This document shows positions 1-64,000 of a stretch of 64,000 bases of DNA, piece by piece (position 1 is the first letter of the stretch; the number at the start of each line of letters is the position of its first letter). The stretch lies in contig NZ_JAJMLZ010000006.1 in the NCBI RefSeq assembly GCF_022227765.1, positions 1 to 64,000 on the forward strand, given 5' to 3'. Made by a program: the position numbers and the translations under genes. This stretch comes from Ectothiorhodospira shaposhnikovii (lineage in GTDB: Bacteria > Pseudomonadota > Gammaproteobacteria > Ectothiorhodospirales > Ectothiorhodospiraceae). The notes under the pieces are model-generated. The model did no database searches. It was given only the letters and a program-made list of their open reading frames with translations, and was not told where the DNA came from.

Positions 1-176
1 CTCTGTTTGGCAATCCCTATGCAGGCCTCCGTCAATAGTTGCAGGTTGCGCTCTGCCGCACGATATATCAGGGGCGACAGGCCCTGCGGCGCCTGACTCA
101 ATGCGTGAAGCTGCTCAAGCTCTTCAGTCAGAGTGGCCAGATGCTCCCGCATGGCGCTCACGTACTCGATTTCCAC
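1..176 (-). CDS. HepT-like toxin/RNase (partial, runs off left edge)
   Basis: The minus strand from a possible GTG at 176 encodes VEIEYVSAMREHLATL, then the segment RAAERNLQLLTEACIGIAKQ, and continues past the left edge. The RAAER..QLL.EACI..AK pattern is characteristic of HepT (DUF86/HEPN) proteins of MntA/HepT toxin-antitoxin pairs. The conserved HEPN RNase motif (RxxxxH) would lie further left and is not visible. A nucleotidyltransferase fragment lies directly upstream in another frame, which fits an mntA-hepT order. The true start is uncertain because the junction with the upstream gene looks deleted. Confidence 0.55.
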   Translation of the reverse strand, partial: MEIEYVSAMREHLATLTEELEQLHALSQAPQGLSPLIYRAAERNLQLLTEACIGIAKQ

Positions 177-321
177 CGTCAGGTGTTCGGAAGGCAACCG
201 CCAAGTCGTAGTCGCTCGTCTCGGTAGCGGTATTTTTCGCACGAGAGCCATAAAGCCATAGCACGGCTATTTCCCTGTCGGCCGATGCCATTTCCGTCAA
301 GCGTTCCAGTGTTGTTCTCAC
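124..321 (-). pseudogene. MntA-like nucleotidyltransferase antitoxin, truncated
   Basis: Residues 1-43 from a GTG at 321 read as the start of a minimal nucleotidyltransferase: LYGSRAKNTATETSDYDLAV carries the GSRA-x(n)-SDYDLAV signature with the two metal-binding aspartates. MntA proteins are normally about 130-140 residues. Here the homology stops after the DYDLAVAF strand and the frame runs on for about 20 unrelated codons that overlap the hepT-like frame. A deletion that removed the rest of mntA and probably the first codons of hepT is the simplest reading. The fragment is unlikely to act as an antitoxin. Confidence 0.55.
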
Positions 322-400
322 TTGGATTCTCGTGGCCGGGTTCTGCGGCAGTGCTGTACGAGAGCAAAAGGCAGGTGTCCTTTCGCGATTGGTTTGAGAG

Positions 401-475
401 CGTCACTCCCGCGAAAGCGGGAGTCCGGGGGATTCGGCAGTCTTTCCCTGGATTCCCGCCTGCGCGGGAATGACG
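401..475. repeat. REP-like composite palindrome, copy 1
   Basis: Two hairpins back to back: CTCCCGCGAAAGCGGGAG on the left and ATTCCCGCCTGCGCGGGAAT on the right. The outer arms CGTCA/TGACG are also inverted. The same composite layout occurs at 52453-52524, and a single-hairpin version at 57353-57379. It belongs to the widespread CCCGCG...CGCGGG type of extragenic palindrome. It lies between brnA and the mntA fragment. Confidence 0.7.
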
Positions 476-510
476 GCGGGAGGGTACCTTCGTTGTGAAG
501 CGCCGTGGGC

Positions 511-530
511 AAAAAGTGGGTGTCTTTAAA
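511..530. repeat. Short repeat, core AAAGTGGGTGTCCTTT (copy with one base missing)
   Basis: The sequence AAAAAGTGGGTGTCTTTAAA matches the repeat found at 1203-1224, 5099-5119, 5139-5160 and 5335-5350, but lacks one C. A weaker relative (AAAAGGCAGGTGTCCTTTCG) is at about 366-385. All copies lie in the accessory patch. Confidence 0.6.
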
Positions 531-545
531 GTCCTCGAACGGCAG

Positions 546-881
546 TTAGTGTAGCGCAGCCAGCGCGGCTTCCGGGGCCTTGTCCAGCACCTTGAGCAGC
601 GATCTGGCCGCGCCCGTGGGACACCGCTTGCCCTGCTCCCAGTTGCGGATGCTCTCCAGGGGGACATCAATCCGTCTGGAGAATTCGGCTTGGCTTAATC
701 CCAGACGTTTGCGAACACGGCGCACGAAGCGGGCCGTATCCTGCATGCTTGCCTCCTCATCAGCCGCCGCTTGCCTGGCAATATCGGCCTCGGTCGTGGC
801 GTCCACCCGCGCCGGGTCAATGCGCCCGGAAACCAGCGATTCCGGACTCGCGGGATCAATCGTCATTCTGACTGTTTTCAT
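546..881 (-). CDS. brnA: BrnA-type antitoxin, XRE helix-turn-helix
   Basis: About 111 residues from ATG 881 (start MKTVRMTIDP); an in-frame ATG at 896 is also possible. The C-terminal half carries a helix-turn-helix of XRE type: RLGLSQAEFSRRIDVPLESI followed by RNWEQGKRCP. It overlaps the end of the upstream brnT by 26 bp, the standard toxin-first order of BrnTA modules, in which the antitoxin binds the toxin and represses the operon. The HTH form is one of several antitoxin folds paired with BrnT. Function is inferred from this pairing and the HTH. Confidence 0.8.
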   Translation of the reverse strand: MKTVRMTIDPASPESLVSGRIDPARVDATTEADIARQAAADEEASMQDTARFVRRVRKRLGLSQAEFSRRIDVPLESIRNWEQGKRCPTGAARSLLKVLDKAPEAALAALH

Positions 882-1137
882 ACTGCCTGACCTCACGTTG
901 GTTGGCTTTGCGAGCTGAGATGATACGGATGGCGTTGTTTCTTGGCGTGTAGACCACCACGAATACCCGCTGTTCGATCTTGCCCATCAGTTGATAACGA
1001 TCTTCGCCATAGCTATGGCGAAGATCTTCATGAATCACGCGGTCTGGGTCGAAGAAGGCTCTGGCGGCGTAGCCGAAGTCGAAGCCTCGCTCGGCAAAAC
1101 ATGCATCGCTCTTGGATTGATTCCATTCGAAATTCAT
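856..1137 (-). CDS. brnT: BrnT family ribonuclease toxin
   Basis: A 93-residue protein starting MNFEWNQSKSDACFAERGFD. The pattern FEWN..K...CF..RGFDF, a central DLRHSYGEDRYQLMG and a C-terminal RIISARKANQREVRQYE are diagnostic of BrnT, a small RelE-fold ribonuclease that blocks translation when free of BrnA. The length is typical. The overlap with brnA supports translational coupling. A candidate promoter with a 17-bp spacer lies so close upstream that the transcript could start at or next to the ATG. Confidence 0.85.
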   Translation of the reverse strand: MNFEWNQSKSDACFAERGFDFGYAARAFFDPDRVIHEDLRHSYGEDRYQLMGKIEQRVFVVVYTPRNNAIRIISARKANQREVRQYENSQNDD

Positions 1138-1143
1138 GCATCA

Positions 1144-1172
1144 AGTGTAGTTCAATGGCCTAGTCTCGGCAA
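1144..1172 (-). promoter_or_regulatory. Candidate sigma-70 promoter for brnTA
   Basis: On the minus strand, TTGCCG (1167-1172) and TACACT (1144-1149) are separated by 17 bp. Each hexamer matches the consensus at four of six positions. The expected transcription start falls at about 1137, the first base of brnT, so the mRNA could be leaderless. No strong ribosome binding site is visible before brnT. The call rests on motif matching only. Confidence 0.3.
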
Positions 1173-1202
1173 ACCAGGCAACGATATACTAGATCACGGT
1201 GC

Positions 1203-1224
1203 AAAATGGTGGGTGTCCTTTAAA
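1203..1224. repeat. Short repeat, core AAAGTGGGTGTCCTTT
   Basis: The sequence here is a variant (TGGTGGGTGTCCTTTAAA) of the repeat concentrated near the RAYT gene. It sits just upstream of the ribosome binding site of the antidote gene fragment, where the partner toxin gene would normally be found. Confidence 0.6.
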
Positions 1225-1241
1225 TTCGAGTGGGAGGCCAC

Positions 1242-1407
1242 ATGAGAGAAAAGATTTACGACTACGATCCGGCGGCAGCCCTTGAAAGTGAAGAGGCGAT
1301 TGCCGTATTCCTTGCAGATGTGTTGGAAACAGGCGATGCCGCCTACATTGCGAAAGCCGTGGGCGTGGTAGCCCGCGCCAAAGGCATGACGGAACTTTCC
1401 CTTGACA
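1242..1407 (+). pseudogene. Addiction-module antidote protein, N-terminal part, disrupted by IS insertion
   Basis: Starts at ATG 1242 behind GGGAGG (1232-1237). The 53 residues MREKIYDYDPAAALESEE to AKGMTELS match the N-terminus of the HigA-like antidote family whose members pair with RelE/ParE-type (Gp49-like) toxins. After MTELS the frame enters the end of the IS200/IS605-type element and stops at 1433. The C-terminal part of the same family (GNPTLKTLLTVMRALGVDLT) resumes on the far side of the element. The expected toxin gene upstream is absent, so this was already an orphan or lost its partner. Confidence 0.75.
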
Positions 1408-1560
1408 CCCTCCCCACGGCTAAAGCCGGGTGATTCCTCCTGCGAGACGCTTGTGCCCAAGCGCGAGAATGTTCCTTGCGGCATTGATGTCGCGGTCATG
1501 GCGCGTACCGCACGCCTGACAGGTCCATTCTCTGATTCCAAGTCCTGTCCTACCTTTCGG
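1390..1560 (-). ncRNA. Predicted omegaRNA (reRNA) at the tnpB 3' end and right element end
   Basis: In IS200/IS605 elements the guide RNA of TnpB is made from the 3' end of tnpB and the right end, with the guide read from the flanking DNA. Here the right end on the minus strand carries the hairpin CGGC-TTTA-GCCG and ends at GGGGAGGG (plus-strand 1408). The guide would therefore begin at 1407 and run down into the antidote gene. The limits of the scaffold are a guess; the position follows from the family model. Confidence 0.35.
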
Positions 1561-2556
1561 ACTGCTGTCGCCGATATGACCACAGCACGAACAGGCTTGG
1601 GTGGTATACGCCTCGTCGATTTCTTCAAACCAAACTCCCCGCGCTATCGCCTTGTATTGGAGTTGGGTCTTGAGCATTCCCCAGCCGGCATCCAGCACGG
1701 ACTTTGCCATGCGGGTTTTAGCCAGACTGACACTGCTCACGTCACCGACGAAGATGGCACCATGCCGTTCCACCAGCATGGTGCTGAATTTATGGATGGC
1801 GTCCTTGCGCCGGTGTTTGATTTTTGCGTGGATGGCCTTGATCCGTTTTTTCTTTCCGGCCCGTTGCGCAATGCCCAGTTTTTCTTCCAAAGTTCGATAG
1901 GGCTGCGAGGCCGATAAGCGCTCGCCATCCGAGCAGGTGGCCACGTCCTTGAGTCCAAGATCAATGCCTACCGCACTGGAACCTTCTGATTTTTCCTGAG
2001 CAGCAACCTCTACCTGCACATGAAAGTACCAACGGCCTCGGGCATCCTGGGAAAAACTCCCCGCACGGAATTTAAAGTTTTCAAGCCCGTAGCTGTCCCA
2101 TACCCCAAAACTTTCCCCGGCAAAACGCACCTTGCCGCCTTCAAACCGCGCGGCGCGGGACTTGAACGGAATCCAGCCCAGACTGCGACGAGGGCCACCG
2201 GATACCCGCCAGCGCAGTTTGCTCTTGTTGAACTGTTTTCGAGACTTGCCATGGACCGCGATCACTTCCTGGATCGTGGCCGAACCAATCAGCCATCCAC
2301 GAGCCTTGTTGATTCCGGCCAATGCTTTCTGGATGTCAAAGGGATGCAACCAGACCCCCTGAATCCAGCCCACCTCGGGCACGGGAACATGCCAAGCCTC
2401 ATAGGCCATTTCATTGGCCAGATTCCAAACCTGATTGACCTCGAACCCCATGCGATCAAGCACCTTGGCGTGCCGGTCTTTCACCCGCACGCTCAGGGTC
2501 TTGATGATGGTTTTGGCGGCATCAGTCAACTCAAGGTCTCCAGATAGCGTGCCCAC
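1420..2556 (-). CDS. tnpB: TnpB, RNA-guided nuclease-like protein of IS200/IS605 element, noncanonical RuvC-II
   Basis: A 378-residue protein from GTG 2556, full length for TnpB. RuvC-I is GIDLGLKD (D199). RuvC-III is HDRDINAARNI (D356). A zinc-ribbon has CSCCG (C322, C325) and CQACG (C346, C349). At RuvC-II, where most TnpB have the glutamate of an ExL/EDL motif, the sequence is AIFVGDVSS with glycine at position 271; the following LAKTRMAKSVLDAGW block is typical of one TnpB branch. Glutamates at 311, 312 and 315 (FEEIDEAYTTQ) could take over the role. The start overlaps the tnpA remnant by about 30 bp. TnpB normally uses an omegaRNA from its own 3' end to cut excised donor sites and so retain the element. 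Confidence 0.9.
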   Translation of the reverse strand: MGTLSGDLELTDAAKTIIKTLSVRVKDRHAKVLDRMGFEVNQVWNLANEMAYEAWHVPVPEVGWIQGVWLHPFDIQKALAGINKARGWLIGSATIQEVIAVHGKSRKQFNKSKLRWRVSGGPRRSLGWIPFKSRAARFEGGKVRFAGESFGVWDSYGLENFKFRAGSFSQDARGRWYFHVQVEVAAQEKSEGSSAVGIDLGLKDVATCSDGERLSASQPYRTLEEKLGIAQRAGKKKRIKAIHAKIKHRRKDAIHKFSTMLVERHGAIFVGDVSSVSLAKTRMAKSVLDAGWGMLKTQLQYKAIARGVWFEEIDEAYTTQACSCCGHIGDSSPKGRTGLGIREWTCQACGTRHDRDINAARNILALGHKRLAGGITRL

Positions 2557-2714
2557 TTCTCGCGCTCTTTCGGGCGCTCGGATGTTTGCTGGCTTTCGAT
2601 GTATTGCTTCACCACCGTCAGGGGCGCACCGCCCACCGTGGTCACAAAATAGCTATTGCTCCATAGCGTCGGCAACTTGCGCCGAAGATGCGGGAAGGCC
2701 TCAGGATAACACAA
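2526..2714 (-). pseudogene. tnpA: TnpA Y1 transposase, C-terminal remnant
   Basis: The 62-residue frame contains FPHLRRKLPTLWSNSYFVTT, then VGGAPLTVVKQYIESQQ, matching the C-terminal third of IS200/IS605 TnpA including the helix with the nucleophilic tyrosine (VKQYIE). The N-terminal part with the HUH metal site is missing; upstream lies only the element-end repeat. The product cannot be an active transposase. It overlaps the tnpB start in the tnpA-tnpB order typical of the family. Confidence 0.75.
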
Positions 2715-2781
2715 GCAATCACCGCCTTCGGCGAGCGCTATCCCTCCCCACGGCTAAAGCCGGGGGCTTCTCGCGCATCAT

Positions 2782-2877
2782 GGTGAGCAAGGCAACCCAA
2801 CACTCAAAACGTTGCTGACCGTAATGCGAGCGCTTGGTGTTGATCTGACGGCACGGCCTCATGGGACAACTACATAG
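2782..2877 (+). pseudogene. Addiction-module antidote protein, C-terminal part beyond the IS
   Basis: In frame from about 2782 the plus strand reads GEQGNPTLKTLLTVMRALG, then VDLTAR, and stops at TAG 2875-2877. The GNPT..TLL.V.RALG.DL motif is the conserved C-terminus of the same antidote family whose N-terminus lies at 1242-1400. Some 10-15 codons that normally join the two parts are not recognisable, so the insertion was accompanied by a small deletion or later decay. Confidence 0.7.
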
Positions 2878-2898
2878 CCGTGTATGTCTACAACACCG

Positions 2899-2930
2899 CC
2901 CGCCGGGCCGCGCCCATCCCGCGCAGGAAT
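2899..2930. repeat. 32-bp copy of the RAYT gene 3' end (left copy)
   Basis: These 32 bases are identical to 3969-4000, which lie in the last codons of the RAYT gene and encode FLRGMGAARR on the minus strand. The copy is isolated from any transposase frame and lies just downstream of the rpn gene, so the two copies flank that gene as direct repeats. Confidence 0.75.
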
Positions 2931-2939
2931 GACGCAGGA

Positions 2940-3914
2940 TCAGTGTTTACCGAGTAAGGTGTCCAGGCTGTCGGCCGACAGAATCTGCAGGACCCACTCG
3001 TCCAGCTGGGTATCCGTGGCTGAGGCCAAGCGTTTATCAGCCCATGCGGGCAGATCGCCAAACTTCAGGGTAATCAACTTGCGTAAAGTGCCTTCGACTC
3101 CTTCGTGACGGCCCCGTTCCAGGCCCCGCTCAAGGCCCTGCTTGATTCCCTGCTCAATCGCCAAGCGCTCAATGGTGTTCACGTAAGGCATGTGTCTCTC
3201 CTCCTGAATGGCATGGACCGCCTGAACAAATTCGGGTTCCAGTTCTCTTGGCAGCTGGATCATCCAGTCGATGATGTGGAACAGCCGCATGATTTCCCGT
3301 CGGTGGTATCCTCGTTCATAGAGCAACCGGATCAAGGCCACCTTCGTGTCCTTGCGCGAGGCACCCTGCTTGAGTCGCTTGGCCTTGATCTGTGCCATCA
3401 CCACCAGGGCAAAGACATTCTCGCTCGCCTCCAGCCCCGGCCATCGTTCCTCCCAGTCGATCAGCTTGGCGGTGGGGAAGGTGAAACTCAGCTCGCAACC
3501 CCAGCGGGCATACCGATAGCACATCGGCCGAAAGCTTGAGCGGGTATCCGCCAGCACCGCCAGGCTCACCACGTCGATGCCGTAGCGGTCCCGCAGACGA
3601 TACTGATAAGTGTACATCCGCTCGGCAAAGGCGTCTTCCGGCTCACCCTGAACCTCAACATGGATCAGCACCCAGGTCTCCGCCCCGTCACGGGCCTGGA
3701 CCTTGATCAACTTGTCCGCATGGCGCCGGCCACTCTCGGCATCCGCCGTGATCTGCTGCAGCTCCTTGTCCATGGGGGTATATCCCCGCGACCAGTCCAC
3801 CTCATCGTGGATCGCCGGGAACAGCAACTGCGTGAATTCCTGGAAGTAGTATTCCAGAGCCTCCTTCCACGGGCTGTCATGATCCGTGGGCCGGGCGGTG
3901 TCTTGATCGGTCAT
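2940..3914 (-). CDS. Rpn/PD-(D/E)XK nuclease family transposase-like protein (DUF4351-type C-terminus)
   Basis: 324 residues from ATG 3914, preceded by AGGAG with 7-base spacing. The N-terminal domain has the PD-(D/E)XK core of the Rpn family: RRHADKLIKVQ (D67) and WVLIHVEVQGEPE (E87-x-Q89), followed by FAERMYTYQYRLRDRYG. These proteins are described as recombination-promoting nucleases and often sit in mobile patches. The C-terminus has repeated charged QGLERGLERGR and a LRKLITLKFG....WA..RL.S segment typical of DUF4351. It is codirectional with the RAYT gene upstream and bracketed by 32-bp direct repeats. Function in this cell is unknown. Confidence 0.8.
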   Translation of the reverse strand: MTDQDTARPTDHDSPWKEALEYYFQEFTQLLFPAIHDEVDWSRGYTPMDKELQQITADAESGRRHADKLIKVQARDGAETWVLIHVEVQGEPEDAFAERMYTYQYRLRDRYGIDVVSLAVLADTRSSFRPMCYRYARWGCELSFTFPTAKLIDWEERWPGLEASENVFALVVMAQIKAKRLKQGASRKDTKVALIRLLYERGYHRREIMRLFHIIDWMIQLPRELEPEFVQAVHAIQEERHMPYVNTIERLAIEQGIKQGLERGLERGRHEGVEGTLRKLITLKFGDLPAWADKRLASATDTQLDEWVLQILSADSLDTLLGKH

Positions 3915-3942
3915 GGCCCCACTCCTGTTGGAAGCGAATAGC

Positions 3943-5061
3943 CTACATCACCGCCCGCCGCTCAAACACCCGCCGGGCCGCGCCCATCCCGCGCAGGAAT
4001 TTTGCCTGACGGCAGGCCGCATGTTCCACCAGCTTCGCCGGCTTGCCCACGGCGTGGCCGAATGCCTGCAACAGGCTCGTGCCGTGGGCAATGAAGGCCT
4101 CCGCGTCCATGCCCAGACGATCCAGCAACTTCGGTGTCTGCGCCGGCATGAATCCCCGCTTGGCGGGATGCACGCACCGACCCAGCACCTCCACCAGCGC
4201 CAGATAATCCGCCCAGGCAAAGGGCACCGCCCAGGGCTCCCGGCCGGTGGCATCAAAGGGCATCAGCGGGGCGACGGCAAGGGGCGCCAACCTGTGCTCG
4301 CAACGCAGTGCATCACGCCAGTGCGGGATGTCGGTCCCGGCCTCCCCGGACACCCGTGCCTCGTCCCCCTGGACCGAGTGCTTGGCCAATGCCGCCCGCA
4401 TCCGTGCCTCGGCCTTGTCCGGGCACAGGCGGGCCTCAAGACTGGTGTGCTCGCTGGTTTCCGGCGTGTCGGCGATTCCGGCCCGGATGGGGTTGAGATC
4501 CACATAAGCCATGGCACTGAGAATGGCCTGCTCATCCAGCAAGGCCTGGCTCTTGAAACGACCTTCCCAAAACCGCCCCCGAACCCCGTCCTCGGCATTG
4601 GCCTTGCGGGCGATGGTCTCGTTGAGCACCCGCATGAACCAGGACAGATCCACCAGACGGGAACGATAGATACCCACCCACTCCCGAACCTGGGCCAGTT
4701 CGGCATCGTGGAGGGTGTCCCGGGCCTGTGGGTCCAGATACCGCTGCACCACCGGCGGCCCGGAGAACACGCTGGTCCAGCGGCGCAATACCGCCTCATC
4801 CGACCAGCCCTGAGCGCGGCCCTGATCGATCCGGAGCACGATGTGATAGTGGTTGCTCATCACCGCATAGGCCGCCACGTCGATGGCGAAGACGGCGGCC
4901 AGTTGCCGAATTCTGGCCTCGATCCAGCCGCGCCGGTGTTCGAAGTTCTGGCCGGTGTGGTGGTCCTGCCCACAGAGGAAAGCGCGGCGGACACAGCGCG
5001 ACACCACGTGATACCAGGGCGTGTCGGTGACGGATACCAGTTCTGAGCGGGGTCGGGTCAT
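3943..5061 (-). CDS. REP-associated tyrosine transposase (RAYT), IS200-like Y1 family
   Basis: 372 residues from ATG 5061. The N-terminal Y1 domain starts with TPWYHVVSRCVRRAF and has the metal site MSNHYHIVL (H71-x-H73, the HUH motif). The segment RGRFWEGRFKSQALLDE leads into AMAYVDLNPIRAGI, where Y186 is the expected nucleophile. This arrangement and the single-gene context are typical of RAYT proteins, thought to mobilise REP-type palindromes by single-strand cuts. The C-terminal 170 residues are less conserved. The ends of this gene are close to a cluster of the AAAGTGGGTGTCCTTT repeat, the likely associated substrate. Confidence 0.85.
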   Translation of the reverse strand: MTRPRSELVSVTDTPWYHVVSRCVRRAFLCGQDHHTGQNFEHRRGWIEARIRQLAAVFAIDVAAYAVMSNHYHIVLRIDQGRAQGWSDEAVLRRWTSVFSGPPVVQRYLDPQARDTLHDAELAQVREWVGIYRSRLVDLSWFMRVLNETIARKANAEDGVRGRFWEGRFKSQALLDEQAILSAMAYVDLNPIRAGIADTPETSEHTSLEARLCPDKAEARMRAALAKHSVQGDEARVSGEAGTDIPHWRDALRCEHRLAPLAVAPLMPFDATGREPWAVPFAWADYLALVEVLGRCVHPAKRGFMPAQTPKLLDRLGMDAEAFIAHGTSLLQAFGHAVGKPAKLVEHAACRQAKFLRGMGAARRVFERRAVM

Positions 5062-5088
5062 GGGGTGAGGGTCTCAGGGAGGGTGGGG

Positions 5089-5160
5089 GAGGTCGGCAGA
5101 AAGTGGGTGTCCTTTAGATAGGTGTCGAGGAGGTCGGCGAAAAGTGGGTGTCCTTTAGAT
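5089..5160. repeat. Tandem pair of about 31-bp units carrying AAAGTGGGTGTCCTTTAGAT
   Basis: GAGGTCGGCAGAAAGTGGGT... at 5089-5119 and GAGGTCGGCGAAAAGTGGGT... at 5130-5160 differ at very few positions and are offset by 41 bases. They lie right upstream of the RAYT gene start. The core is the same as at 511, 1203 and 5335. Confidence 0.75.
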
Positions 5161-5275
5161 TTTGCTTTAGATTGTTGGGGCCTATCCGTATCATGACCGA
5201 GCAGAACGTATTTTTCGAGGTCCCCATAACTCGTTAGATTTCGATGTTGGATTTTTTAAGATAGGAGAGTCCGGG

Positions 5276-5306
5276 CAAAAAAGACCCCGACGCAAGGTCG
5301 GGGTCT
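5276..5306 (-). terminator. Rho-independent terminator of the major pilin gene
   Basis: A perfect 10-bp stem (AGACCCCGAC at 5282-5291 with GTCGGGGTCT at 5297-5306, loop GCAAG) is preceded on the plus strand by an A-run, so on the minus strand the hairpin is followed by a T-run. It lies about 90 bases after the pilin stop codon. Confidence 0.9.
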
Positions 5307-5334
5307 GGAGGGGGCTGCGATAAATCCGCGTCGG

Positions 5335-5350
5335 AAAGTGGGTGTCCTTT
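5335..5350. repeat. Short repeat, core AAAGTGGGTGTCCTTT
   Basis: An exact copy of the core sits between the pilin terminator and the pilin stop codon. It would be transcribed as part of the pilin 3' UTR. Confidence 0.65.
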
Positions 5351-5396
5351 GTGGATTTTGCAGACGTTTGGTTGTCGGGTTAATAAAGTTTATATA

Positions 5397-5810
5397 TTAG
5401 GGGGCGGCAACGTTGCGGCAGCTAGCCGGTACGAACTTATGGTCAGTCGCGATCGATGTGCACTCCCACTCAACGCCGCCACCAACCATGGTTGCTGTGT
5501 AGGTAACAGCTACGTCACCTTGAGAGGTATCCACCGTTGCCACGATTGCCGGATTGTCTTCATCCTCAGTGCAGGCAATAGTTGTATTTCCAATCGTACC
5601 AGCCTCAACTCCGGTGCAATTTAAAGCATTTCCGACGATAAGGTTTTCAGAGACGGTGGATCTTGCGGCTGCTGCCATGCCAATACCTTCAGTTACCTGC
5701 GCGCGAACCGTATAGTTCTGATACGCCGGCAAAGCAATCGCCGCCAAAATACCAATAATCGCCACCACGATCATCAGTTCAATCAAAGTAAAACCCTTCT
5801 GATTCTGCAT
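5397..5810 (-). CDS. pilA: Type IV major pilin (PilA)
   Basis: 137 residues from ATG 5810 behind GGAGAG. The prepilin leader MQNQKG is cleaved before F7 (PilD site G-FTLIEL), giving the class IVa hydrophobic helix [20 protein letters not shown] and [12 protein letters not shown]. The glutamate at mature position 5 is present. Near the C-terminus a cysteine pair ([16 protein letters not shown]) forms the usual disulphide-bounded D-region. It is a single-gene unit with its own sigma-54-like promoter and a strong terminator, as expected for a highly expressed pilin. The assembly genes pilMNOPQ and the minor pilins lie in the next 19 kb. A longer frame upstream of 5810 has no pilin features and was not used. 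Confidence 0.95.
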
Positions 5811-5847
5811 CACAGCTCTCCGTTCATTTGGATGACATGACCAGCAG

Positions 5848-5863
5848 AGCAAGCATGATGCCA
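5848..5863 (-). promoter_or_regulatory. Sigma-54 promoter of pilA
   Basis: On the minus strand TGGCAT-CATGC-TTGCT matches the RpoN consensus TGGCAC-N5-TTGCW at all but one position, with the GG and GC dinucleotides 10 bp apart as required. The predicted start is about 28 bases upstream of the pilin ATG. In Pseudomonas and relatives pilA is transcribed by RpoN with the PilSR two-component system; pilSR is not in the window. Confidence 0.8.
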
Positions 5864-6044
5864 ACTCCAGATTGGGGATGAACGGTACCAATCCCCTCTT
5901 GCCCGGTATTCCGGCCCCCGCCCCTCGCGACCCTTGGCACAACCCTGTAATGCCGACTAAAATTGTCGGCATTATTTTTCAATGCCATACCCTTCCAGCG
6001 GGATTCCTCCACCCGCTAAACTCCATTCAATGGAGGACCCGCGC

Positions 6045-6512
6045 ATGCCATCAATCACCCTGGAATCGGCCATCCAGCTGACCGGTCTAAGCAGAAGGAC
6101 CCTCTGGCGGCGTATCGCCACCGGCACGGTAAGACGCCTGGGCAGGACAGGAGGGCGAGGGCCGGGACATGCCAGGATCGAGCTGGAACTGATCCGCGGG
6201 GATATCCCCCTGCCGGATCTGGAAGACGAGGATCTTCAGGTCATCCAGCAGGCGGACGCCGGTGACCCCGCCGCCCGCCACGACGTGGCCCTGATGCTGA
6301 TGGAGGCCGGCTGCCAAGCGCTGGCCATCCACTGGCTGACAGCCGCCGCGAACCAGCAATACCCGGACGCCATGCACTGGCTGGGTCGCTGTCACATCAC
6401 GGGGGAGGGGGTGCCCAGGGACGAGGCGTTGGGGCTCTCCTGGATCCGGCGCGCCGCCGAGCGTGGTCATCTGATCTCGTGTCGGCAGATGGAAGCCTTG
6501 GGGCTGAAATGA
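6045..6512 (+). CDS. HTH-Sel1 repeat protein divergent from pilA
   Basis: 155 residues from ATG 6045; GGAGG at 6034-6038 fixes this start over an in-frame ATG at 6030. Residues 1-30 (ITLESAIQLTGLSRRTLWRRI) look like an excisionase/MerR-type helix-turn-helix. Residues 70-150 contain Sel1-like repeats: ARHDVALMLMEAGCQALAI, then AIHWLTAAANQQYPDAMHWL and ALGLSWIRRAAERGH. Sel1 repeats form an alpha solenoid for protein contacts. No signal peptide is seen, so it is cytoplasmic. It is transcribed away from pilA with starts about 235 bp apart, leaving a shared regulatory gap. A role in pilin regulation is inferred from position only. Confidence 0.75.
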   Translation: MPSITLESAIQLTGLSRRTLWRRIATGTVRRLGRTGGRGPGHARIELELIRGDIPLPDLEDEDLQVIQQADAGDPAARHDVALMLMEAGCQALAIHWLTAAANQQYPDAMHWLGRCHITGEGVPRDEALGLSWIRRAAERGHLISCRQMEALGLK

Positions 6513-6635
6513 CCGGTACTTCGTCTGGCCCGCCTCATCTTCCCAACGCTGCCATTCGTCGAACTCCTGATCATTTCAAGGCAAAACTAGGGTCAAATAC
6601 CTCGTAAAGCACGATTCATCAGCGAGGTTTACATC

Positions 6636-7103
6636 ATGAAGCCCCTCCGTAGCAGTCGGCCCGGCGGCCATGGCCGTCAGGCTGGCTTCTCCCTGATCGA
6701 GGCCTTGGTGGCGCTTCTTTTGCTCAGTGTCGGTTTACTGGGCCTCGCCGGTTTGCAATTGCTGGGCATGCAGAGTTCCCACTCAGCCTATCAAAGGACC
6801 GTGGCTACCGTGATCGCCATGGATGCCGGTGAACGACTGTGGATCAGACTGGGACAGGACGGGACGCTGGATGCCAATGCGTTGTCCGATGTGGAGAAGG
6901 AATGGCAGGATTTCTGGACCAACAAGAATTCAGTTGACGGGCGTGTTTCGCTGCCGGGTTTGTCGGACAGTCAGATCAGTGAAGCATCAGGGGGTAGGGT
7001 ATATACCATTCTGGTCCGCTGGTCCGAGGAGCGATTGAATGAGCCCGGTGGTATCTCCAGTTTTGAATACGTGGTTCGGTTGCCTCAGGAGATTACCCCA
7101 TGA
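6636..7103 (+). CDS. pilV: Type IV pilus minor pilin PilV, second set
   Basis: 155 residues. The prepilin site is RQAGFSLIEALVALLLLSVG followed by LLGLAGLQLLGMQSS, the classic PilV N-terminus (G-FSLIEA with Glu5). Minor pilins such as PilV prime pilus assembly and sit at the pilus tip complex. A GAGGT ribosome site precedes ATG 6636. It heads a three-gene plus-strand unit with pilW and a pilX-like gene. A second, different PilV is encoded at 14812-15273 on the other strand, so this copy is an additional set. Confidence 0.85.
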   Translation: MKPLRSSRPGGHGRQAGFSLIEALVALLLLSVGLLGLAGLQLLGMQSSHSAYQRTVATVIAMDAGERLWIRLGQDGTLDANALSDVEKEWQDFWTNKNSVDGRVSLPGLSDSQISEASGGRVYTILVRWSEERLNEPGGISSFEYVVRLPQEITP

Positions 7104-7678
7104 GTCGCGCTCCCACGATGGGTTTTCCCGCGCATCGGTCACACGGGCTGTCACTCGTGGAATTGATGGTCGCCTTGTTGATTGGGCTGATCCTACTGGT
7201 CGGGGTGGTGAACGTTTTCCTGGGAAATCAGGTGTCCTATCGGGAATCCCAGCGTCTCTCCCAGTTGCAGGAATCCATAGGGTACGCCGTGGATTTTATT
7301 GCCAGGGATGTGCGCGGGGCTTCGGGCGTGGTCTGGGACGAGAATGCCGGCGTGCTTGCGGTTACCCGTAGTCGAGATACTCAGTGGTGCAATGTCGGTG
7401 CCGGTGATCAGGCGCTGGTGTATTTCGTCCAGGGTAATGCCCTGTTCTGTGGCGCTTCCACTGCAAACGCCGTGGCCCTGGTGCCCGCGGTGGAGGATGC
7501 TTCCCTGGACGTGACTCTATTGCCGGCAGATCCCTTGGATGCCTCTTCTCCCATCATCGGTCTTTGGGTGGAAATGACTTTTCTGAGTCGGGCCACCCAA
7601 GGGGAGGCACCGCTGGAGCATCGCCTTGGTTTCCACGTTGCCCTGCGTAATGAGATCCTGAGACTCATATATAACTGA
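7100..7678 (+). CDS. pilW: Type IV pilus minor pilin PilW, second set
   Basis: 192 residues; the ATG overlaps the pilV stop by 4 bases, so translation is coupled. Prepilin site: HGLSLVELMVALLIGLILLV then GVVNVFLGNQVSYRESQ, the PilW pattern (G-LSLVEL). The segment IGYAVDFIARDVRGAS is the PilW signature after the helix. It is much shorter than the canonical PilW at 13784-14809 (341 residues) and lacks most of that protein's C-terminal half. Confidence 0.8.
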   Translation: MSRAPTMGFPAHRSHGLSLVELMVALLIGLILLVGVVNVFLGNQVSYRESQRLSQLQESIGYAVDFIARDVRGASGVVWDENAGVLAVTRSRDTQWCNVGAGDQALVYFVQGNALFCGASTANAVALVPAVEDASLDVTLLPADPLDASSPIIGLWVEMTFLSRATQGEAPLEHRLGFHVALRNEILRLIYN

Positions 7679-7709
7679 ATACACTCACTGGCCACAGAGG
7701 TAAGTTGCC

Positions 7710-8906
7710 ATGTCCAATGATTACCCAAGACAGCGGGGGGTTGCGCTGGTTGTCAGCCTGGTCCTGCTGGCGGTTGCTACTCTGGTTGGGGTGGCGACCC
7801 TGAACGGTAGTTTTCTACAGGAGCGGTTGGCCGGTAACGAACGGCAGGCCGCCAATGCCTTCATGGCCGCCGAAAGCGGTGTGAGCGAGGTGCTTGCGGT
7901 GTTACTGGACCCTGGTTACACCCAATGGAATGGGGCGGCGATCATGGATGCCGTCGGTGATGGGGTGCATGCGGTTCCCGGTAATGGTGGCGCCGCCTGG
8001 TCGCTGGAATCGGTGACGGTGACGAACACGGTCACTCTGGAAGTCCTGGGTATCGTGGCCGACACGGGGGCTCGTCGTATCCTGCAAGTGGAACTTGGTC
8101 TGCCGGGGGTGGGTGGACCCAACCCCGAATCAGCCTACACATGTTATGGCGCGGACTGCCGTACCCGAACCGGCTCCAACAGCAATAATGCCATTTACTA
8201 TGATGGTCGAGACTGGCGCACCCCTACTTCCAGTAACTGCACCGGAGCGGGCTGTAACGGCACTCTGAACAGTGAGCGGGATGGTGATGTTGCGGGGATT
8301 TACTTGGTGGGTAACAACGATCCCAACGCCATCAGCACGGGCAACCAGAATGGGGACAATCGCGCGGACCAGATTCAGGGTAACCCACCGAGAAAGCAGA
8401 CTGATGCCGCAACTACTGACAGTGGCGTGGGCGTCGATCAATGGAATGCCTATGCGGATGCCCTGATCGGCCGCCCAAGCACGGAGACCGTGACCGTGGG
8501 CGGCAACACGGTGGACATATCCAGCTTCCTGGGTGGACGTGATGCCCCCAAGGTTCACCATATCACCGGTTCCGGGAGTATCCGTCTGGGAGGCAACGAG
8601 CATGGTGCCGGCGTGCTCATCATCTCGGGTGATATCGAAATCTTCCCCGCCAACGGCACCATTACTTTCGAGGGGCTGATCATCCTGCGTGACGGAGCTC
8701 GACTGTCATCCGGTTCAGGCACCGCCAATATCTTCGGTTCCGTGATTTCCCTGACCGGCAACGAAAACGCGGTGGATGCGGACCTGGGGGGAAACTTTAC
8801 CCTTAAGTACAGTTCCGAGGCTTTGGAGAATCTTCGCCAGCACGGACTCTGGGGGGGCAGTGGCGGTCCGATTCAGGTGTTGTCCTGGCAGGAAAAAGTC
8901 AGCTGA
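7710..8906 (+). CDS. PilX N-terminal domain pilus assembly protein with long C-terminal domain
   Basis: 398 residues. The N-terminus RQRGVALVVSLVLLAVATLV, then QERLAGNERQAANAFMAAES, is the PilX signature (QERMAGN...FQAAE). Ordinary PilX is about 170-190 residues. Here about 230 extra residues follow, with two cysteine pairs (CYGADC, CTGAGC) and a C-terminal beta-rich segment: HHITGSGSIRLGGNEHGAGV, then LIISGDIEIFP and FEGLIILRDG. The C-terminal part resembles the beta-helical domains attached to some pseudopilin-like proteins; I cannot name it. It ends the second minor-pilin operon and is followed by a clear terminator. Confidence 0.75.
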   Translation: MSNDYPRQRGVALVVSLVLLAVATLVGVATLNGSFLQERLAGNERQAANAFMAAESGVSEVLAVLLDPGYTQWNGAAIMDAVGDGVHAVPGNGGAAWSLESVTVTNTVTLEVLGIVADTGARRILQVELGLPGVGGPNPESAYTCYGADCRTRTGSNSNNAIYYDGRDWRTPTSSNCTGAGCNGTLNSERDGDVAGIYLVGNNDPNAISTGNQNGDNRADQIQGNPPRKQTDAATTDSGVGVDQWNAYADALIGRPSTETVTVGGNTVDISSFLGGRDAPKVHHITGSGSIRLGGNEHGAGVLIISGDIEIFPANGTITFEGLIILRDGARLSSGSGTANIFGSVISLTGNENAVDADLGGNFTLKYSSEALENLRQHGLWGGSGGPIQVLSWQEKVS

Positions 8907-8920
8907 TCTTGTAAGCTTTG

Positions 8921-8950
8921 AAGGCGTCAGGCGGGTCCTGACGCCTTTTC
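8921..8950 (+). terminator. Rho-independent terminator after the second minor-pilin set
   Basis: Stem AAGGCGTCAG (8921-8930) pairs with CTGACGCCTT (8938-8947) around a 7-base loop and runs into a short T stretch. Confidence 0.85.
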
Positions 8951-9002
8951 AGGCTATGCCGACATATACCGCGTCGGTGCAGTGAGTCCGTGATCAATCA
9001 CA

Positions 9003-9410
9003 TTACCAGCAGTCGGCCCCTAGAGAACCTGTCGCCCCCCGCTCGCCCGTATGGGTAAGCGTGAACTTGGTACATTTGCCGTCCTTGGTCTGTGGGCTGC
9101 CAGTGGCCGGCGTGGCCTCCAGGGTGAAGGTGCTTGGGGTTTGCGTGGTGGCGCTGATGCTGTAATGACCGTCCTGCGATGTTTCCGGCACGGGGCAGCC
9201 AACATAAGTGTTTTGCCGGGTGTAACACCGTTCCAGTTGCTGTGCGGCGATCAATAGCGAGGTGGTGGCGTCGGTGCGGCGCGACTTGTTGACGTATTCG
9301 GTATAAGACGGGTAGGCAATCGAGGCAATGATACCGATGATCACCACCACGATCATGACTTCTATGAGGGTGAACCCCTTCTGTAACGACACATGTTGCA
9401 TCTGCGGCAT
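9003..9410 (-). CDS. pilE: Type IV pilus minor pilin PilE
   Basis: 135 residues. Prepilin site [20 protein letters not shown] followed by [19 protein letters not shown], the PilE pattern. A cysteine pair near the C-terminus (GKCTKF...GADCW) forms the D-loop. Starts at 9410 and 9401 are both possible. It is the last gene of the fimU-pilVWXY1Y2E cluster, the position pilE has in Pseudomonas aeruginosa. Confidence 0.9.
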
Positions 9411-9413
9411 TCC

Positions 9414-9761
9414 TTATTCAGGCAAGTAATCCAATATCTGAATATGGGTGACACTGACGGCGTCACCCGACCCCGTGGTGAGATAGCTGATGTACGTCCC
9501 CGGCCGGAGTTGCTCAAAGTGCGATCGACCGTCATCCAGGGCGGTGATCTTCAGATTGCTGCTCAGCCTGTAGACGGTTTCATCGATGATGATGCTGCCT
9601 CGGGCGATATCCACGGCGTTTATGTTCCCCACGATGCTGACCGGGTCTGCCAGGGTGGTGACCGGCAAGGCACCAAGCGCCGCGAGCAGCATGACCCGCA
9701 GGCCCTTGCCGATCCATGGCCCGCCGACGAGGCGGGCGTTGGTGGTGTTGTGCCAATCCAT
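9414..9761 (-). CDS. pilY2: PilY2-like secreted protein
   Basis: 115 residues with an internal hydrophobic segment (LRVMLLAALGALPVTTLA) that looks like a signal peptide starting from the inner methionine. The mature part (VSIVGNINAVDIARGSIIID) is predicted as a small beta barrel. P. aeruginosa has a similar-sized PilY2 between pilY1 and pilE; the identification here depends on that position and size. It is separated by 3 bp from pilE and 5 bp from pilY1, so it belongs to the same operon. Confidence 0.6.
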   Translation of the reverse strand: MDWHNTTNARLVGGPWIGKGLRVMLLAALGALPVTTLADPVSIVGNINAVDIARGSIIIDETVYRLSSNLKITALDDGRSHFEQLRPGTYISYLTTGSGDAVSVTHIQILDYLPE

Positions 9762-9766
9762 ATCCG

Positions 9767-12700
9767 TTACCTCAGTTGTTGCCAGGACTGACGTCCGTGC
9801 ATCCGGGGGTCTTCGACCGTGATCCGTCTACCCTGACCGTCAAAGACATAGCCGGACACACTGATGGGGCGCTCTCCCGTGCCGAATTCAAGGCCGGTGG
9901 GGGGCGCGTTATTCCAGTGGTCGTCCGCGTCAAACTCGCCGTCTTCGTTCAAGTCAAAGATCACACGGTCCGGCCGTGATCCCGAAAACAGGTTCAGTTC
10001 CATCAGGAACCCCCTGCGGCCGGTGCCGCAGGGGTCTTCATCCGGGATCATGGTAGTGAAGCGCACCCGTTGCTCGTTGAAGCCGCGTGGCAGCGTCGGA
10101 CCACTGATCACCCGTTCCCCCGTGATCCAGCTTAGGTCGATGTACCAGCCCCGGTGGTTGGATTGGAGATCGTAGTCGGAGATCCGGCGAAGTGTGTAGC
10201 TCCTGCCCCCCGTGGTGTGGGAGCCCTGCGCGACGATTTCCTGCTTGAGGAGCTGGTTACGGCCGCTGATCAGGCTGTTGGTATCCACCAGGCCGTAGAT
10301 CGTTTGTACCTGATTGCCGGGGCTGCCGCCGTCTTCCACCCGGAAATAGCTGCCGGTGCCGAAGGCCACCATGATGTTGTCGCCGTCTTCGTCAAGGGCC
10401 AGCACGGGGGCCGAGGTGATGGGCTGAGGATTGCCGCCAGGGTCCTGGGCCGTGAACAGCTTGGTGGCGGACCACTGACCGGCGTTGTTGTGGCTGAGGT
10501 TGAATCGCCACAGGTTACCCTGCAAATCACCGGCATAGGCTCTGGTAGCCTTCAGGCTGCGGTCCGGCCAGTCGGTCCAGCGTGGCGCCCCCAGCCCGTT
10601 GGGCGAGCCGCCGCTACCCGTGCCGGTGCTGATCTTGCGGATCAGCTGGCCGTCGCTGAGGCGAACGACAAAAAGCATCGCCTGGTGACTGTTGCTGTTG
10701 TAGCCGTTGCCGAAGATGGCGGCCCATTCACCGTTGCTACCGACGCGGGCGATGGTGGGCTGCCCCACGTTGTAACCCAGGTCATTGTCGGTGAATTCCC
10801 ATAGCACCTTGGCGGGGCCGAAGCTTGACGGGTCGGTGACATCAAGCGCGAAGATGCTGCGCCCGCCAGCCCCCATGGTGCCCAGTAATATGGTCTTCCA
10901 TTGGCCACCGATCTGGGCCTCGTCGACATAGGCGGTTCCATCCACGTAGAAGCGGTGACTGTATTCCGGGTCCATGAGGCGGGCCAGGGGTGAAAACGAG
11001 GTGTTCGGTTCGGGTTTCAGCAACTCGCCGGGGATAAAGGCAAACAACTCCTCTCCGGTATCGGCATCGAAGGCATGCAACATGCCGTCGTTGGCACCGG
11101 CATAGATCACCCGCGCCCGTTGTCTGAATGCGGGCGCTCCCAGCAGACGGCTGAAGCCATTGTAGTGTTGTCCGATGAACTGGGGATCCGAGTTGATGAT
11201 GTCTCCCAGCAATCGGGCCGGTCCGGACTCGGAGCGGCTACGGAAGCTCTGGTGGGCCGCTTCATCGCCGCGCAGCCAGGCTATCCGTTCGGCGGCAAGG
11301 TTGTCCTGAGTGCCGTTAGGGGTGTGGTTGAGGGCATTGATCTGGGCGGATGTCAGGGCGCCGGGCTGGAAAGAGATGCCCTGTCCGGTGCCATTGGTGG
11401 TGACGATGTTTCGAGCCGCATGCCCTTTGGCACGCAGCTTCTGTTCGGCGTCCCAGCAGGCCGGGCAGTTGCCGTCCAGGTTGCCGCCTTCGCCGATCTG
11501 TTTGGACGTCAGGCTGCCGGACCAGTCACCGGACCGAAAGCCGGTGGTGTAGAGCAGGGTATCTTCCTGCAGGACTGCCGAGCTGGCCGCGGCGGAGGTG
11601 GCGGAACTTTCCACCCGTCCGATAAATTCCTCCAGCACCGCGGCCAGTTCGTCCGCAAAGGTTTTGGGGTCCGAGGCACTGAAAAAACCGCCTCGGCCAT
11701 TGATGGCCGCGTGGAGCATGTCATCGATCTTGGCGGAGTCGGCGTCACTGGGGTGGGGGTTGGGCCAGGGCGTGGACAGGGCCGAGTAGGGCGGCGTGGC
11801 CGCCTGGAAGGCTGCGTCCTTGTCGATGCTGCCTGATACCCCCAGTCCCACGGTATAGGTGACCATGTGTTGCCAGAAGGCCGGGTTGCGTTCACTGACG
11901 GGGACCCGATTGGGAAGGTCGGGGCGAAGGTCGTTTTTCCAGAACTTCATGGCCACATCGGCCAGGGTGTTGCTGTGGCTGTCGGAAAAGGGCGCCGAGA
12001 CGGTATAGCCGCCGGTGACACCGCCGGGGCCGGTCAGAGTGGTATTGCCGCTGCCATCCTGATTGCCCACGCCCGGGTCGGGGCCGTTCCAGTAACCGTC
12101 GGACATGAGAAAGGCGGAGCTATGGCGGCAGCTCAAGTCCTGGCCACCGCTCTGGCCCGGGGTACTGCTCCAGGGGCCGCGATCATCGGTGCGCTCATAG
12201 TATTCGCCCACGCCTCTGAGGGCCATGCGCAGGGGGGTGCCGGCCGCGGGGACCGGCCGGGTGTAGAGCTCATTGAAAAAGGCTTCCCGGTTGCTGCCGG
12301 AAAAGGGGCGTACGCCGCTCACCACGGTGCGTGTGCTGATCCCATCGATGTTGCTGTAGCCCTTGTTGATCGCCCCGTAGCCTACCCGCAGGTTTTCCGG
12401 CTGGATGGCAAAGGCGGCGCCGATGCCGCCGCGGGCGGCGAAGATGCGGCTTCGATGGTAACTGTACCAGTTGGCAAAGTTCTGGATTTCTTCGGCATAC
12501 GTGCAGGTGGCGCCGGCGGCATTGGCGCAGTCGGTGCGGTGCTGCCGCCCATGACCGGTGTAACTTTCCGTGGTGGAACGGATTTCCACCCGGGTGTAGC
12601 TATCGGCGCTCATCACCGGGCCGCTGTTGTAGTGGTAGTAGAGTGCCGGGTAAAAGGTCTGGCTCGTATTCGTGTGACCACCGCTGCTGTTGAGCCAGTT

Positions 12701-13231
12701 GGTGGTCTGGGTATTGTCCACCGTCAGGTTGCGCGTCCCGAATTCCGGAAACAGGGGGCGGTTAGGGGCTGCCTTCGGATCGGCGTTGGGCATGGTGGTG
12801 CCATTTGCGTTGAACCAGGGCTTATAGGTGATGGCCGGGTTGTAGTAGACGGTGTTGTTGTGGGATGAGCGGAAATAGGCGGTGTTGTTGCTGTGACTGA
12901 AACGGACCGTCCTTTGGTTGCTGTACTGCGAACTGCCACCGTGCAGGTTCTGCACCCGGGGGAAGGTCCACATGACGTATTGGCTGTTCAGATCGTTACC
13001 AAATGTCTTGGTCAGTTCATCCGGCATGGTTTCCCATTGCATCGATCCCGAGTCGTCGATGATGAAGACCACGTTGGGGTCGACGCTGGCGGTCAGAAAC
13101 AGGGGAGCGTTGGCGATGTTGACCTGGGCGGCGGCGGGGAGCGCCGTGAACAGTGCCATGCCAAATCCCAGGAGTCCGGCGGACAGTGGGCGGGCCTGGG
13201 GCCGCCGTTGGAGGGGACTGGATGTCATCAT
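9767..13231 (-). CDS. pilY1: PilY1 tip adhesin / pilus biogenesis factor
   Basis: 1154 residues from ATG 13231 behind AGGAG; a TTG six bases upstream was not chosen. A signal peptide (LLGFGMALFTALPAAAQ) precedes a von Willebrand A-like domain with the metal site DDSGSM (DxSxS, residues about 59-63). The C-terminal half is the PilY beta-propeller, with GRSIFALDVTDP and a calcium-loop-like LDEDGDNIMVAFGTG; a second loop FDLNEDGEFDADD lies near the end. PilY1 sits at the pilus tip, binds calcium, and in Pseudomonas links surface contact to retraction control. Its size is typical. It is the fifth gene of the minor-pilin operon. Confidence 0.95.
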   Translation of the reverse strand: MMTSSPLQRRPQARPLSAGLLGFGMALFTALPAAAQVNIANAPLFLTASVDPNVVFIIDDSGSMQWETMPDELTKTFGNDLNSQYVMWTFPRVQNLHGGSSQYSNQRTVRFSHSNNTAYFRSSHNNTVYYNPAITYKPWFNANGTTMPNADPKAAPNRPLFPEFGTRNLTVDNTQTTNWLNSSGGHTNTSQTFYPALYYHYNSGPVMSADSYTRVEIRSTTESYTGHGRQHRTDCANAAGATCTYAEEIQNFANWYSYHRSRIFAARGGIGAAFAIQPENLRVGYGAINKGYSNIDGISTRTVVSGVRPFSGSNREAFFNELYTRPVPAAGTPLRMALRGVGEYYERTDDRGPWSSTPGQSGGQDLSCRHSSAFLMSDGYWNGPDPGVGNQDGSGNTTLTGPGGVTGGYTVSAPFSDSHSNTLADVAMKFWKNDLRPDLPNRVPVSERNPAFWQHMVTYTVGLGVSGSIDKDAAFQAATPPYSALSTPWPNPHPSDADSAKIDDMLHAAINGRGGFFSASDPKTFADELAAVLEEFIGRVESSATSAAASSAVLQEDTLLYTTGFRSGDWSGSLTSKQIGEGGNLDGNCPACWDAEQKLRAKGHAARNIVTTNGTGQGISFQPGALTSAQINALNHTPNGTQDNLAAERIAWLRGDEAAHQSFRSRSESGPARLLGDIINSDPQFIGQHYNGFSRLLGAPAFRQRARVIYAGANDGMLHAFDADTGEELFAFIPGELLKPEPNTSFSPLARLMDPEYSHRFYVDGTAYVDEAQIGGQWKTILLGTMGAGGRSIFALDVTDPSSFGPAKVLWEFTDNDLGYNVGQPTIARVGSNGEWAAIFGNGYNSNSHQAMLFVVRLSDGQLIRKISTGTGSGGSPNGLGAPRWTDWPDRSLKATRAYAGDLQGNLWRFNLSHNNAGQWSATKLFTAQDPGGNPQPITSAPVLALDEDGDNIMVAFGTGSYFRVEDGGSPGNQVQTIYGLVDTNSLISGRNQLLKQEIVAQGSHTTGGRSYTLRRISDYDLQSNHRGWYIDLSWITGERVISGPTLPRGFNEQRVRFTTMIPDEDPCGTGRRGFLMELNLFSGSRPDRVIFDLNEDGEFDADDHWNNAPPTGLEFGTGERPISVSGYVFDGQGRRITVEDPRMHGRQSWQQLR

Positions 13232-13264
13232 TGGCAACTCCTGATTACGTGCGTCCGGGGGTCA

Positions 13265-13774
13265 CTAAGGTCTGCAGGGCCAGAGGCAGTAGCTCTGCAC
13301 GATGGCGATGGCCGAATCCGTTCCGCCCATGCCACGGGACAAGACGGGATAATAGCTCAGGACACTGCCGGCCCCGGCGGCGCCCTCGCCGGCGATATCG
13401 ACCGTGTATCCGCGCACCAGCCTCGGGGTGGACACCAGGTATCTAGGGTTTTGCACAAGCTGGGGGTCATTCATCGCGTAGATACCGGAATGCGTGACGC
13501 CATCCCAGTTCCTGGGATTGTTCGGTGTCGCCGTGCCTTCGGCGATCAGCATGTTGGCACCCTCGTCCAGCCAGCGTTCACCGGCCCGCAAGGCGGCCTC
13601 GCTGGCCTGAAAGGCCAGGCTGCGGTCCCTCAAATTGCCGGCCATGCGTTCCTGGAGTGTCGTCTGCTGGAGTGCGGAGACGCCCACCATGGTCATGAGC
13701 AGCAGAAAGACCAGAGCGATGATGAGGGCCGAGCCTTGTTGGCAGGGCGCGGTCTTCAGGGGATGGCCGGTCAT
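13265..13774 (-). CDS. pilX: Type IV pilus assembly protein PilX
   Basis: 169 residues. The N-terminus QQGSALIIALVFLLLMTMVG, then SALQQTTLQERMAGNLRDRS and LAFQASEAALRAGE, is the full PilX signature. Length is typical. It forms the priming complex with FimU, PilV, PilW and PilE and helps place PilY1 at the tip. It starts 9 bp after pilW and is followed by pilY1. Confidence 0.95.
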   Translation of the reverse strand: MTGHPLKTAPCQQGSALIIALVFLLLMTMVGVSALQQTTLQERMAGNLRDRSLAFQASEAALRAGERWLDEGANMLIAEGTATPNNPRNWDGVTHSGIYAMNDPQLVQNPRYLVSTPRLVRGYTVDIAGEGAAGAGSVLSYYPVLSRGMGGTDSAIAIVQSYCLWPCRP

Positions 13775-13783
13775 GGGGCGACC

Positions 13784-14809
13784 TCAGCGCAGTCGGTTGC
13801 GAATGGCGATGGTGGTGGTGGCCACCTGTCTGACTCGTCGGTCCTCGGCGGTGAAGGCCGCACCATTAAAATAGACGGTTTGAGCCGCGTCGAGGGTATT
13901 GTCGGCCGAGGATGCCAGCAGGAGGCTGATGCGTATGCTCAGGACGTTGGGCCAATCATCCGTGGCGGTGACCTGGTCCGCGGTCCGGTAAAGGTTGATC
14001 ACGCCGTTTCGGTTGGTGTCCACACCGTATTGAATCTGCATGTTTTCGACCCCGGTGACCAATTCTTCCACTTGCCCGGGGAATGTCCGTCGCCAGAGTG
14101 CATTCAGGGCCGGGACGACATCGCTTTGGCTGATGAAAAACGTGGTCTGAAGGAAGGACATGACATCGGCGCCTTCTTCGTAGACCTTGGACAGGAAGTT
14201 GGTGGTATTGCTTGACGAGGCGTGGGCGATGGTGATGGGCGAGGTGTTCTGGGAGACGTTGGTGGCCCTGAAAATATCCATGGATTCGCAGTCCGAGATG
14301 ATCAGGATGTCTCCGGCCTTCCATTGCCCCACGTTGCTTTCAAGCTTGGCGTTGGCATTGGCTACCTTTTCCTCGATGAGACGACCCACGGGGGGGCGGC
14401 CACCGGTCATGATCAGCAGGTCCGTCCCCTCGGTCACGGCACGGCCGCCGATGGTGGTGCCGGCGGGAACGTTGTCGAGCCCGTCCAGCACCTGATCGAC
14501 GTCAAAGACCACGGAGCCGGCCGGGCTGGCGATGATGTTGACATTGAGGTTTTCGTTGGCTCTTACGCAGCCGACGAAGCCGGCCATGCGTACGGCGTGG
14601 CTGATCTCGTCGGTGGCAAAACGGGCGTTTTCCTGAATCACGGACAGCTGTTGCTGGAGGCGGTAGGTCTGCTGGGTGCCCAGGAATAGCTGGATGATTC
14701 CGGCGGTGATGATGAGGGCGATGACCATGGCCACCATCAGTTCGACCAGGGAAAGCCCGGTTTCACGGCGTGCGCAAGGAGGCAGGCTGGCGATGTCGGG
14801 TCTGTCCAT
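13784..14809 (-). CDS. pilW: Type IV pilus minor pilin PilW
   Basis: 341 residues. Prepilin site RETGLSLVELMVAMVIALII then TAGIIQLFLGTQQTYRLQ. The region after the helix (NARFATDEISHAVRMAGFVG) and the block ENMQIQYGVDTNRNGVINLY near residue 270 are conserved in PilW. Length is typical. Two bases separate it from pilV upstream. Confidence 0.95.
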   Translation of the reverse strand: MDRPDIASLPPCARRETGLSLVELMVAMVIALIITAGIIQLFLGTQQTYRLQQQLSVIQENARFATDEISHAVRMAGFVGCVRANENLNVNIIASPAGSVVFDVDQVLDGLDNVPAGTTIGGRAVTEGTDLLIMTGGRPPVGRLIEEKVANANAKLESNVGQWKAGDILIISDCESMDIFRATNVSQNTSPITIAHASSSNTTNFLSKVYEEGADVMSFLQTTFFISQSDVVPALNALWRRTFPGQVEELVTGVENMQIQYGVDTNRNGVINLYRTADQVTATDDWPNVLSIRISLLLASSADNTLDAAQTVYFNGAAFTAEDRRVRQVATTTIAIRNRLR

Positions 14810-14811
14810 GG

Positions 14812-15273
14812 CTAAAACAGCCTCGTGCTGAACTCGAACTGCTGAAGGAAGTCGGCGTTCTGGTCTTCCCGTTCATTCCATCGGATGCGGACGGTGACCG
14901 TGTCTCCGGCCCGGGTGATGGCGCCGTCCCCGCGGGGAAGGAGGCAGGCCAGCAGGTTTCGCCATTCTTCCAGGTCGTCGGAGGCCGGATCGGCACCGGA
15001 AGGGGTGAAGTCCGTATCGCAGTTCGGGTTGCCGGAAAAACCGGATTCGTAGGCGCCGGTCAGGTTGGCGCGCATGCGGTCGGTAATGTCGTAGGCCAGG
15101 AAGGTTGCCTGGGAGCGAAGCTGGGCATCGTGGTTGAAACGCATGGCGGTGGCTTGCAGACCGGCAAGTCCCAGCAAGCCGATGGCGAGGACCAGAACCG
15201 CGACCATGGCTTCGATCAGGGTGTAGCCTTGTTGCGGTGGGGGAGGGAAACACGTGGTGCGACGGCATTCCAT
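14812..15273 (-). CDS. pilV: Type IV pilus minor pilin PilV
   Basis: 153 residues from ATG 15273, placed behind GGGGAG with 6-base spacing; a longer frame upstream has no matching ribosome site and would give an oversized leader. Prepilin site QQGYTLIEAMVAVLVLAIGL then LGLAGLQATAMRFNHDAQLR, the PilV pattern. It lies between fimU and pilW in the canonical order. Confidence 0.9.
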   Translation of the reverse strand: MECRRTTCFPPPPQQGYTLIEAMVAVLVLAIGLLGLAGLQATAMRFNHDAQLRSQATFLAYDITDRMRANLTGAYESGFSGNPNCDTDFTPSGADPASDDLEEWRNLLACLLPRGDGAITRAGDTVTVRIRWNEREDQNADFLQQFEFSTRLF

Positions 15274-15293
15274 TTGCGACTCCCCTTCGATGA

Positions 15294-15776
15294 TCAACAA
15301 GGTCCAGAGGTAACGCTGGAGCGTCCCGTATTGTGAATTTCCAGGGTCCGGCGCATGCCGGCCTTTCCGGATGGGCATCCCTGGGGTTTGATTTCCAGGC
15401 TGATCACCCCGGCCGGTTCTGTCTTGGCGCCACGGCCATCAAAGCGGATGGCTGCCTGGTTGTTGGGGGTGACCGTCATGTTTTTCATTGCCGGGAACTG
15501 CCGCAATATGTCCGTACCGGTGCAGTTTGCTCCCAAATGCACGCACCAGCCAGTGGCAAAATTATTGCCGGTGGCGGTCACGGAAACCTGGCCCCCACGC
15601 TTGATGGCTTCGCTGCGCGCCAGGGCGAAGGCGGACACCAGTTCATTGGTCTGCGTGGTGACCCGGTTGCTCTGGATCATCTGGGTGAAACCAGGCACTG
15701 CCACCGTTGCCAGGATGGCGGCCACGGCCAGGGTGACCATCAACTCGACAAGTGTGAATCCGTTGGCTCTGTTCAT
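15294..15776 (-). CDS. fimU: Type IV pilus minor pilin FimU (GspH/FimT family)
   Basis: 160 residues from ATG 15776. Prepilin site RANGFTLVELMVTLAVAAIL then ATVAVPGFTQMIQSNRVTTQ; the following LVSAFALARSEAIKRG is the GspH/FimT signature. The C-terminal domain ends with a cysteine pair typical of FimU. It is the first gene of the minus-strand fimU-pilV-pilW-pilX-pilY1-pilY2-pilE operon. A longer upstream frame lacks pilin features. Confidence 0.9.
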   Translation of the reverse strand: MNRANGFTLVELMVTLAVAAILATVAVPGFTQMIQSNRVTTQTNELVSAFALARSEAIKRGGQVSVTATGNNFATGWCVHLGANCTGTDILRQFPAMKNMTVTPNNQAAIRFDGRGAKTEPAGVISLEIKPQGCPSGKAGMRRTLEIHNTGRSSVTSGPC

Positions 15777-15930
15777 GGCATAGAGTCTAGACGGGTATCG
15801 GGCCGCAGTCGCTGCCGGGTCGATGAACGGAATCTTTGGGGGAATAATCGGGACTGCGGTTTTGGGCAATGCTTTGATTGTAAAGGGAAGCGACGCATTC
15901 TTTTGGAAGGATGAACAGCCAGGATGCATG

Positions 15931-15955
15931 AAAAGGGCCCCTGTTTCAGGGGCCC
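15931..15955 (-). terminator. Terminator of the Ig-repeat lipoprotein gene
   Basis: GGGCCCCTG (15935-15943) pairs with CAGGGGCCC (15947-15955) around a TTT loop. The plus-strand AAAA at 15931-15934 becomes a T-run after the hairpin on the minus strand. It isolates the lipoprotein gene from the fimU operon. Confidence 0.8.
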
Positions 15956-16005
15956 GATCTTTGGTTTACCTGGTCTGGCGAAAGGAGTGAGGGCTACTCC
16001 TTAAT

Positions 16006-19000
16006 TCAAACATCATCCGCGCAGGTGGCGGACTGACCAAACGGGCTTGGGTTCCCCGGCGGGCCGGGTGAAAGTGGATCCGCATCTTCAGCCAGGATGG
16101 GCAGCCTGAATTTGACGATTTCGATGGATTCCGTGCCGGTAACAACGGCCCTGGCTCGCATCTCCACATCCACCCAACGGGCAAATTGCTGGAAGTAGAC
16201 CACGTCAAAGTCTGCAAACCCCGTGGCATCGGTTCTCAGGTTCAACTGGGAAAACGTAACGACATTGCCCGGATCAAGTCTGCTGTTGTTGTTGAAATCC
16301 TCACCCGGATCGAGGATGCCGTTGCGGTTTTGGTCTTCATTTTCACACCCGGGAATTGTGGTGATGACTTGATTCCAGGGCAATGCCGGGGCCGGCTTTT
16401 CCCAATAGCCTTTGTAGTACCGTACCGGCCAGATCTCTATGGTCACATCGGCGTTGGCGACAGGGGCGCCTGAAACGTCGGTGATGAGTACCCCATAGGG
16501 CTTGGCGTATCTGACACTGTCGGGTTTTGCGATCACATTACCCGTGCCAAGGGTGATGAACAGGGATTTCTGGGCCGTGGTCAGTCTCACGATCTGTTCA
16601 ACGGATGGGGTGTCATCCACCCAGGCCCTGATTTCAATCCCGTCCGTGGTGCTGGAGGTGGTGCCGGCCGTATAGGTGGTGGAGGCACGACCAAAGGCAT
16701 CGGTCACGGCGGCGGCCGGGGAGATGCTGCCGCCGGTGATGTCCGTCAGATTGAATCTGACCAGCTTGTTTTTCACCAAGTTGCCGTCGGGGTCTCTGAT
16801 GACAGCGATGATCTCACTCTGTTCGGTATCCTGACCCTCCAGATTGGTTGAGAGTACCGCCGGTTCGGCCTGCAGCGTCATGGTGTCTGCCTGGGTGGCC
16901 ACGAAAAGCAGCTCCCTGCGCGCTTCGGGTCCACCCACGGTCGTGGCCGTGATGATCGACGGGCCTGAACTGGTGGATCTGATCTCAATGGTGGCTTCAC
17001 CATTGCCGTTGGTGGTGACTTCCGCCGGACTCACCAGGAAGGTACCTCGCGTGGCGGTGAATCTGACCACCTGCCCCGCCACGGGAGTGGGGGGGCTGCC
17101 CGTTTCCCAGCGAACGGTCAGTGCCTGATTGGTGCCGATGGGGATTTCTGCATTGGCATCCGGACTCAGGAAGGTGAGGGTGTCGGTGGAAACATCCAGC
17201 GTGAACTGCGAGGTGGCACCTTCACCCGTGACGGTAATGCTGTCATTGCCGCCCTGATCCGCAACGATCTGGACGGTGGCCTGACCATTAGTGCCGGTAA
17301 CCGGGTTGGGGGTCAGAACCGTGTTCCCTGTGCTGGATGCCACGGTCAGTGCGGCATTGGGAATGGCTCTCCCGGCCGAATCTCTCAGGGCCAGGGTCAG
17401 GTTGACGGTTTCACCCACGATGACGGATGACGTCGGTCCTGTGATGGTGATGGTTGTACCCGTAACCCGAATCTGCGTGCTGGAGGTCACGGAGCCCACA
17501 CTGGCGGTGGCCGTGACGGTCCGGTTGGATTTGTCCTGAAGCGTGCGCAATTGAGCCTGTGCCGTACCGGATTCATCGGTGATGCCCCGGATGACCTGGA
17601 CTGCGGTATCGCTATCCGCCGAGAAGGTGACCCGCACGTCTTCCATGAGTACGTTGTTGGCGTCGCGGACGAAGGCCGTCAGGGTGACCGGTTGATCTCC
17701 CGCCGAGGCCAGCTGGGGTGTGTTGCTGAGCAGGACGATGCTGCTGACGACCGGATCTGAGGGATCACCGCCGCCTATGGAGGGGCGGATGCGTACCGTC
17801 CAGTTACCACCCTCAACAATACGCAGGAGGTACCAGCCCGGGTCCAGGGTCAGGTATTCCCAGGCAAAACCGTCACCCGTTTCATCATATAAGGTATCTA
17901 TGAGTACGCCATTGGCGTCCAGCAGTTCCACGGTAAACCTGCCGCCGCCGATATGACGCAGGTCGAATTCGTTCTCACCGCTCAGCTGGAAAGGAATGAT
18001 GGCCGGTCCGGTACCATTGAACTCACCCTCTGCGTTGCTGATGAAAATGGTGTAGGCCTTGAAGGCAAGGCCGCCCTCTGCATCGCTGAGCCGGACAATG
18101 AAGTTGAATGTTCCTGAAGTGGTTGGGGTGCCGCTGATAGTGCCATTAGCAGAGTCGAGATTCAGGCCCAGCGGTAATCCACCTTCCTGTATGGACCATG
18201 TGTAGGGTCGCACACCTTCGCTGCCTTCCAGAGCCGCAGCGTAGAATTCACCTTCCCGACCTGTTGGTAAGTCCTCTGGATCGGTGTCAAAAACCGGTGC
18301 TTCCGGTGTGCTGACCGTGATCAGCATTGGCAGATAGGCCACGCCGTTGCTCTGATCTTGAATGCGGACAATGAAGTGGTAAATACCCGGACTGGTGGGT
18401 ATGCCACTGATGGTTCCATTGGTGGAATTCAGAGTCAATCCTGTGGGTAAGGATCCTGATTCGAGGGTCCAGCTATAAGGGGCCAGCCCACCTGTTACAT
18501 TGATTTGGCCTGCGTACTGCTTGTCGACGACACCGCTGGGTAGTTCAGAAGTGGTGATTTGCGGGGCGTCTGCTGTGTTGACCAGGATAGAAAGTACCTG
18601 GAATGCGGTTGCATTGTTTCCTTGACCTGTGGCACTTACGACAAAGTTGAAGGTGCCCGTGGTGGCGGGTGTTCCATTGATGACACCCTCGCTGCTCAGG
18701 GTAAGTCCGTCAGGCAGTGCACCAGCATGAACAGACCATGCATAGGGGGCTTGTCCCCCGCTGGCTTGGAGCAGGGCAGAGTAATTGATACCCAAGACAC
18801 CGTTTGGCAGAGCAGCTGTACTGATAGCTGGAGAATCAGGGCTGTTGACTAGAATGGTCAGGGTGCGATAAGCGATGATCTGGTTGTTGTCCGTAACACT
18901 GACGATGAAATTATAGACGCCAGTGGTGTTGGGGGCGCCTGTGATATTTCCATTTTCCGTATTCAGGGCAAGACCCGGCGGCAATACCGTATCGTCTTCA

Positions 19001-19542
19001 AGTGCCCAACGATAAGGGGATTGTCCGCCTGTCGCTTCCAAACGACCGGCATAATTAATACCCAATGTGCCGTTTGGCAAGCTTGTGGTGCTGATCGCGG
19101 GGGCTTGGGTATCTGAGGAATTGACCACTATGGTGACTTCCTGGAGCTCGCTGGCGCCACGCCCATCGGTCACCTTGATGATGAGATTGAAAATGCCGGT
19201 GCTGGTTGGCGACCCCGTCAATGCACCATTGCTTCCAACAGTATTGAGGGATATGCCATCAGGCAGGCTAGTACCTTCAGCAATCGACCAAGTGTAACCG
19301 GGTCTTCCCCCTGTCGCTCTGAGTACGGCAGCATAACTTTGGTTGACAACACCTTCAGGCAGCGCCGTGGTAGTAATTTGCAGTGGTTCAACAGGCACTG
19401 ACGGATCGGTTGGATCCGTGGGATCAACAATGGTGCTGTCATCATCCCTGGTAAATCCCCCATTATCACCACCGCCACAGCCCGCGATGAACAGTGGGAT
19501 CAGTAGCAGCAGACATATAAGATATTTTCGTCCGATGGTCAT
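16006..19542 (-). CDS. Large Ig-repeat lipoprotein, candidate surface adhesin
   Basis: 1178 residues from ATG 19542, which has GGAG 8 bases upstream; an ATG 6 bases earlier is too close to it. The signal ends in the lipobox LFIAGC. Five repeats of about 90 residues follow, each with LP.G..G..Y...L.A.GG..PY.W (for example LPNGTLGINYAGRLEATGG), the pattern of putative Ig (He_PIG) domains. Next comes a segment like a bacterial pre-peptidase domain, then four or five invasin-like Big domains. Near the C-terminus DQNRNGILDPGED resembles a calcium loop. It is a single-gene unit between pilQ and the fimU operon. An adhesin or pilus-associated surface role is inferred; the partner is unknown. Confidence 0.8.
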   Translation of the reverse strand: MTIGRKYLICLLLLIPLFIAGCGGGDNGGFTRDDDSTIVDPTDPTDPSVPVEPLQITTTALPEGVVNQSYAAVLRATGGRPGYTWSIAEGTSLPDGISLNTVGSNGALTGSPTSTGIFNLIIKVTDGRGASELQEVTIVVNSSDTQAPAISTTSLPNGTLGINYAGRLEATGGQSPYRWALEDDTVLPPGLALNTENGNITGAPNTTGVYNFIVSVTDNNQIIAYRTLTILVNSPDSPAISTAALPNGVLGINYSALLQASGGQAPYAWSVHAGALPDGLTLSSEGVINGTPATTGTFNFVVSATGQGNNATAFQVLSILVNTADAPQITTSELPSGVVDKQYAGQINVTGGLAPYSWTLESGSLPTGLTLNSTNGTISGIPTSPGIYHFIVRIQDQSNGVAYLPMLITVSTPEAPVFDTDPEDLPTGREGEFYAAALEGSEGVRPYTWSIQEGGLPLGLNLDSANGTISGTPTTSGTFNFIVRLSDAEGGLAFKAYTIFISNAEGEFNGTGPAIIPFQLSGENEFDLRHIGGGRFTVELLDANGVLIDTLYDETGDGFAWEYLTLDPGWYLLRIVEGGNWTVRIRPSIGGGDPSDPVVSSIVLLSNTPQLASAGDQPVTLTAFVRDANNVLMEDVRVTFSADSDTAVQVIRGITDESGTAQAQLRTLQDKSNRTVTATASVGSVTSSTQIRVTGTTITITGPTSSVIVGETVNLTLALRDSAGRAIPNAALTVASSTGNTVLTPNPVTGTNGQATVQIVADQGGNDSITVTGEGATSQFTLDVSTDTLTFLSPDANAEIPIGTNQALTVRWETGSPPTPVAGQVVRFTATRGTFLVSPAEVTTNGNGEATIEIRSTSSGPSIITATTVGGPEARRELLFVATQADTMTLQAEPAVLSTNLEGQDTEQSEIIAVIRDPDGNLVKNKLVRFNLTDITGGSISPAAAVTDAFGRASTTYTAGTTSSTTDGIEIRAWVDDTPSVEQIVRLTTAQKSLFITLGTGNVIAKPDSVRYAKPYGVLITDVSGAPVANADVTIEIWPVRYYKGYWEKPAPALPWNQVITTIPGCENEDQNRNGILDPGEDFNNNSRLDPGNVVTFSQLNLRTDATGFADFDVVYFQQFARWVDVEMRARAVVTGTESIEIVKFRLPILAEDADPLSPGPPGNPSPFGQSATCADDV

Positions 19543-19606
19543 CGGCATGGCTCCAATGCACTTGATTCGGGTGTTTCTTTGTTCTTGCGTGGTAACGGAG
19601 TGACGC

Positions 19607-21781
19607 TTAACGATTCAACGTCGACTCCTCCACCACCTTCGGCGTCACGAATACCAGCAGTTCCGCCTTGTTCTCGCTTCGGCTGCGCTGCCTGAAGAGC
19701 TGGCCGATGATCGGCAGATCACCCAGGAAGGGGGTCTTGCGCAGTTGGTCCAGGCTGGTGATCTCGTAGATGCCGCCGAGCACCACGGTTTCGCCGTTGC
19801 GGACGAAGACCTGGGTGTTCACTTCGCGGGTCTCGATGGAGGGGGTGCCCCGGACTTCCCGGGTGCCGGCATTGTCCTTGTTCACCCGGATGTTGAGGAT
19901 GATGTTGCCGTTGGGGGTGATCTGGGGGGTCACCTCGGTGGACAGCACCGCGTCGATGAACTGGATGGCGGTGGCGCCGGAGGAGGTGGCTTCCTCATAG
20001 GGGATGCGCTCACCCTGCTTGATCACGGCGGTCTGGCCGTTGGCGGTGATGACCCGGGGGGTGGAGACGATCTCGCCCCGGCCTTCCACCTGCAGGGCCG
20101 TCAGCTCCAGATCCAGCAGCACGTCCGGACGCAGGATGGACAGGCCGATGCTGCCGGCGGGGGAGGTGACGGGCATGTTCACGTTCAGCCGGTCGTTCAG
20201 GCTGGGGACGCCCACCGGGAAGGGGGAGCCGGTGCTGTTGAGGTTATTGACGGCATCCCGGATGATGCCGTCCGTGGCGGCCAGCCCGCCGCCGGTGCTG
20301 TAGAGGGTGTTGCCGTCCTGCCGCACGCCGGTGACGCCAAAGCGCATGCCCAGGTCGCGGGCGAAGTCGTCGGTGGCCACCACGATGCGGGTTTCGATCA
20401 GCACCTGCTGTACCGGGATGTCCAGGGTGCTGATCAGGCGACGGATTTCCTGCAGCTTGTCGGCGGTGTCCTGTACCAGCAGGGTGTTGGTGCGGGAGTC
20501 CACGGTGATGCTGCCCCGTTCCGACAGGAACCGGGTCTGCTCGCCGCTGATGATGCCGGCCACGTCGGCGGCCCGGGCGTAGTTCACCTGGATGAATTCG
20601 GCCCGTACCGGGGCCAGTTCGGCCGCCTGACGCTGGGATTCCAGTTCCAGCCGTTCGCGGGCGGCGATTTCTTCCGTGGGGGCCACGAAGAGGACATTGC
20701 CGTTCTGGCGCAGGGCCAGCCCCTTGGTCTTGAGGATGATGTCCAGGGCCTGGTCCCAGGGTACGTTGCGCAGGCGCAGGGTGATGTTGCCGGTCACGGT
20801 GTCGCTGACCACCACGTTGAGGTCGGTGAAGTCGGCGATGAGCTGCAGCACGGACCGCACTTCGATGTCCTGGAAGTTCAGGGACAGGCGCTCGCCGGTA
20901 TAGACGAAGCGTTCCCGCTCCAGGGCTTCGCGCTCTTCCCGGGTGAGGGGCTTGACCTCCAGGGTGTAGCTGCCTTCGGCCTGATAGGAGAGGACATCGT
21001 ACTCGCCGGTGGTGGCCACGCTGATGCGCACCCGTTCGGATTCCAGCACGGCGTCGATGGTCTGCACCGGGGTGGCGAAGTCGGTCACGTCCAGGCGCCG
21101 TTCCAGTTGTTCCGGCAGGTGGGTGCGATGGAAGGAGAGTTCAATGCGACCGTCCTGTTCGCGTACGTCCACCGGGGTGCGGGGGTCGGTGAGGGCGATG
21201 ATGACCCGGCCTTCACCCTCCGGACCGCGGCGAAAATCCACATTGGAGATGCCGCGGGCCTGCTGGGCCGGTGATGGGGCTTCCCGGGGCCGTCCGGGCA
21301 GGCCGGAGACCGTCGGCGGGGCGGTTGCCGTGACCGGGGCGCTGCCGGGAGCCAGGGTGAGCACCAGGTCGTTGCCGTCGAGACGGGTGTCGTAGCTCAT
21401 CATGCGCACCAGGTTGAATACCACCCGGGTGCGGCCGGAGGCCTCCACGCTGTTGACGGACTGGGTCAGGCCCATGTTGATGGTCTGGCTGCGCTGGGGC
21501 AGGGCGTTGCGGGTGTCCTGAAAGTCCAGGGCGATGCGGGCCGGGTTGTCGATGGTGAAGCTCATGGGTTCCGGCGGCGGCGCCGAGAAACGCATGATGA
21601 CCTGGAGCCGATCGCCGGGCAGGGTGTTGTAGATGATCTGCTCCAGGGCGCGGGTCTGGGCGGCGGCGCCTTGCCAGCACAGGGCCAGCAGGCACAGGAC
21701 CAGCAGGGCGAAGGCGTGCCGGTGGGTCCGGGGGGCGGGTGCCGTCCGGGGCAGGGTGCGTCGCAAGGTTGCCGGTGTCAT
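19607..21781 (-). CDS. pilQ: Type IV pilus secretin PilQ
   Basis: 724 residues with an N-terminal signal (LLVLCLLALCWQGAAAQ). Two AMIN domains occupy about 45-130 and 175-260 and would bind peptidoglycan. An STN-like domain (LNFQDIEVRSVLQLIADFTD) and a secretin N-domain precede the secretin core, which carries the conserved VPLLGDLPIIGQLF-type end (KTPFLGDLPIIGQLFRQ). PilQ oligomers form the outer-membrane pore for the pilus. It is the last gene of pilMNOPQ, 18 bp after pilP. In many relatives aroK and aroB follow pilQ; here the Ig-repeat lipoprotein gene follows instead. Confidence 0.97.
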   Translation of the reverse strand: MTPATLRRTLPRTAPAPRTHRHAFALLVLCLLALCWQGAAAQTRALEQIIYNTLPGDRLQVIMRFSAPPPEPMSFTIDNPARIALDFQDTRNALPQRSQTINMGLTQSVNSVEASGRTRVVFNLVRMMSYDTRLDGNDLVLTLAPGSAPVTATAPPTVSGLPGRPREAPSPAQQARGISNVDFRRGPEGEGRVIIALTDPRTPVDVREQDGRIELSFHRTHLPEQLERRLDVTDFATPVQTIDAVLESERVRISVATTGEYDVLSYQAEGSYTLEVKPLTREEREALERERFVYTGERLSLNFQDIEVRSVLQLIADFTDLNVVVSDTVTGNITLRLRNVPWDQALDIILKTKGLALRQNGNVLFVAPTEEIAARERLELESQRQAAELAPVRAEFIQVNYARAADVAGIISGEQTRFLSERGSITVDSRTNTLLVQDTADKLQEIRRLISTLDIPVQQVLIETRIVVATDDFARDLGMRFGVTGVRQDGNTLYSTGGGLAATDGIIRDAVNNLNSTGSPFPVGVPSLNDRLNVNMPVTSPAGSIGLSILRPDVLLDLELTALQVEGRGEIVSTPRVITANGQTAVIKQGERIPYEEATSSGATAIQFIDAVLSTEVTPQITPNGNIILNIRVNKDNAGTREVRGTPSIETREVNTQVFVRNGETVVLGGIYEITSLDQLRKTPFLGDLPIIGQLFRQRSRSENKAELLVFVTPKVVEESTLNR

Positions 21782-21799
21782 GCGTCTGTTCCTCGTTGC

Positions 21800-22351
21800 C
21801 TATTCTGTGAGCGCAATGGAGCCGCTGCGCTCCATATAGCCGCCGAATCCGTCCGGCACGATTTCTGTGATGTCGATGCCGCTGGGGCTGATCTGCTGGA
21901 TGCGGCCGTGGTTCTGGCCCAGGTAGTTGCCTTCGGTCACCCGCTGGATGGTGCGTTCCGGGGTGCGGATCAGCGCCCACTGCATGCCGCCCTGTTCCAG
22001 GGTGCCGACCATGCGCAGGGTGTCCAGGGGGAAGCGTTCCAGGTATTCGGGGGTGCGATCCACGTCGATGGTGACGCCGCTGGGGGTGCGGGTTGCGGCT
22101 TCGGCCACGCGGGTGATGATGACGGCACTGTCGAAGGGGTCGCGTTCGTGGCCCGGGTAGGTGAAGACCTCATGGGGCACGATCTCGGGGATGGGTTCGA
22201 TGCGGCCGCCGGGGCGCTGCTTGGTCTGCTCCACATAGCGCTGCAGGTCCGACAGGTCGCTGCCGCAGCCGGTCAGGCCCGGGATGGTGACGGCCAGGAG
22301 GCCGGCCACGAGCAGGCCGGCGAGGCCTTGAGGGTGTCTGGGATCAGCCAT
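21800..22351 (-). CDS. pilP: Type IV pilus lipoprotein PilP
   Basis: 183 residues with a lipobox (PGLTGC, Cys29). The body has DLQRYVEQTKQRPGGRIEPI, then HERDPFDS, matching PilP. PilP is the inner-membrane lipoprotein that ties the PilNO heterodimer to the PilQ secretin. It overlaps pilO by 8 bases, indicating coupled translation. Confidence 0.95.
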   Translation of the reverse strand: MADPRHPQGLAGLLVAGLLAVTIPGLTGCGSDLSDLQRYVEQTKQRPGGRIEPIPEIVPHEVFTYPGHERDPFDSAVIITRVAEAATRTPSGVTIDVDRTPEYLERFPLDTLRMVGTLEQGGMQWALIRTPERTIQRVTEGNYLGQNHGRIQQISPSGIDITEIVPDGFGGYMERSGSIALTE

Positions 22352-22946
22352 CGGAGCCTTCCAGGTAGCGATAGGTCTTGGCGGTGGCCTCGATGGTCAG
22401 CCGGTTGGAGCCCTGTTCGGGCCGCAGGTTGATGTCGTGCAGGGTGACGATGCGAGGCAGGGCGGCGACGCCGCTGGTGAAGGTGGCCACCTGTTCGTAG
22501 TTGCCCTTCATGCGCAGGCGGATGGGCTTTTCCGCATAGAATCCGCGGCGGATCTCGTTTTCCGGGCGGAACAGGTCGATCTCCAGGCCGGAGGCGAGGC
22601 CGGTCTGGGAGACGTCCACCAGCAGGTTGGGGATTTCGGTCTGGCTGGGCAGCTGGCGCAGCATGGTGCCGAAGCTGCGGCGCATTTCTTCCAGTTGGTC
22701 CTTGTAGGCGTCCAGGTTGGCGGCGCGGCGCTGTTTGGTCTCGAACTGCTGGCGCAGCTGGGTTTCCCGGGCCTCGGCCTGGCGCAGGCGCTCGATCTGG
22801 CCCTTGGTGTCGAACCAGTAGCCGGCCCCGATCAGGGCGGCGGCCATGATCACGAGTACCAGGAGGCGCGCCGGCAGGGGGGCCGAGCCGATGGTCTTGA
22901 GGTCGATGTTGTTGAGATCGTTGAGATTGAAGCTGCCCTTTTTCAT
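22344..22946 (-). CDS. pilO: Type IV pilus alignment protein PilO
   Basis: 200 residues with one N-terminal membrane segment (ARLLVLVIMAAALIGAGYWF), a coiled coil (QAEARETQLRQQFETKQRRA) and a ferredoxin-like periplasmic domain. LDAYKDQLEEMRRSFGTMLRQLPS is typical of PilO. It pairs with PilN in the alignment subcomplex. It overlaps pilN by 4 bases. Confidence 0.95.
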   Translation of the reverse strand: MKKGSFNLNDLNNIDLKTIGSAPLPARLLVLVIMAAALIGAGYWFDTKGQIERLRQAEARETQLRQQFETKQRRAANLDAYKDQLEEMRRSFGTMLRQLPSQTEIPNLLVDVSQTGLASGLEIDLFRPENEIRRGFYAEKPIRLRMKGNYEQVATFTSGVAALPRIVTLHDINLRPEQGSNRLTIEATAKTYRYLEGSDG

Positions 22947-23512
22947 CGGGAGGCCTCCGTATTCTCGGCGCCCGGGGTGGCCTGGCGGACGGTGAGGCGG
23001 AAGTCGCTCAGGCGCACGCCCCGTTCCTCACGGGTTTCGATCACCAGCAGGACCGGATCGGTGAACCAGGGGGAGTCTTCCAGGTTGCGCATGTAGGCGG
23101 AGACCCGGGCATTGGATTCGGCACGGCCGGTGATTTCCAGATTGTTGCCGCGCTGGGTGACGGCGGTGAGGTAGGTGCCGCCGGGCAGGGTGTTGACCAG
23201 TTCGTCGAACAGCCGGACCACCACCGGCCGGCTGGTCTGGAGTTCCTGGATGATGGTCATGCGGTCCACCAGGGCGCGGCGGGTGGCTTCCAGGTCCTGG
23301 ATCTCGGCGATCTGCCGGTCCAGGATGCGGATCTCGTTCTGCAGGAAGTTGTTGCGCTGTTGCTGCTGCTGGATGAGGTTGTTGACCTGGACATGGGCCA
23401 GGAAGATCGTCACCAGGCAGGCCAGGGCCACCAGCACGGCGATGACGGTGAATTCCTTTTGCTGTTCCTTGCGCCGTTGTTCCCGCCAGGGGAGCAGGTT
23501 GATGCGGGACAT
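22943..23512 (-). CDS. pilN: Type IV pilus alignment protein PilN
   Basis: 189 residues. The cytoplasmic N-terminus SRINLLPWREQRRKEQQKEF is the INLLPWRE motif that binds PilM. One membrane segment (LVALACLVTIFLAHVQV), a coiled coil and a periplasmic ferredoxin-like domain follow. Its start shares one base with the pilM stop. Confidence 0.97.
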   Translation of the reverse strand: MSRINLLPWREQRRKEQQKEFTVIAVLVALACLVTIFLAHVQVNNLIQQQQQRNNFLQNEIRILDRQIAEIQDLEATRRALVDRMTIIQELQTSRPVVVRLFDELVNTLPGGTYLTAVTQRGNNLEITGRAESNARVSAYMRNLEDSPWFTDPVLLVIETREERGVRLSDFRLTVRQATPGAENTEASR

Positions 23513-24573
23513 CAGTCGAAACTCCTCATCGCAAGGCCGCAGGCGATCATCAGTGACGGGGCGTCACCGCCCAGGCGCTGCGGGTTGACGCGGGGGTGAA
23601 GGCTCATCTGGCTGAAGGGGTTGCCCACCCGGGCGAGGGTGGCCAGCCGGGATTCGATCTGTTCGTCCACGCCGGGGATGACGGCGCAGCCGCCGGCCAG
23701 GATGATCTGGTCCACGTGGGCATGGCTGCTGGCGGCGTAGAAGAACTGCAGGAACCGGGCAACCTGCTGGGCCATGGTGTCCTTGAAGGGTTCCAGTACC
23801 TCGGGGACATAGCTGTCGGGCAGGCCGCCGTCCTTCTTGCTGCGGCCGGCTTCTTCGTAGGACATGCCGAAACGGCGCATGATTTCCTCGGTGAGTTGCT
23901 TGCCGCCGAAACTCTGTTCCCGGGTGTAGATGATCTTCTGCTTGTGCAGGATGGTGATGGCCGTCATGGTGGCGCCCACGTCGATCACGGCGGCCAGGCC
24001 GTCCGGGTCCAGTTCCGGGGCCTGGGCGGCCAGCAGGGGGTAGGCGTGCTCGATGGCGTAGGCCTCCACATCCACCACCTTGGGGGTCAGGCCCGCCAGT
24101 TCGGCGGCGGCCACCCGCATCTCCACGTTTTCGCTGCGGGAGGCGGAGAGCAGCACCTCCACCAGATCGGGATTCTTGGGCGCGGGGCCGATGATCTCGA
24201 AGTCCAGGTTGACTTCTTCCAGGGCGAAGGGGATGTACTGGTCGGCCTCGACCTGGATCTGTCCTTCCAGCTCGTCTTCCTTGAGGTTGGCGGGCATGGT
24301 GATGACCTTGGTGATCACCGCCGAGGAGGGGACGGCCAGGGCGCAGTGCTTGTTGGCGCTGCCCAGGCGCCGGTAGGCGGTCTTGATCGCCTGGCCGACG
24401 GCATCCACGTCCTGGATGACCTTTTCCATGACCGCGCTGCCGGGCAAGGGCTCCACGCTGTAGCCTTCCACCCGGTAACTGGCGCCTGAACGGGAGAGTT
24501 CCACCATCTTCACGGAGGTGGAGCTGATGTCGATTCCGATCAGCGTGGGGCGTTTGCGGGCGAATCCTATCAC
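23512..24573 (-). CDS. pilM: Type IV pilus actin-like ATPase PilM
   Basis: 353 residues from GTG 24573, with GGGGT upstream. The sequence begins LIGIDISSTSVKMVELSR and later has VIDVGATMTAITILH and ILAGGCAVIPGVDE, the actin/FtsA-fold phosphate motifs. PilM is cytoplasmic and binds the PilN tail, linking the assembly platform to the secretin. It heads pilMNOPQ and is divergent from mrcA, an arrangement conserved in gammaproteobacteria. Confidence 0.97.
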   Translation of the reverse strand: MIGFARKRPTLIGIDISSTSVKMVELSRSGASYRVEGYSVEPLPGSAVMEKVIQDVDAVGQAIKTAYRRLGSANKHCALAVPSSAVITKVITMPANLKEDELEGQIQVEADQYIPFALEEVNLDFEIIGPAPKNPDLVEVLLSASRSENVEMRVAAAELAGLTPKVVDVEAYAIEHAYPLLAAQAPELDPDGLAAVIDVGATMTAITILHKQKIIYTREQSFGGKQLTEEIMRRFGMSYEEAGRSKKDGGLPDSYVPEVLEPFKDTMAQQVARFLQFFYAASSHAHVDQIILAGGCAVIPGVDEQIESRLATLARVGNPFSQMSLHPRVNPQRLGGDAPSLMIACGLAMRSFD

Positions 24574-24613
24574 GGTGACCCCTTCAATTCATTGCGGCAC
24601 TTGGGCGGACTGG

Positions 24614-24643
24614 CTTATAGTTTTTTCACGATACTAGACCCAA
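24614..24643 (-). promoter_or_regulatory. Candidate sigma-70 promoter for pilMNOPQ
   Basis: On the minus strand TTGGGT (24638-24643) and TATAAG (24614-24619) are 18 bp apart. The -10 matches at five of six positions. It lies about 45 bases upstream of the pilM start in the gap shared with mrcA. Confidence 0.4.
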
Positions 24644-24759
24644 GTTTTCGGAATTACTACCTTAACGCCCGCCGTTCATCCCCGGGGTGTGCGGTATTTC
24701 CGAAGAGTGGTTGCCTTCTCCCGATATCGGGCCGTTTTGTCGAGCCTGCAGGCATTTTC

Positions 24760-27117
24760 ATGCGATTCCTGATCAAATCCCTTGTGTTTGGCCTGATGGC
24801 CGTGTTCGGCGTGTTCACCCTGGGGGTGCTCTTCACCGCGGCCGCCTATGCCTATCTGGCGCCCCAGATGCCGGCGGTGGAAACCCTGCGGGACGTCCGG
24901 TTTCAGGTACCCCTGAGAGTATACAGCCGGGACGGGCTGTTGATGGCGGAATATGGTGAGCAGCGCCGCGAGCCGATTGCCATCGAGGATGTGCCCGAGC
25001 TGATGCGCCTGGCCTTCCTGGCGGCGGAGGATGACCGTTTCGAGAGCCACCCCGGGGTGGATCATGTGGGTCTGATCCGGGCCGCGCTCAATCTGGTGGC
25101 CACCGGCGAGAAGACCCAGGGGGGCAGCACCATCACCATGCAGGTGGCCCGTAACTTCTTCCTGGACCGGGAGAAGACCTATACCCGCAAGCTGACGGAA
25201 ATCTTTCTGGCCATTCGCATCGAGCGGGAGCTGACCAAGGACGAGATCCTGGAGTTGTATCTGAACAAGATCTTCCTCGGGCACCGGGCCTATGGGGTGC
25301 GGGCGGCGGCGCAGGTGTATTACGGGGTGGATGTGCATGACCTGACCCTGCCTCAGATCGCCACCATCGCCGGTCTGCCCCAGGCGCCCTCGCGGGCCAA
25401 TCCCATCACCAACCCCACCCGTGCCGTGGCCCGTCGCAATTATGTGCTGGGGCGCATGCACGAACTGGGGTACATCGATACGCCCACGTTCGAGGCGGCC
25501 CGGCAGGCACCGGAGACGGCCCGGCTGCATAACCCGGTGGTGCAGGTGGATGCGGCCCATGTGGCCGAGATGGCCCGCCTGGAAATGGTGGCCCGTTTCG
25601 GCGAAGCGGCCCATACGGATGGGTATCGGGTGTACACCTCGCTGGACCCGGCCATGCAGGGGGCGGCCAGCCGGGCGCTGCGGGCGGGTTTGATGGCCTA
25701 TGACCTGCGCCATGGCTATCGCGGTCCGGAGGCGGAGATCGACCTGCGGCGGCATGATACCGACGAGGCCCTGGACCGGGTGCTGGCGCAGTATCCCCGG
25801 GTGGCCGGGCAGTTGTGGCCGGGGGTGGTGCTTGAAGCGAACGCGGACCGGGCAACGGTCTATGTGGGCCGGGGCCAGCGGGTGACGCTCAATCGCGCCG
25901 CGGTGGAATGGGCCAGGCCCTATGTGGATGAGTCCACGCGCGGTCCGGCGCCTCGGGGGGTGTCGGATGTGGTGCGTCCCGGGCATGTGGTGCGTCTGCT
26001 GCGGGAGACCGAAGACCGTTGGGTGCTGCGTCAGGTGCCCGCGGTGGAAGGGGCGCTGGTGGCCCTGGACGCCCGGGACGGCGCCGTGCTGGCCCTGGTG
26101 GGCGGCTATGATTTCTATCGCAGCAATTTCAACCGGGCGGTGCGGGCGGAGCGTCAGCCCGGCTCGGCCTTCAAGCCCTTTATCTATTCGGCGGCCCTGG
26201 ATCATGGCTATTCACCGGCCAGCGTGATCAATGATGCGCCCATCGTGATCGAGGATGTCTCCCTGCAGGGGGAGTGGCGGCCGCGCAATTACAGCGGCCG
26301 TTTCTACGGACCGACCCGATTGCGGGAGGCCCTGGCCCATTCCCGCAACCTGGTGTCCATCCGGCTGCTGGATGAGGTGGGGGTGAACCGGGTGCATGGG
26401 TATCTGGACCGTTTCGGGCTGGAGCCGGCCCGTCATCCCCGGTCGCTGTCCATGGCCCTGGGCAGTGGTTCGGTGACGCCGCTGGAGCTGACCCGCGCCT
26501 ATGGGGTGTTTGCCAACGGCGGCTATCGGGTGGAGCCCTGGTTCATCGAGCGGATTGAGAATGACGCCGGCGAGGTGGTGTTCCTCAACGTGCCCCGGCG
26601 GGTCTGCGAGTCCTCCCCCTGCGAGGCACCGGCGGAGCGGACCATTCCGGCCTCCAACGCCTATCAGATGTACAGCATGATGCGGGATGTGGTGCAAAGC
26701 GGCACCGGCGGTCGTGCCCGGGCCCTGGGTCGGGAGGATGTGGCGGGCAAGACCGGGACCACCAACGAGCTGCGGGATGGCTGGTTTGCGGGTTTCGGTG
26801 GCAATATCGTCAGCACCGCCTGGGTGGGTTTTGACCAGTACACGTCCCTGGGGCGCCGCGAGACCGGCGGTTCCACGGCGTTGCCCATCTGGGTGGATTT
26901 CATGGGCGAGGCGCTCAAGGGTCAGCCCCAGCGGCGCTGGTCCCAGCCGTCCGGCATGGTGAGCCTGCGGATCGACGCGGAAACCGGCGGCCGGGTGACC
27001 AGTCGCACCCAGCGGGCCATCTTCGAGGTGTTCACGCCGGAGCAGTTACCGCCGGAGTTGCCCCGGGAGGCGCCGGGTCCGAGGGCGGACGAGCACACGC
27101 CGGAAAGCATTTTCTGA
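24760..27117 (+). CDS. mrcA: Class A penicillin-binding protein 1A
   Basis: 785 residues from ATG 24760. One N-terminal membrane anchor is followed by a GT51 glycosyltransferase domain with AAEDDRFESHPGVD (catalytic Glu about 90) and GGSTITMQVARNFFL. An OB-like insert lies near 330-430. The transpeptidase domain has the active serine in GSAFKPF (about S469), SRN (about 528) and KTGTT (about 664). It polymerises and cross-links peptidoglycan in the periplasm. The pilM-mrcA divergence is classical. The frame extends upstream of 24760, but that part lacks homology and a ribosome site. Confidence 0.97.
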   Translation: MRFLIKSLVFGLMAVFGVFTLGVLFTAAAYAYLAPQMPAVETLRDVRFQVPLRVYSRDGLLMAEYGEQRREPIAIEDVPELMRLAFLAAEDDRFESHPGVDHVGLIRAALNLVATGEKTQGGSTITMQVARNFFLDREKTYTRKLTEIFLAIRIERELTKDEILELYLNKIFLGHRAYGVRAAAQVYYGVDVHDLTLPQIATIAGLPQAPSRANPITNPTRAVARRNYVLGRMHELGYIDTPTFEAARQAPETARLHNPVVQVDAAHVAEMARLEMVARFGEAAHTDGYRVYTSLDPAMQGAASRALRAGLMAYDLRHGYRGPEAEIDLRRHDTDEALDRVLAQYPRVAGQLWPGVVLEANADRATVYVGRGQRVTLNRAAVEWARPYVDESTRGPAPRGVSDVVRPGHVVRLLRETEDRWVLRQVPAVEGALVALDARDGAVLALVGGYDFYRSNFNRAVRAERQPGSAFKPFIYSAALDHGYSPASVINDAPIVIEDVSLQGEWRPRNYSGRFYGPTRLREALAHSRNLVSIRLLDEVGVNRVHGYLDRFGLEPARHPRSLSMALGSGSVTPLELTRAYGVFANGGYRVEPWFIERIENDAGEVVFLNVPRRVCESSPCEAPAERTIPASNAYQMYSMMRDVVQSGTGGRARALGREDVAGKTGTTNELRDGWFAGFGGNIVSTAWVGFDQYTSLGRRETGGSTALPIWVDFMGEALKGQPQRRWSQPSGMVSLRIDAETGGRVTSRTQRAIFEVFTPEQLPPELPREAPGPRADEHTPESIF

Positions 27118-27136
27118 AGCGGTCGGGAGGCGCGTC

Positions 27137-27730
27137 ATGTCCACCAATGATCTTCGCGTGCGTCAGATGATCGCCGAGGAGGCGGCCCGCATCATCCTGG
27201 ACGAGGGGGTGGTGGATTACCGCCTGGCCAAGCGCAAGGCGGCGGACCGGCTGGGCGCGGGTCAGACCCGGAATCTGCCCAGGAACGCGGAGATCGAGGA
27301 GGCGGTGATGGAGCGTCAGCGTCTGTTCGAGGATGACGCGTCACGGCTTCAGCTTCGGCATCTGCGACAGGTGGCGGTGAAGGCGATGCGCATGCTGGAG
27401 CCCTTCAATCCCCGTCTGGTGGGGCCGGTGCTGGCGGGGATCGTCAATGGCCGGGATGAGCTGACCCTGCATGTGTTTGCGGACAGTCCGGAGGAGGTCA
27501 TCTTCTTTCTGCAGGACCGGGGTGTGACCTGGCGGGCGGACGAGCGTCGTTTGCGCAGCGGGCAGGGGCATGTGTTTTATCCCTGCATCGAGTTCGGCGC
27601 GGAAGGGGTGGACGTGGATGTGGTGGTGTTCCCGGTGGACGGGATCCGTCAGCCGCCGCCGAGCCCGGTGGACGGGCGACCGATGAAGCGGGCGGGGTTG
27701 AAGGTGGTGGAGCAGATGCTGGAGGGGTGA
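27137..27730 (+). CDS. Conserved hypothetical, nucleotidyltransferase-like
   Basis: 197 residues, 19 bp after mrcA and in the same direction. The C-terminal half has HVFADSPEEVIFFLQDRGV, CIEFGAEGVDVDVVVFPVDG and ends RPMKRAGLKVVEQML. The DVDVVVFP strand after a preceding acidic region is reminiscent of a nucleotidyltransferase fold, but the usual GSxxxG..SD.D motif is not seen. No signal peptide is present. I do not know its function; it resembles a family of gammaproteobacterial conserved proteins. Confidence 0.7.
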   Translation: MSTNDLRVRQMIAEEAARIILDEGVVDYRLAKRKAADRLGAGQTRNLPRNAEIEEAVMERQRLFEDDASRLQLRHLRQVAVKAMRMLEPFNPRLVGPVLAGIVNGRDELTLHVFADSPEEVIFFLQDRGVTWRADERRLRSGQGHVFYPCIEFGAEGVDVDVVVFPVDGIRQPPPSPVDGRPMKRAGLKVVEQMLEG

Positions 27731-27748
27731 GGGTAGGTCCCTCACCCC
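27724..27748. terminator. Hairpin between convergent genes
   Basis: GGGGTGAGGG (27724-27733) and CCCTCACCCC (27739-27748) form a perfect 10-bp stem with a TAGGT loop. It overlaps the stop codon of the plus-strand gene and ends 7 bases before the hemE stop codon. There is no T-run, so termination in either direction is only likely. Confidence 0.5.
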
Positions 27749-27754
27749 GTCCTA

Positions 27755-28822
27755 TCAGCCGGCGTGGTACTGCTTGCCTTCCTCGTGCACGGTTTCCACC
27801 AGGGCGGCAACGTTTTCCGGATCGATCTTCGGATGGATGCCGTGGCCCAGGTTGAAGACGTGGCCGCTGCCGTGGCCGAAGCCGGCCAGGACCTTCTTGG
27901 CCTCTTCGCGGACCTTGTCGGGGGACGCATACAGCACGGCCGGGTCCAGGTTGCCCTGCAGGGCCACGCGGTCACCCACCCGCTTGCGGGCATCGCTGAT
28001 GTTCACGGTCCAGTCCAGACCCAGGGCATCGCAGCCGGTGTCGGCCATGATTTCCAGCCACTGACCGCCGCCCTTGGTGAACAGCACCACCGGCACCTTG
28101 CGGCCTTCGGCCTCGCGGGTCACGCCTTCGACGATGCGCTGCATGTACTGCAGGGAGAACAGACGGTAGTTCTCCGGGCTCAGGGAGCCGCCCCAGGTGT
28201 CGAAGATCATCACGGCCTGGGCGCCGGCGGCGATCTGGGCGTTCAGGTAGGCCACGACGGTGTCGGCCAGCACGCTCAGCAGGTGGTGCAGGGTGGCCGG
28301 GTCGTCATACATCATGCCCTTGATGCGGGCGAATTCCTTGGAGGAGCCGCCTTCCACCATGTAGGTGGCCAGGGTCCAGGGGCTGCCGGAGAAGCCGATC
28401 AGGGGCACCCGGCCGTCCAGTTCCTTGCGGATCAGGCGCACGGCGTCCATCACGTAGCGCAGTTTGTCTTCCGGGTCGGGCACGCCCAGGGCGCGGATGG
28501 CGGCGGCGTCCTGTACCGGGCGCTCGAAGCGGGGGCCTTCACCCTCGGAGAAGTACAGGCCCAGGCCCATGGCGTCCGGAATGGTGAGGATGTCGGAGAA
28601 CAGGATGGCGGCATCCAGGGGGAAGCGATCCAGCGGCTGCATGGTGACTTCGCAGGCCAGTTCCGGGTTTTCGCACAGGCCCATGAAGCTGCCGGCATGG
28701 GCCCGGGTGGCGCGGTATTCCGGCAGGTAGCGGCCGGCCTGGCGCATGATCCAGATGGGGGTCGTGTCCACGGGCTCGCGCAGCAGGGCCCGCAGGAGTC
28801 GGTCGTTTTTCAGTTGGCTCAT
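27755..28822 (-). CDS. hemE: Uroporphyrinogen decarboxylase
   Basis: 355 residues from ATG 28822; a GTG 15 bases upstream is a less likely start. The N-terminus [20 protein letters not shown] holds the conserved RQAGR substrate-binding motif, and [16 protein letters not shown] is the second HemE signature. Length equals the E. coli enzyme to within a few residues. It removes four carboxyl groups from uroporphyrinogen III to give coproporphyrinogen III in haem synthesis, in the cytoplasm. The haem demand of the cbb3 oxidase encoded 5 kb away makes it a natural neighbour, but linkage is not operonic. Confidence 0.97.
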
Positions 28823-28949
28823 GAGTTCTCGATGCACATGGGGTTAAACCCCCGATTATACGAAGGGTTGTCCGTGTACGTATATGGATGGAGGGGCGTT
28901 TACCCGGGGCCAGGTCATGAAAACGGCCGATGTGCCGGTCCTTGACGGG

Positions 28950-29402
28950 TCAGGACAGGCGGGTTTTGACCATTCCGCTGACCGCCGCCATGTCGGCGCG
29001 GCCCTGCATGCGGGGCTTGAGCAGGTTCATGACCTTGCCCATGTCCCGGACCGATTCGGCACCGGATTCGGCCAGTGCAGCATCAATCATCTGCCGGATT
29101 TCATCGTCCGTCAGGGCCTGGGGCAGGTAGGCCTGGATCACCTCCAGTTCCGCCTGCTCCACCTGGGCCAGGTCGTCACGGCCGGCCTGCTGGTACTGGC
29201 TGATGGATTCGCGGCGTTGCTTCACCATCTTGTCCAGCACCGCCAGAATCTGGGCGTCGTCGAGTTCGGTGCGGCTGTCCACTTCCATCTGCTTGATGGC
29301 AGCCAGGATCAGACGCACCGTACCCAGACGGGACTTGTCGCCGCCGCGCATGGCGGCCTTCATGTCCTCGGTGATCCGGGACTTGAGCGAGGAGGTCGTC
29401 AT
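28950..29402 (-). CDS. GatB/YqeY domain protein
   Basis: 150 residues: SLKSRITEDMKAAMRGGDKS, then RLGTVRLILAAIKQMEVD and VIQAYLPQALTDDEI, the complete YqeY pattern. YqeY resembles the tRNA-interacting tail of GatB; its cellular task is not settled. It lies 14 bp after rpsU on the same strand. In many gammaproteobacteria rpsU-yqeY is followed by dnaG and rpoD; here hemE follows. Confidence 0.95.
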   Translation of the reverse strand: MTTSSLKSRITEDMKAAMRGGDKSRLGTVRLILAAIKQMEVDSRTELDDAQILAVLDKMVKQRRESISQYQQAGRDDLAQVEQAELEVIQAYLPQALTDDEIRQMIDAALAESGAESVRDMGKVMNLLKPRMQGRADMAAVSGMVKTRLS

Positions 29403-29416
29403 GGCGCGTAGAGGAC

Positions 29417-29632
29417 TTAGTACAGACGCTCGCGGCGGCTGATTTCCTTCGAGAGGCGCTTCATCTGACGCTTCACGGCAGCAGCAGCCTTGCGCTTGCG
29501 CACTTCCGTGGGCTTTTCATAGAACTCGCGGCGGCGCACTTCGGTCAGTACACCGGCCTTTTCGCAGGTGCGCTTGAAGCGGCGCAGGGCGACCTCGAAG
29601 GGTTCGTTCTCTTTTTCTCGCACGTGGGGCAT
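29417..29632 (-). CDS. rpsU: 30S ribosomal protein S21
   Basis: 71 residues from ATG 29632 ([20 protein letters not shown]), the usual S21 length and sequence; an upstream in-frame start is not supported. Basic throughout, ending [12 protein letters not shown]21 helps 30S subunits engage natural mRNAs during initiation. It is first in an operon with yqeY and divergent from tsaD, as in many gammaproteobacteria. Confidence 0.97.
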
Positions 29633-29751
29633 AAAATCGTCACCGTCCGTCAATTCAGTTCACAGGTTCAGGGGCACAGCTACTCCACCTCCGGCGGAGA
29701 ATCACGCATTATAGGATGGTGCGGACCAAAAACCAAAGCCCCGTGAGTGAA

Positions 29752-30801
29752 ATGAGCCTGAAAAAGTCTGTTGATGCCGAAAACGCCCTGTGTGTCCTGG
29801 GGATCGAGACCTCCTGCGATGAGACCGGGGTGGCGGTGTATGACACCCGCCGGGGGCTGCTGGCCCATGCCCTGCACAGTCAGGTGGCCCTGCATGCGGA
29901 GTATGGCGGGGTGGTGCCGGAGCTGGCCTCCCGTGACCATGTGCGCCGGGTGTTGCCGTTGGTGCGTCAGGTGATGGGGGAGGCCGGGGTGAGTGGCGAT
30001 GACCTGGACGGGGTGGCGTTCACCGCCGGGCCGGGGCTTTTGGGGGCGCTGCTGGTGGGGGCGTCGGTGGCCCGCAGCATGGCCTGGGGCTGGGGCGTGC
30101 CGGCGGTGGCCGTGCATCACATGGAGGGACATCTGCTGGCGCCCCTGCTGGAGGAACCGGCGCCGGCGTTTCCGTTCGTGGCCCTGCTGGTGTCCGGTGG
30201 GCACACGATGCTGGTGGATGTACGGGGGCTGGGCCGATACCGGATTCTGGGGGAAAGTCTGGATGATGCGGCGGGCGAGGCCTTCGATAAGACGGCCAAG
30301 TTGCTGGGGCTGGGGTACCCGGGTGGTCCCGCGCTGGCGCGGCTGGCGGAGCAGGGAGACCCGGGGCGGTTTCGTTTCCCGCGGCCGATGACGGATCGGC
30401 CGGGGTTGGCGTTCAGTTTTTCCGGTCTGAAGACGCGGGCGCTGACCACGCTGCAGGACGGTTCCCGGGATGCCCGGTTGGATGCGGATGTGGCGCGGGC
30501 ATTCGAGGATGCGGTGGTGGATACCCTGGTGATCAAGTGTCGGCGGGCGATGCAGGCGGTGGGGGCTCGGCGCCTGGTGGTGGCCGGTGGGGTGGGGGCC
30601 AATCGTCGTCTGCGGGCGGCGCTGGCGGCGATGGCGGCCGAGGAGGGCGGGCAGGTGTTCTATCCGCGCATCGAGTTCTGTACCGACAACGGGGCGATGA
30701 TCGCCCTGGCCGGGGCCTTGCGCCTGGCCGCCGGGGCCCAGTGCGGGCTGGAGATTCCGGCCCGGGCCCGGTGGAGCATTGACGAGCTGGCGCCGGTGTA
30801 G
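29752..30801 (+). CDS. tsaD: tRNA N6-threonylcarbamoyladenosine synthase catalytic subunit
   Basis: 349 residues from ATG 29752; ATG 29716 is also in frame and the N-terminal choice is uncertain because neither has a good ribosome site. Homology begins at [17 protein letters not shown]. The metal site HHMEGH (HxxxH), [14 protein letters not shown] and [12 protein letters not shown] are family signatures. With TsaB, TsaC and TsaE it makes t6A37 on ANN-decoding tRNAs. The tsaD-rpsU divergence is conserved. Confidence 0.95.
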
Positions 30802-30828
30802 CACCTTCGGTCGCGTCGTGGGAGCGGC

Positions 30829-30850
30829 CCCCGGCCCCCTTGGGCCGGGG
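30829..30850. terminator. Hairpin between tsaD and plsY
   Basis: CCCCGGCCC (30829-30837) pairs with GGGCCGGGG (30842-30850). It lies between convergent genes. No T-run follows directly; the adjacent GTGGGAGCGG is shared with the palindrome at 59916, so this may be a REP-like unit rather than a terminator. Confidence 0.4.
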
Positions 30851-30864
30851 ATGTTTCGTCGGAC

Positions 30865-31464
30865 CTAGGGCTGCTTTTTCTGCCCGATTCTGGGTTCCGT
30901 CTTGTTCATGATGCGGCGGATGTTGCTGGCGTGCCTTACATAGATGAAGGCCATCATGAAGCAGGCCGCGACGGTGACCCAGGCATCTCCCATGATCAGT
31001 GCCACCCAGATGGGGGCCGAGGTGGCCGCGGCCAGGGCACCGATGGAGGAGGTGCGGGTGATGGCGGCGGCCAGCAGCCAGGTGACCAGGGTGCAGAGGC
31101 CCACGGCCCAGTGCAGGCCCAGCAGGACACCCAGGCCGGTGGCCACGCCCTTGCCGCCCTTGAATTGGTGGAACACCGGGAACAGGTGGCCGAGGAAGGC
31201 GGCCAGGGCCACCAGTGCCAGGGCAAGACCTTCCAGCCCCAGGGCCTGGGCGATCAATACCGGGATCAGGCCCTTGAGAAGATCCCCCACGAGGGTGATG
31301 ATGGCCGCCTTTTTGCCGCCGGAGCGCAGGACGTTGGTGGCGCCGGGGTTGCCCGAGCCCTGGGTGCGGGGGTCGGGCAGGCCCAGCAGCTTGCAGGTGA
31401 TGATGGCGGTGGAGATGGAGCCGATCAGGTAGGCGGCGATGGTCAGTATGATGGGCAGCAGCAT
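30865..31464 (-). CDS. plsY: Acyl-phosphate glycerol-3-phosphate acyltransferase PlsY
   Basis: 199 residues from ATG 31464, the usual length. Multi-pass membrane protein with the three PlsY motifs: GSISTAI, SGNPGATNVLRSGGKKAA, and FKGGKGVATGLGVL. It acylates glycerol-3-phosphate from acyl-phosphate to give lysophosphatidic acid in the inner membrane. A long frame continues upstream but is antisense to bioH. folB, often its partner, is not present. Confidence 0.95.
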   Translation of the reverse strand: MLLPIILTIAAYLIGSISTAIITCKLLGLPDPRTQGSGNPGATNVLRSGGKKAAIITLVGDLLKGLIPVLIAQALGLEGLALALVALAAFLGHLFPVFHQFKGGKGVATGLGVLLGLHWAVGLCTLVTWLLAAAITRTSSIGALAAATSAPIWVALIMGDAWVTVAACFMMAFIYVRHASNIRRIMNKTEPRIGQKKQP

Positions 31465-31547
31465 GGGGTGGCGTATCCTCGCCGGCCTGTTGGGTCGGTC
31501 GGGCGGTTGGGTTTGCCGCGCATGATAACCGAGAACATGCCTTAAAG

Positions 31548-31571
31548 CCCCTCTCCTTTGTGGGAGAGGGG
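31548..31571. repeat. Intergenic hairpin of the CCCCTCTCC...GGAGAGGGG type
   Basis: CCCCTCTCC (31548-31556) pairs with GGAGAGGGG (31563-31571), followed by TTGGGGTGAGGGG. This is a common proteobacterial intergenic repeat. It lies in the divergent gap between plsY and bioH. Confidence 0.55.
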
Positions 31572-31650
31572 TTGGGGTGAGGGGAAGATCCTCTGAATGC
31601 AGAAATATACTGGGAATGCGGAAATATGCCGGCCCGGAGGAGGGGTGTGA

Positions 31651-32424
31651 GTGACTGTTGCCTTGACAACCCATTCCCAGGGTCACGGCCCGAGCCTGAC
31701 CCTGATCCACGGCTGGGGTCTCAATGCCGGGGTCTGGGAGGATCTGGCCCGCGCCCTGGCCGATGATTTCCAGGTCCACCGCGTGGATCTGCCCGGCCAT
31801 GGCGCCGCCGCCGGTGAGACCCGACTGGGGGATCTGGATACCCTGGCGGATCGCCTGGCCGCCACCCTGCCGATTTCTGGGTCCACCCTGGTGGGCTGGT
31901 CCCTGGGTGCCCTGGTGGCCTTGCAGGCCGCGGCGCGCCATCCGCAACGGGTTCACCGGGTCATCCTGGTGGCCGGCACGCCGCGCTTCGTGCAGGCTCC
32001 GGACTGGCCCCATGCCATGCGCCTGCCGGTGCTGGATGCCTTTGCCCAGGGCCTGGCCGCTCAGTACCGGGTGACACTGAACCGCTTCCTGTCCCTGCAG
32101 TTCCACGGTCTGCCCGATGCCCAGGCGGCATTGAAGACCCTGCGTGGCCGTCTGTTGGACAGCCCGCCCACGCCCGAGGCCCTGACCGAGGGGCTGGGAC
32201 TGTTGCGGGACATGGATCTGCGCCCGACCCTGGCCGCCCTGCCATGTCCGGTGCATGCCGTGTTCGGCGAGTACGATACCCTGGTGCCCGCCGCCGCCGA
32301 GACGTCGTTCAAGGCGCTGCGGCCGGCCATGGGCACTGCCGTGATCGAGGGCGCCGGCCATGCCCCGTTCCTGTCCCGACCGGCCGAATTCGAGGCCGTT
32401 CTCCGGAGTTTCCTGCATGACTGA
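31651..32424 (+). CDS. bioH: Pimeloyl-ACP methyl ester carboxylesterase BioH
   Basis: 257 residues from GTG 31651 behind GGAGGAGGGG. Alpha/beta hydrolase: LTLIHGWGLNAGVWEDLA (oxyanion HGWG), nucleophile elbow VGWSLGAL (Ser about 84), acid in FGEYDTLVP and base in GAGHAPFLSRP. It demethylates pimeloyl-ACP methyl ester, ending the BioC-BioH route to the biotin precursor. bioC overlaps its 3' end by 8 bases, which supports the assignment against a generic hydrolase. Confidence 0.95.
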   Translation: MTVALTTHSQGHGPSLTLIHGWGLNAGVWEDLARALADDFQVHRVDLPGHGAAAGETRLGDLDTLADRLAATLPISGSTLVGWSLGALVALQAAARHPQRVHRVILVAGTPRFVQAPDWPHAMRLPVLDAFAQGLAAQYRVTLNRFLSLQFHGLPDAQAALKTLRGRLLDSPPTPEALTEGLGLLRDMDLRPTLAALPCPVHAVFGEYDTLVPAAAETSFKALRPAMGTAVIEGAGHAPFLSRPAEFEAVLRSFLHD

Positions 32425-33283
32425 TCTCTCCCGATACCGCGTGGACAAGCAGCGGGTACGCGCCACCTTCGACCGGGCCGCCTCGTCCTATGACGAGGCG
32501 GCGGTGTTGCAGAAGGAGGTCTGCAGCCGGTTGCTGGAGCGGTTGGCGTGGATCCGGCTGCAGCCGGCGCGGGTGCTGGATGCGGGCACGGGCACGGGGC
32601 AGGGGCTGCGCGGGCTGCGTCGACGGTATCGCGGCGCGCGGGCGGTGGGGCTGGATCTGTCGCCGTCCATGTTGCGGCAGGCGGGCAAGGGGGGCGGCTG
32701 GTGGCGCAAGCCGGGGCTGGTGTGTGCGGATGTGGAGGCGCTGCCGTTTGCCGATGCCGGTTTTGATCTGATTTTTTCCAGTCTGACGATCCAGTGGTGC
32801 AATGACCTGGACCGGACGTTTGCCGGATTCCGACGGGTGCTGGCTCCCGGCGGGCTGCTGATGTTCACGACCCTGGGGCCGGATACCCTGCATGAATTGC
32901 GTTCGGCCTGGGAGGCGGTGGATGGTCATGCCCATGTGAATGCCTTTCTGGACATGCATGACGTGGGGGATGCCCTGGTGCGGGCCGGATTTGCGGACCC
33001 GGTGATGGACGTGGAGCGGATCACGGTGACGTATCCCCGGATGGGGCGTCTGATGCGGGATCTGCAGGCGATCGGGGCCACCAATGCCCTGCTGGGGCGG
33101 GGGCGGGGGTTGACCACGCCGTCACGGTTGCGGGCGGCGGAGGCGGCCTATGAGTCGTTCCGGAATGCCGAGGGTGTGTTGCCGGCGACCTATGAGGTGA
33201 TTTACGGGCATGCCTGGGTGACGGCGACACCGGCGCCCAGTCCGATGCCGGAGCGGGGGGTGATCCCGATTGCCCGGAGCTGA
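32417..33283 (+). CDS. bioC: Malonyl-ACP O-methyltransferase BioC
   Basis: 288 residues from ATG 32417, inside the last codons of bioH. Begins DLSRYRVDKQRVRATFDRAA. SAM motif I is VLDAGTGTGQGLRGL; later VGLDLSPSMLRQA, FDLIFSSLTIQWCNDLDRTF and LGPDTLHELRSAW are BioC signatures. It methylates malonyl-ACP so that fatty-acid synthase can extend it to a pimeloyl thioester. bioD, bioF, bioA and bioB are not in the window, so the biotin genes are dispersed. Confidence 0.95.
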   Translation: MTDLSRYRVDKQRVRATFDRAASSYDEAAVLQKEVCSRLLERLAWIRLQPARVLDAGTGTGQGLRGLRRRYRGARAVGLDLSPSMLRQAGKGGGWWRKPGLVCADVEALPFADAGFDLIFSSLTIQWCNDLDRTFAGFRRVLAPGGLLMFTTLGPDTLHELRSAWEAVDGHAHVNAFLDMHDVGDALVRAGFADPVMDVERITVTYPRMGRLMRDLQAIGATNALLGRGRGLTTPSRLRAAEAAYESFRNAEGVLPATYEVIYGHAWVTATPAPSPMPERGVIPIARS

Positions 33284-33304
33284 TCAGTCTTTCTGTTGCC
33301 CCCA

Positions 33305-33347
33305 TCAATTCCATTGAGTCGAACCCTTCAATTCCTTGGGTTATAGT
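33305..33347 (+). promoter_or_regulatory. Candidate control region of the cco operon
   Basis: A perfect inverted repeat TCAAT-TCC-ATTGA lies at 33305-33317, and a related CAATTCCTTG follows at 33329-33338, about two helical turns further on. TATAGT at 33342-33347 fits a -10 element. No FNR box (TTGAT-N4-ATCAA) is present. The function of the repeats is unknown. Confidence 0.3.
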
Positions 33348-33447
33348 CAGGTATGAAGCGCGCGCGACCGCCGATTGCCGGGTTCGCAAAATTCCAGGGA
33401 ACGGTCTATACCCTTAAGTAAAAAAGGGAAGACTCAGAGATCTCGCC

Positions 33448-34944
33448 ATGGCACAGACCCCCTCCGCCGACGTCGACCGCAGTCGTACTCAGGTCGCGCC
33501 CTCCGAGCAGTACAACTACGACATCGTCAAGAAATTCGCCATCATGTCCATCGTCTGGGGCGTGCTTGGCATGGGGGTGGGGGTCTGGATCGCCTCGCAG
33601 CTCGCCTTTCCTTTCCTGAACTTCGACATCCCGCAGATCACCTTCGGCCGCTTCCGGCCGGTGCATACCACCCTGGTGATCTTCGGCTTCGGCGGCAACG
33701 CCCTTTTCGCCACGTCCTACTACATCGTGCAGCGAACCTGCCAGGCCCGGCTCTACGGGCCGAAACTGGCGGAATTCACCTTCTGGGGCTGGAACCTGGC
33801 GGTGGCGCTGGGGGTGATCACCTACATGCTGGGCTACACCCAGGGACGGGAGTACGCCGAGTTCACCTGGCAGATCGACCTGCTCATCACCGTGGTCTGG
33901 GTGGCCTATTTCCTGGTCTACCTGATGACCCTGCTGCGCCGGTCCCAACCCCATATCTATGTGGCCAACTGGTTCTTCATGGCCTTCATCCTGGCCACCG
34001 CCATCCTGCATATCTTCAACAACCTGGCGATCCCGGTGAGCCTGTTCAGCCTGGAGTCCTATTCCCTGTTCTCCGGGGTGCAGGATGCCATGACCCAGTG
34101 GTGGTACGGCCATAACGCGGTGGGCTTCTTCCTCACCGCCGCCTTCCTGGGGATGATGTACTACTTCGTGCCCAAGCAGGCGGGCAGGCCCATCTATTCC
34201 TATCGGCTGTCCATCGTCCACTTCTGGGCCCTGGTGTTCCTGTACATGTGGGTGGGGGCGCACCACCTGCACTGGACGGCCCTGCCGGACTGGGTTTCCA
34301 CCCTGGCGGCCACCTTCTCCATCCTGCTGCTGCTGCCCTCCTGGGGCGGGATGATCAACGGCATCATGACCCTCTCCGGGGCCTGGCACAAACTGCGCAC
34401 CGATCCCATCATGCTGTTCCTCATCACCTCCCTGTCGTTCTACGGCATGGCCACCTTCGAGGGGCCGATGATGTCCCTCAAGAGCGTGAATGCCCTGTCC
34501 CATTACACCGACTGGACCGTGGGCCACGTGCATTCCGGTGCCCTGGGTTGGGTGGCCATGATCACCTTCGGCTCCATGTATCACCTGATCCCGCGGCTGT
34601 GGGATACCCAGCTCTACAGCATCCGTCTGGTCTACGTGCACTTCTTCCTGGCCACCATCGGTATCGTGCTCTACATCACCGCCATGTGGGTGGCGGGGAT
34701 CGGGCAGGGCCTGATGCTGCGGGCCTTCGATGAGTACGGCAATCTCTCCTACACCTTCATCGAGACGGTGGTGTTTCTCCATCAGCCCTATGTGGTCCGT
34801 GCCCTGGGTGGCGGGCTCTTCCTGGCCGGGATGCTGCTGATGGCATACAACATCTACAAGACCATCGAGCCGGTCAGGCGGGAGGCGGCCCGGCAGGTCG
34901 CGTCCGGTCGTACCGAAACGACGGCATCCGCCTCGCGGGCCTGA
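33448..34944 (+). CDS. ccoN: cbb3-type cytochrome c oxidase subunit I
   Basis: 498 residues with twelve or so membrane segments. Conserved histidines include [36 protein letters not shown] and [12 protein letters not shown], which hold the low-spin haem b, CuB and the high-spin haem b3. Reduces oxygen to water at the high-affinity site and pumps protons across the inner membrane. It heads the cco operon; ccoO follows after 18 bp. Length is slightly above the family mean, from an extended N-terminus. Confidence 0.97.
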
Positions 34945-34962
34945 CGGGGGAGCTGCACAGTC

Positions 34963-35697
34963 ATGAAACATGAAACCATAGAAACCAATGCCGGCCTGCT
35001 GATCGCGTTGACCCTGGTGGTGATCAGCATCGGGGGGCTGGTGGAGATCGTGCCCCTGTTCTACATCGACGATACCGTGGAGGAGGTGGAAGGGGTGCGT
35101 CCCTACACGCCGCTGGAACTGCGGGGCCGGGATCTCTATGTGCGTGAAGGCTGTTACACCTGTCACTCCCAGATGATCCGTCCGTTCCGGGACGAGATGC
35201 TGCGTTACGGGCATTACTCCCTGGCGGCGGAGTCCATGTATGACCATCCCTTCCAGTGGGGTTCCAAGCGCACCGGCCCGGACCTGGCCCGGGTGGGGGG
35301 CAAGTATTCCAACGACTGGCATGTGCGCCATCTGATCGACCCCCGTGCCGTGGTGCCCGAATCCATCATGCCCGGGTATCCGTGGCTGGCGCGCCGGGAT
35401 CTGCGCTATGACGACATCGAACGGCGCATGCGCGCCCTGCGCATCGCCGGGGTGCCGTATTCCCTGACCGAGGAGGAGTTCGCCGCCAACGTGGAGCGCT
35501 TCGGCGAGGAAACGGCCCGGCAGCTGGACATTACCCGCGCCCGGGAGAATCTGGAGGCCCAGGCCCGTCGCGGCAACTATGACGGGGACCCTTCCCGGAT
35601 CACGGAGATGGATGCCATGGTGGCCTATCTGCAGATGTTGGGGACCCTGGTGGACTTCACCCGGTATGACGAAGGGTACTTCGTGGAATTCAGGTAG
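34963..35697 (+). CDS. ccoO: cbb3-type cytochrome c oxidase subunit II, monohaem
   Basis: 244 residues. One N-terminal membrane segment ([20 protein letters not shown]) is followed by a c-type haem site CYTCHSQ (C64, C67, H68). The methionine ligand is likely in the [10 protein letters not shown] block. The segment [20 protein letters not shown] is the CcoO signature. It passes electrons from CcoP to CcoN. It is cotranscribed with ccoN and ccoQ. Confidence 0.97.
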
Positions 35698-35712
35698 TTT
35701 TCGGGAGTTCTT

Positions 35713-35910
35713 ATGGATCTCTGGTATTGGATCACGGATCTCAATAACAGCAAGATGGTGGCCCTGCTGCTGTTCTTCAGCACCTTCGTCGGCATCTTGA
35801 TTTATCTGTTTTCCAGCCGCAAGCGGTCGGAGCGGCTGGAGTCCTACCGGTTCATTCCCTTTGACGACGATGAACCGGATCAAAAGCGCCAAGACGGGAA
35901 ACACTCATGA
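35713..35910 (+). CDS. ccoQ: cbb3-type oxidase small subunit CcoQ
   Basis: 65 residues: one membrane helix (MVALLLFFSTFVGILIYLFS) and a charged cytoplasmic tail with SYRFIPFDDDEP. CcoQ stabilises the core complex. It lies 15 bp after ccoO and overlaps ccoP by 4 bases. Confidence 0.9.
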   Translation: MDLWYWITDLNNSKMVALLLFFSTFVGILIYLFSSRKRSERLESYRFIPFDDDEPDQKRQDGKHS

Positions 35911-36851
35911 ACGAGCCCGGACACGAGCAGCAGTCGGCCCCCGGCAAGCCGGGGGAAGTGGAGACCACCGGCCATGTCTGGGATGGTGACCTGCGCGAGT
36001 ACAACAATCCCTTGCCCCGCTGGTGGCTGTGGAGCTTCTATGCCACGGTGGTGTTTTCCCTGATTTACTGGCTGCTGTATCCCGCCTGGCCCATCGCCGG
36101 CACGTATACCAAGGGGGTTGCCTGGATCAACTACGAGGTGGAGGGCGAGCCCCAGCGCAGTCATTGGAACAGTCGGGCCCTGCTGTTGCGGGATATGCAG
36201 ACCGGTGACGCGGCGGTGCGCCAGCGGGAGTTCCTGCAGGTGATCGCCGAGGCCGACCATGACACGGTGTTGTCCGATACGGACATGCTGGCGTTCGTGA
36301 ATTCCTATGCCCGGGGGATCTTCGGTGACTTCTGTGCCGCCTGCCATCAGACCGGCGGGGCGGGCATCATCGGTCTGTATCCGAATCTGGCGGACGATAA
36401 TTGGCACTGGGGCGGGACCATCCAGGCCATCGAACAGACCATTACCCGGGGGCGGATGGGCTACATGCCTCCTTATCGTGAAACCTTCGATGACCAGCAG
36501 GCCGACGCGGTGGCCGCCTATGTGCTGAGTCTGGCCGGGCACGAGGGCGGGGACCCGGAGCAGGTATCCCTGGGCGGGGCCATCTTCCAGGGTTACGAGG
36601 GCGGTTGTTATGCCTGTCATGGCCGCGAGGGGTTGGGCCTCAAGTCTCAGGGGGCGCCGAATCTGACCAACGACATCTGGCAGAACATCGATGTGACGGG
36701 CGCGCAAAGTCATGCCGAGCGTCAGGCCCTGGTCCGGGATCTGATCCTGCGCGGGGTACAACGGGAGATGCCCGCCTTCGGTGATCGCCTGTCCCCGGCG
36801 GAGATCCGGGTGCTGGCCACCTATGTGCATCAGTTGGGCGGGGGGCTTTAA
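35907..36851 (+). CDS. ccoP: cbb3-type cytochrome c oxidase subunit III, dihaem
   Basis: 314 residues. The N-terminus HVWDGDLREYNNPLPRWWLW is the conserved CcoP start, and is followed by a membrane helix. Two haem c sites are CAACH (C143-H147) and CYACH (C234-H238), each in a cytochrome c domain. It receives electrons from soluble cytochromes c. Translationally coupled to ccoQ. Confidence 0.97.
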   Translation: MNEPGHEQQSAPGKPGEVETTGHVWDGDLREYNNPLPRWWLWSFYATVVFSLIYWLLYPAWPIAGTYTKGVAWINYEVEGEPQRSHWNSRALLLRDMQTGDAAVRQREFLQVIAEADHDTVLSDTDMLAFVNSYARGIFGDFCAACHQTGGAGIIGLYPNLADDNWHWGGTIQAIEQTITRGRMGYMPPYRETFDDQQADAVAAYVLSLAGHEGGDPEQVSLGGAIFQGYEGGCYACHGREGLGLKSQGAPNLTNDIWQNIDVTGAQSHAERQALVRDLILRGVQREMPAFGDRLSPAEIRVLATYVHQLGGGL

Positions 36852-36869
36852 ACGCGGTATGGAGATGCA

Positions 36870-38264
36870 ATGTCCGAGCAATACCAGGCCCGTATTCCCA
36901 TCTATCCACGCAGTGTCAAGGGTCGTTTTCGCAACCTGAAATGGGCCGTTCTGGCCCTGGCCTACGGGGTGTTCTTCCTGTTGCCCTGGCTCCGCTGGGA
37001 ACGGGCATTCGGGCCTGACCAGGCGGTGCTGTTCGACATCCCCGGCAGACGTTTCTACCTCTTCGATCTGCTGGTGCATCCCCAGGACATCTTCTGGCTG
37101 GCGGCGGTGCTCATCATCCTGGCCCTGTTGCTGTTCATGGTCACCGGGCTGGCGGGACGGGTGTTCTGCGGCTATTTCTGTTTCCAGACCCTGTGGACCG
37201 ACGTGTTCATGGCCATCGAGCGGGCCATCCAGGGTGACCGGGGGGCGCGGATGCGTCTGGACCGGTCGGGCTGGACGGCGGGGCGACTCCTGAAAAAGGG
37301 GGCAACCCACGCGGTCTGGCTGGGGGTGGCCTTTCTCACCGGGCTGACCTTCACCCTGTATTGGGCCGACGCACCCGCCCTGGCGGCGGCCTTTTTCACC
37401 GGGCAGGCCCCCTTTGCCGCCTATGCGACCACCGGGTTGCTCACCCTGACCACCTGGCTGCTGGCCGGGGTGCTCCGGGAGCAGGTGTGCACTTACATGT
37501 GTCCCTATGCCCGGTTCCAGAGCGTGATGTTCGACCGGGACACCCTCATCATTTCCTATGACCGGGATCGGGGGGAGGGCACCGCGGGTCGGGCCACGTT
37601 GCGGGGCGGTGGCCGTGACCTTGCCGCGCGCAGGGAGGGCGGGGTGGGTGACTGCATCGACTGTGATTACTGTGTGCAGGTGTGTCCGGTGGGGATCGAT
37701 ATTCGGGATGGCCTGCAGTATCAGTGCATCCACTGCGCCCTGTGCGTGGATGCCTGTGATGCGGTGATGGATCGTCTCAAATGGCCCCGGGGGTTGGTGC
37801 GGTACACCTCCGAGCATGCCCTGGCGGGCCAGCGGACCCGTCTGCTCAAGCCCAAGACCCTGGGTTACGGGGTGCCGCTGTTGCTGATCACCCTGCTGCT
37901 GGCGTGGGGGGTGGCCCATCAGGCGCCGCTGGATGCCTCGGTGAGTCAGGTCCGTCAGCCGCTGTTCGTGCGTCTGTCGGACGGTTCGATCCAGAACAGT
38001 TACGAGATCAAGGTGAACAACAAGACCCAATATCCCATGACCCTGGAGGTACGGGTGTCGGGGTTGGACGGGGCGGTGCTGGACATGGGCCGGATCGAAC
38101 AGGTGACGCTGATGCCGGAGCATCGGACCACGTTGCTGGCCCGGGTGCGTTATCAGGCCCCGCCGGGGGCGGCGCGTCAGCAGGCGCTGGTGTTCGAGCT
38201 GGTGCCGGTGATGCCGGAGGGTCTGGACCCGGTGCTGGTGGGGTCGCAGTTCATACTGAGATAG
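36870..38264 (+). CDS. ccoG: Cytochrome c oxidase accessory protein CcoG (FixG/RdxA)
   Basis: 464 residues with about five membrane segments. Two [4Fe-4S] sites are seen: CDYCVQVCPVG and CIHCALCVDAC, plus the conserved FCGYFCFQTLWTDVF and CTYMCPYARFQ. The C-terminal part is a periplasmic Ig-like domain. CcoG reduces Cu(II) for delivery to the oxidase. It follows ccoP by 18 bp. Confidence 0.95.
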   Translation: MSEQYQARIPIYPRSVKGRFRNLKWAVLALAYGVFFLLPWLRWERAFGPDQAVLFDIPGRRFYLFDLLVHPQDIFWLAAVLIILALLLFMVTGLAGRVFCGYFCFQTLWTDVFMAIERAIQGDRGARMRLDRSGWTAGRLLKKGATHAVWLGVAFLTGLTFTLYWADAPALAAAFFTGQAPFAAYATTGLLTLTTWLLAGVLREQVCTYMCPYARFQSVMFDRDTLIISYDRDRGEGTAGRATLRGGGRDLAARREGGVGDCIDCDYCVQVCPVGIDIRDGLQYQCIHCALCVDACDAVMDRLKWPRGLVRYTSEHALAGQRTRLLKPKTLGYGVPLLLITLLLAWGVAHQAPLDASVSQVRQPLFVRLSDGSIQNSYEIKVNNKTQYPMTLEVRVSGLDGAVLDMGRIEQVTLMPEHRTTLLARVRYQAPPGAARQQALVFELVPVMPEGLDPVLVGSQFILR

Positions 38265-38285
38265 GTTTTAACCGGAGACACGATC

Positions 38286-39113
38286 ATGGATTCACTCGTC
38301 CTCAGCCTGGGTCTTGGCGTCGGCGCCGCCATGGTGCTGTTCTTCATCCTCTACCGCTTCACCCGGCTGCGGGCCTATCAGGTGTCCCTCACGGTGCTGG
38401 CGGCGGTGCTGTTGGTGTTCATCCCCGTCTCCATTGTGTTCTGGCCCGGCGCCGATGTCTTCGCCATCCATCTGGCCCTCTACGTGATCACCCCCTATGG
38501 CCTGGGCATCATCATGTCCCAGCTGGAAAACCAGAAGGCCCGCGACAGCCGGCAGGCTGGTCGGCTGCGCATCCACTGGGCACCCGCCACCATCGTCGGC
38601 TTCTTCATCGTCATCGCCACCGTCAACGGCATCCTCGTGACCCTGGCCCACCAGGGCATGCCCAGCGGCATGGTGGGACGGCTCCTGCCCGAACCTCGCA
38701 GCGGCGCCGAGCAGGTGACGTCGTTCTTTCCCGGCACCGCCGCCCACATCTCCCACAAGAACCAGGCCCTGGCCCAGAAATACATGGAACAGGCCCGGAT
38801 CCAGGCCGAGCGGGGCTGGCAGGTGCGTCAGGGCTGGCTGGAGGCCCCGCGTCTGGACAAGGACAGCATCTTTCAGGTGAAGGTCACGGACCGTACCGGC
38901 GCCCCGATCAGCCGAGCCCAGGTGATGGGGGAGTTCATGCGCCCCTCCGATGAACGCCTGGATCAGCCGTTTCAGATGACCGAGATCGGTCCCGGTCTGT
39001 ATCAGGCCCAGTTGCGCTTTCCCGCCCCCGGCCGCTGGGATCTGCTTTTGCAGGTCCGCCAAGGGGAAAACCTGCACGAACAGCGCGGCGTGACCTCGGT
39101 GCGTGAAGGGTGA
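38286..39113 (+). CDS. FixH-family (CcoH) protein with an extended membrane domain
   Basis: 275 residues, longer than the usual 150-170 of FixH/CcoH. The first 120 residues contain three membrane segments (AAMVLFFILYRFTR, VSLTVLAAVLLVFIPVSIVF, IVGFFIVIATVNGILVTL). The C-terminal domain has the FixH pattern VKVTDRTGAPISRAQV and GLYQAQLRFPAPGRWDL. FixH helps mature the oxidase with the copper ATPase; position between ccoG and ccoI fits. Its stop overlaps the ccoI start by 4 bases. Confidence 0.8.
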   Translation: MDSLVLSLGLGVGAAMVLFFILYRFTRLRAYQVSLTVLAAVLLVFIPVSIVFWPGADVFAIHLALYVITPYGLGIIMSQLENQKARDSRQAGRLRIHWAPATIVGFFIVIATVNGILVTLAHQGMPSGMVGRLLPEPRSGAEQVTSFFPGTAAHISHKNQALAQKYMEQARIQAERGWQVRQGWLEAPRLDKDSIFQVKVTDRTGAPISRAQVMGEFMRPSDERLDQPFQMTEIGPGLYQAQLRFPAPGRWDLLLQVRQGENLHEQRGVTSVREG

Positions 39114-41590
39114 ACGCAGTCCTGCAATCCACCCTGGAAGCCGACGCCCCGGGGGAGGCCCGGGACTGCTTTCATTGCGGCCTGCCGGTGCCCGCCGGCA
39201 GCGATTTCAGCCTGACCGTGGACGGCGAGATCCGGGGCTTCTGCTGCCCGGGCTGCCGTGCGGTGGCGGCGGCCATCATCGATGCCGGTCTGGGGGATTA
39301 TTACCGCCACCGCACGGAAAAGGCCGGCGCCCCGCCGGATCCCGCCGCGGCCCTGGATGCCCTGGCCCTCTACGACAGCGAGCAGGTACAGCGCAGTTTT
39401 GTGCATGTGACGCCGGGGAACCTGCGGGAGGCCTCGCTGATGCTGGAGGGTATTGTCTGTGCCGCCTGCGTCTGGCTGAGCGAACGCCATGTGCAGGCTT
39501 TGCCGGGGGTGGTGTCCTTTGCCGTGAACTATTCCACCCATCGCGCCCGGGTGCGATGGGATCAGAGCCGGATCAGCCTCAGTGCCATCCTTCGGGCCAT
39601 CACGGAGATCGGTTACCGGGCCCATCCGTTTGATCCCGGACGCCAGGAGGCGGTCTTTCGCAAGGAGCGGGACCGGGCCTTGCGGCGTCTGGCGGTGGCG
39701 GGCCTGGGGATGATGCAGGTGATGATGATCGCCGTGGCCCTGTGGCTGGGCCATGGGGTGCCCGGCCAGGAAGACATGATGCAGTTCCTGCGCTGGGTGG
39801 CCATGCTGGTGGCGGCACCGGTGGTGTTCTATGCTGGTGCCGGTTTCTTTGTGTCCGCCTGGCGGGACCTGCGCCGGCGACGCCTGGGAATGGACGTGCC
39901 GGTGGCCCTGGCCATCGGCTCTACCTTTTTCGCCAGTGTCTGGGCCACGGTGACCGGTCATCCGGAGCATGTGTATTTCGAGTCGGTGACCATGTTCGTG
40001 TTCTTCCTGCTCACCGGCCGCTATCTGGAGATGGCGGCCCGCCAGCGGGCGGGTCAGGCCACCGAATCCCTGGGGCGGCTGTTGCCGGCGGTGGCCACGC
40101 GCGTCGGGGACGACGGGGACGAGGAGGTGCCGGTGACCGAGCTGCTGCCCGGAGACCGGGTGCGGATCCGGCCCGGGGCACCGGTGCCGGCGGACGGCGT
40201 GGTGCTTTCGGGAACCTCCAGCGTGGACGAATCCCTGCTCACCGGCGAGAGCCTGCCCCGACGCCGGGCGACGGGGGATGCCCTGGTGGGCGGCACGGTG
40301 AATGTGGAAAGCCCCCTGGTGATGCGGGTGGCCAAGGTGGGTCAGGATACGGTGCTCTCGTCCATCCAGCGCCTGCTGGAGCGGGCGCAGACGGAAAAGC
40401 CCCCCATGGCCCTGCTGGCGGAACGGGGTACGGGTGGGTTCGTGGCGGCGGTCCTGTTGCTGACCCTGGTGACGGGCCTGGTGTGGTGGTTGTGGGTGGA
40501 TCCGGCTCGCGCCTTCTGGGTGATGGTGACCATGCTGGTGGTGAGCTGTCCGTGCGCCCTGGCCCTGGCCACCCCGGCGGCGATCACGGCGGCCACCGGG
40601 GCGTTGACCGGCCGCGGCCTGCTGACGGCCCGGGGTCAGGCCCTGGAACACCTGGCCGGGATCACGGATGTGGTGTTCGACAAGACCGGGACCCTGACCG
40701 AGGGGCGCCTGAGCCTGCGGAAGGTGGCGGTGCTGGGGGATGTGGATGAAGCCGGTTGCCTGGAATATGCCCGCATCCTGGAGGCCGGTTCCGAGCATCC
40801 GGTGGGGCGGGTGTTCCAGCGGGTCGGGTCGAGCGGCGGTCCGTCTTCGGTGGAGGCCGCCGGGGAGGTCCGTGCCCATCCCGGCCGGGGCATGGAAGGG
40901 GTGATCCGGGGCCGTCGGCTGCGCATCGGCGCGCCGGATTTTGTCCGTGAACTCGGCCCCGATACTCAGGATGACCCGCGTCTGGCCGAACAATGGCCCC
41001 ATGGGGGGCATGTGGTGCTGGGCGACGACCAGGGCCTGCTGGCGGCCTTCGTGCTGGAGGACCGCACCCGCCCGGACGCCCTGGAAGCCGTGGCGGGACT
41101 CAAGGCACGGGGCATCACCGTGCACCTGTTCTCCGGGGATGCCCCGGCGGCGGTGTCCTTTCTTGCCCGGCAACTGGGGATCGAGGATGCCCGGGGCGGG
41201 CTGTCCCCGGCGGACAAGCTGACGGCCCTGGAGGCGTTGCAGTCGGCGGGCCGGACGGTGGCCATGGTGGGGGACGGCGTCAATGATGCCCCGGTGCTGT
41301 CCAAGGCCCATGTATCGGTGGCCATGGCGGGCGGGACCCAGTTGGCCCAGTCGGGGGCGGACATGATCCTGTATCGGGATCAGCCCGGGGTACTGCCGGC
41401 CGGTCTGGACAAGGCCCGGGAGACGGTGGCCGTGATCCGGCAGAACATCCGCTGGGCCATCGGCTACAACGCCCTGGCGCTGCCGGTGGCGGCGGCGGGC
41501 CTGCTCACTCCCTGGCTGGCGGCCCTGGGGATGTCCCTGAGTTCGCTGCTGGTGGTGGTGAATGCACTACGGTTACGGGATTCGCGCTGA
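39110..41590 (+). CDS. ccoI: Copper-translocating P1B-type ATPase CcoI (FixI)
   Basis: 826 residues from GTG 39110. The N-terminus has a zinc-ribbon-like CFHCG and CCPGC pair followed by a heavy-metal domain (GIVCAACV). The transport motif is SCPCALALATP; the phosphorylation site is DKTGTLTEG; the hinge is GDGVNDAP. The arrangement of domains is that of FixI/CcoI, which moves copper across the inner membrane for CuB insertion in CcoN, rather than CopA. Start and stop overlap ccoH and ccoS. Confidence 0.95.
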   Translation: MNAVLQSTLEADAPGEARDCFHCGLPVPAGSDFSLTVDGEIRGFCCPGCRAVAAAIIDAGLGDYYRHRTEKAGAPPDPAAALDALALYDSEQVQRSFVHVTPGNLREASLMLEGIVCAACVWLSERHVQALPGVVSFAVNYSTHRARVRWDQSRISLSAILRAITEIGYRAHPFDPGRQEAVFRKERDRALRRLAVAGLGMMQVMMIAVALWLGHGVPGQEDMMQFLRWVAMLVAAPVVFYAGAGFFVSAWRDLRRRRLGMDVPVALAIGSTFFASVWATVTGHPEHVYFESVTMFVFFLLTGRYLEMAARQRAGQATESLGRLLPAVATRVGDDGDEEVPVTELLPGDRVRIRPGAPVPADGVVLSGTSSVDESLLTGESLPRRRATGDALVGGTVNVESPLVMRVAKVGQDTVLSSIQRLLERAQTEKPPMALLAERGTGGFVAAVLLLTLVTGLVWWLWVDPARAFWVMVTMLVVSCPCALALATPAAITAATGALTGRGLLTARGQALEHLAGITDVVFDKTGTLTEGRLSLRKVAVLGDVDEAGCLEYARILEAGSEHPVGRVFQRVGSSGGPSSVEAAGEVRAHPGRGMEGVIRGRRLRIGAPDFVRELGPDTQDDPRLAEQWPHGGHVVLGDDQGLLAAFVLEDRTRPDALEAVAGLKARGITVHLFSGDAPAAVSFLARQLGIEDARGGLSPADKLTALEALQSAGRTVAMVGDGVNDAPVLSKAHVSVAMAGGTQLAQSGADMILYRDQPGVLPAGLDKARETVAVIRQNIRWAIGYNALALPVAAAGLLTPWLAALGMSLSSLLVVVNALRLRDSR

Positions 41591-41787
41591 TGGAGATGCT
41601 CTACATTCTGATCCCCTTGGGGATGATTTTTCTCGGCCTGGCCCTGGTGGCGTTCCTGTGGACGGTGCGGTCCGGGCAATACGACGACATGGAGGGTCCG
41701 GCACACCGGATCCTCATGGATGACGATGATCCGCGGATTCCGCGCCGTCGTCGGGATGACAGACCCGGTTCCGGGGAGGGCGAGTGA
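41590..41787 (+). CDS. ccoS: cbb3-type oxidase assembly protein CcoS
   Basis: 65 residues: one helix (LIPLGMIFLGLALVAFLWTV) then RSGQYDDMEGPAHRILMDDD, the CcoS signature. CcoS is needed for cofactor insertion into CcoN. Its first base is the last base of the ccoI stop. Confidence 0.95.
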   Translation: MEMLYILIPLGMIFLGLALVAFLWTVRSGQYDDMEGPAHRILMDDDDPRIPRRRRDDRPGSGEGE

Positions 41788-41957
41788 TGAACAAGTTGAC
41801 GATGCACAAGTTGGCTGATTGGGGGCGGGCGCTGCGGCGTCTGCCGGTGCTGAATCACCCCATGTTCAGTTTTGACAATGCGGCCATGACGTTCATTGTG
41901 GCGCTGGTGGTGGTGTCCTGGCTGAGTTTTCTGTCCGTAATTCTGTTTGGGCGTTGA
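41787..41957 (+). CDS. Small membrane protein ending the cco operon
   Basis: 56 residues, starting at ATG 41787, which overlaps the ccoS stop by one base. The first 30 residues are basic and cytoplasmic (LADWGRALRRLPVLNHPMFS). One helix follows (TFIVALVVVSWLSFLSVILF). The overlap, a ribosome site (GGGGAGGG) inside ccoS and codon use like its neighbours argue that it is real. The function is unknown; an accessory or assembly role in the oxidase is inferred from position. Confidence 0.75.
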   Translation: MNKLTMHKLADWGRALRRLPVLNHPMFSFDNAAMTFIVALVVVSWLSFLSVILFGR

Positions 41958-41998
41958 GCCGGGGTTGGGGTGAGGGGGGCGGGAACTCTCCAACACGG

Positions 41999-42025
41999 TT
42001 AGCACTCCAACTTCGCGAGTGCTAA
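41999..42025 (+). promoter_or_regulatory. CIRCE operator upstream of rpoH
   Basis: TTAGCACTC (41999-42007), nine bases, GAGTGCTAA (42017-42025): an exact copy of the CIRCE inverted repeat bound by the HrcA repressor. It sits 41 bases before the rpoH ATG. A TTAGCA -35 (41999-42004) and an extended TGCTAAACT -10 (TAAACT at 42023-42028) with 18-bp spacing would be covered by the operator. Confidence 0.9.
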
Positions 42026-42066
42026 ACTCGCAGCATTCCGCTTGGAATTGGGGAGGACCGCAATCC

Positions 42067-42924
<858 letters not shown>

Positions 42925-42948
42925 CTCCCGCTTGGGTTCAGGGCATCC

Positions 42949-43908
42949 TTAACGGGGTTCGATGTGGCGCAGGTGCTGGTTCACCGTGATCCATGATCCC
43001 GCCAGTCCCAGCAGGGCGCCCAGGCCGAGCAGGGTCAGGGTGCCCCGAAAACCCAGGCCGTCGAGGCGCCATTCCCCACCGTAGAGCTGCGACAGGGTTT
43101 GCACCGGACCGGACAGCAGCAGGATGGTGATCGCCACGATCACCACCGCCATCATGGCACCACCCAGCCCCAGCCATAACCCACCATAGAGAAACGGCCG
43201 TCGGATGAAGGCATCCGTGGCCCCCACCAGCTTGGCCACTTCGATCTCTTCCCGTCGATTCTGCACGTCCAGCCGGATGGTGTTGCCCACCACCAGCAGC
43301 ACGCCCAATCCCAGCAGCAGGGACAGCACCACCATGGACCGTTGCAACACTTCCATGATGGAAAACAGACGCTGGACCCATTGCAGGTCCAGGAGCGCCC
43401 GGGAAACCTCCGGCATGTGGTTCAGGGCATTGACCAGTCCTTCCAGGGCGGCCGTGGAGCGGTGCTCCAGGGCCGGTGTCACCAGGATCAGCGGCGGCAG
43501 GGGATTTTCACCCAGGGTATCCAGGGCTTCGGCAAAACCGGAGTGGGCACGGAACTCCTCCAGGGCCTGGGCGCGGGTAACGGGCAGGGCCTCGGCCACG
43601 TCGGCCCGCTGGGCCAGACGGGCGGCCAGGGCCGGCAGTTGGGCATCCGCCACCGAATCTTCGAGAAACACCGAAATCTGGGCCGTCTGCGACCACTGGG
43701 GCGTGGCCTGTTGCAGGTTGTTCAGGAACACATGAAGCAGGGTCGGCAGGGTCAGGGCGACGGCGATCACCAGCAGGGTCAGGGCGCTGGAGAAGGGGGC
43801 ACGGTAGAGCTTGCCCAGACTGAACACCAGTGCCCGCAGGTGATTGATGCCATAGGCCTGGAACCGGGCATGGACCGGCGGCAGGGTCAGGGCGCGGCGA
43901 CGTCTCAT
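42949..43908 (-). CDS. ftsX: Cell division protein FtsX
   Basis: 319 residues with four membrane segments and a large periplasmic loop after the first (LLVIAVALTLPTLLHVFLNN). VLLVVGNTIRLDVQNRREEI then EVAKLVGATDAFIRRPFLY is the FtsX core. With FtsE it controls septal amidases through EnvC-type activators. It overlaps ftsE by 4 bases. Confidence 0.97.
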   Translation of the reverse strand: MRRRRALTLPPVHARFQAYGINHLRALVFSLGKLYRAPFSSALTLLVIAVALTLPTLLHVFLNNLQQATPQWSQTAQISVFLEDSVADAQLPALAARLAQRADVAEALPVTRAQALEEFRAHSGFAEALDTLGENPLPPLILVTPALEHRSTAALEGLVNALNHMPEVSRALLDLQWVQRLFSIMEVLQRSMVVLSLLLGLGVLLVVGNTIRLDVQNRREEIEVAKLVGATDAFIRRPFLYGGLWLGLGGAMMAVVIVAITILLLSGPVQTLSQLYGGEWRLDGLGFRGTLTLLGLGALLGLAGSWITVNQHLRHIEPR

Positions 43909-44573
43909 GCCTCGGCCTCCCGGCGGTGCAGCCGTCCTTCATGGAGATGCACCATGGGTTTGCCCAGGGACGAGATCAGGTTCAGGTCGTGGCTGGCGAT
44001 CATGACCGTGGTTCCCACCTGGTTGAAGCGCAAGAACAGCTGCATGATCTCCCGGGACAGGTGGGGGTCCAGGTTGCCGGTGGGTTCGTCCGCCAGCAGG
44101 ATGGCGGGCTTGTGGACCACCGCGCGGGCGATGCCCACCCGCTGCTGTTCGCCGGTGGACAGGGTGACGGGTTCGGCATTTTCCTTGTGCAGCAGCCCCA
44201 CCTTGTCCAGGGCGGCGCGGACGCGGCGGGCGATTTCCTGTTGCCGGTAGCCCTGGATCACCAGGGGCAGGGCCACGTTGTCGAAGACGCTGCGGTCGTG
44301 GAGCAGGTGGTGATCCTGGAAGATGATGCCGATCTGGCGCCGGAAGTAGGGCACCTGACGGGCGGAGAGGGATTCCAGGTTCTGGCCGTTGACGACGATC
44401 TGGCCCCGGCTGGGGCGCTCGATCAGCGAGATGAGTTTGAGCAGGGTGCTCTTGCCGGCCCCGGAGTGGCCGGTGAGGAAGGCCATGGCGCCCCGGTCCA
44501 GGCTCAGGTTGATCCGGGACAGGGCTTCATGGCCGTTGGGGTAGCGCTTGGTGACGTTGCGCAGCAGGATCAT
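43905..44573 (-). CDS. ftsE: Cell division ATP-binding protein FtsE
   Basis: 222 residues. Walker A GHSGAGKSTLLKLI, signature STGEQQRVGIARAVVH, Walker B ILLADEPTGNLDP. The start ILLRNVTKRYPNGHEALSRI is typical FtsE. It powers FtsX at the division site. ftsY lies 12 bp upstream. Confidence 0.97.
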   Translation of the reverse strand: MILLRNVTKRYPNGHEALSRINLSLDRGAMAFLTGHSGAGKSTLLKLISLIERPSRGQIVVNGQNLESLSARQVPYFRRQIGIIFQDHHLLHDRSVFDNVALPLVIQGYRQQEIARRVRAALDKVGLLHKENAEPVTLSTGEQQRVGIARAVVHKPAILLADEPTGNLDPHLSREIMQLFLRFNQVGTTVMIASHDLNLISSLGKPMVHLHEGRLHRREAEA

Positions 44574-44585
44574 GGAAGCGCGGAC

Positions 44586-46010
44586 CTAGTCCCGATCCGA
44601 CAGCAAGGCCCTGGCAAAGTCTTCGGCGTTGAACTCCCGCAGATCCTCGATCTTTTCCCCCACGCCGATGAAACGCACCGGCACACCCACCCGTTCGGCG
44701 ATGGCGAACAGGATGCCGCCCTTGGCGGTGCCGTCCAGCTTGGTGACGGCGATACCGGTGAGATCCATGGCCTGATGGAATTCCCGAGCCTGGTTGAGGG
44801 CGTTCTGGCCGGTACCCGCGTCCACCACCAGCAGCACCTCGTGGGGGGCGTCGGGGGCCTGGCGCTGGATCACCCGCTTCACCTTCTTCAATTCATCCAT
44901 CAGGTTGGATTGGGTGTGCAGACGACCGGCGGTATCGGCGATGAGCACATCCATGCCTCGGGCCTTGGCGGCCTGCCAGGCATCGAAGATCACCGACGCC
45001 GAATCCGCACCCTGGCCCTGGGCGATCACCGTGGCCTGGTTGCGCTCACCCCAGGTCTGCAGCTGCTCCACCGCGGCGGCCCGGAAGGTGTCGCCGGCCG
45101 CCAGCATGACCGACTTGCCCTGCCGACGCAGATGGTGGGTGAGCTTGCCGATGGTGGTGGTCTTGCCGGCACCGTTGATGCCCAGTACCAGGATCACATA
45201 AGGCTTTTTCCCGGCATCGATCGCCAGGGGCTTCTGCACCGGCTTGAGCACGTCCACCATGGCCGCTTCCAGGGCCTTGACCAGGGCCTCGGCATCCTTG
45301 AGTTCCTTGCGGGCGACGCGCCGGGTGAGGCCTTCCAGGATGGTTTCCGTGGCCTCGATACCCACGTCGGCCATGAGCAATCGGGTCTCCAGCTCTTCGA
45401 GCAGTTCGTCGTCGATGGTCTTCTTGCCCAGGACCAGGCCCGCCATGCCCTCGGTGAGGGTGGATGAGGTCTTGGACAGCCCCTTGCGCAGGCGGGAGAA
45501 CAGGCCCGATTTCGAGGTTTCCTCGCCTGTATCGGCCGTTTCGATCTTCTCGGTCTTCTCGATCTTCCCGGCCTTTTCAGCCTCCGCCTGCTTGTCGGCC
45601 TCCAGGCCGGGGGATGCCGGGTCGGGCGTTTTCGGCAGACCGGTCGGCATCACCGGGGGGCTGGGTTCGGGCTTGATCTCGGGCGGGGGTTTCAAGGCCG
45701 CCGGGGGCGCTGCCGTGGCCGGCGCCGTCGGCTTGGCGGTTTCCTGCCGGGGGGCGGTCGGCTCGATCACCGGTGTGGGCGCTTCGGCGGCGGGTGCTTT
45801 CGCGGCCGGGCTGGATGCCGGTTCCGGTTTGGCGGCAGCGGGGCTCACGGGCGGCGGCACCGGCGTGGCCTTGCCTCGGTCCCGGGGAGACCTGATACCC
45901 TCGAGGGGCGTGATGATCTCAAGCCCCTCGATGATTTCCAGGGACTCCACGGGCTCGGCAGCCTGCTTGGGCTGGTCTACGGGCTTTTTCTTCTTGCGGA
46001 AACCGAACAT
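44586..46010 (-). CDS. ftsY: Signal recognition particle receptor FtsY
   Basis: 474 residues from ATG 46010 (MFGFRKKKK). A proline- and glutamate-rich acidic A domain covers about 1-160. The NG GTPase domain has [23 protein letters not shown] and [10 protein letters not shown]. It docks ribosome-SRP complexes at the inner membrane for cotranslational insertion. It is the first gene of ftsYEX and divergent from the M16 peptidase pair. Confidence 0.97.
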
Positions 46011-46072
46011 GCGCTGATGAGGTCTACGGTGTTCAAGAATGCACATCCTACCACTGAGGGACGTCTGCCGAA

Positions 46073-47449
46073 ATGAAACATAAGATGCCGCGCATAGGTC
46101 TGCTGCTGCTCCTGCTGGTGCCGCTCTGGCTCCAGGCCGATCAGGGAAGCCCTGTCCATGAATTCATGCTGGATAACGGCATGAAGGTGCTGGTGTTGCC
46201 GGATCAGCGGGCGCCGGTGGTGTCGTCCATGGTCTGGTACCGGGTGGGTTCCAGTCATGAGCACGGGGGTATCACCGGGATCTCCCACGCCCTGGAACAC
46301 ATGATGTTCAAGGGTACCGACACCCATCCCGCCGGGGAATTCTCCCGCATCATCGCCGCCCTGGGCGGGCGGGAGAATGCCTTCACCAGCCGGGACTACA
46401 CGGCCTATTTCCAGCAACTGGCCGCCGAACATCTGGAGACGGCCCTGAAGCTGGAAGCCGACCGGATGCAGCATCTGGCTCTGCCGGAGGATGAGTTCAT
46501 CCAGGAGATGCGGGTGGTGCGGGAGGAGCGGCGCCTGCGCACCGAGGACAATCCCAATGCCCTGACCTTCGAGCACTTCAATGCCGTTGCCTGGCTGAAC
46601 AGCCCCTACGGGATTCCGGTCATCGGCTGGATGGTGGACATCGACGAATACACGGTGGCCGATCTGCGGGACTGGTATGACCGCTGGTATGCCCCCAACA
46701 ACGCCATCCTGGTGGTGGTGGGCGACGTGGAACCGGAGGCCGTGCACGACCTGGCCAGGACCCATTTCGGCCCCATCCCGGCGCGGGATCTGCCGGCGGT
46801 GAAATCCCGCACCGAGACCCCGCAGCTGGGCGAACGACGGATCACGGTGCGGGCGCCGGCGCGGGTTCCCTATCTTTTGATGGGCTACAAGGTGCCGGTG
46901 ATCATGACCGCCGAGGAAGACTGGGTGCCCTATGCCCTGCAGGTGGCCGCCGGGGTGCTGGACGGCGGCGAGAGCGCCCGTTTCTCCCGGGAGCTGGTGC
47001 GCGAGCGGGAACTGGTGGCCTCTGCCGGGGCCGGTTACAGCCCCCTGTCCCGGTTGGATACCCTGTTCATGCTCAGTGCCACGCCATCCGCCGGCGTGGA
47101 CCGGGCCGAGGTGGAAGCCGCCCTCACCGAGGCTCTGGAACGCATGAAGGATGAACTGGTCAGCACCGCTGAACTGGAACGGGTGAAGGCCCAGGTGGTG
47201 GCCAGGGAGGTCTATCGCCGGGATTCCATCCAGGGGCAGGCCATGGGGCTGGGAATGCTGGAGAGCGTGGGGTTGCCGTGGCAGCTGGGGGACGAGTTTG
47301 CCGAACGCATCCGGGCGGTGACGCCGGAGCAGGTGCAGGCGGTGGCCCGGCGCTATTTCGATGTGGATCGGCGCACGGTGGCCTGGCTGGACCCGCTGCC
47401 CATTGATCCGGAAAACCCGCCGGGATATTTCGACGGCCATCTGCGCTGA
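46073..47449 (+). CDS. M16 family zinc peptidase, catalytic member
   Basis: 458 residues with a signal peptide (LLLLLLVPLWLQA). The inverted zinc site HALEH (H72, E75, H76) and a downstream Glu in EMRVVREERR are present, so the protein should be active. The two M16 half-domains are both recognisable (C-terminal half with AGVLDGGESARFSREL). It is periplasmic. It is followed by a partner without the zinc site, the common pattern of bacterial M16B heterodimers. Natural substrates are unknown. Confidence 0.92.
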   Translation: MKHKMPRIGLLLLLLVPLWLQADQGSPVHEFMLDNGMKVLVLPDQRAPVVSSMVWYRVGSSHEHGGITGISHALEHMMFKGTDTHPAGEFSRIIAALGGRENAFTSRDYTAYFQQLAAEHLETALKLEADRMQHLALPEDEFIQEMRVVREERRLRTEDNPNALTFEHFNAVAWLNSPYGIPVIGWMVDIDEYTVADLRDWYDRWYAPNNAILVVVGDVEPEAVHDLARTHFGPIPARDLPAVKSRTETPQLGERRITVRAPARVPYLLMGYKVPVIMTAEEDWVPYALQVAAGVLDGGESARFSRELVRERELVASAGAGYSPLSRLDTLFMLSATPSAGVDRAEVEAALTEALERMKDELVSTAELERVKAQVVAREVYRRDSIQGQAMGLGMLESVGLPWQLGDEFAERIRAVTPEQVQAVARRYFDVDRRTVAWLDPLPIDPENPPGYFDGHLR

Positions 47450-47481
47450 TCGTCTGATTCGCCATTCTCAAGGAACATGCC

Positions 47482-48816
47482 ATGACGACATTTTTCTTCC
47501 CGTCAGCCCTGAAACGATCCGGATGGACAGGCCTGCTCCTGCTGGTGCTGCTCGTGCCCATGACGGCCTCCGCCGCCTCCGCGGTCCAGCACTGGGAGAC
47601 GGAAAACGGCCTCAAGGTCTACTTCGTGCCTTCTCCGGCCCTGCCCATGGTGGATGCCCGACTGGTGTTCAATGCCGGCAGCGCCCGGGATGGTGATCAC
47701 CCCGGCCTGGCCCGTCTGACCAACACCCTGCTGCGGGACGGTGCCGGCGACTGGGATGCCGACACCATTGCCGAACGTTTTGAAGGGGTGGGCGCCCAGT
47801 TCGGTGCCACTTCGGAGCGGGACATGGCCATCCTCAACTTGCGCAGCCTGACCGAGCCCGACTGGCTGGAGACGGCGGTGGAGACCTTCGTGACCGTGGT
47901 GGGTCAACCCGCGTTTTCCCAGCGGGGACTGGACCGTACCCGGCGCCAGGCTCTGGTTGCCCTCCAGGCCCAGCAGCAGAACCCGGGCGCCATTGCCGGT
48001 CGCACCTTCTTTGAGACGGTCTATGCCGGGCATCCCTACGCCCATTCTCCCCTGGGTACCGAGGACGGGTTGGCCGGCATCACCCCGGCACAGCTGAAGT
48101 CCTTCCATCAGACCTACTATGTGGCCCGTAACGGCATCCTGGCCCTGGTGGGCGGGCTGGACCGGTCCCAGGCCGAGGCCCTGGCCGAGCGCATCGCCGC
48201 CGCCCTGCCGGCGGGGGAGGCGGCCCCGGCCCTGCCCGAGGTGGCCATGCCCGAGGCAGGGCAAACCATCCGGGTGAGCTTTCCTTCCGAGCAGGTCCAT
48301 GTCTTCATGGGCCATCCCGGGATGGCCCGGGGGGATGCGGACCATTTCCCCCTGTATGTGGGCAATCATCGCCTGGGTGGCGGCGGTTTCACCTCCCGGC
48401 TGATGGAGGAGGTCCGCACCCAGCGGGGCCTGGCCTACAGCGTCTACAGCTATTTCTCGCCCATGGCGGCGGCGGGACCCTTTCTGATGGGGGTGCAGAC
48501 CCAGGCCGCCCAGGCGGACGAGGCGGTGGCGGTGATGCGCCGGACCCTGGAGGACTTTGTGGCCTCGGGGCTGGACGAGGACGAACTCAAGGCCGCCCAG
48601 TCCAATATCGTCGGCGGTTTCCCCCTGCGCACCGCCAGCAACTCGGGGATCCTGGATCACGTGGCGATGATGGGCTTTTACGGCCTGCCGCTGGACTATC
48701 TGGACACCTTCACCGACCAGGTGGAGGCCCTGGATCCGGCCACGGTGAACGAGGCCTTCGGGCGCCGTGTGGATCCGGACCGTCTGGTGACGGTCATCGT
48801 CGGTGGGGAGGGTTGA
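47482..48816 (+). CDS. M16 family peptidase-like partner, non-catalytic
   Basis: 444 residues with a signal peptide (LLLVLLVPMTASAASA). M16 fold: HWETENGLKVYFVPSPALPM, GSARDGDHPGLARLTNTLLR where HxxEH should be, and GGGFTSRLMEEVRTQRGLAY in the C-terminal half with the R/Y pair that binds substrate. Loss of the zinc site with retention of the RGLAYS element fits the substrate-binding subunit of an M16 heterodimer. It starts 32 bp after the active member. Confidence 0.9.
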   Translation: MTTFFFPSALKRSGWTGLLLLVLLVPMTASAASAVQHWETENGLKVYFVPSPALPMVDARLVFNAGSARDGDHPGLARLTNTLLRDGAGDWDADTIAERFEGVGAQFGATSERDMAILNLRSLTEPDWLETAVETFVTVVGQPAFSQRGLDRTRRQALVALQAQQQNPGAIAGRTFFETVYAGHPYAHSPLGTEDGLAGITPAQLKSFHQTYYVARNGILALVGGLDRSQAEALAERIAAALPAGEAAPALPEVAMPEAGQTIRVSFPSEQVHVFMGHPGMARGDADHFPLYVGNHRLGGGGFTSRLMEEVRTQRGLAYSVYSYFSPMAAAGPFLMGVQTQAAQADEAVAVMRRTLEDFVASGLDEDELKAAQSNIVGGFPLRTASNSGILDHVAMMGFYGLPLDYLDTFTDQVEALDPATVNEAFGRRVDPDRLVTVIVGGEG

Positions 48817-49400
48817 TGCGGGCCCGTGTATCGAAGCCGCCCCGGCGCGGCGCGCCGGGGCGGTTGCGCATCATCGGCGGCGAGTGGCGCAGTCGGCGGC
48901 TGTCGGTGCCCGATGGCCCCGGCCTGCGTCCCACCCCGGACCGGGTACGGGAAACCCTGTTCAACTGGCTGCAGCCGGTGATCCAGGGCGCCCGCTGTCT
49001 GGACCTGTTTGCCGGCAGCGGGGCGCTGGGGTTCGAGGCCGCCTCCCGGGGGGCATCGCGGGTGGTGATGGTGGAGCGGGATGCCCGGGTGGCCGCCCAT
49101 CTCGGAGCCCAGGTGGAAGTCCTGGAGACGGACCGGGTCCAGGTCATGGCGCGGGATGGGCTGGCCTATCTGGCCGCCTGTGACGAATCCTTTGACCTGG
49201 TGTTTCTGGACCCGCCCTATGGCAAGGGGCTGTTGCCCGATTGTCTGGCGCATCTGAGCCGTCCCGGTCTGCTGCGGCCCGGGGCGCGCCTGTATCTGGA
49301 ACAGGCCCTGTCGGAGCCGGAGACGGAACTGCCGGCGGGGTGGACGGTGTTGCGGGAGACCCGTGCCGGAGATGTGTTTGGCAGGCTGGTGGCCCCGTGA
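48816..49400 (+). CDS. rsmD: 16S rRNA (guanine966-N2)-methyltransferase RsmD
   Basis: 194 residues from ATG 48816, one base overlapping the previous stop. RIIGGEWRSRRLSVPD then RPTPDRVRETLFNWL, SAM motif LDLFAGSGALGFEAASRGAS, and active site LDPPYGKGL match RsmD. It methylates G966 of 16S rRNA during 30S assembly. Its proximity to ftsYEX is common in gammaproteobacteria. Confidence 0.95.
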   Translation: MRARVSKPPRRGAPGRLRIIGGEWRSRRLSVPDGPGLRPTPDRVRETLFNWLQPVIQGARCLDLFAGSGALGFEAASRGASRVVMVERDARVAAHLGAQVEVLETDRVQVMARDGLAYLAACDESFDLVFLDPPYGKGLLPDCLAHLSRPGLLRPGARLYLEQALSEPETELPAGWTVLRETRAGDVFGRLVAP

Positions 49401-50278
49401 CCCTGTTGTCCGCCCTGTGCGACGAGATCTCCCGGGCCTCCGGCAGTCCCTTTGTGCTTCGGGACCGGCGCGGCGCGGCCGGGGGATGCATCAATGAAAC
49501 CGCCGTGCTGCAGGGGCAGGACGGTCGTGGCTTCTTCGTCAAGCTCAATCGCCCCGACCTGGCCCACATGTTCGCCGCCGAGGCGGAAGGCCTGCTGGCC
49601 CTGCGGACGCCGGGGGCGATCCGGGTGCCCGAGCCCCTGTGCCACGGGGTGGTCGAGGGGCGCAGCTTCCTGGTGATGGAGCATGTGCCCCTGGGGGGAC
49701 CGTCGCGCCCGGCCCTGTTCGGGGAACAGTTGGCGGCGCTGCACCGGCATGTGGCCCCCCGTTTCGGCTGGCACCGGGACAACACCATCGGCAGCACCCC
49801 CCAGATCAACCCCTGGTGTGACGACTGGGTGGTGTTCTATCGGGAGCATCGGCTGGGCTTCCAGATCCGTCGGGCTGCAAAGGTCGGGGGCGGGGCGGGC
49901 CTGATCGATGCCGTGGAGCGGTTGATGGAGGGATTGCCGGCCTTGTTTCCGGGCTACCGTCCTGTGGCTTCAGTGCTGCACGGGGATCTGTGGAGCGGCA
50001 ACCACGACACCGACCGGGAGGGTCGGCCGGTGATCTTCGATCCGGCGGTGTATTACGGTGACCGGGAGGCAGACGTGGCCATGACCGAGCTGTTCGGCGG
50101 TTGCGGCCCCGAGTTCTATGCCGCCTATGAGTCTGCCTGGCCCCTGGACCCGGGTTACCGGGTGCGGCGGGATCTGTACAACCTTTATCACCTGCTCAAT
50201 CACTTCAATCTGTTCGGCGGGGGGTATGCCGGGCAGTCGGAGCGGGTGGCCCGGCGGTTGCTGGCGGAGGTGAGGTGA
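49397..50278 (+). CDS. Fructosamine kinase family protein
   Basis: 293 residues from GTG 49397, overlapping rsmD by 4 bases. Kinase-like fold: GGCINETAVLQGQDGRGFFV nucleotide loop, FVKLNRPDLAHMFAAEAEGL with the lysine, and catalytic loop VLHGDLWSGNHDTD with metal ligand IFDPAVYYGDREADVAMTEL. These match the YniA/fructosamine-3-kinase family, which phosphorylates ketoamines on glycated protein or small sugars. The bacterial substrate is uncertain. A longer frame upstream lies within rsmD. Confidence 0.9.
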   Translation: MTLLSALCDEISRASGSPFVLRDRRGAAGGCINETAVLQGQDGRGFFVKLNRPDLAHMFAAEAEGLLALRTPGAIRVPEPLCHGVVEGRSFLVMEHVPLGGPSRPALFGEQLAALHRHVAPRFGWHRDNTIGSTPQINPWCDDWVVFYREHRLGFQIRRAAKVGGGAGLIDAVERLMEGLPALFPGYRPVASVLHGDLWSGNHDTDREGRPVIFDPAVYYGDREADVAMTELFGGCGPEFYAAYESAWPLDPGYRVRRDLYNLYHLLNHFNLFGGGYAGQSERVARRLLAEVR

Positions 50279-50306
50279 CGGTGGTTTTCAGGGCAACGGA
50301 AATGCC

Positions 50307-52373
50307 TCACAGGCAGGGCGTGTCCGTATAGCCCGGGGCATCGCAGTAGGCATTCACCGCCGGACGGCCGCCGTTGGCGCCGCTCCAGCGGGCCTGGTGC
50401 TGCACCTGGGACTGGCTCAGGCGGGCGGCAGGCGTCACCGGGGGCAGGATGCTGCTCAGGGTGGTGGGACTCATGCCCATGCGCACCTCGTACAGGATCT
50501 TGTAAGCCAGCACCCGCTTGACGTAATCCCGGGTCTCGGAGAAGGGGATCAGTTCGGCCCAGACATCGGCGGGGATTTCCTCGTCCCGGGGCAGCCATGA
50601 GCGCACGCGACCGGCCCCGGCGTTGTAGGCCGCCGTGGAGAGCATGGGATGGCCGCCGAAGTTGTCCAGGTTGCGGCGCAGATAGTAGGTGCCGATGCTC
50701 ACGTTCAGGTCCGGGTCCAGCAACTGCATGGGATTGCTGACCGTGGCGCCCACATGGGGGGCCATGGCGCGACCGGTATCCGGCATGATCTGCATCAGAC
50801 CCATGGCGCCGGCATGGGAACGGGCGTCCTGCATGAAGGCGCTTTCCTGCCGGGCCACCGCCATGGCCCAGGCCGGATTGATGCCTTGTGCCGTGGCCCT
50901 TTCCATGATCAGGGGGGCATGGGCGAGGGGGAAGCGCAGGTCGATGTCGTCGAAATGCTGGGCGCGGGCGGCGGCGAAGATGGCCCGGTCATGCCAGCCG
51001 ATCTGTCCGGCGATCAGGGCCAGTGCCTCCAGGTCGCCCCGGTCCCGTTGCTGCAGGCGATTCTGCAGATGTATCCATTCCCGCCGGGCGTCGATGAGAC
51101 GGCCCAGGGCGAGCATTTCCAGGGAGCGGGCCAGCCCCGGGTCCTCGCTGACCCGCGCCATGCGGTCGGGAGTGACGTCCAGCGGACGGTGACCGATGCG
51201 GTAGGGGCGTTCCAGACGGTCGGCGGCCAGGAAACCGTAGAAGTTGCGTTCCTCGCTGACGCCGTCGTAGAGGGCCCGGGCACCCCGGTGGTCTCCCATC
51301 TGTTCCAGGGCGCGGGCGTGCCAGTAACGCCAGGCGGCCTCCTGCCGGGCCTCACCGCTCATGCGGGTGACGGCCTTGGCGACGGTCTCCCAGTCGCCCT
51401 TGGCCAAGGCGGCCCGGAGCTGCCATTGCCGCAGCAGGTCATCGAACACCGCATCGGGCAGGGAGGCCAGATAGGGCAGGGCATCCTGCCTTTCCCGCAG
51501 GGTCAGGCGCAGGGCGATGAAGCGCAGGGTCTCGTAGGCATCTTCCCGTGCCATGCCCCAGTCCCGCCGGTCGGACTCCCACAGGGTCAGGGCCTCGCGG
51601 GGGTCGCGTCGGGCCAGCCGGTTGAAACTCTGGGCAATGGCATCGCGGGCCCCCGGGTGGGCATCGGCCCGCCACTGGATGCGGGCAAGGCCGGCGGGGT
51701 CTTCGTAAAGACTGAGCCAGCGGTCGGCCCACACCCGGTCACTTTCGGGCATGTAGCGGCGCAGGTAGCGGGCCAGGCCGGGCTGACCGGCCTCCATCGC
51801 CAGCCGGAAGCGCTCCCAGGCGAGCTGGGGTGTCAGGCGGCCCGCCTCGCGCCAGGCATTGAACACTGGATCGCACTCGCTGACCTGGGAGCGCCCCACC
51901 AGCCAGAGGGTTTCCACGCCGTCCAGGGCCTGGTCACGGCGACCGGTCCTGAGCAGGGCGTTGTGGTACTGGCAGGCGTAGGTGGCACCGAGGCCGTCCT
52001 GGTAATAACGCAGGTAGTCTTCCCAGCGACCCTGCCCGGCCAGATGGCCGAGCCAGCGGGTGCGCAGGCGCTGGCCCAGGAGACTGTCGCCCCAGCGCTC
52101 CAGGAACCGGTCCAGTTCGGCCGGCTCGATCCGCGGGAAGCGGGCGTTGAGGTCGGCATGGATCAGGTAGGGCAGCAGGGCGTAGTCCTGCAGCTCCCGC
52201 ACGCCTTGCTGGAAGGCGGCGCGATTGCCCTGCTGCAGGGCACGTTCCGTTTGCACGAAACGTTCGCGCTGGGCGTCGGTGCCGGTGGTGAGGGCCGTGG
52301 CCGTGGCCGTGGCCGGGCCGGAGAGGAGGATCAGCAGCGGGAGCAGGTAGCCCGTCAGACGACGCGATGACAT
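50307..52373 (-). CDS. slt: Soluble lytic murein transglycosylase
   Basis: 688 residues from ATG 52373, preceded by GGAAGGGG. The signal peptide is LLPLLILLSGPATATA. A long alpha-helical solenoid of superhelical repeats covers about 30-480. The C-terminal lysozyme-like domain has ARQESAFMQDARSHAGAMGL, with the catalytic Glu near residue 510, then MQIMPDTGR and TAYNAGAGRVRSWL. It cleaves peptidoglycan to 1,6-anhydromuropeptides in the periplasm. It is convergent with the fructosamine-kinase gene. Confidence 0.95.
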   Translation of the reverse strand: MSSRRLTGYLLPLLILLSGPATATATALTTGTDAQRERFVQTERALQQGNRAAFQQGVRELQDYALLPYLIHADLNARFPRIEPAELDRFLERWGDSLLGQRLRTRWLGHLAGQGRWEDYLRYYQDGLGATYACQYHNALLRTGRRDQALDGVETLWLVGRSQVSECDPVFNAWREAGRLTPQLAWERFRLAMEAGQPGLARYLRRYMPESDRVWADRWLSLYEDPAGLARIQWRADAHPGARDAIAQSFNRLARRDPREALTLWESDRRDWGMAREDAYETLRFIALRLTLRERQDALPYLASLPDAVFDDLLRQWQLRAALAKGDWETVAKAVTRMSGEARQEAAWRYWHARALEQMGDHRGARALYDGVSEERNFYGFLAADRLERPYRIGHRPLDVTPDRMARVSEDPGLARSLEMLALGRLIDARREWIHLQNRLQQRDRGDLEALALIAGQIGWHDRAIFAAARAQHFDDIDLRFPLAHAPLIMERATAQGINPAWAMAVARQESAFMQDARSHAGAMGLMQIMPDTGRAMAPHVGATVSNPMQLLDPDLNVSIGTYYLRRNLDNFGGHPMLSTAAYNAGAGRVRSWLPRDEEIPADVWAELIPFSETRDYVKRVLAYKILYEVRMGMSPTTLSSILPPVTPAARLSQSQVQHQARWSGANGGRPAVNAYCDAPGYTDTPCL

Positions 52374-52452
52374 GGATGTAACCCCTTCCGGGTGGACCGG
52401 CGTAGGCTTGGGGAGATGGCGACCTTGGAGGAACATCGGATAAGCCCTTTTC

Positions 52453-52524
52453 CGTCACTCCCGCGAAGGCGGGAGTCCAGAATGTTCGGTGTGTTACCGG
52501 ATTCCCGCTTTCGCGGGAATGACG
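52453..52524. repeat. REP-like composite palindrome, copy 2
   Basis: Two hairpins, CTCCCGCGAAGGCGGGAG and ATTCCCGCTTTCGCGGGAAT, with outer CGTCA/TGACG arms. Same layout as 401-475, but a different spacer. It lies upstream of slt. Confidence 0.75.
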
Positions 52525-52626
52525 AATGCTTTGAATCTTCCTGGTGTGTTCCGAACCCTTCTTAAGATGCGACTTTAAAGTGGCAATCCCGGGTCGTGCA
52601 AGGGGGGGGCTGCCGTTGCCGGATCT

Positions 52627-53220
52627 TCAGGCCTCCCGCCACTGTCCCGGCGCCAGTCCGTCCAGGGTCCAGGTGCCGATCCGGTGGCGGATCAGACGCA
52701 GGGTGGGGTGGCCCACCGCGGCGGTCATGCGCCTGACCTGTCGGTTGCGGCCTTCATGGAGGGTCAGTTCCAGCCAGGTGACGGGGATGTGGCGGCGCTC
52801 ACGGATGGGCGGGCTCCGCGGCCAGAGTCCCGCCGGTTCATCCATGATCCGTACCTCGGCCGGTCGGGTCGGGCCGTCCTTGAGCCGCACCCCCGTTGCC
52901 AGGGTGTGGAGGGCCTTCGGGTCCGGCACCCCTTCCACCTGCACCCAGTAGGTCTTGCTCATGTGATGGGCCGGATCGGTGATGCGGGCCTGCAGGCGAC
53001 CATTGTTGGTCAGTACCACCAGACCCTCGCTGTCCCGGTCCAGTCGGCCGGCGGCGTAGACGCCGGGGACGGGAACGAAGTCGGCCAGGGTGCGACGCCC
53101 CTGACCGTCGGTGAACTGGGTGAGGACATCGTAGGGCTTGTTCAGCAGAATGACGCGGGTCGGAGGGTTGCGTGGCGGCCGGGCGGGCCGTCGGGGTGCT
53201 GGTCCGGGTCTAGAGGCCAA
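52627..53220 (-). CDS. 23S rRNA pseudouridine synthase, RluE-like
   Basis: 197 residues. [20 protein letters not shown] and the catalytic [18 protein letters not shown] (Asp in GRLD) are of the RsuA/RluE group; the C-terminus has [20 protein letters not shown] and LRLIRHRIG. No S4 domain is present, and length is near that of RluE, which modifies U2457 of 23S rRNA. Assignment to RluE rather than RluF or RsuA rests on this and is likely but not certain. It overlaps the nickel-transporter gene by 11 bases. Confidence 0.9.
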
Positions 53221-54295
53221 GGGGATGGCTCCCCGCGCTGCCCAGGCTGCCGGCGAGCAGCATCAGGCCCAGGCCCAGGATCAGCAGTCCGCCCATGAGG
53301 GTGATGGTCTGGCCCGCCCAGGCCATGGCCCGGTATTCGCCGCCGCCCGCCAGTCGGACTGCCAGATGGCGGGCCTTGACGGCCAGGATGGCCAGGACGG
53401 ACACGGTGATGGCCGTGCCCAGGGACATGGCCAGGACAGCGAAGATGCCCGCCAGCCATAAACCCAGCAGATGGGCGGCCACCAGCACCAGGATGGCGCC
53501 GGTGCAGGGCCGGATGCCCACCGCCACGATGGTGGCGATCATGGCGGACAGGCTGCCCGCCTCGGCGGCCTGCCGGGGGGTGACGTGGTGGGCGTGACCA
53601 CAGCCGCAGCCGGGGCCGTGGGGGTGGGTCACGTCCCGGGGCAGGACGGGACGCAGGCCATGGCCGGCCAGGGGGGCGACGGTGAGCGGTTGCAGCTGGA
53701 TTGGCGCCGGTGCCGGCGCCCGATACAGGCGCAGATAACCCCGTACCGCCCGAAAACTGAGCCAGGCCCCCAGCAAGGCCACCAGGGCAAAGCTGATCTG
53801 TTCCAGCAGGTAGGCCCGGCCCATGGCTTCACGGGCGGCCATGCCGGCGATGAGCAGGACGCCGGATACCAGCACGATGGCGGTGATGCCCTGCAGCATG
53901 GCCGAGGCAAAGGACAGGCTCAGGGCGCGCCGCAAGTGCTGGCGGTGGGTGAGCAGGTAAGTGGTGATCACGGCCTTGCCGTGGCCGGGGCCGGCGGCAT
54001 GGAAGATGCCGTAGAGAAAGCTCACCAGGATCAGCGCCCCCGCACTGGCGGCGCCGGGGTTTTCCCGTACCTGCTGCATGCCATCGGCCAGCCGGCGGTG
54101 CAACTGGCGCTGCTGGGTGATGACCCAGGCCACCATGCGATCCCGCAAGCCGGCTTGCGACGGGGCTTCGTCCTCGAACAGCATCAACGGCTGAGCGGGC
54201 GCGCTGGGCGGCGGACCGCCGCCGGTCAGCGCCGAGGCATGGACGTGCAGGGGCAGCAGCAGGGCCGCCAGACAGAGGATGATCAGTCGGTGCAT
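53210..54295 (-). CDS. NicO-type nickel/cobalt transporter
   Basis: 361 residues with an N-terminal signal-like helix and about six more membrane segments. Motifs [20 protein letters not shown] and [19 protein letters not shown] are those of the NicO (RcnA-like) family. A His/Cys-rich loop ([14 protein letters not shown]) lies mid-protein and should bind metal. The DUF1007 gene overlaps its start by 13 bases. Direction of transport cannot be read from the sequence. Confidence 0.88.
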
Positions 54296-54951
54296 CGGAT
54301 TTCAGCCCGTTCGGCAAAGTGCTTGCCCAGATCCGGGTCGCCGGTCTGGTCGTAATCCAGGGCCATGGCCCTGGCCACCATGACCGGGTCGGGTCGGGGC
54401 TGACGGATGCGGATCTCGCAGCGCTCCGAGCCACCCTCCAGATGGGGCACGGTGTTTTCGGCGTGCAGGATTTCAATGAAATAGGTGGGATCGAAGACGG
54501 CGTAGCGCAAGGGTGCCCGGACCGGGTCCACGGGCTGGCGGAAATGCAGGCTGAAGCTCAGTGCCAGGCGCCCGTTGATCTCCTTCAAGGTCGGGTTCTC
54601 GGCGCGCACGTCGCGGATGACCTGTTCACCGTGATGGATTTCAGTGAAGAAATGGTAGTCGGTGAGGTTCTCGATCACCTGACGGGCGATGTCGGCCAGT
54701 TTTTCTTCCCGGGTGTCGCCGGCGGCGTTGTGGGCCATCTCGTCCAGCAGGAAGACGCTGTAGAAGGGGTCCATCAGCCAGGTCTGGTGCAGCCGGGTGA
54801 CGTGCCCGGACCCATCGAACACGGCGGTGACCTCCAGGTCGATCCAGGCATGGGGATGGGCACCGGCCGGGCCGGCGGGCAAGGCCAGCCCGGCCAGGAG
54901 CAGCAGGCAGCAGAGGCAGTGCAGGGGTCGTGTGAGGCCTGGGTATGACAT
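54283..54951 (-). CDS. DUF1007 family secreted protein
   Basis: 222 residues from ATG 54951 with a signal peptide (LLLLAGLALPAGPAGA) and mature start HPHAWIDLEV, the DUF1007 signature. It carries the conserved LHQTWLMDPFYS and FDPTYFIEI. Family members sit beside NicO transporters and may be periplasmic metal-handling partners; this is inferred from co-occurrence. It overlaps the transporter by 13 bases. Confidence 0.85.
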   Translation of the reverse strand: MSYPGLTRPLHCLCCLLLLAGLALPAGPAGAHPHAWIDLEVTAVFDGSGHVTRLHQTWLMDPFYSVFLLDEMAHNAAGDTREEKLADIARQVIENLTDYHFFTEIHHGEQVIRDVRAENPTLKEINGRLALSFSLHFRQPVDPVRAPLRYAVFDPTYFIEILHAENTVPHLEGGSERCEIRIRQPRPDPVMVARAMALDYDQTGDPDLGKHFAERAEIRCTD

Positions 54952-54980
54952 GGTTGCAAACTTGCCTGAAATGCGTCGGG

Positions 54981-55859
54981 TTATAGGGACAGCGGCCGGG
55001 CGGTCGGGGTTCCCGCCAGGCCGAGTTCCCCGTGCAGGGAGTGCCATCGGTCCTCGTCGCCGGGGCCGGGTCGCAGGTCCAGTCCGTCGGGCAGCGGTAT
55101 CCCGCAATGGATGCCCGTCAGCCGCCGGGCCAGGCGCACCGTGTCCTGGTGGGTTTCGATCAGCGCCATCAGCCGCCTGGCGCCGCGGATGGGCATGTGG
55201 CCCACGGCCGGGATGTCCGCCAGCAGGGCGTCCAGGGTGTCGGTGCGCCGGAGCAGGCGGGCCGCGGTACTCATGCCCACGCCGGGGATGCCGGGGATGT
55301 TGTCCACCTTGTCGCCGGCCAGGGCCAGCTGGTCCGCCACCTGGTCCGGACGGACGCCGAGCAGCTTGCGGATGCCGCCGGGGTCCAGGCGCCGGTTTTG
55401 GCGCGGTTCCCACCACAGGTCGCCGTCATGCACCAGTTGGGTCAGATCCTTGTCGCCGGTGGCCAGGATCACCGTGCGTCCCGCACGGCGCTCACGGTCG
55501 GCCAGGGTGCCGATGAGGTCGTCCGCCTCGAACTCCCGGCTGGACAGGGTGGTCAGGCCGCAGGCATCCAGCAGTTCACGGCAGAGTCGGAACTGGCGTT
55601 TCAGGGCCTCCGGCGCCGGCGGCCGGTGGGCCTTGTAGGGGGGGTAGATAGACTGGCGGTAGTGCCTGCCCAGTCCTTCGTCGAAGGCGAAGGCAATCCG
55701 TTCGGGGCGTTCTTCCCGCATCAGGGTGCGGACGAAATTCATGAATCCCACCACCGCGTTCACCGGCTGACCCCGGGGGCAGGTGAGGGTGTCGGGCAGG
55801 GCGAACCAGGCGCGGAAGATGAAGATGCTGGTGTCGACAAGGTAGGTGGGCGTGTTCAC
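54981..55859 (-). CDS. 5'-3' exonuclease / flap endonuclease-like (Xni/ExoIX family)
   Basis: 292 residues with an N-terminal PIN/5'-nuclease domain: TYLVDTSIFIFRAWFALPD, FAFDEGLGRHYRQSIYPPYK, REFEADDLIGTLADR and ATGDKDLTQLV provide the metal-binding acids. A helix-hairpin-helix follows (LAGDKVDNIPGIPGVGMSTA). It lacks polymerase and 3'-exonuclease domains, so it is a standalone relative of the PolA nuclease domain, as in Xni. It likely acts on flaps or 5' ends in repair. Confidence 0.9.
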   Translation of the reverse strand: MNTPTYLVDTSIFIFRAWFALPDTLTCPRGQPVNAVVGFMNFVRTLMREERPERIAFAFDEGLGRHYRQSIYPPYKAHRPPAPEALKRQFRLCRELLDACGLTTLSSREFEADDLIGTLADRERRAGRTVILATGDKDLTQLVHDGDLWWEPRQNRRLDPGGIRKLLGVRPDQVADQLALAGDKVDNIPGIPGVGMSTAARLLRRTDTLDALLADIPAVGHMPIRGARRLMALIETHQDTVRLARRLTGIHCGIPLPDGLDLRPGPGDEDRWHSLHGELGLAGTPTARPLSL

Positions 55860-55969
55860 GGCTCGATTGTATCAGGACGGGCACGGGGAGAAGGCTTCCC
55901 GTGGGCGCGATATCTGTTAACTTGCAGTTCTGATCCCAAAACCGCCGTCTGTCCGGCGAAGGAGTTGTC

Positions 55970-56224
55970 ATGAAGGTGACCGTGGAGCTGGATGCCACCC
56001 CGGAGGAACTGCGTGCCTTTCTCGGACTGCCCGACGTGGCGCCGCTGCAGAAGGAGATGATGGACGATCTGGCCCGGCGCATTCGCGAGGGTCAGCAGGG
56101 TTACGAGGCCCTGGCCCTGATGCAGCCCATGCTGCAAAGCGGCATCGCCAACATGGACGCGATGCAGAAGATGTTCTGGCAGGCGTTTACCCAGGGCGCC
56201 GGTGATGCCGACAAGAAGAAATGA
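55970..56224 (+). CDS. Small conserved hypothetical (DUF6489-like)
   Basis: 84 residues. VTVELDATPEELRAFLGLPD then VAPLQKEMMDDLARRI and MLQSGIANMDAMQKMFWQAF, ending in KKK. It looks soluble and mostly helical. It matches a small gammaproteobacterial family that I recall as DUF6489; that assignment was not checked. No function is known. Position between xni and mdh gives no clear hint. Confidence 0.7.
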   Translation: MKVTVELDATPEELRAFLGLPDVAPLQKEMMDDLARRIREGQQGYEALALMQPMLQSGIANMDAMQKMFWQAFTQGAGDADKKK

Positions 56225-56249
56225 CCTACCGGTGCGCGGGGGTGCTTTC

Positions 56250-56258
56250 TGCTAGAAT
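56250..56258 (+). promoter_or_regulatory. Extended -10 promoter for mdh
   Basis: TGCTAGAAT matches TGnTATAAT except one base and lies 42 bases before the mdh start. No convincing -35 is seen, which extended -10 promoters can lack. GGAGG precedes ATG 56301. Confidence 0.4.
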
Positions 56259-56300
56259 CCCGCCCTTGTTCATCCCATCGAGTACTCTGGAGGTAGTTTC

Positions 56301-57281
56301 ATGAAGAACCCCGTGCGCGTTGCCGTCACCGGCGCGGCTGGTCAGATCTCCTACAGCCTCTTGTTCCGCATCGCCTCCGGCGACATGCTCGGCAAGGATC
56401 AGCCCGTCATTCTGCAGCTGCTGGAAATCACCCCGGCCATGGACGCCCTGCGCGGCGTGGTGATGGAGCTGGAAGACTGCGCCTTCCCGCTGCTGGCCGG
56501 CGTGGTGATCTCCGACAAGCCGGAAGAGGCCTTTGCCGATGCGGATTACGCCCTGCTGGTGGGTGCCCGTCCCCGTGGTCCGGGCATGGAGCGCAAGGAC
56601 CTGCTGGAAGCCAATGCGGCCATTTTCTCCGTGCAGGGCAAGGCCCTGAACGCGGTGGCCAGCCGTCAGGTGAAGGTGCTGGTGGTGGGCAATCCCGCCA
56701 ATACCAATGCCCTGATCGCCCAGCGCAATGCGCCGGATCTGGATCCGCGCAACTTCACCGCCATGACCCGTCTGGATCACAACCGTGCCCTGGCCCAGCT
56801 GGCCGGCAAGACCGGTGCCGCCACCACGGACATCCGTCAGATGATCATTTGGGGCAACCACTCCGCCACCCAGTATCCGGACATCAGCCAGGCCACCGTG
56901 AAGGGTGACGCCGCTGCCGGTCTGGTGCCCCGTGACTGGTATGAAACCGACTTCATTCCCACCGTGCAGCAGCGCGGTGCCGCGATCATCAAGGCCCGTG
57001 GTGCTTCTTCCGCCGCTTCCGCCGCCAGCTCCGCCATTGATCACATCCGTGACTGGGCCCTGGGTACGCCGGATGGCGACTGGGTGAGCATGGCCGTGCC
57101 TTCCGACGGCAGTTACGGCATCGAGGAAGGTCTGATCTACTCCTTCCCCGTCACCTGCAAGAATGGTGATTACAGCATCGTGCAGGGGCTGGAGATTGAT
57201 GCATTCAGCCGCGAGCGCATGACCGTGACCGAACAGGAACTGCGGGAAGAGCGCGACGGCGTGGCGCATCTGCTGCCCTGA
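56301..57281 (+). CDS. mdh: Malate dehydrogenase (NAD-dependent, group 2)
   Basis: 326 residues. Nucleotide-binding start [20 protein letters not shown], substrate loop [18 protein letters not shown] with the arginines, [10 protein letters not shown] and the catalytic histidine in [13 protein letters not shown]. The GAAGQI start and overall length place it with the cytosolic-type MDH of many proteobacteria rather than the E. coli type. It interconverts malate and oxaloacetate in the TCA cycle. Single-gene unit followed by a strong hairpin. Confidence 0.97.
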
Positions 57282-57289
57282 CGGTGTGT

Positions 57290-57325
57290 CGCCCCCCTTG
57301 TCTCCTTTGGGGGAGAAGGGGGGCG
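57290..57325 (+). terminator. Hairpin after mdh
   Basis: CGCCCCCCTT (57290-57299) pairs with AAGGGGGGCG (57316-57325); an inner TCTCC/GGAGA pairing extends it. It starts 9 bases after the mdh stop. The T-run after it is poor (TTCGGGATGTTTT). Confidence 0.6.
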
Positions 57326-57352
57326 TTCGGGATGTTTTCAATGTCCGTGACT

Positions 57353-57379
57353 GGATTCCCGCGTTCGCGGGAATGACGG
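57353..57379. repeat. REP-like palindrome, single-hairpin copy
   Basis: ATTCCCGCGTTCGCGGGAAT with flanking GG and GACGG matches the right half of the composite palindromes at 401 and 52453. It is followed by a short tandem duplication (GATGACGGAGCTTTAA next to GAATGACGGATCTTTAA) before the rimO stop. Confidence 0.7.
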
Positions 57380-57403
57380 ATCTTTAACGGGGATGACGGA
57401 GCT

Positions 57404-58759
57404 TTAATTTGCCGGACCGGCCTCTCCCTCTGTTCGCCGGGCAAACAGGTCATGTTCCGAGGCGTCGATGATCTCCACGTCGGCCCAGTCTCCGGGGCGC
57501 AATGCTTCTCCATCTTCCACGAAGACAAGACCGTCGATCTCCGGGGCGTCCGCGCTGGAGCGGGCAATGGCGGTGCCGTCCTCGTCCAGATCGTCCACCA
57601 GTACCCGCATCCGCCGCCCCACCTTCTCCGCCAGCCGGGCCTCGCTGATCCCGGCCTGAACCTCCATGAATCGGGCCATGCGCGCCTCCTTGACCGCCTC
57701 GGGTACCGCGCCGGGCAGGTCGTTGGCGGGGGCGCCGTCCACCGGCGAATAGGTGAAGCAACCCACCCGGTCCAGCCGGGCCTCGCGGATAAAGTCCAGC
57801 AGGGTTTCGAAGTCGTCGTCCGTCTCGCCGGGAAAACCGACGATGAAGGTGCTGCGCAGGGTGATGTCCGGGCAGACCTCCCGCCATTGCCGGATTCGCT
57901 CCAGCACCCGTTCCGCGGCCGCCGGTCGGCGCATGGCCTTGAGGATGCGGGGACTGCCGTGCTGCAGGGGGATGTCCAGGTAGGGCAGGATGCGTCCATC
58001 CGCCATCAGCGGGATCAGGTCATCCACGTGAGGGTAGGGGTAGACATAGTGCATTCGCACCCAGACCCCCAGGCTGCCCAGGGCCTCGGCCAGGCTCTGG
58101 ATGTGGGTGCGCAGGGGCTTGCCGCCCCAGAACCCGGTGCGGTATTTCAGGTCCACCCCGTAGGCGCCGGAGTCCTGGGAGATGACCAGTAGCTCCTTGA
58201 CGCCGGCGGCCACCAGATTCTCGGCTTCCTGCATCACCTCGCCCACGGGGCGGCTGACCAGGTCGCCGCGAAAGCGGGGGATGATGCAGAAGCTGCAGTG
58301 GTGATTGCAGCCCTCGGAAATCTTCAGATAGGCAAAGTGCCGGGGCGTGAGACGCACGCCCTGGGGCGGCACCAGGCTCTCGAAGGGGGCATGGGGGGCG
58401 GGCAGATGGGCGTGCACCGCCGTCATGACCTGTTCGTAGGCATGGGGGCCGGAGACGGCCAGGACCTGGGGAAAGCGCTCGCGGATCCGGTCGGCGTCCG
58501 CGCCCAGACAGCCGGTGACGATGACCCGACCGTTTTCCGCCAGGGCCTCGCCGATGGCGTCCAGGGATTCGGTGACGGCGGCGTCGATGAAGCCACAGGT
58601 GTTGACCACCACCAGATCGGCGTCGGCATAGCTGGGAGAGACGCCGTAACCTTCGGCGCGGAGCTGGGTGAGAATGCGTTCGGAGTCGGACAGGGCCTTG
58701 GGGCAACCCAGGCTGATGAAACCGACGCGGGGAGGGATGGCAGTGGAAAGCTGGTTCAC
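57404..58759 (-). CDS. rimO: Ribosomal protein S12 methylthiotransferase RimO
   Basis: 451 residues. The N-terminal methylthiotransferase domain has cysteines C19, C55 and C84 for the auxiliary [4Fe-4S] cluster ([30 protein letters not shown]). The radical SAM site is CNHHCSFC (C151, C155, C158), followed by [17 protein letters not shown] domain closes the protein. The [11 protein letters not shown] start is RimO rather than MiaB. It modifies Asp88 of S12. Confidence 0.97.
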
Positions 58760-58817
58760 GGATGACTCGCAAAAGGGGCGGCGGGGTGGTTAAAGGGGCT
58801 GCCCATCCACGCGCGCC

Positions 58818-58846
58818 TTGTATCTGATGGGAGCATCCAGTATATT
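58818..58846 (+). promoter_or_regulatory. Candidate sigma-70 promoter for rpmE
   Basis: TTGTAT (58818-58823) and TATATT (58841-58846) are separated by 17 bp. The -10 matches at five of six positions. The start would give a leader of about 38 bases. Confidence 0.45.
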
Positions 58847-58890
58847 GCCGCTCTTTTCTTGGCGCTATACAGGCTTTCGAGGGTGCTTTC

Positions 58891-59094
58891 ATGAAGGCGG
58901 ATATCCATCCCGATTATCACGATGTCACCGTGAGCTGCAGCTGCGGTAACACGTTCACCACCCGTTCCACCCAGGCCGGTGACAGCCTGCAGGTGGAAGT
59001 ATGCTCCGCCTGCCATCCGTTCTATACCGGCAAGCAGAAGATCGTCGATACGGCCGGCCAGGTGGACAAGTTCCGTCGTCGCTACGGAATGTAA
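58891..59094 (+). CDS. rpmE: 50S ribosomal protein L31, zinc-binding form
   Basis: 67 residues. [20 protein letters not shown] and [20 protein letters not shown] carry the four-ligand zinc site (two cysteine pairs), so this is the C+ form, which is replaced by RpmE2 under zinc limitation in many bacteria. The ATG lies 45 bp after the candidate promoter, and the secreted nuclease gene follows 15 bp downstream. Confidence 0.97.
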
Positions 59095-59109
59095 GATCGG
59101 GCCGGATTC

Positions 59110-59910
59110 ATGGCTCGATTGAACGGTTTGAAGACAAGGGCGCTGCTGGTCGGCGCCCTTGTTGCGTTTGCGGCCGGGGCAGTCCAGGCCGTGACCCTGC
59201 CGGAGTCCTGCGGCGGCCCCACGGGGCGGGTGGAACAGGCGCGGGTCAACCATGTCTATGACGGGGATACCGTGCGTCTTTCCGACGGCACCCGGGTGCG
59301 CATGATCGGCCTGGATACCCCGGAGATCTTCTGGCGGGAGAACAGCGCCGAACCCTTCGGTCACGAGGCCAGGGATGCCCTGGTCGAGATCCTGGAGTCC
59401 CACGACTACCGGGTATTGCTGGTGCATGACCAGGAGCGCCGTGATCATTATCAGCGGCGTCTGGCCCATCTGTTCACGCCGGACGGCAGGCCCATCCATG
59501 CCGAACTGCTGGCCCGCGGCCTGGCGGTGGCGCTGACCATCCCTCCCAATGACTGGAATCTGCAATGTTACCGGGACGCGGAGGCCCAGGCCCGTGAGGC
59601 GGGGCTGAAAATCTGGGAGCAGGACCATCTGCGGGTGTTCAGGGCGGAGGAACTGCCGCCGGACACCGAGGGGTTCCGGCGGGTGGAGGGCCGTGTGGTC
59701 CGTCTGGGGGAGAGCGGGCGTTCCCACTGGATCAATCTGGAAGGGAATGTGGCCTTCCGGATCGACCACGAGGACATGGTCCATTTCCCGGGCCTGGATC
59801 CGGCGACGTTGCGAGGGCGCGAGGTAATGGGGCGGGGGCTGGTCTACAGTCATCGGGGACAGCCGCGCATCCGGATCCGTCATCCCGCCGATCTGCAGAT
59901 CCTGGACTGA
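59110..59910 (+). CDS. Secreted thermonuclease family protein (SNase domain)
   Basis: 266 residues with a signal peptide (ALLVGALVAFAAGAVQA). The SNase domain has VNHVYDGDTVRLSDGTRVRM, LDTPEI, and the catalytic RRDHYQRRLAHLF with ELLARGLAVAL, so Asp, Arg and Glu positions appear retained. An extra beta-rich C-terminal domain of about 90 residues (EGRVVRLGESGRSHWINLEG) resembles an OB fold. It is exported, and would cut nucleic acid in the periplasm or outside. It may be cotranscribed with rpmE. Confidence 0.88.
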   Translation: MARLNGLKTRALLVGALVAFAAGAVQAVTLPESCGGPTGRVEQARVNHVYDGDTVRLSDGTRVRMIGLDTPEIFWRENSAEPFGHEARDALVEILESHDYRVLLVHDQERRDHYQRRLAHLFTPDGRPIHAELLARGLAVALTIPPNDWNLQCYRDAEAQAREAGLKIWEQDHLRVFRAEELPPDTEGFRRVEGRVVRLGESGRSHWINLEGNVAFRIDHEDMVHFPGLDPATLRGREVMGRGLVYSHRGQPRIRIRHPADLQILD

Positions 59911-59915
59911 CTTTT

Positions 59916-59942
59916 CGTGGGAGCGGAGGGCCCGCTCCCACG
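59916..59942. repeat. Palindrome with GTGGGAGCGG arms
   Basis: CGTGGGAGCGG (59916-59926) pairs with CCGCTCCCACG (59932-59942). The arm GTGGGAGCGG also occurs at 30819-30828 after tsaD. It lies between convergent genes and may act as a terminator. Similar arms are known from gammaproteobacterial REP sequences. Confidence 0.6.
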
Positions 59943-59967
59943 GTTTGGACGGCCGGGCGGCTTTCCG

Positions 59968-60495
59968 TCAGTGGCTGGTGGGGTGGAGGCCGCCGGGCAG
60001 GTAACGGCCCAGGCCCAGATGGTTGAGCATCTTCACCGCCTTGGTGCCGGCCCGCTGCCCCAGCACCGCATGGATGTGGCTTTCCCAGTCCGGCTCGGCG
60101 GTATCCAGCAGATTCTTCAGGTACAGACCCGCCTCGGTTTCCCCCTCCAGATCCAGTCGACGACTGAAGAACAGGGTGTCCGGGTCCTCGCTGCGGGTGG
60201 CCAGACGCCAGAAGTCTTCCAGACGGCCACGGATGCGCACGTCCCAGTCAGTGGGATTCTTGCAGTCCCAGTGGGTGACGCCGCCGTCCTTGACCCGGAA
60301 ACAGATGCTGCCGGAATGGTCGGTCACCGCCAGGCAGATGCGCTTGCCTTCCAGGGGACCCAGTTCGTCGGCGGCGGGCTGACCCTTGAGCATGTGATTC
60401 ATGAGGGCGGAGAAGACCCGGGTATGGACGGCGTCCGGCAGCAGGCGAAGGCCGACGCCCAGGGGCAGCAGAATGGGAGGCTTGGGAAGATGCAT
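59968..60495 (-). CDS. ubiT: SCP2 domain ubiquinone biosynthesis accessory protein UbiT
   Basis: 175 residues from ATG 60495, close to the 174 of E. coli YhbT/UbiT. The segment SEDPDTLFFSRRLDLEGETE then AGLYLKNLLDTAE is a strong match to the UbiT core; the SCP2 lipid-binding fold covers most of the protein. UbiT works with UbiU and UbiV in oxygen-independent ubiquinone synthesis. The ubiUV pair is not in the window. A longer frame upstream is antisense to the gap and was rejected. Confidence 0.85.
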   Translation of the reverse strand: MHLPKPPILLPLGVGLRLLPDAVHTRVFSALMNHMLKGQPAADELGPLEGKRICLAVTDHSGSICFRVKDGGVTHWDCKNPTDWDVRIRGRLEDFWRLATRSEDPDTLFFSRRLDLEGETEAGLYLKNLLDTAEPDWESHIHAVLGQRAGTKAVKMLNHLGLGRYLPGGLHPTSH

Positions 60496-60550
60496 GGCAA
60501 TACCTGTGACTGTCGCGGTATGACGGGTGTGTCCTTGGTAGCCCGAAATT

Positions 60551-61246
60551 CTAGCCCGTATCGAGGGGGGGCGGCCAGTCTTGCGGTGGGTGACCGAGCC
60601 TGTCATCCAGCGCCCGCAGTCGTTCCACCGTCCCCACGTCATGCCAGAGTCCGGCATGACGCTCGCCGCCGACCCGCCCACGGACCATCGCCGCGCGCAG
60701 CAGGGGAGCCAGCGGGAAGCGTCCCGGCCGACAGTCCGCAAACAGTGCCGGCCGATACCAGCCGATGCCGGCAAAGGTGAAGCGGGGTTCACCCGTGGCC
60801 GGGATGCGCCCGTTGCGAAGCGGGAAGTCCCCTTCGGGGTGATGCGGCGGGTTGTCCACCAGGATCAGGTGGGCCAGATCATCAGCGGCCAGGACGGGCG
60901 GGGTGAGCGGGTGATCGCTCCAGACGTCGCCGTTGATGACCAGGAATGGGTCCTCGCCCAGCAGGGGCAGGGCCTGGAATATCCCGCCACCGGTTTCCAG
61001 GGCCGTCTGCTCCAGGGAATAACGAATCCGCAGGCCCCAGCCGCTGCCGTCCCCCAGACGGGTGCGGATCTGTTCTCCCAGGTGAGCCAGGTTGATGACG
61101 ATATCCCGGTAGCCGGCCGCCTGGAGTCGCAGCAGATGGTGTTCGATCAGGGGGCGGCCGCCGACTGCCAGCAGAGGCTTGGGCGTGTGGTCGGTGAGGG
61201 GGCGCATGCGTTCGCCGCGCCCCGCGGCGAGGATCATGGCGCGCAT
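60551..61246 (-). CDS. murU: N-acetylmuramate-1-phosphate uridylyltransferase MurU
   Basis: 231 residues. [20 protein letters not shown] then [16 protein letters not shown] is the sugar-nucleotide pyrophosphorylase signature; later [11 protein letters not shown] and HDVGTVERL. With AmgK directly upstream it forms the peptidoglycan recycling bypass that converts MurNAc-1-P to UDP-MurNAc without de novo synthesis. Its start overlaps the amgK stop by 1 base. Confidence 0.92.
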
Positions 61247-62361
61247 CAGCGCGGTTCCCCCGTCGACGGATCCGGCGGTTGAGGCAGCAGGAGTGATGCC
61301 GGCCCCCTCATGCGCGAGGGTTCCCAGGGCTGGTGCATGCCGTTGCGGGACAGGGCCAGGCGATGGGCGTGGGGCAGGTGGGTGTCATACCAGGCCCGTA
61401 CCGGTGCCAGGGCCGGATGGGCCAGTTCCTGTTCCAGCAGGCGCCACAGTCGCGGCAGGTGACGCAGATAGGCGGGTTTGGCATCGCGCCGCCACAGCCG
61501 GGTGAAGATGCCGATGATCTTGGTGGTGCGCTGGGCGCCCAGAATCCAGAAACTGTCGTCCAGGGCCGTGGCATCCAGGCCGGGGAAGGCGTCCCGGTAG
61601 CGCGCCATCATGGCTTCGGCCACACCGGGGTCCACGTCCCGCCGGGCATCCCGCAGCAGCGACACCAGGTCATAGGCGGGCGAGCCGATGAGGGCATCCT
61701 GGAAGTCCAGCAGACCGCAGGCGGCGACCCCCTGGCGACCGGGAAGGACCATCAGGTTGTCTACATGGTAGTCCCGCAGCACCAGGGTATGGGGCAGGGC
61801 ACCGGTCTGGGGCAGGATGCCCCGCCAGGCGGTGATGAAATCGTGGCGGACCGGATCGGGGCAGCGGTCGCCCATGGCTTCCGGCCAGTACCAGTCCACC
61901 AGCAGCAGGGCCTCGTTGAGTAGCACGGATTCGCTGTAGGTCTCGATCTGGTGGGCATGGTGATGACTCCAGCCGCGGTGCAGGGCGATCAGGGTATCGG
62001 TGGCCAGCCGGTAGAGTCCGTGTTCGTCGGCACCGTCGGCCAGGGCACGGCTGAAGGTGTGATCGCCGAAATCCTCCAGCAGCAGAAAGCCCTGCCCGGT
62101 ATCCAGGCCATGGATGCGCGGGGCGCTCAGTCCCAGTTCAAGCAGGATCCCGGCGATGCGCGCGAAGTCGCCGGCGGACTCCCGATCCGGTGGGGCGTCC
62201 ATGATCACCCAGCTCCGGTTGTATTCCCAGCTCCGGTAATAGCGGCGGAAGCTGGCGTCGGCGGACAGCAGCCGGGGCATGGGCGTGTCTTCCCCGATCA
62301 TCCCCCGCAGCCAGGCGTGCAGGTCGGCGCGTCGGGTATTGGGAGCGGCACTGGTTTTCAT
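61246..62361 (-). CDS. amgK: N-acetylmuramate/N-acetylglucosamine kinase AmgK
   Basis: 371 residues from ATG 62361. Aminoglycoside-phosphotransferase fold: [40 protein letters not shown], catalytic loop [14 protein letters not shown] and metal site [20 protein letters not shown]. It phosphorylates MurNAc at the anomeric position. Coupled to murU. In Pseudomonas the neighbour is lptD; here glgX is divergent instead. Confidence 0.9.
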
Positions 62362-62525
62362 GGTTCGGCGGCACGGTTTCCGGAGGAGCCATCCATTATT
62401 GCATGCCTGTCGGCTTCGCCAAGTCAGGGTTCGCGATTGCGGAGGGTTTCCGCCGGACCCTATACTGCAGGGCAATATCCGTACGTTTCAAGCGCGCACC
62501 CGGCTGGGTGCGGAAGGTATGCTGC

Positions 62526-64000
62526 ATGCCCCATTCCAACTGGGCGATCTGGCCCGGGAGTCCTTATCCGCTCGGGGCCACCTGGGACGGTGAAGGGGTG
62601 AATTTCGCCCTGTTTTCGGAACACGCTGAAAAGGTGGAGCTGTGTCTGTTCGACCCCAACGGTCGGCGGGAGCTGGAGCGCATCGAGATGCGCTGGCAGA
62701 CGGATCTGGTCTTTCATTGCTACCTCCCCGAAGCCCGCCCCGGGCTGCTCTACGGATATCGGGTCCATGGCCCCTATGAGCCGGAGGCGGGACATCGCTT
62801 CAATCCCAACAAGCTGCTGCTGGACCCCTATGCCAAGGCGTTTCACGGTCAGGTGCGCTGGAGCGATGCCCTGTTCGGTTACCGCATCGGTTCGAGCCGG
62901 GAGGATCTGCTTATGGATCGCCGCGACTCGGCCACCGGCATGCCCAAGTGCCAGGTCATCGATACCGCCTTTACCTGGGGCGACGACAAGCCGCCCCGTA
63001 CCCCCTGGCACGAGACGGTGATCTATGAACTGCATGTGAAGGGCTTCACCGCGTTGCACCCCCATGTCCACACCGCCCTGCGGGGGACCTATGCCGGCCT
63101 GGCCACGGCACCGGTCATTTCCTATCTGCAGCGTCTGGGGGTGACGGCGGTGGAGATCATGCCGGTACATGCCTTTCTGGATGATCGGCATCTGGTGGAA
63201 AAGGGCCTTCGCAACTACTGGGGTTACAACTCCATGGGGTTCTTTGCCCCGGACATGCGTTACTGCGCCTCCGGTCATGTGAACGAATTCAAGACCATGG
63301 TGAAGACCCTCCATACGGCGGGTATCGAGGTGATCCTGGACGTGGTCTACAACCACACCGCCGAGGGCAGTCATCTGGGGCCGACCCTGTCCTTCCGCGG
63401 CATCGACAACAGCGCCTATTACCGCCTGGTGCCGGAAGATCGCCGCTATTACATGGATTACACCGGGTGCGGCAATACCCTCAACATGCGCCATCCCCGG
63501 GTGCTGCAGCTCATCATGGATTCTCTGCGCTACTGGGTGCAGGAGATGCATGTGGACGGCTTCCGCTTCGATCTGGCCTCCGCGCTGGCCCGCGAACTGC
63601 ACGAGGTGGACCGGCTGGGGGCCTTCTTCGACATCATCCACCAGGACCCTGTCCTGTCCCAGGTGAAGCTGATCGCGGAGCCCTGGGATCTGGGCGAGGG
63701 CGGCTATCAGGTGGGTAACTTTCCGGTGGGCTGGACCGAATGGAACGGCCGCTATCGGGATACCGTGCGGGCGTTCTGGAAGGGCGAACACGGACTGATC
63801 GGGGACATGGCCTATCGCCTCACGGGTTCATCGGACCTTTACGAATCCAATGGTCGTCGCCCCTATGCCAGTGTCAATTTCGTCACTTGCCATGACGGCT
63901 TCACCCTGGAAGACCTGGTGAGTTACAACCACAAGCACAACGAGGCCAATGGGGAAGACAACCGGGACGGTGAAAATCACAATTTGTCCTGGAATTGCGG
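62526..64000 (+). CDS. glgX: Glycogen debranching enzyme GlgX (partial, runs off right edge)
   Basis: 491 complete codons from ATG 62526 behind GGAAGG; the frame stays open to the window end. An N-terminal CBM48 domain ([20 protein letters not shown]) precedes the GH13 barrel. Visible elements: [23 protein letters not shown], nucleophile [13 protein letters not shown], acid [13 protein letters not shown] and third acid [13 protein letters not shown]. It hydrolyses alpha-1,6 branches of phosphorylase-limited glycogen. Full-length GlgX is about 700 residues, so some 200 are missing. Confidence 0.95.

What the first reader, a model, noticed from the sequence alone, without database searches (positions are those of the whole stretch)
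1420..2556. TnpB with glycine in place of the RuvC-II glutamate
RuvC-I (D199) and RuvC-III (D356) acids are present, but the RuvC-II motif reads FVGDVSS, with G271 where catalytic Glu is expected. TnpB branches with rearranged RuvC sites and TnpB-derived nuclease-dead regulators have both been described. E311, E312 or E315 could supply the missing acid. Which case applies here decides whether this is a nuclease or a guide-RNA-bound DNA binder.
Basis: partly seen in the sequence, partly recalled or inferred. Interest (0 to 1): 0.65.

Follow-up and report, generated by a model that had tools for sequence, protein, structure and literature searches.

The report
TnpB with relocated active-site glutamate
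This transposon gene makes an RNA-guided DNA-cutting protein whose third catalytic acid has moved about 44 residues along the chain, a rearrangement already described for a large group of such proteins, so it is most likely a normal working nuclease rather than a dead or new one.

Summary
In detail: the minus-strand gene 1420-2556 encodes a 378-aa TnpB with D199, D356 and G271 where canonical TnpB has its RuvC-II Glu. It is not a lesion. Among 111 homologues alignable there, all 90 with Gly271 have Glu315 and all 21 with Glu271 lack it; the two states separate on a tree. E315 lies just after strand beta-5, six residues before the first zinc Cys: the published 'alternative Glu' (Ealt; RuvC-II rearrangement) shared by Fanzors and a D-Phi-G branch of TnpBs. 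One rearranged (RII-r5) orthologue cleaves DNA in vitro (PMC10278001).

The element is otherwise ordinary: IS200/IS605 ends, TCAC left flank, an omega-RNA scaffold with covarying stems, dN/dS about 0.12, and a guide matching the interrupted antitoxin gene, whose uninterrupted homologue carries TCAC directly beside the guide match. Its tnpA is reduced to a C-terminal remnant.

Best reading (0.88): functional RNA-guided nuclease with catalytic triad D199-E315-D356, not a nuclease-dead regulator. Not shown: cleavage, and measured geometry (no coordinates available). Interest low; new member of a known kind.

The parts
1420..2556 (-). tnpB, 378 aa, RuvC acids D199, E315 (relocated) and D356; G271 at the canonical Glu position; zinc ribbon C322/C325/C346/C349
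   Evidence: NCBIfam NF040570 guided_TnpB 228.7 bits (cut-off 100)
1612..1614 (-). codon of E315, the proposed relocated catalytic Glu
   Evidence: position counted from the ORF start at 2556; invariant in 90/90 Gly271 homologues
1744..1746 (-). codon (GGT) of G271, at the canonical RuvC-II Glu position
1404..1473 (-). 3' part of the omega-RNA scaffold / right end (RE) of the element: stem GCGCTT..AAGCGT and subterminal hairpin, ending GTGTCAA; overlaps the 3' end of tnpB (stop codon lies at the hairpin loop)
   Evidence: alignment A3 and pair counts; RE ends in GTCAA throughout the clade
1377..1401 (-). predicted guide, first 25 nt downstream of RE: GGGAAAGTTCCGTCATGCCTTTGGC
   Evidence: matches the uninterrupted antitoxin locus of G009 with 1 mismatch in 25, next to TCAC
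2526..2714 (-). remnant of Y1 transposase tnpA (C-terminal ~60 aa only; the rest deleted), Pfam Y1_Tnp positions 81-121
   Evidence: complete TnpA in the related element of Thioalkalivibrio L006
2735..2786 (-). left end (LE) with subterminal hairpin and flanking TCAC (2783-2786 read on the minus strand)
   Evidence: TCAC adjacent to LE in the Ectothiorhodospira and Thioalkalivibrio copies
1242..1403 (+). 5' part of the antitoxin gene (dnstrm_HI1420 family) interrupted by the element
2783..2876 (+). 3' part of the same interrupted antitoxin gene
   Evidence: blastn to the uninterrupted locus L134 (G009)

Best explanation
The protein is an IS200/IS605 TnpB whose RuvC active site uses D199, E315 and D356. 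The glutamate normally at the end of strand beta-4 (column of G271) has been replaced by one just after strand beta-5, six residues before the zinc ribbon (E315). With an omega-RNA made from the 3' end of its own gene plus the flanking DNA, it should find a site made of a TCAC target-adjacent motif plus sequence matching the guide, and cut it; the natural target is the empty donor or allelic site, so cutting favours retention or copying back of the element. Shown by sequence: the residue swap, conservation, RNA stems with covariation, element ends, guide and target match. Inferred: that E315 binds metal, that DNA is cut, and the TAM (read from element flanks, not measured). This copy cannot supply its own TnpA.
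For: Perfect exclusion between Glu at 271 and Glu at 315 in 111 homologues (90 G/E, 21 E/not E), on separate sides of one tree branch (support 92/93). E315 invariant in the 38-sequence alignment, E311/E312 not. Exactly six residues (AYTTQA) between E315 and C322, the Ealt spacing (PMC10711439). AlphaFold2 model: strand 309-314 ends at E315, strand 194-199 ends at D199, helix 355-371 holds D356; fold matches ISDra2 TnpB-omegaRNA-DNA 8h1j (Z 23.9, rmsd 3.4, 327 aligned) and mimivirus Fanzor2 9b0l (Z 21.6, rmsd 5.6, 343 aligned). Fanzor structures place the catalytic Glu in the loop between beta-5 and the TNB domain. One RII-r5 TnpB cleaves dsDNA in vitro. dN/dS about 0.12. Omega-RNA stems: 54 cells with changes on both sides against 18.6 expected, 0/500 shuffles. 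TCAC next to the guide match in the uninterrupted locus.
Against: No activity data for this protein or for any close relative that I could identify by name. The distance of E315 to D199/D356 was not measured (the tool returns no coordinates); the model's pTM is only 0.49 and the 275-289 loop is under pLDDT 50. The strict published search pattern for Ealt proteins (120-160 residues between DxG and Glu; 12-18 between the zinc CxxC pairs) is not met: here 113 and 20. The omega-RNA hairpin of this copy has one A.G mismatch, and its single-sequence folding z-score is weak (-1.2). Its tnpA is gone.
Confidence: 0.88

Rival explanations
1. Nuclease-dead TnpB-like regulator (TldR type): the RuvC site is broken by E-to-G and the protein only binds DNA with its guide RNA, for example as a repressor.
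For: The canonical Glu is absent; tnpA in this copy is decayed; only one full-length copy in the genome.
Against: A compensating Glu is invariant in all 90 relatives, and both Asp are kept in all relatives whose sequence covers them except L080, whose match ends before there. The clade is mobile and multi-copy with intact ends. The guide still matches the insertion flank instead of a distant promoter, and the neighbours are a split antitoxin gene and a BrnT/antitoxin pair, not a regulated cargo gene such as fliC or csrA.
Confidence: 0.05
2. Active nuclease, but the third acid is E311 or E312 (or D272), not E315.
For: They lie on or beside strand beta-5 or at the old position.
Against: E311 is Glu in 52/90 and E312 in 60/90 only, replaced by Val, Ile, Leu, Lys; residue 272 is Asn in many relatives, including the 94% identical copy. 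E315 never changes.
Confidence: 0.04
3. Decaying remnant: the tnpB is a dead passenger of a degraded insertion sequence.
For: tnpA truncated to its last ~60 codons; a second copy of the right end in the genome is a fragment (L005); a 24-bp loss at the left junction.
Against: Open frame of full length, strong purifying selection (dN/dS 0.12 to L025; 0.11 to L007), intact RE and guide junction.
Confidence: 0.03

Closest known systems
TnpBs with RuvC-II rearrangement / alternative Glu (Ealt), D-Phi-G branch (PMC10711439; RII-r clades of PMC10278001)
   Same: Canonical Glu lost, Glu six residues before the zinc CxxC, D-L-G at RuvC-I, HDRDIN at RuvC-III, Y1 transposase in the intact relative, omega-RNA at the right end.
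   Different: Spacing RuvC-I to Ealt is shorter (113) and the zinc loop longer (20) than in the published search pattern; which RII-r number it belongs to could not be checked (classification paper not held).
ISDra2 TnpB (PDB 8h1j, 8bf8, 8exa)
   Same: Overall fold, D199 and D356 equivalents, zinc ribbon.
   Different: ISDra2 has E278 at the canonical place; 22-23% identity; TTGAT motif instead of TCAC.
Fanzor2 (mimivirus, PDB 9b0l) and pro-Fanzors
   Same: Glu after beta-5 close to the zinc ribbon (literature), same fold (Z 21.6).
   Different: Fanzors have D-P-G at RuvC-I and IS607-type or eukaryotic transposons; this is D-L-G with IS200/IS605 ends in a gammaproteobacterium.
AmaTnpB (Alicyclobacillus; PMC10278001)
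   Same: TCAC target-adjacent motif.
   Different: An exemplar TnpB of that paper, not shown to be close kin; motif sharing is not kinship.

Membership tests
IS200/IS605 TnpB RNA-guided nuclease | Match above curated cut-off to the TnpB family model | tested here: met
   NF040570 228.7 bits, cut-off 100; PF07282 86.6, PF01385 54 bits
IS200/IS605 TnpB RNA-guided nuclease | Three RuvC acids plus zinc ribbon | tested here: met
   D199, D356, C322/325/346/349 kept; third acid at the alternative place E315
IS200/IS605 TnpB RNA-guided nuclease | omega-RNA overlapping the right end, with a hairpin close to the guide | tested here: met
   Covarying stems in 19 distinct sequences, 95.8% of cells paired; RE ends GTGTCAA
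IS200/IS605 TnpB RNA-guided nuclease | Y1 transposase partner and LE/RE ends | tested here: met
   Complete TnpA in relative L006; only a remnant in the window copy
IS200/IS605 TnpB RNA-guided nuclease | Guided DNA cleavage | not testable with these tools
   needs protein and RNA
Ealt / RuvC-II-rearranged TnpB | No Glu at canonical RuvC-II, Glu six residues before first zinc Cys | tested here: met
   G271; E315-AYTTQA-C322; 90/90 in the clade
Ealt / RuvC-II-rearranged TnpB | Published search pattern spacing (120-160; 12-18) | tested here: not met
   113 and 20 in the window protein, counted on the sequence against the pattern; a search device, not a biological definition
Ealt / RuvC-II-rearranged TnpB | Membership in RII-r3 or RII-r5 | not tested
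   classification paper not held
Ealt / RuvC-II-rearranged TnpB | Ealt carboxylate within the metal site | not testable with these tools
   model returned without coordinates; topology agrees
TldR (nuclease-dead TnpB) | RuvC acids lost without replacement | tested here: not met
   D199, E315, D356 all present
TldR (nuclease-dead TnpB) | Guide aimed at a host gene away from the element; cargo gene beside it | tested here: not met
   guide matches the insertion flank; no cargo gene seen
Fanzor / pro-Fanzor | D-P-G at RuvC-I | tested here: not met
   D-L-G
Fanzor / pro-Fanzor | IS607-type transposase | tested here: not met
   Y1 transposase remnant

The most novel reading that the evidence does not exclude
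A single, transposase-less copy kept by selection for a host role: an RNA-guided nuclease fixed in an antitoxin gene that cuts uninterrupted alleles (TCAC + guide match) in incoming DNA, acting as an allele-spreading or defence device with a Fanzor-like active site in a proteobacterium.
Probability: 0.05. Interest if true: 0.4.

Novelty: new member of a known kind. Interest (0 to 1): 0.18.

Why it matters
It settles what a missing catalytic Glu most likely means here: reading only the canonical column would wrongly file a large, mobile proteobacterial TnpB clade (also found on plasmids) as nuclease-dead. The exact G271/E315 exchange gives a simple two-column test that separates relocated from dead sites, useful when mining for TldR-type regulators or compact nucleases.

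Tried and rejected
Direct measurement of the E315-D199-D356 distances: the structure tool returns no coordinates and none are placed in /data. Rfam gave no match at the element. The classification paper that names the RII-r clades is not in the library. A residue-level alignment to mimivirus Fanzor2 9b0l was not printed (only the five best are). The idea that E311 or E312 replaces the lost Glu was rejected on conservation. The idea of a sequencing error or recent G mutation at 271 was rejected because it is fixed in the clade. Clean insertion at the left junction: comparison with G009 shows the insertion point TCAC|GGGAAAG is right but 24 bp between two TCAC motifs on the left side are missing.

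Full report
What is there. The finding's coordinates hold an open frame on the minus strand, 2556 to 1420, 378 codons with a GTG start. It scores 228.7 bits against NCBI's RNA-guided TnpB model (cut-off 100) and matches the OrfB_IS605 and TNB domains of Pfam. In the HMMER alignments to ISDra2 TnpB, G271 falls on E278, the canonical RuvC-II glutamate.

The Gly is a clade state. A scan of one genome per species gave 232 places, of which the best 80 were kept, nearly all proteobacterial, plus relatives from neighbouring genomes and 19 viral contigs. In a joint alignment of 112 proteins, 90 have Gly at 271 and every one of these has Glu at 315; 21 have Glu at 271 and none of these has Glu at 315 (Arg, Pro or Thr instead); one fragment lacks the region. 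Glu311 and Glu312 are Glu in 52 and 60 of the 90. In the 38-sequence alignment used for modelling, E315 is among the invariant columns and E311/E312 are not. On a maximum-likelihood tree of 64 rows the two states need one change, support 92/93; one very long-branch row (L105) makes the deep branching uncertain.

Where E315 lies. Six residues separate E315 from the first zinc cysteine C322. This is the 'alternative Glu' spacing of PMC10711439, which describes Ealt proteins as two groups, one with D-P-G (Fanzors and pro-Fanzors) and one with D-Phi-G. The window protein has D-L-G, hence the second group. The strict search pattern of that paper is missed on two spacings (113 instead of 120-160; 20 instead of 12-18). 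PMC10278001 calls such proteins RuvC-II rearrangements, warns that they should not be assumed dead, and found one RII-r5 orthologue active in an in vitro screen. Fanzor cryo-EM work puts the catalytic Glu in the loop between the fifth strand and the TNB domain.

Structure. The AlphaFold2 model (mean pLDDT 80, pTM 0.49) has strands ending at D199 (194-199), at 272 and at 314, and D356 at the start of helix 355-371: E315 should thus be at the same edge of the sheet as D199, one strand further out than the old Glu (the strand order is taken from knowledge of the RNase H fold, not measured). The best structural matches are ISDra2 TnpB with omegaRNA and DNA, 8h1j (Z 23.9, rmsd 3.4, 327 aligned), and mimivirus Fanzor2, 9b0l (Z 21.6, rmsd 5.6, 343 aligned) (Foldseek). 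Distances could not be measured because coordinates are not returned.

The element. Comparison with copies in Ectothiorhodospira mobilis (94% protein identity), E. shaposhnikovii (97% over the part up to residue 299) and Thioalkalivibrio (78%) fixes the ends: a left end beside TCAC near 2786 and a right end finishing in GTGTCAA near 1402-1404. The Thioalkalivibrio element L006 has a complete Y1 TnpA; the window copy has lost all but the last ~60 codons. Multi-copy relatives in Thiofilum, Vreelandella, Endozoicomonas and others share a right end finishing in GTCAA, while the left flank differs between subclades. The family also occurs on plasmids, annotated there as RNA-guided endonuclease TnpB or transposase.

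The guide RNA. The last 70 nt of the element hold a stem and a subterminal hairpin. Over 19 distinct sequences, 95.8% of cells pair, 54 cells are changed on both sides against 18.6 in shuffles (0 of 500 as high), and sliding the partner by one to three columns destroys the signal. The window copy has one mismatch; its single-sequence folding energy is not exceptional. Part of one stem lies within the tnpB codons, so RNA pairing and protein sequence are constrained together.

Target site. The element splits an antitoxin gene of the dnstrm_HI1420 family. The uninterrupted homologue in a genome of the same genus (G009, L134) reads TTCAC|GGGAAAGTTCCGCCATGCC on the minus strand; the window guide is GGGAAAGTTCCGTCATGCC..., one mismatch in 25 nt. 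So a TCAC motif sits directly beside the guide match in the empty allele, as expected for TnpB. On the left side 24 bp between two TCAC motifs are missing in the window, probably a deletion after or during insertion.

Selection. Against the E. mobilis copy dN is 0.034 and dS 0.275; against the E. shaposhnikovii part 0.012 and 0.106. The protein is being kept functional, or was until recently.

Conclusion. The data favour a relocated, not a lost, catalytic Glu. The most likely mechanism is ordinary omega-RNA-guided cleavage at TCAC-flanked sites with the triad D199-E315-D356. The nuclease-dead reading has no positive support beyond the empty canonical column. The kind is known; this is a new member.

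Noticed in passing
window 1242-1403 and 2783-2876: Antitoxin gene (dnstrm_HI1420 family) split by the element; 24 bp between two TCAC motifs lost compared with G009. In G009 (L134:1205-1504) a small ORF sits just upstream, probably the toxin partner, which has no blastn match in the window.
   Followed up: partly
window 549-1137 (-): BrnT-type toxin with a neighbouring helix-turn-helix antitoxin-like gene.
   Followed up: no
G000:C22:130518-130622 (L005): A 5'-truncated fragment of the same element's right end (97.5% identical over 81 bp) elsewhere in the genome, without the TGTCAA end.
   Followed up: partly
G000:C12:268607-269293 and G000:C3:7584-9186: Two other TnpB lineages with canonical Glu in the same genome; the C3 one lies beside the only intact Y1_Tnp match found.
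   Followed up: partly
L007:3001-3882 / L088: Ectothiorhodospira shaposhnikovii copy cut near residue 299 and followed by unrelated sequence in a 468-codon open frame, so it lacks E315 and the zinc ribbon.
   Followed up: no
window 2899-2930 and 3969-4000: Exact 32-bp direct repeat, next to the split antitoxin gene and inside a RAYT-like gene (3946-5061, weak Y1_Tnp match below cut-off).
   Followed up: no
L105 (G086:C1:9828-10211): A distant protein with both Gly in the 271 column and Glu in the 315 column but otherwise very divergent; may be an independent relocation.
   Followed up: no

Follow-up and report, generated by a model that had tools for sequence, protein, structure and literature searches.

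What kind of pilus tip, if any, can be made by a set of minor pilins that has no PilY1 of its own, when PilY1 is widely considered to prime the assembly of type IVa pili and to act as their tip adhesin? The question is raised by a locus of Ectothiorhodospira shaposhnikovii, in the 64,000-nucleotide stretch of DNA analysed here (the window, on contig C36 of the 3.34-Mb genome G000), where a pilV-pilW-pilX-like unit, named pilV2-pilW2-pilX2 or set 2, lies beside a canonical fimU-pilVWXY1Y2E operon (Table 1). This tip set is unusual in having no PilY1 and in having a PilX that carries a predicted beta-solenoid. An earlier, sequence-only reading had considered the set incomplete, and had suggested that the large PilX-like protein might itself provide a tip function, giving the cell two alternative tips. 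Is set 2 a degraded copy of the canonical operon, an accessory to it, or a tip in its own right? The evidence assembled below makes it likely that pilV2-pilW2-pilX2 is a self-contained alternative type IVa pilus tip, in which a solenoid PilX takes the place of PilY1.

Table 1. Features of the pilV2-pilW2-pilX2 locus and of the neighbouring canonical operon (window coordinates).
Feature	Positions	Strand	Basis or remark
pilA, major pilin, divergent neighbour	5397-5810	-	ORF call and Pfam
Sel1-repeat gene, between pilA and pilV2	5982-6512	+	Pfam; gene neighbourhood
Exchanged block versus the near relative G004	6501-9410	.	very different set in G004, pilE included
pilV2, PilV-like minor pilin, 155 aa	6636-7103	+	prepilin site G/FSLIE (cleavage at the slash), Glu5 present; TIGR02523
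pilW2, short PilW-like minor pilin, 192 aa	7100-7678	+	prepilin site G/LSLVE, Glu5 present
pilX2, long PilX-like pilin, 398 aa	7710-8906	+	PilX_N, E 1.7e-14; predicted model
PilX2 leader (to Gly10) and N-terminal helix, residues 1-65	7710-7904	+	sequence; model
PilX2 pilin beta strands, residues 66-132	7905-8105	+	model; pilin/pseudopilin structure matches
PilX2 inserted module, residues about 133-385, predicted beta-solenoid and side helix	8106-8864	+	models
PilX2 last strand, residues about 386-398 (...VLSWQE)	8865-8903	+	kept in module-less relatives
Hairpin terminator between pilX2 and convergent pilE	8920-8948	.	-26.9 kcal/mol, z -3.4; 0 of 200 shuffles as stable
fimU-pilVWXY1Y2E operon, contrasting PilY1 tip set	9003-15776	-	Pfam and gene neighbourhood
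PilE	9003-9410	-	
PilY2	9414-9761	-	
PilY1	9767-13237	-	
Canonical PilX, 169 aa	13265-13774	-	
Canonical PilW, 341 aa	13784-14809	-	
Canonical PilV	14812-15276	-	
FimU	about 15294-15776	-	

The presence of a second plus-strand unit of this type next to pilA, already proposed in the sequence-only reading, is borne out by the ORF calls, which place the three genes in one co-directional unit (6636-8906), with an overlap of 4 bp between the pilV2 stop and the pilW2 start and a gap of 31 bp between pilW2 and pilX2. Family matches agree: N_methyl in PilV2 and PilW2 and PilX_N in PilX2 (Pfam), and TIGR02523 (PilV) in PilV2, at 60.3 bits for an NCBIfam cut-off of 52.2. The hairpin that follows pilX2 was missed in the terminator scan, having too few T, but is evident from the RNA fold. 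Two sigma-70-like sites were found, for 1.8 expected, neither of them shortly upstream of pilV2, and a sigma-54-like site upstream of pilA (5848-5863, minus strand) is one of 29 in the window, compared with 35.8 in shuffles. Three genes adjoining pilA are presumably transposase-like (OrfB-type, 1420-2556; PD-(D/E)XK-type, 2940-3914; REP-type, 3943-5061), and relatives of the last two likewise adjoin pilA in another genome (G002). A second copy of the Sel1-repeat gene (51% identical) adjoins another pilA-like gene on contig C35 (L154:3889-4440), so that the Sel1/pilA pairing recurs.

The canonical genes belong to a minus-strand run in the order pilQ, Ig-domain lipoprotein, fimU, pilV, pilW, pilX, pilY1, pilY2 and pilE. 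A PF05567 search of the whole genome found PilY1 at a single place, in this operon, and none beside pilV2-pilW2-pilX2, in agreement with the first reading of the locus. PilW2 is indeed short (192 versus 341 aa for its canonical counterpart), and has no Pfam match to PF16074, a family matched by the canonical PilW (1.1e-24); PF13681 is matched weakly by the canonical PilX (8.7e-4, below the cut-off) and not by PilX2 in the Pfam search. The earlier description of set 2 as incomplete is not supported: its PilV-PilW-PilX core is whole and only FimU and PilY1 are absent. In the interval between fimU and pilQ, the Ig lipoprotein (16006-19548, 1180 aa) carries He_PIG and Big_1 domains, and its counterpart in G004 is a replacement of about 25% identity, the protein being hypervariable.

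PilX2 is 229 aa longer than the canonical PilX and possesses two CX4C pairs (Cys 145/150 and 177/182) in its extra part, which had been noticed from the sequence; this part however starts near residue 133 and not 170, and rather than being appended as a beta-rich C-terminal end, it is predicted to be inserted before the last strand. At position 5, mature PilX2 has Val in place of Glu, and with it a capping-type N-terminus on a PilX/GspK-type helix. In the full-length model, strands 86-130 and 389-396 flank the module, and pilin structures align to the first and last parts of the protein (18..398 and 42..398). Modelled alone, the module reached a pTM of 0.80 and a mean pLDDT of 72, with 56 of 262 residues below 50. 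Foldseek returned no match at E <= 1e-3 for either the full-length model or the module alone; for the latter, ranks 1-12 were all DUF3494-type ice-binding proteins (best E 9.4e-3), and the tyrosine phosphatases topping the full-length list (E >= 0.6) were taken as chance. With VIA, ice-binding proteins occupied rows 1-25 for the module alone (Z 9.7-11.2, rmsd 3.3-4.4, 158-176 residues), followed by Thermus thermophilus ComZ (Z 7.2, rmsd 3.8, 180 residues) and then by a row at 5.2, and the full-length model gave the same list at lower scores (Z 7.9-9.8, ComZ 6.7). On these models, the module is predicted to be an ice-binding-type beta-solenoid situated between the penultimate and the last pilin strand, and the structure prediction gave no housekeeping fold. 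At the sequence level, Pfam, NCBIfam and PHROGs returned the PilX/GspK N-terminus only, chance matches, or nothing, and no Pfam family, DUF3494 included, matched the module at E <= 0.1. Nothing relevant came up when PDB sequences were searched with phmmer and with profiles, and ComZ was not found by profile A1 against PDB sequences at E <= 10. PilX2 is a modular pilin in the broad sense, namely a pilin with a non-pilin module. The likeness to DUF3494 proteins (FfIBP, 4NU2, and others) is one of predicted fold alone and gives no reason to expect ice binding, which was set aside as a function of the module.

The boundaries of the module can also be read from relatives that lack it. In three genomes (G035, G037 and G038), the PilX of a similar set has only 160-161 aa: as far as the penultimate strand (...REVQGRYRRP) it aligns with long PilX at 49-64%, and within a few residues it passes to the last strand (L.GW.EL), which is present in long PilX too. 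This comparison, made on sequence alone, supports a module that is an insert, with the final GW.E segment as part of the pilin. When the profile of the Ectothiorhodospira module was compared with two other groups of long PilX, probabilities of 96.7 and 96.6 were obtained (E 3.5e-10 over 139 columns and 6e-10 over 84 columns, respectively), and at this profile level the module core is recognisable in three groups of long PilX. Between PilX2 and six orthologues, identity is 53-77% in the solenoid core and 61-70% in the N-terminal part of the insert, for 24-37% in the pilin sheet. Among the orthologue pairs analysed in two parts, the closest has a dN/dS of 0.047 for the module versus 0.15 for the pilin part. 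With higher identity and lower dN/dS, the module is thus the conserved part of the protein. For whole PilX, dN/dS among orthologues and paralogues ranges from 0.07 to 0.30, that is, purifying selection.

ComZ (PDB 6QVI; PMC6561018) is likewise a GspK-like pilin without Glu5, whose large ice-binding-protein-like beta-solenoid lies between the penultimate and last pilin strands, as predicted for PilX2, and both genes stand beside those of small minor pilins (PilA2, its partner, for ComZ; pilV2 and pilW2 for PilX2). The two proteins differ in several respects: no sequence similarity was detected between them, the solenoid has about 250 residues in PilX2 and about 380 in ComZ, and PilX2 is acidic, has PilV/PilW-type partners, and coexists with a PilY1 set or, in relatives, stands instead of one. 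Could PilX2 then be a DNA receptor, and set 2 a competence tip as proposed for Thermus ComZ? The predicted architecture is shared with ComZ, which binds DNA, and ComEC (PF03772) occurs in all ten genomes of the genus, although the same search also matched 10 of the 14 control genomes, E. coli among them. The module, with 3 Lys and 13 Arg versus 27 Asp/Glu (net -11; pI 4.5 for PilX2), does not favour this role, a weak point as acidity is common in halophiles. Moreover, the canonical operon already supplies, in PilE, a match to the ComP DNA-receptor family (PF16732, 4.7e-22), and FimU/FimT is present, FimT being a known DNA receptor, with the E. haloalkaliphila protein included in an alignment in the available text of PMC8897410. 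A role in DNA uptake is thus conceivable but unlikely.

How often does long PilX occur where PilY1 does not? PilX genes were classified from the open frame, stop to stop, at each PilX_N place, as short (< 300 codons) or long (>= 300); the below-cut-off places G000:C4 (161) and G034:C4 (299) were not counted, and the below-cut-off G016:C1 (431) was counted as long since its gene was read. Absence of PilY1 stands for absence of a PF05567 match, which in fragmented genomes could be a missed gene; G031 and G023 are single contigs. In the 47 genomes of the family, PilY1 was found in 25 and PilX_N in 41, and all 47 gave a PilT-family match, above the cut-off in 45. Nine of the ten genomes of the genus have one PilY1. 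The tenth, G005, has none, no PilX_N match and no PilT above the cut-off (best E 6.4e-48); a small pilin set with a PilW-like protein and a 159-aa pilin adjoins its pilQ (L053).

Among the 38 good genomes (>= 90% complete, <= 5% contaminated), 14 combine PilY1 with short and long PilX and 9 have PilY1 with short PilX only, short PilX being present in all 23 good genomes with PilY1. A long PilX with neither PilY1 nor short PilX was found in 11, all with PilT at E 1e-146 or better, and 2 have none of the three. In the remaining 2 (G035 and G037), PilX is short and lacks the module, and PilY1 was not found, suggesting that neither module nor PilY1 may be strictly required. In G038, PilY1 and the sole short PilX, of the module-less kind, are on different contigs. 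G010 (81% complete), which is among the 47 and outside the 38, has PilY1 and long frames only, one of which (549 codons) may hide a short PilX gene. On a PilT tree of 43 genomes (without G005, G021, G040 and G042), the PilY1 state changes at least 7 times. The 37 good genomes on the tree yielded 7 independent pairs; short PilX follows PilY1 in 5-6 of these and does the opposite in none (sign test, p 0.031-0.063), and long PilX goes with PilY1 in 1-2 pairs and against it in 3-4. Tracking of PilY1 by short PilX is expected, because canonical PilX and PilY1 belong to one operon; what is informative is how often long PilX occurs on its own.

These counts also bear on the idea that the pilins of set 2 join the canonical tip complex below PilY1, as accessory or regulatory subunits. 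The two sets are neighbours in the window, and long PilX is also present in 15 of the 25 PilY1-bearing family genomes. The other 10 lack it, however, so that the set is not a universal partner of the canonical operon; a single position would be contested by two capping pilins, both without Glu5; the 11 good genomes mentioned above have long PilX without any PilY1; and the long-PilX set lies on another contig than PilY1 in G001, G006, G008 and G009. Such co-assembly seems decidedly unlikely. Since the core is whole, no PilY1 accompanies it, and many relatives have long PilX only, set 2 is best read as a PilY1-independent tip and not as an incomplete copy. The suggestion that the large PilX itself supplies the tip gains from the ComZ-like predicted fold, the module-less relatives and the relatives with long PilX and no PilY1, the tip location, the PilY1 independence in this cell and a binding role being inferred.

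In G002, pilE directly adjoins pilA and the slot between them is empty, while in the window Sel1-pilV2-pilW2-pilX2 fill this slot on the opposite strand; in G006, G007 and G009, the Sel1 gene lies directly 3' of pilX2 and is part of the cassette there. Compared with the window, G004 has flanking genes of 92-96% DNA identity, and in the slot, from where the Sel1 gene ends to where pilE starts, a different set whose PilX has 428 codons, the exchanged block having a GC content of 49.4% versus 61.7% in the neighbouring operon. The 3' part of pilA (5397-5708) cannot be aligned with G004, whereas its 5' part is 92% identical, pilA being a variable major pilin; the Ig lipoprotein is likewise not alignable. 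The genome under study also harbors a second long-PilX set (G000:C38:5734-8128, L036), with pilV, pilW and a PilX of 425 aa, which is common to G004 (88% amino acid identity, dN/dS 0.20) and has as neighbour a 961-aa TPR lipoprotein that we take to be PrsT-like. This C38 set is not a mere copy of the window set, its PilX being about 40% identical and its gene neighbourhood different. Together with the canonical set, at least three tip sets are present in the genome, one more than the two alternative tips first envisaged.

With the A2 profile, the closely related module was detected in 20 of the 47 genomes of the family and in 2 of 274 genomes of the class, one of which is the genome under study. 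The broader core profile A6 matched 22 of 369 genomes of the class (Gammaproteobacteria) and 9 of 398 of the phylum. In the 20 class genomes other than G000 and G001, a PilX-type helix was present in the same protein in 17, mostly beside a PilV-like gene, and absent in 3; among further phylum matches, the helix was found in G485 and G603 and not in G682, G506, G774 and G720. The core in G682 (L181:1156-2226) is in a secreted-looking protein without the helix, presumably MshQ-like. Genus g3 commonly shows a second layout, FimU-PilW-PilX (400-450 aa)-PilV (about 470-620 aa), in which the extension of the very large PilV-like pilin beside the solenoid-core PilX (L084-L109) is another module.

Two other origins of set 2 appear highly improbable. 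A type II secretion pseudopilus, hinted at by a GspK match (NF037980) in PilX2, was rejected on NCBIfam scores, this match being far under the cut-off (21.1 bits versus 130) and confined to the N-terminal part, while PilV2 passes the PilV model and the GspK insert is elsewhere in the sheet. A decaying duplicate of the canonical minor-pilin operon might adjoin it and lack FimU and PilY1 as set 2 does, near genes that we assume to be of transposase type, but every frame is open, PilX orthologues and paralogues are under the purifying selection described above, and pilV2-pilW2-pilX2 resembles sets of other species more than it does the canonical operon.

How would a PilY1-independent tip be built? 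The accessible part of PMC12040237 describes the minor pilin without E5 as the capping one, with the order PilX>PilV>PilW>FimT, and in the available text of PMC13190605 (2026), modelled tip complexes have the order PilA, FimU, PilW, PilV, PilX, PilY1, with PilY1 joined to PilX by beta-strand complementation. Having no Glu5, PilX2 is by this rule the capping pilin. It would be laid down first, PilV2 and PilW2, with Glu5, coming after, and the link to the shaft below set 2 would be provided by the canonical FimU or by PilA. The PilX2 chain would exit the sheet after the penultimate strand, make the solenoid and return, its own last strand closing the sheet, so that the PilX-PilY1 strand pairing in trans would be replaced in long PilX by a module in cis. 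Set 2 would thus sit at the tip, dispense with PilY1 in this cell and have a binding role, and the cell could build PilY1-tipped pili or either of two solenoid tips, from the window set or the C38 set.

Several sets per genome, acting as alternative tips and made, like set 2, of PilV, PilW and PilX homologues, are described in the available texts on canonical systems. In the excerpt of PMC9109919, Myxococcus is proposed to accessorise its pilus tips with different PilY1 proteins, and each of its three clusters has a PilY1 gene in the available part of PMC13190605; in Xylella, the accessible text of PMC9956873 gives two pilEVWX sets with different roles and three PilY1. In contrast, set 2 has no PilY1, its PilX carries a module, and its PilW is short. 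According to the part of PMC8179133 available, the Streptococcus sanguinis PilB and PilC also have a module grafted on a pilin, probably tip-exposed and in their case ligand-binding; these modules are vWA or lectin, unlike the solenoid predicted in PilX2, and that of PilB is attached by a linker after the pilin part instead of being inserted in the sheet. In the accessible parts of the open PMC literature, no account was found of ComZ-like pilins in Gammaproteobacteria or of long PilX replacing PilY1.

Taken together, these results strengthen, without proving, the case for a ComZ-like modular tip pilin in Gammaproteobacteria, as predicted from the models, one that in many relatives occurs in the absence of PilY1 and that is exchanged as a cassette. 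More tentatively, solenoid-PilX sets might form a second general class of type IVa tips in Gammaproteobacteria, plug-in cassettes that replace PilY1 and perhaps bear a sulfur-binding face. These sulfur bacteria deposit sulfur outside the cell, and one may speculate that ordered surfaces, elemental sulfur for example, could be bound by an ice-binding-type face. If the self-contained tip is confirmed, it would extend the architecture of ComZ, a solved Thermus protein, to Gammaproteobacteria, with the core in 22 of the 369 genomes sampled. Genomes that keep PilT and have only a long solenoid PilX, with no PilY1, represent a natural test of what a pilus tip requires, and suggest how such tips get swapped between strains.
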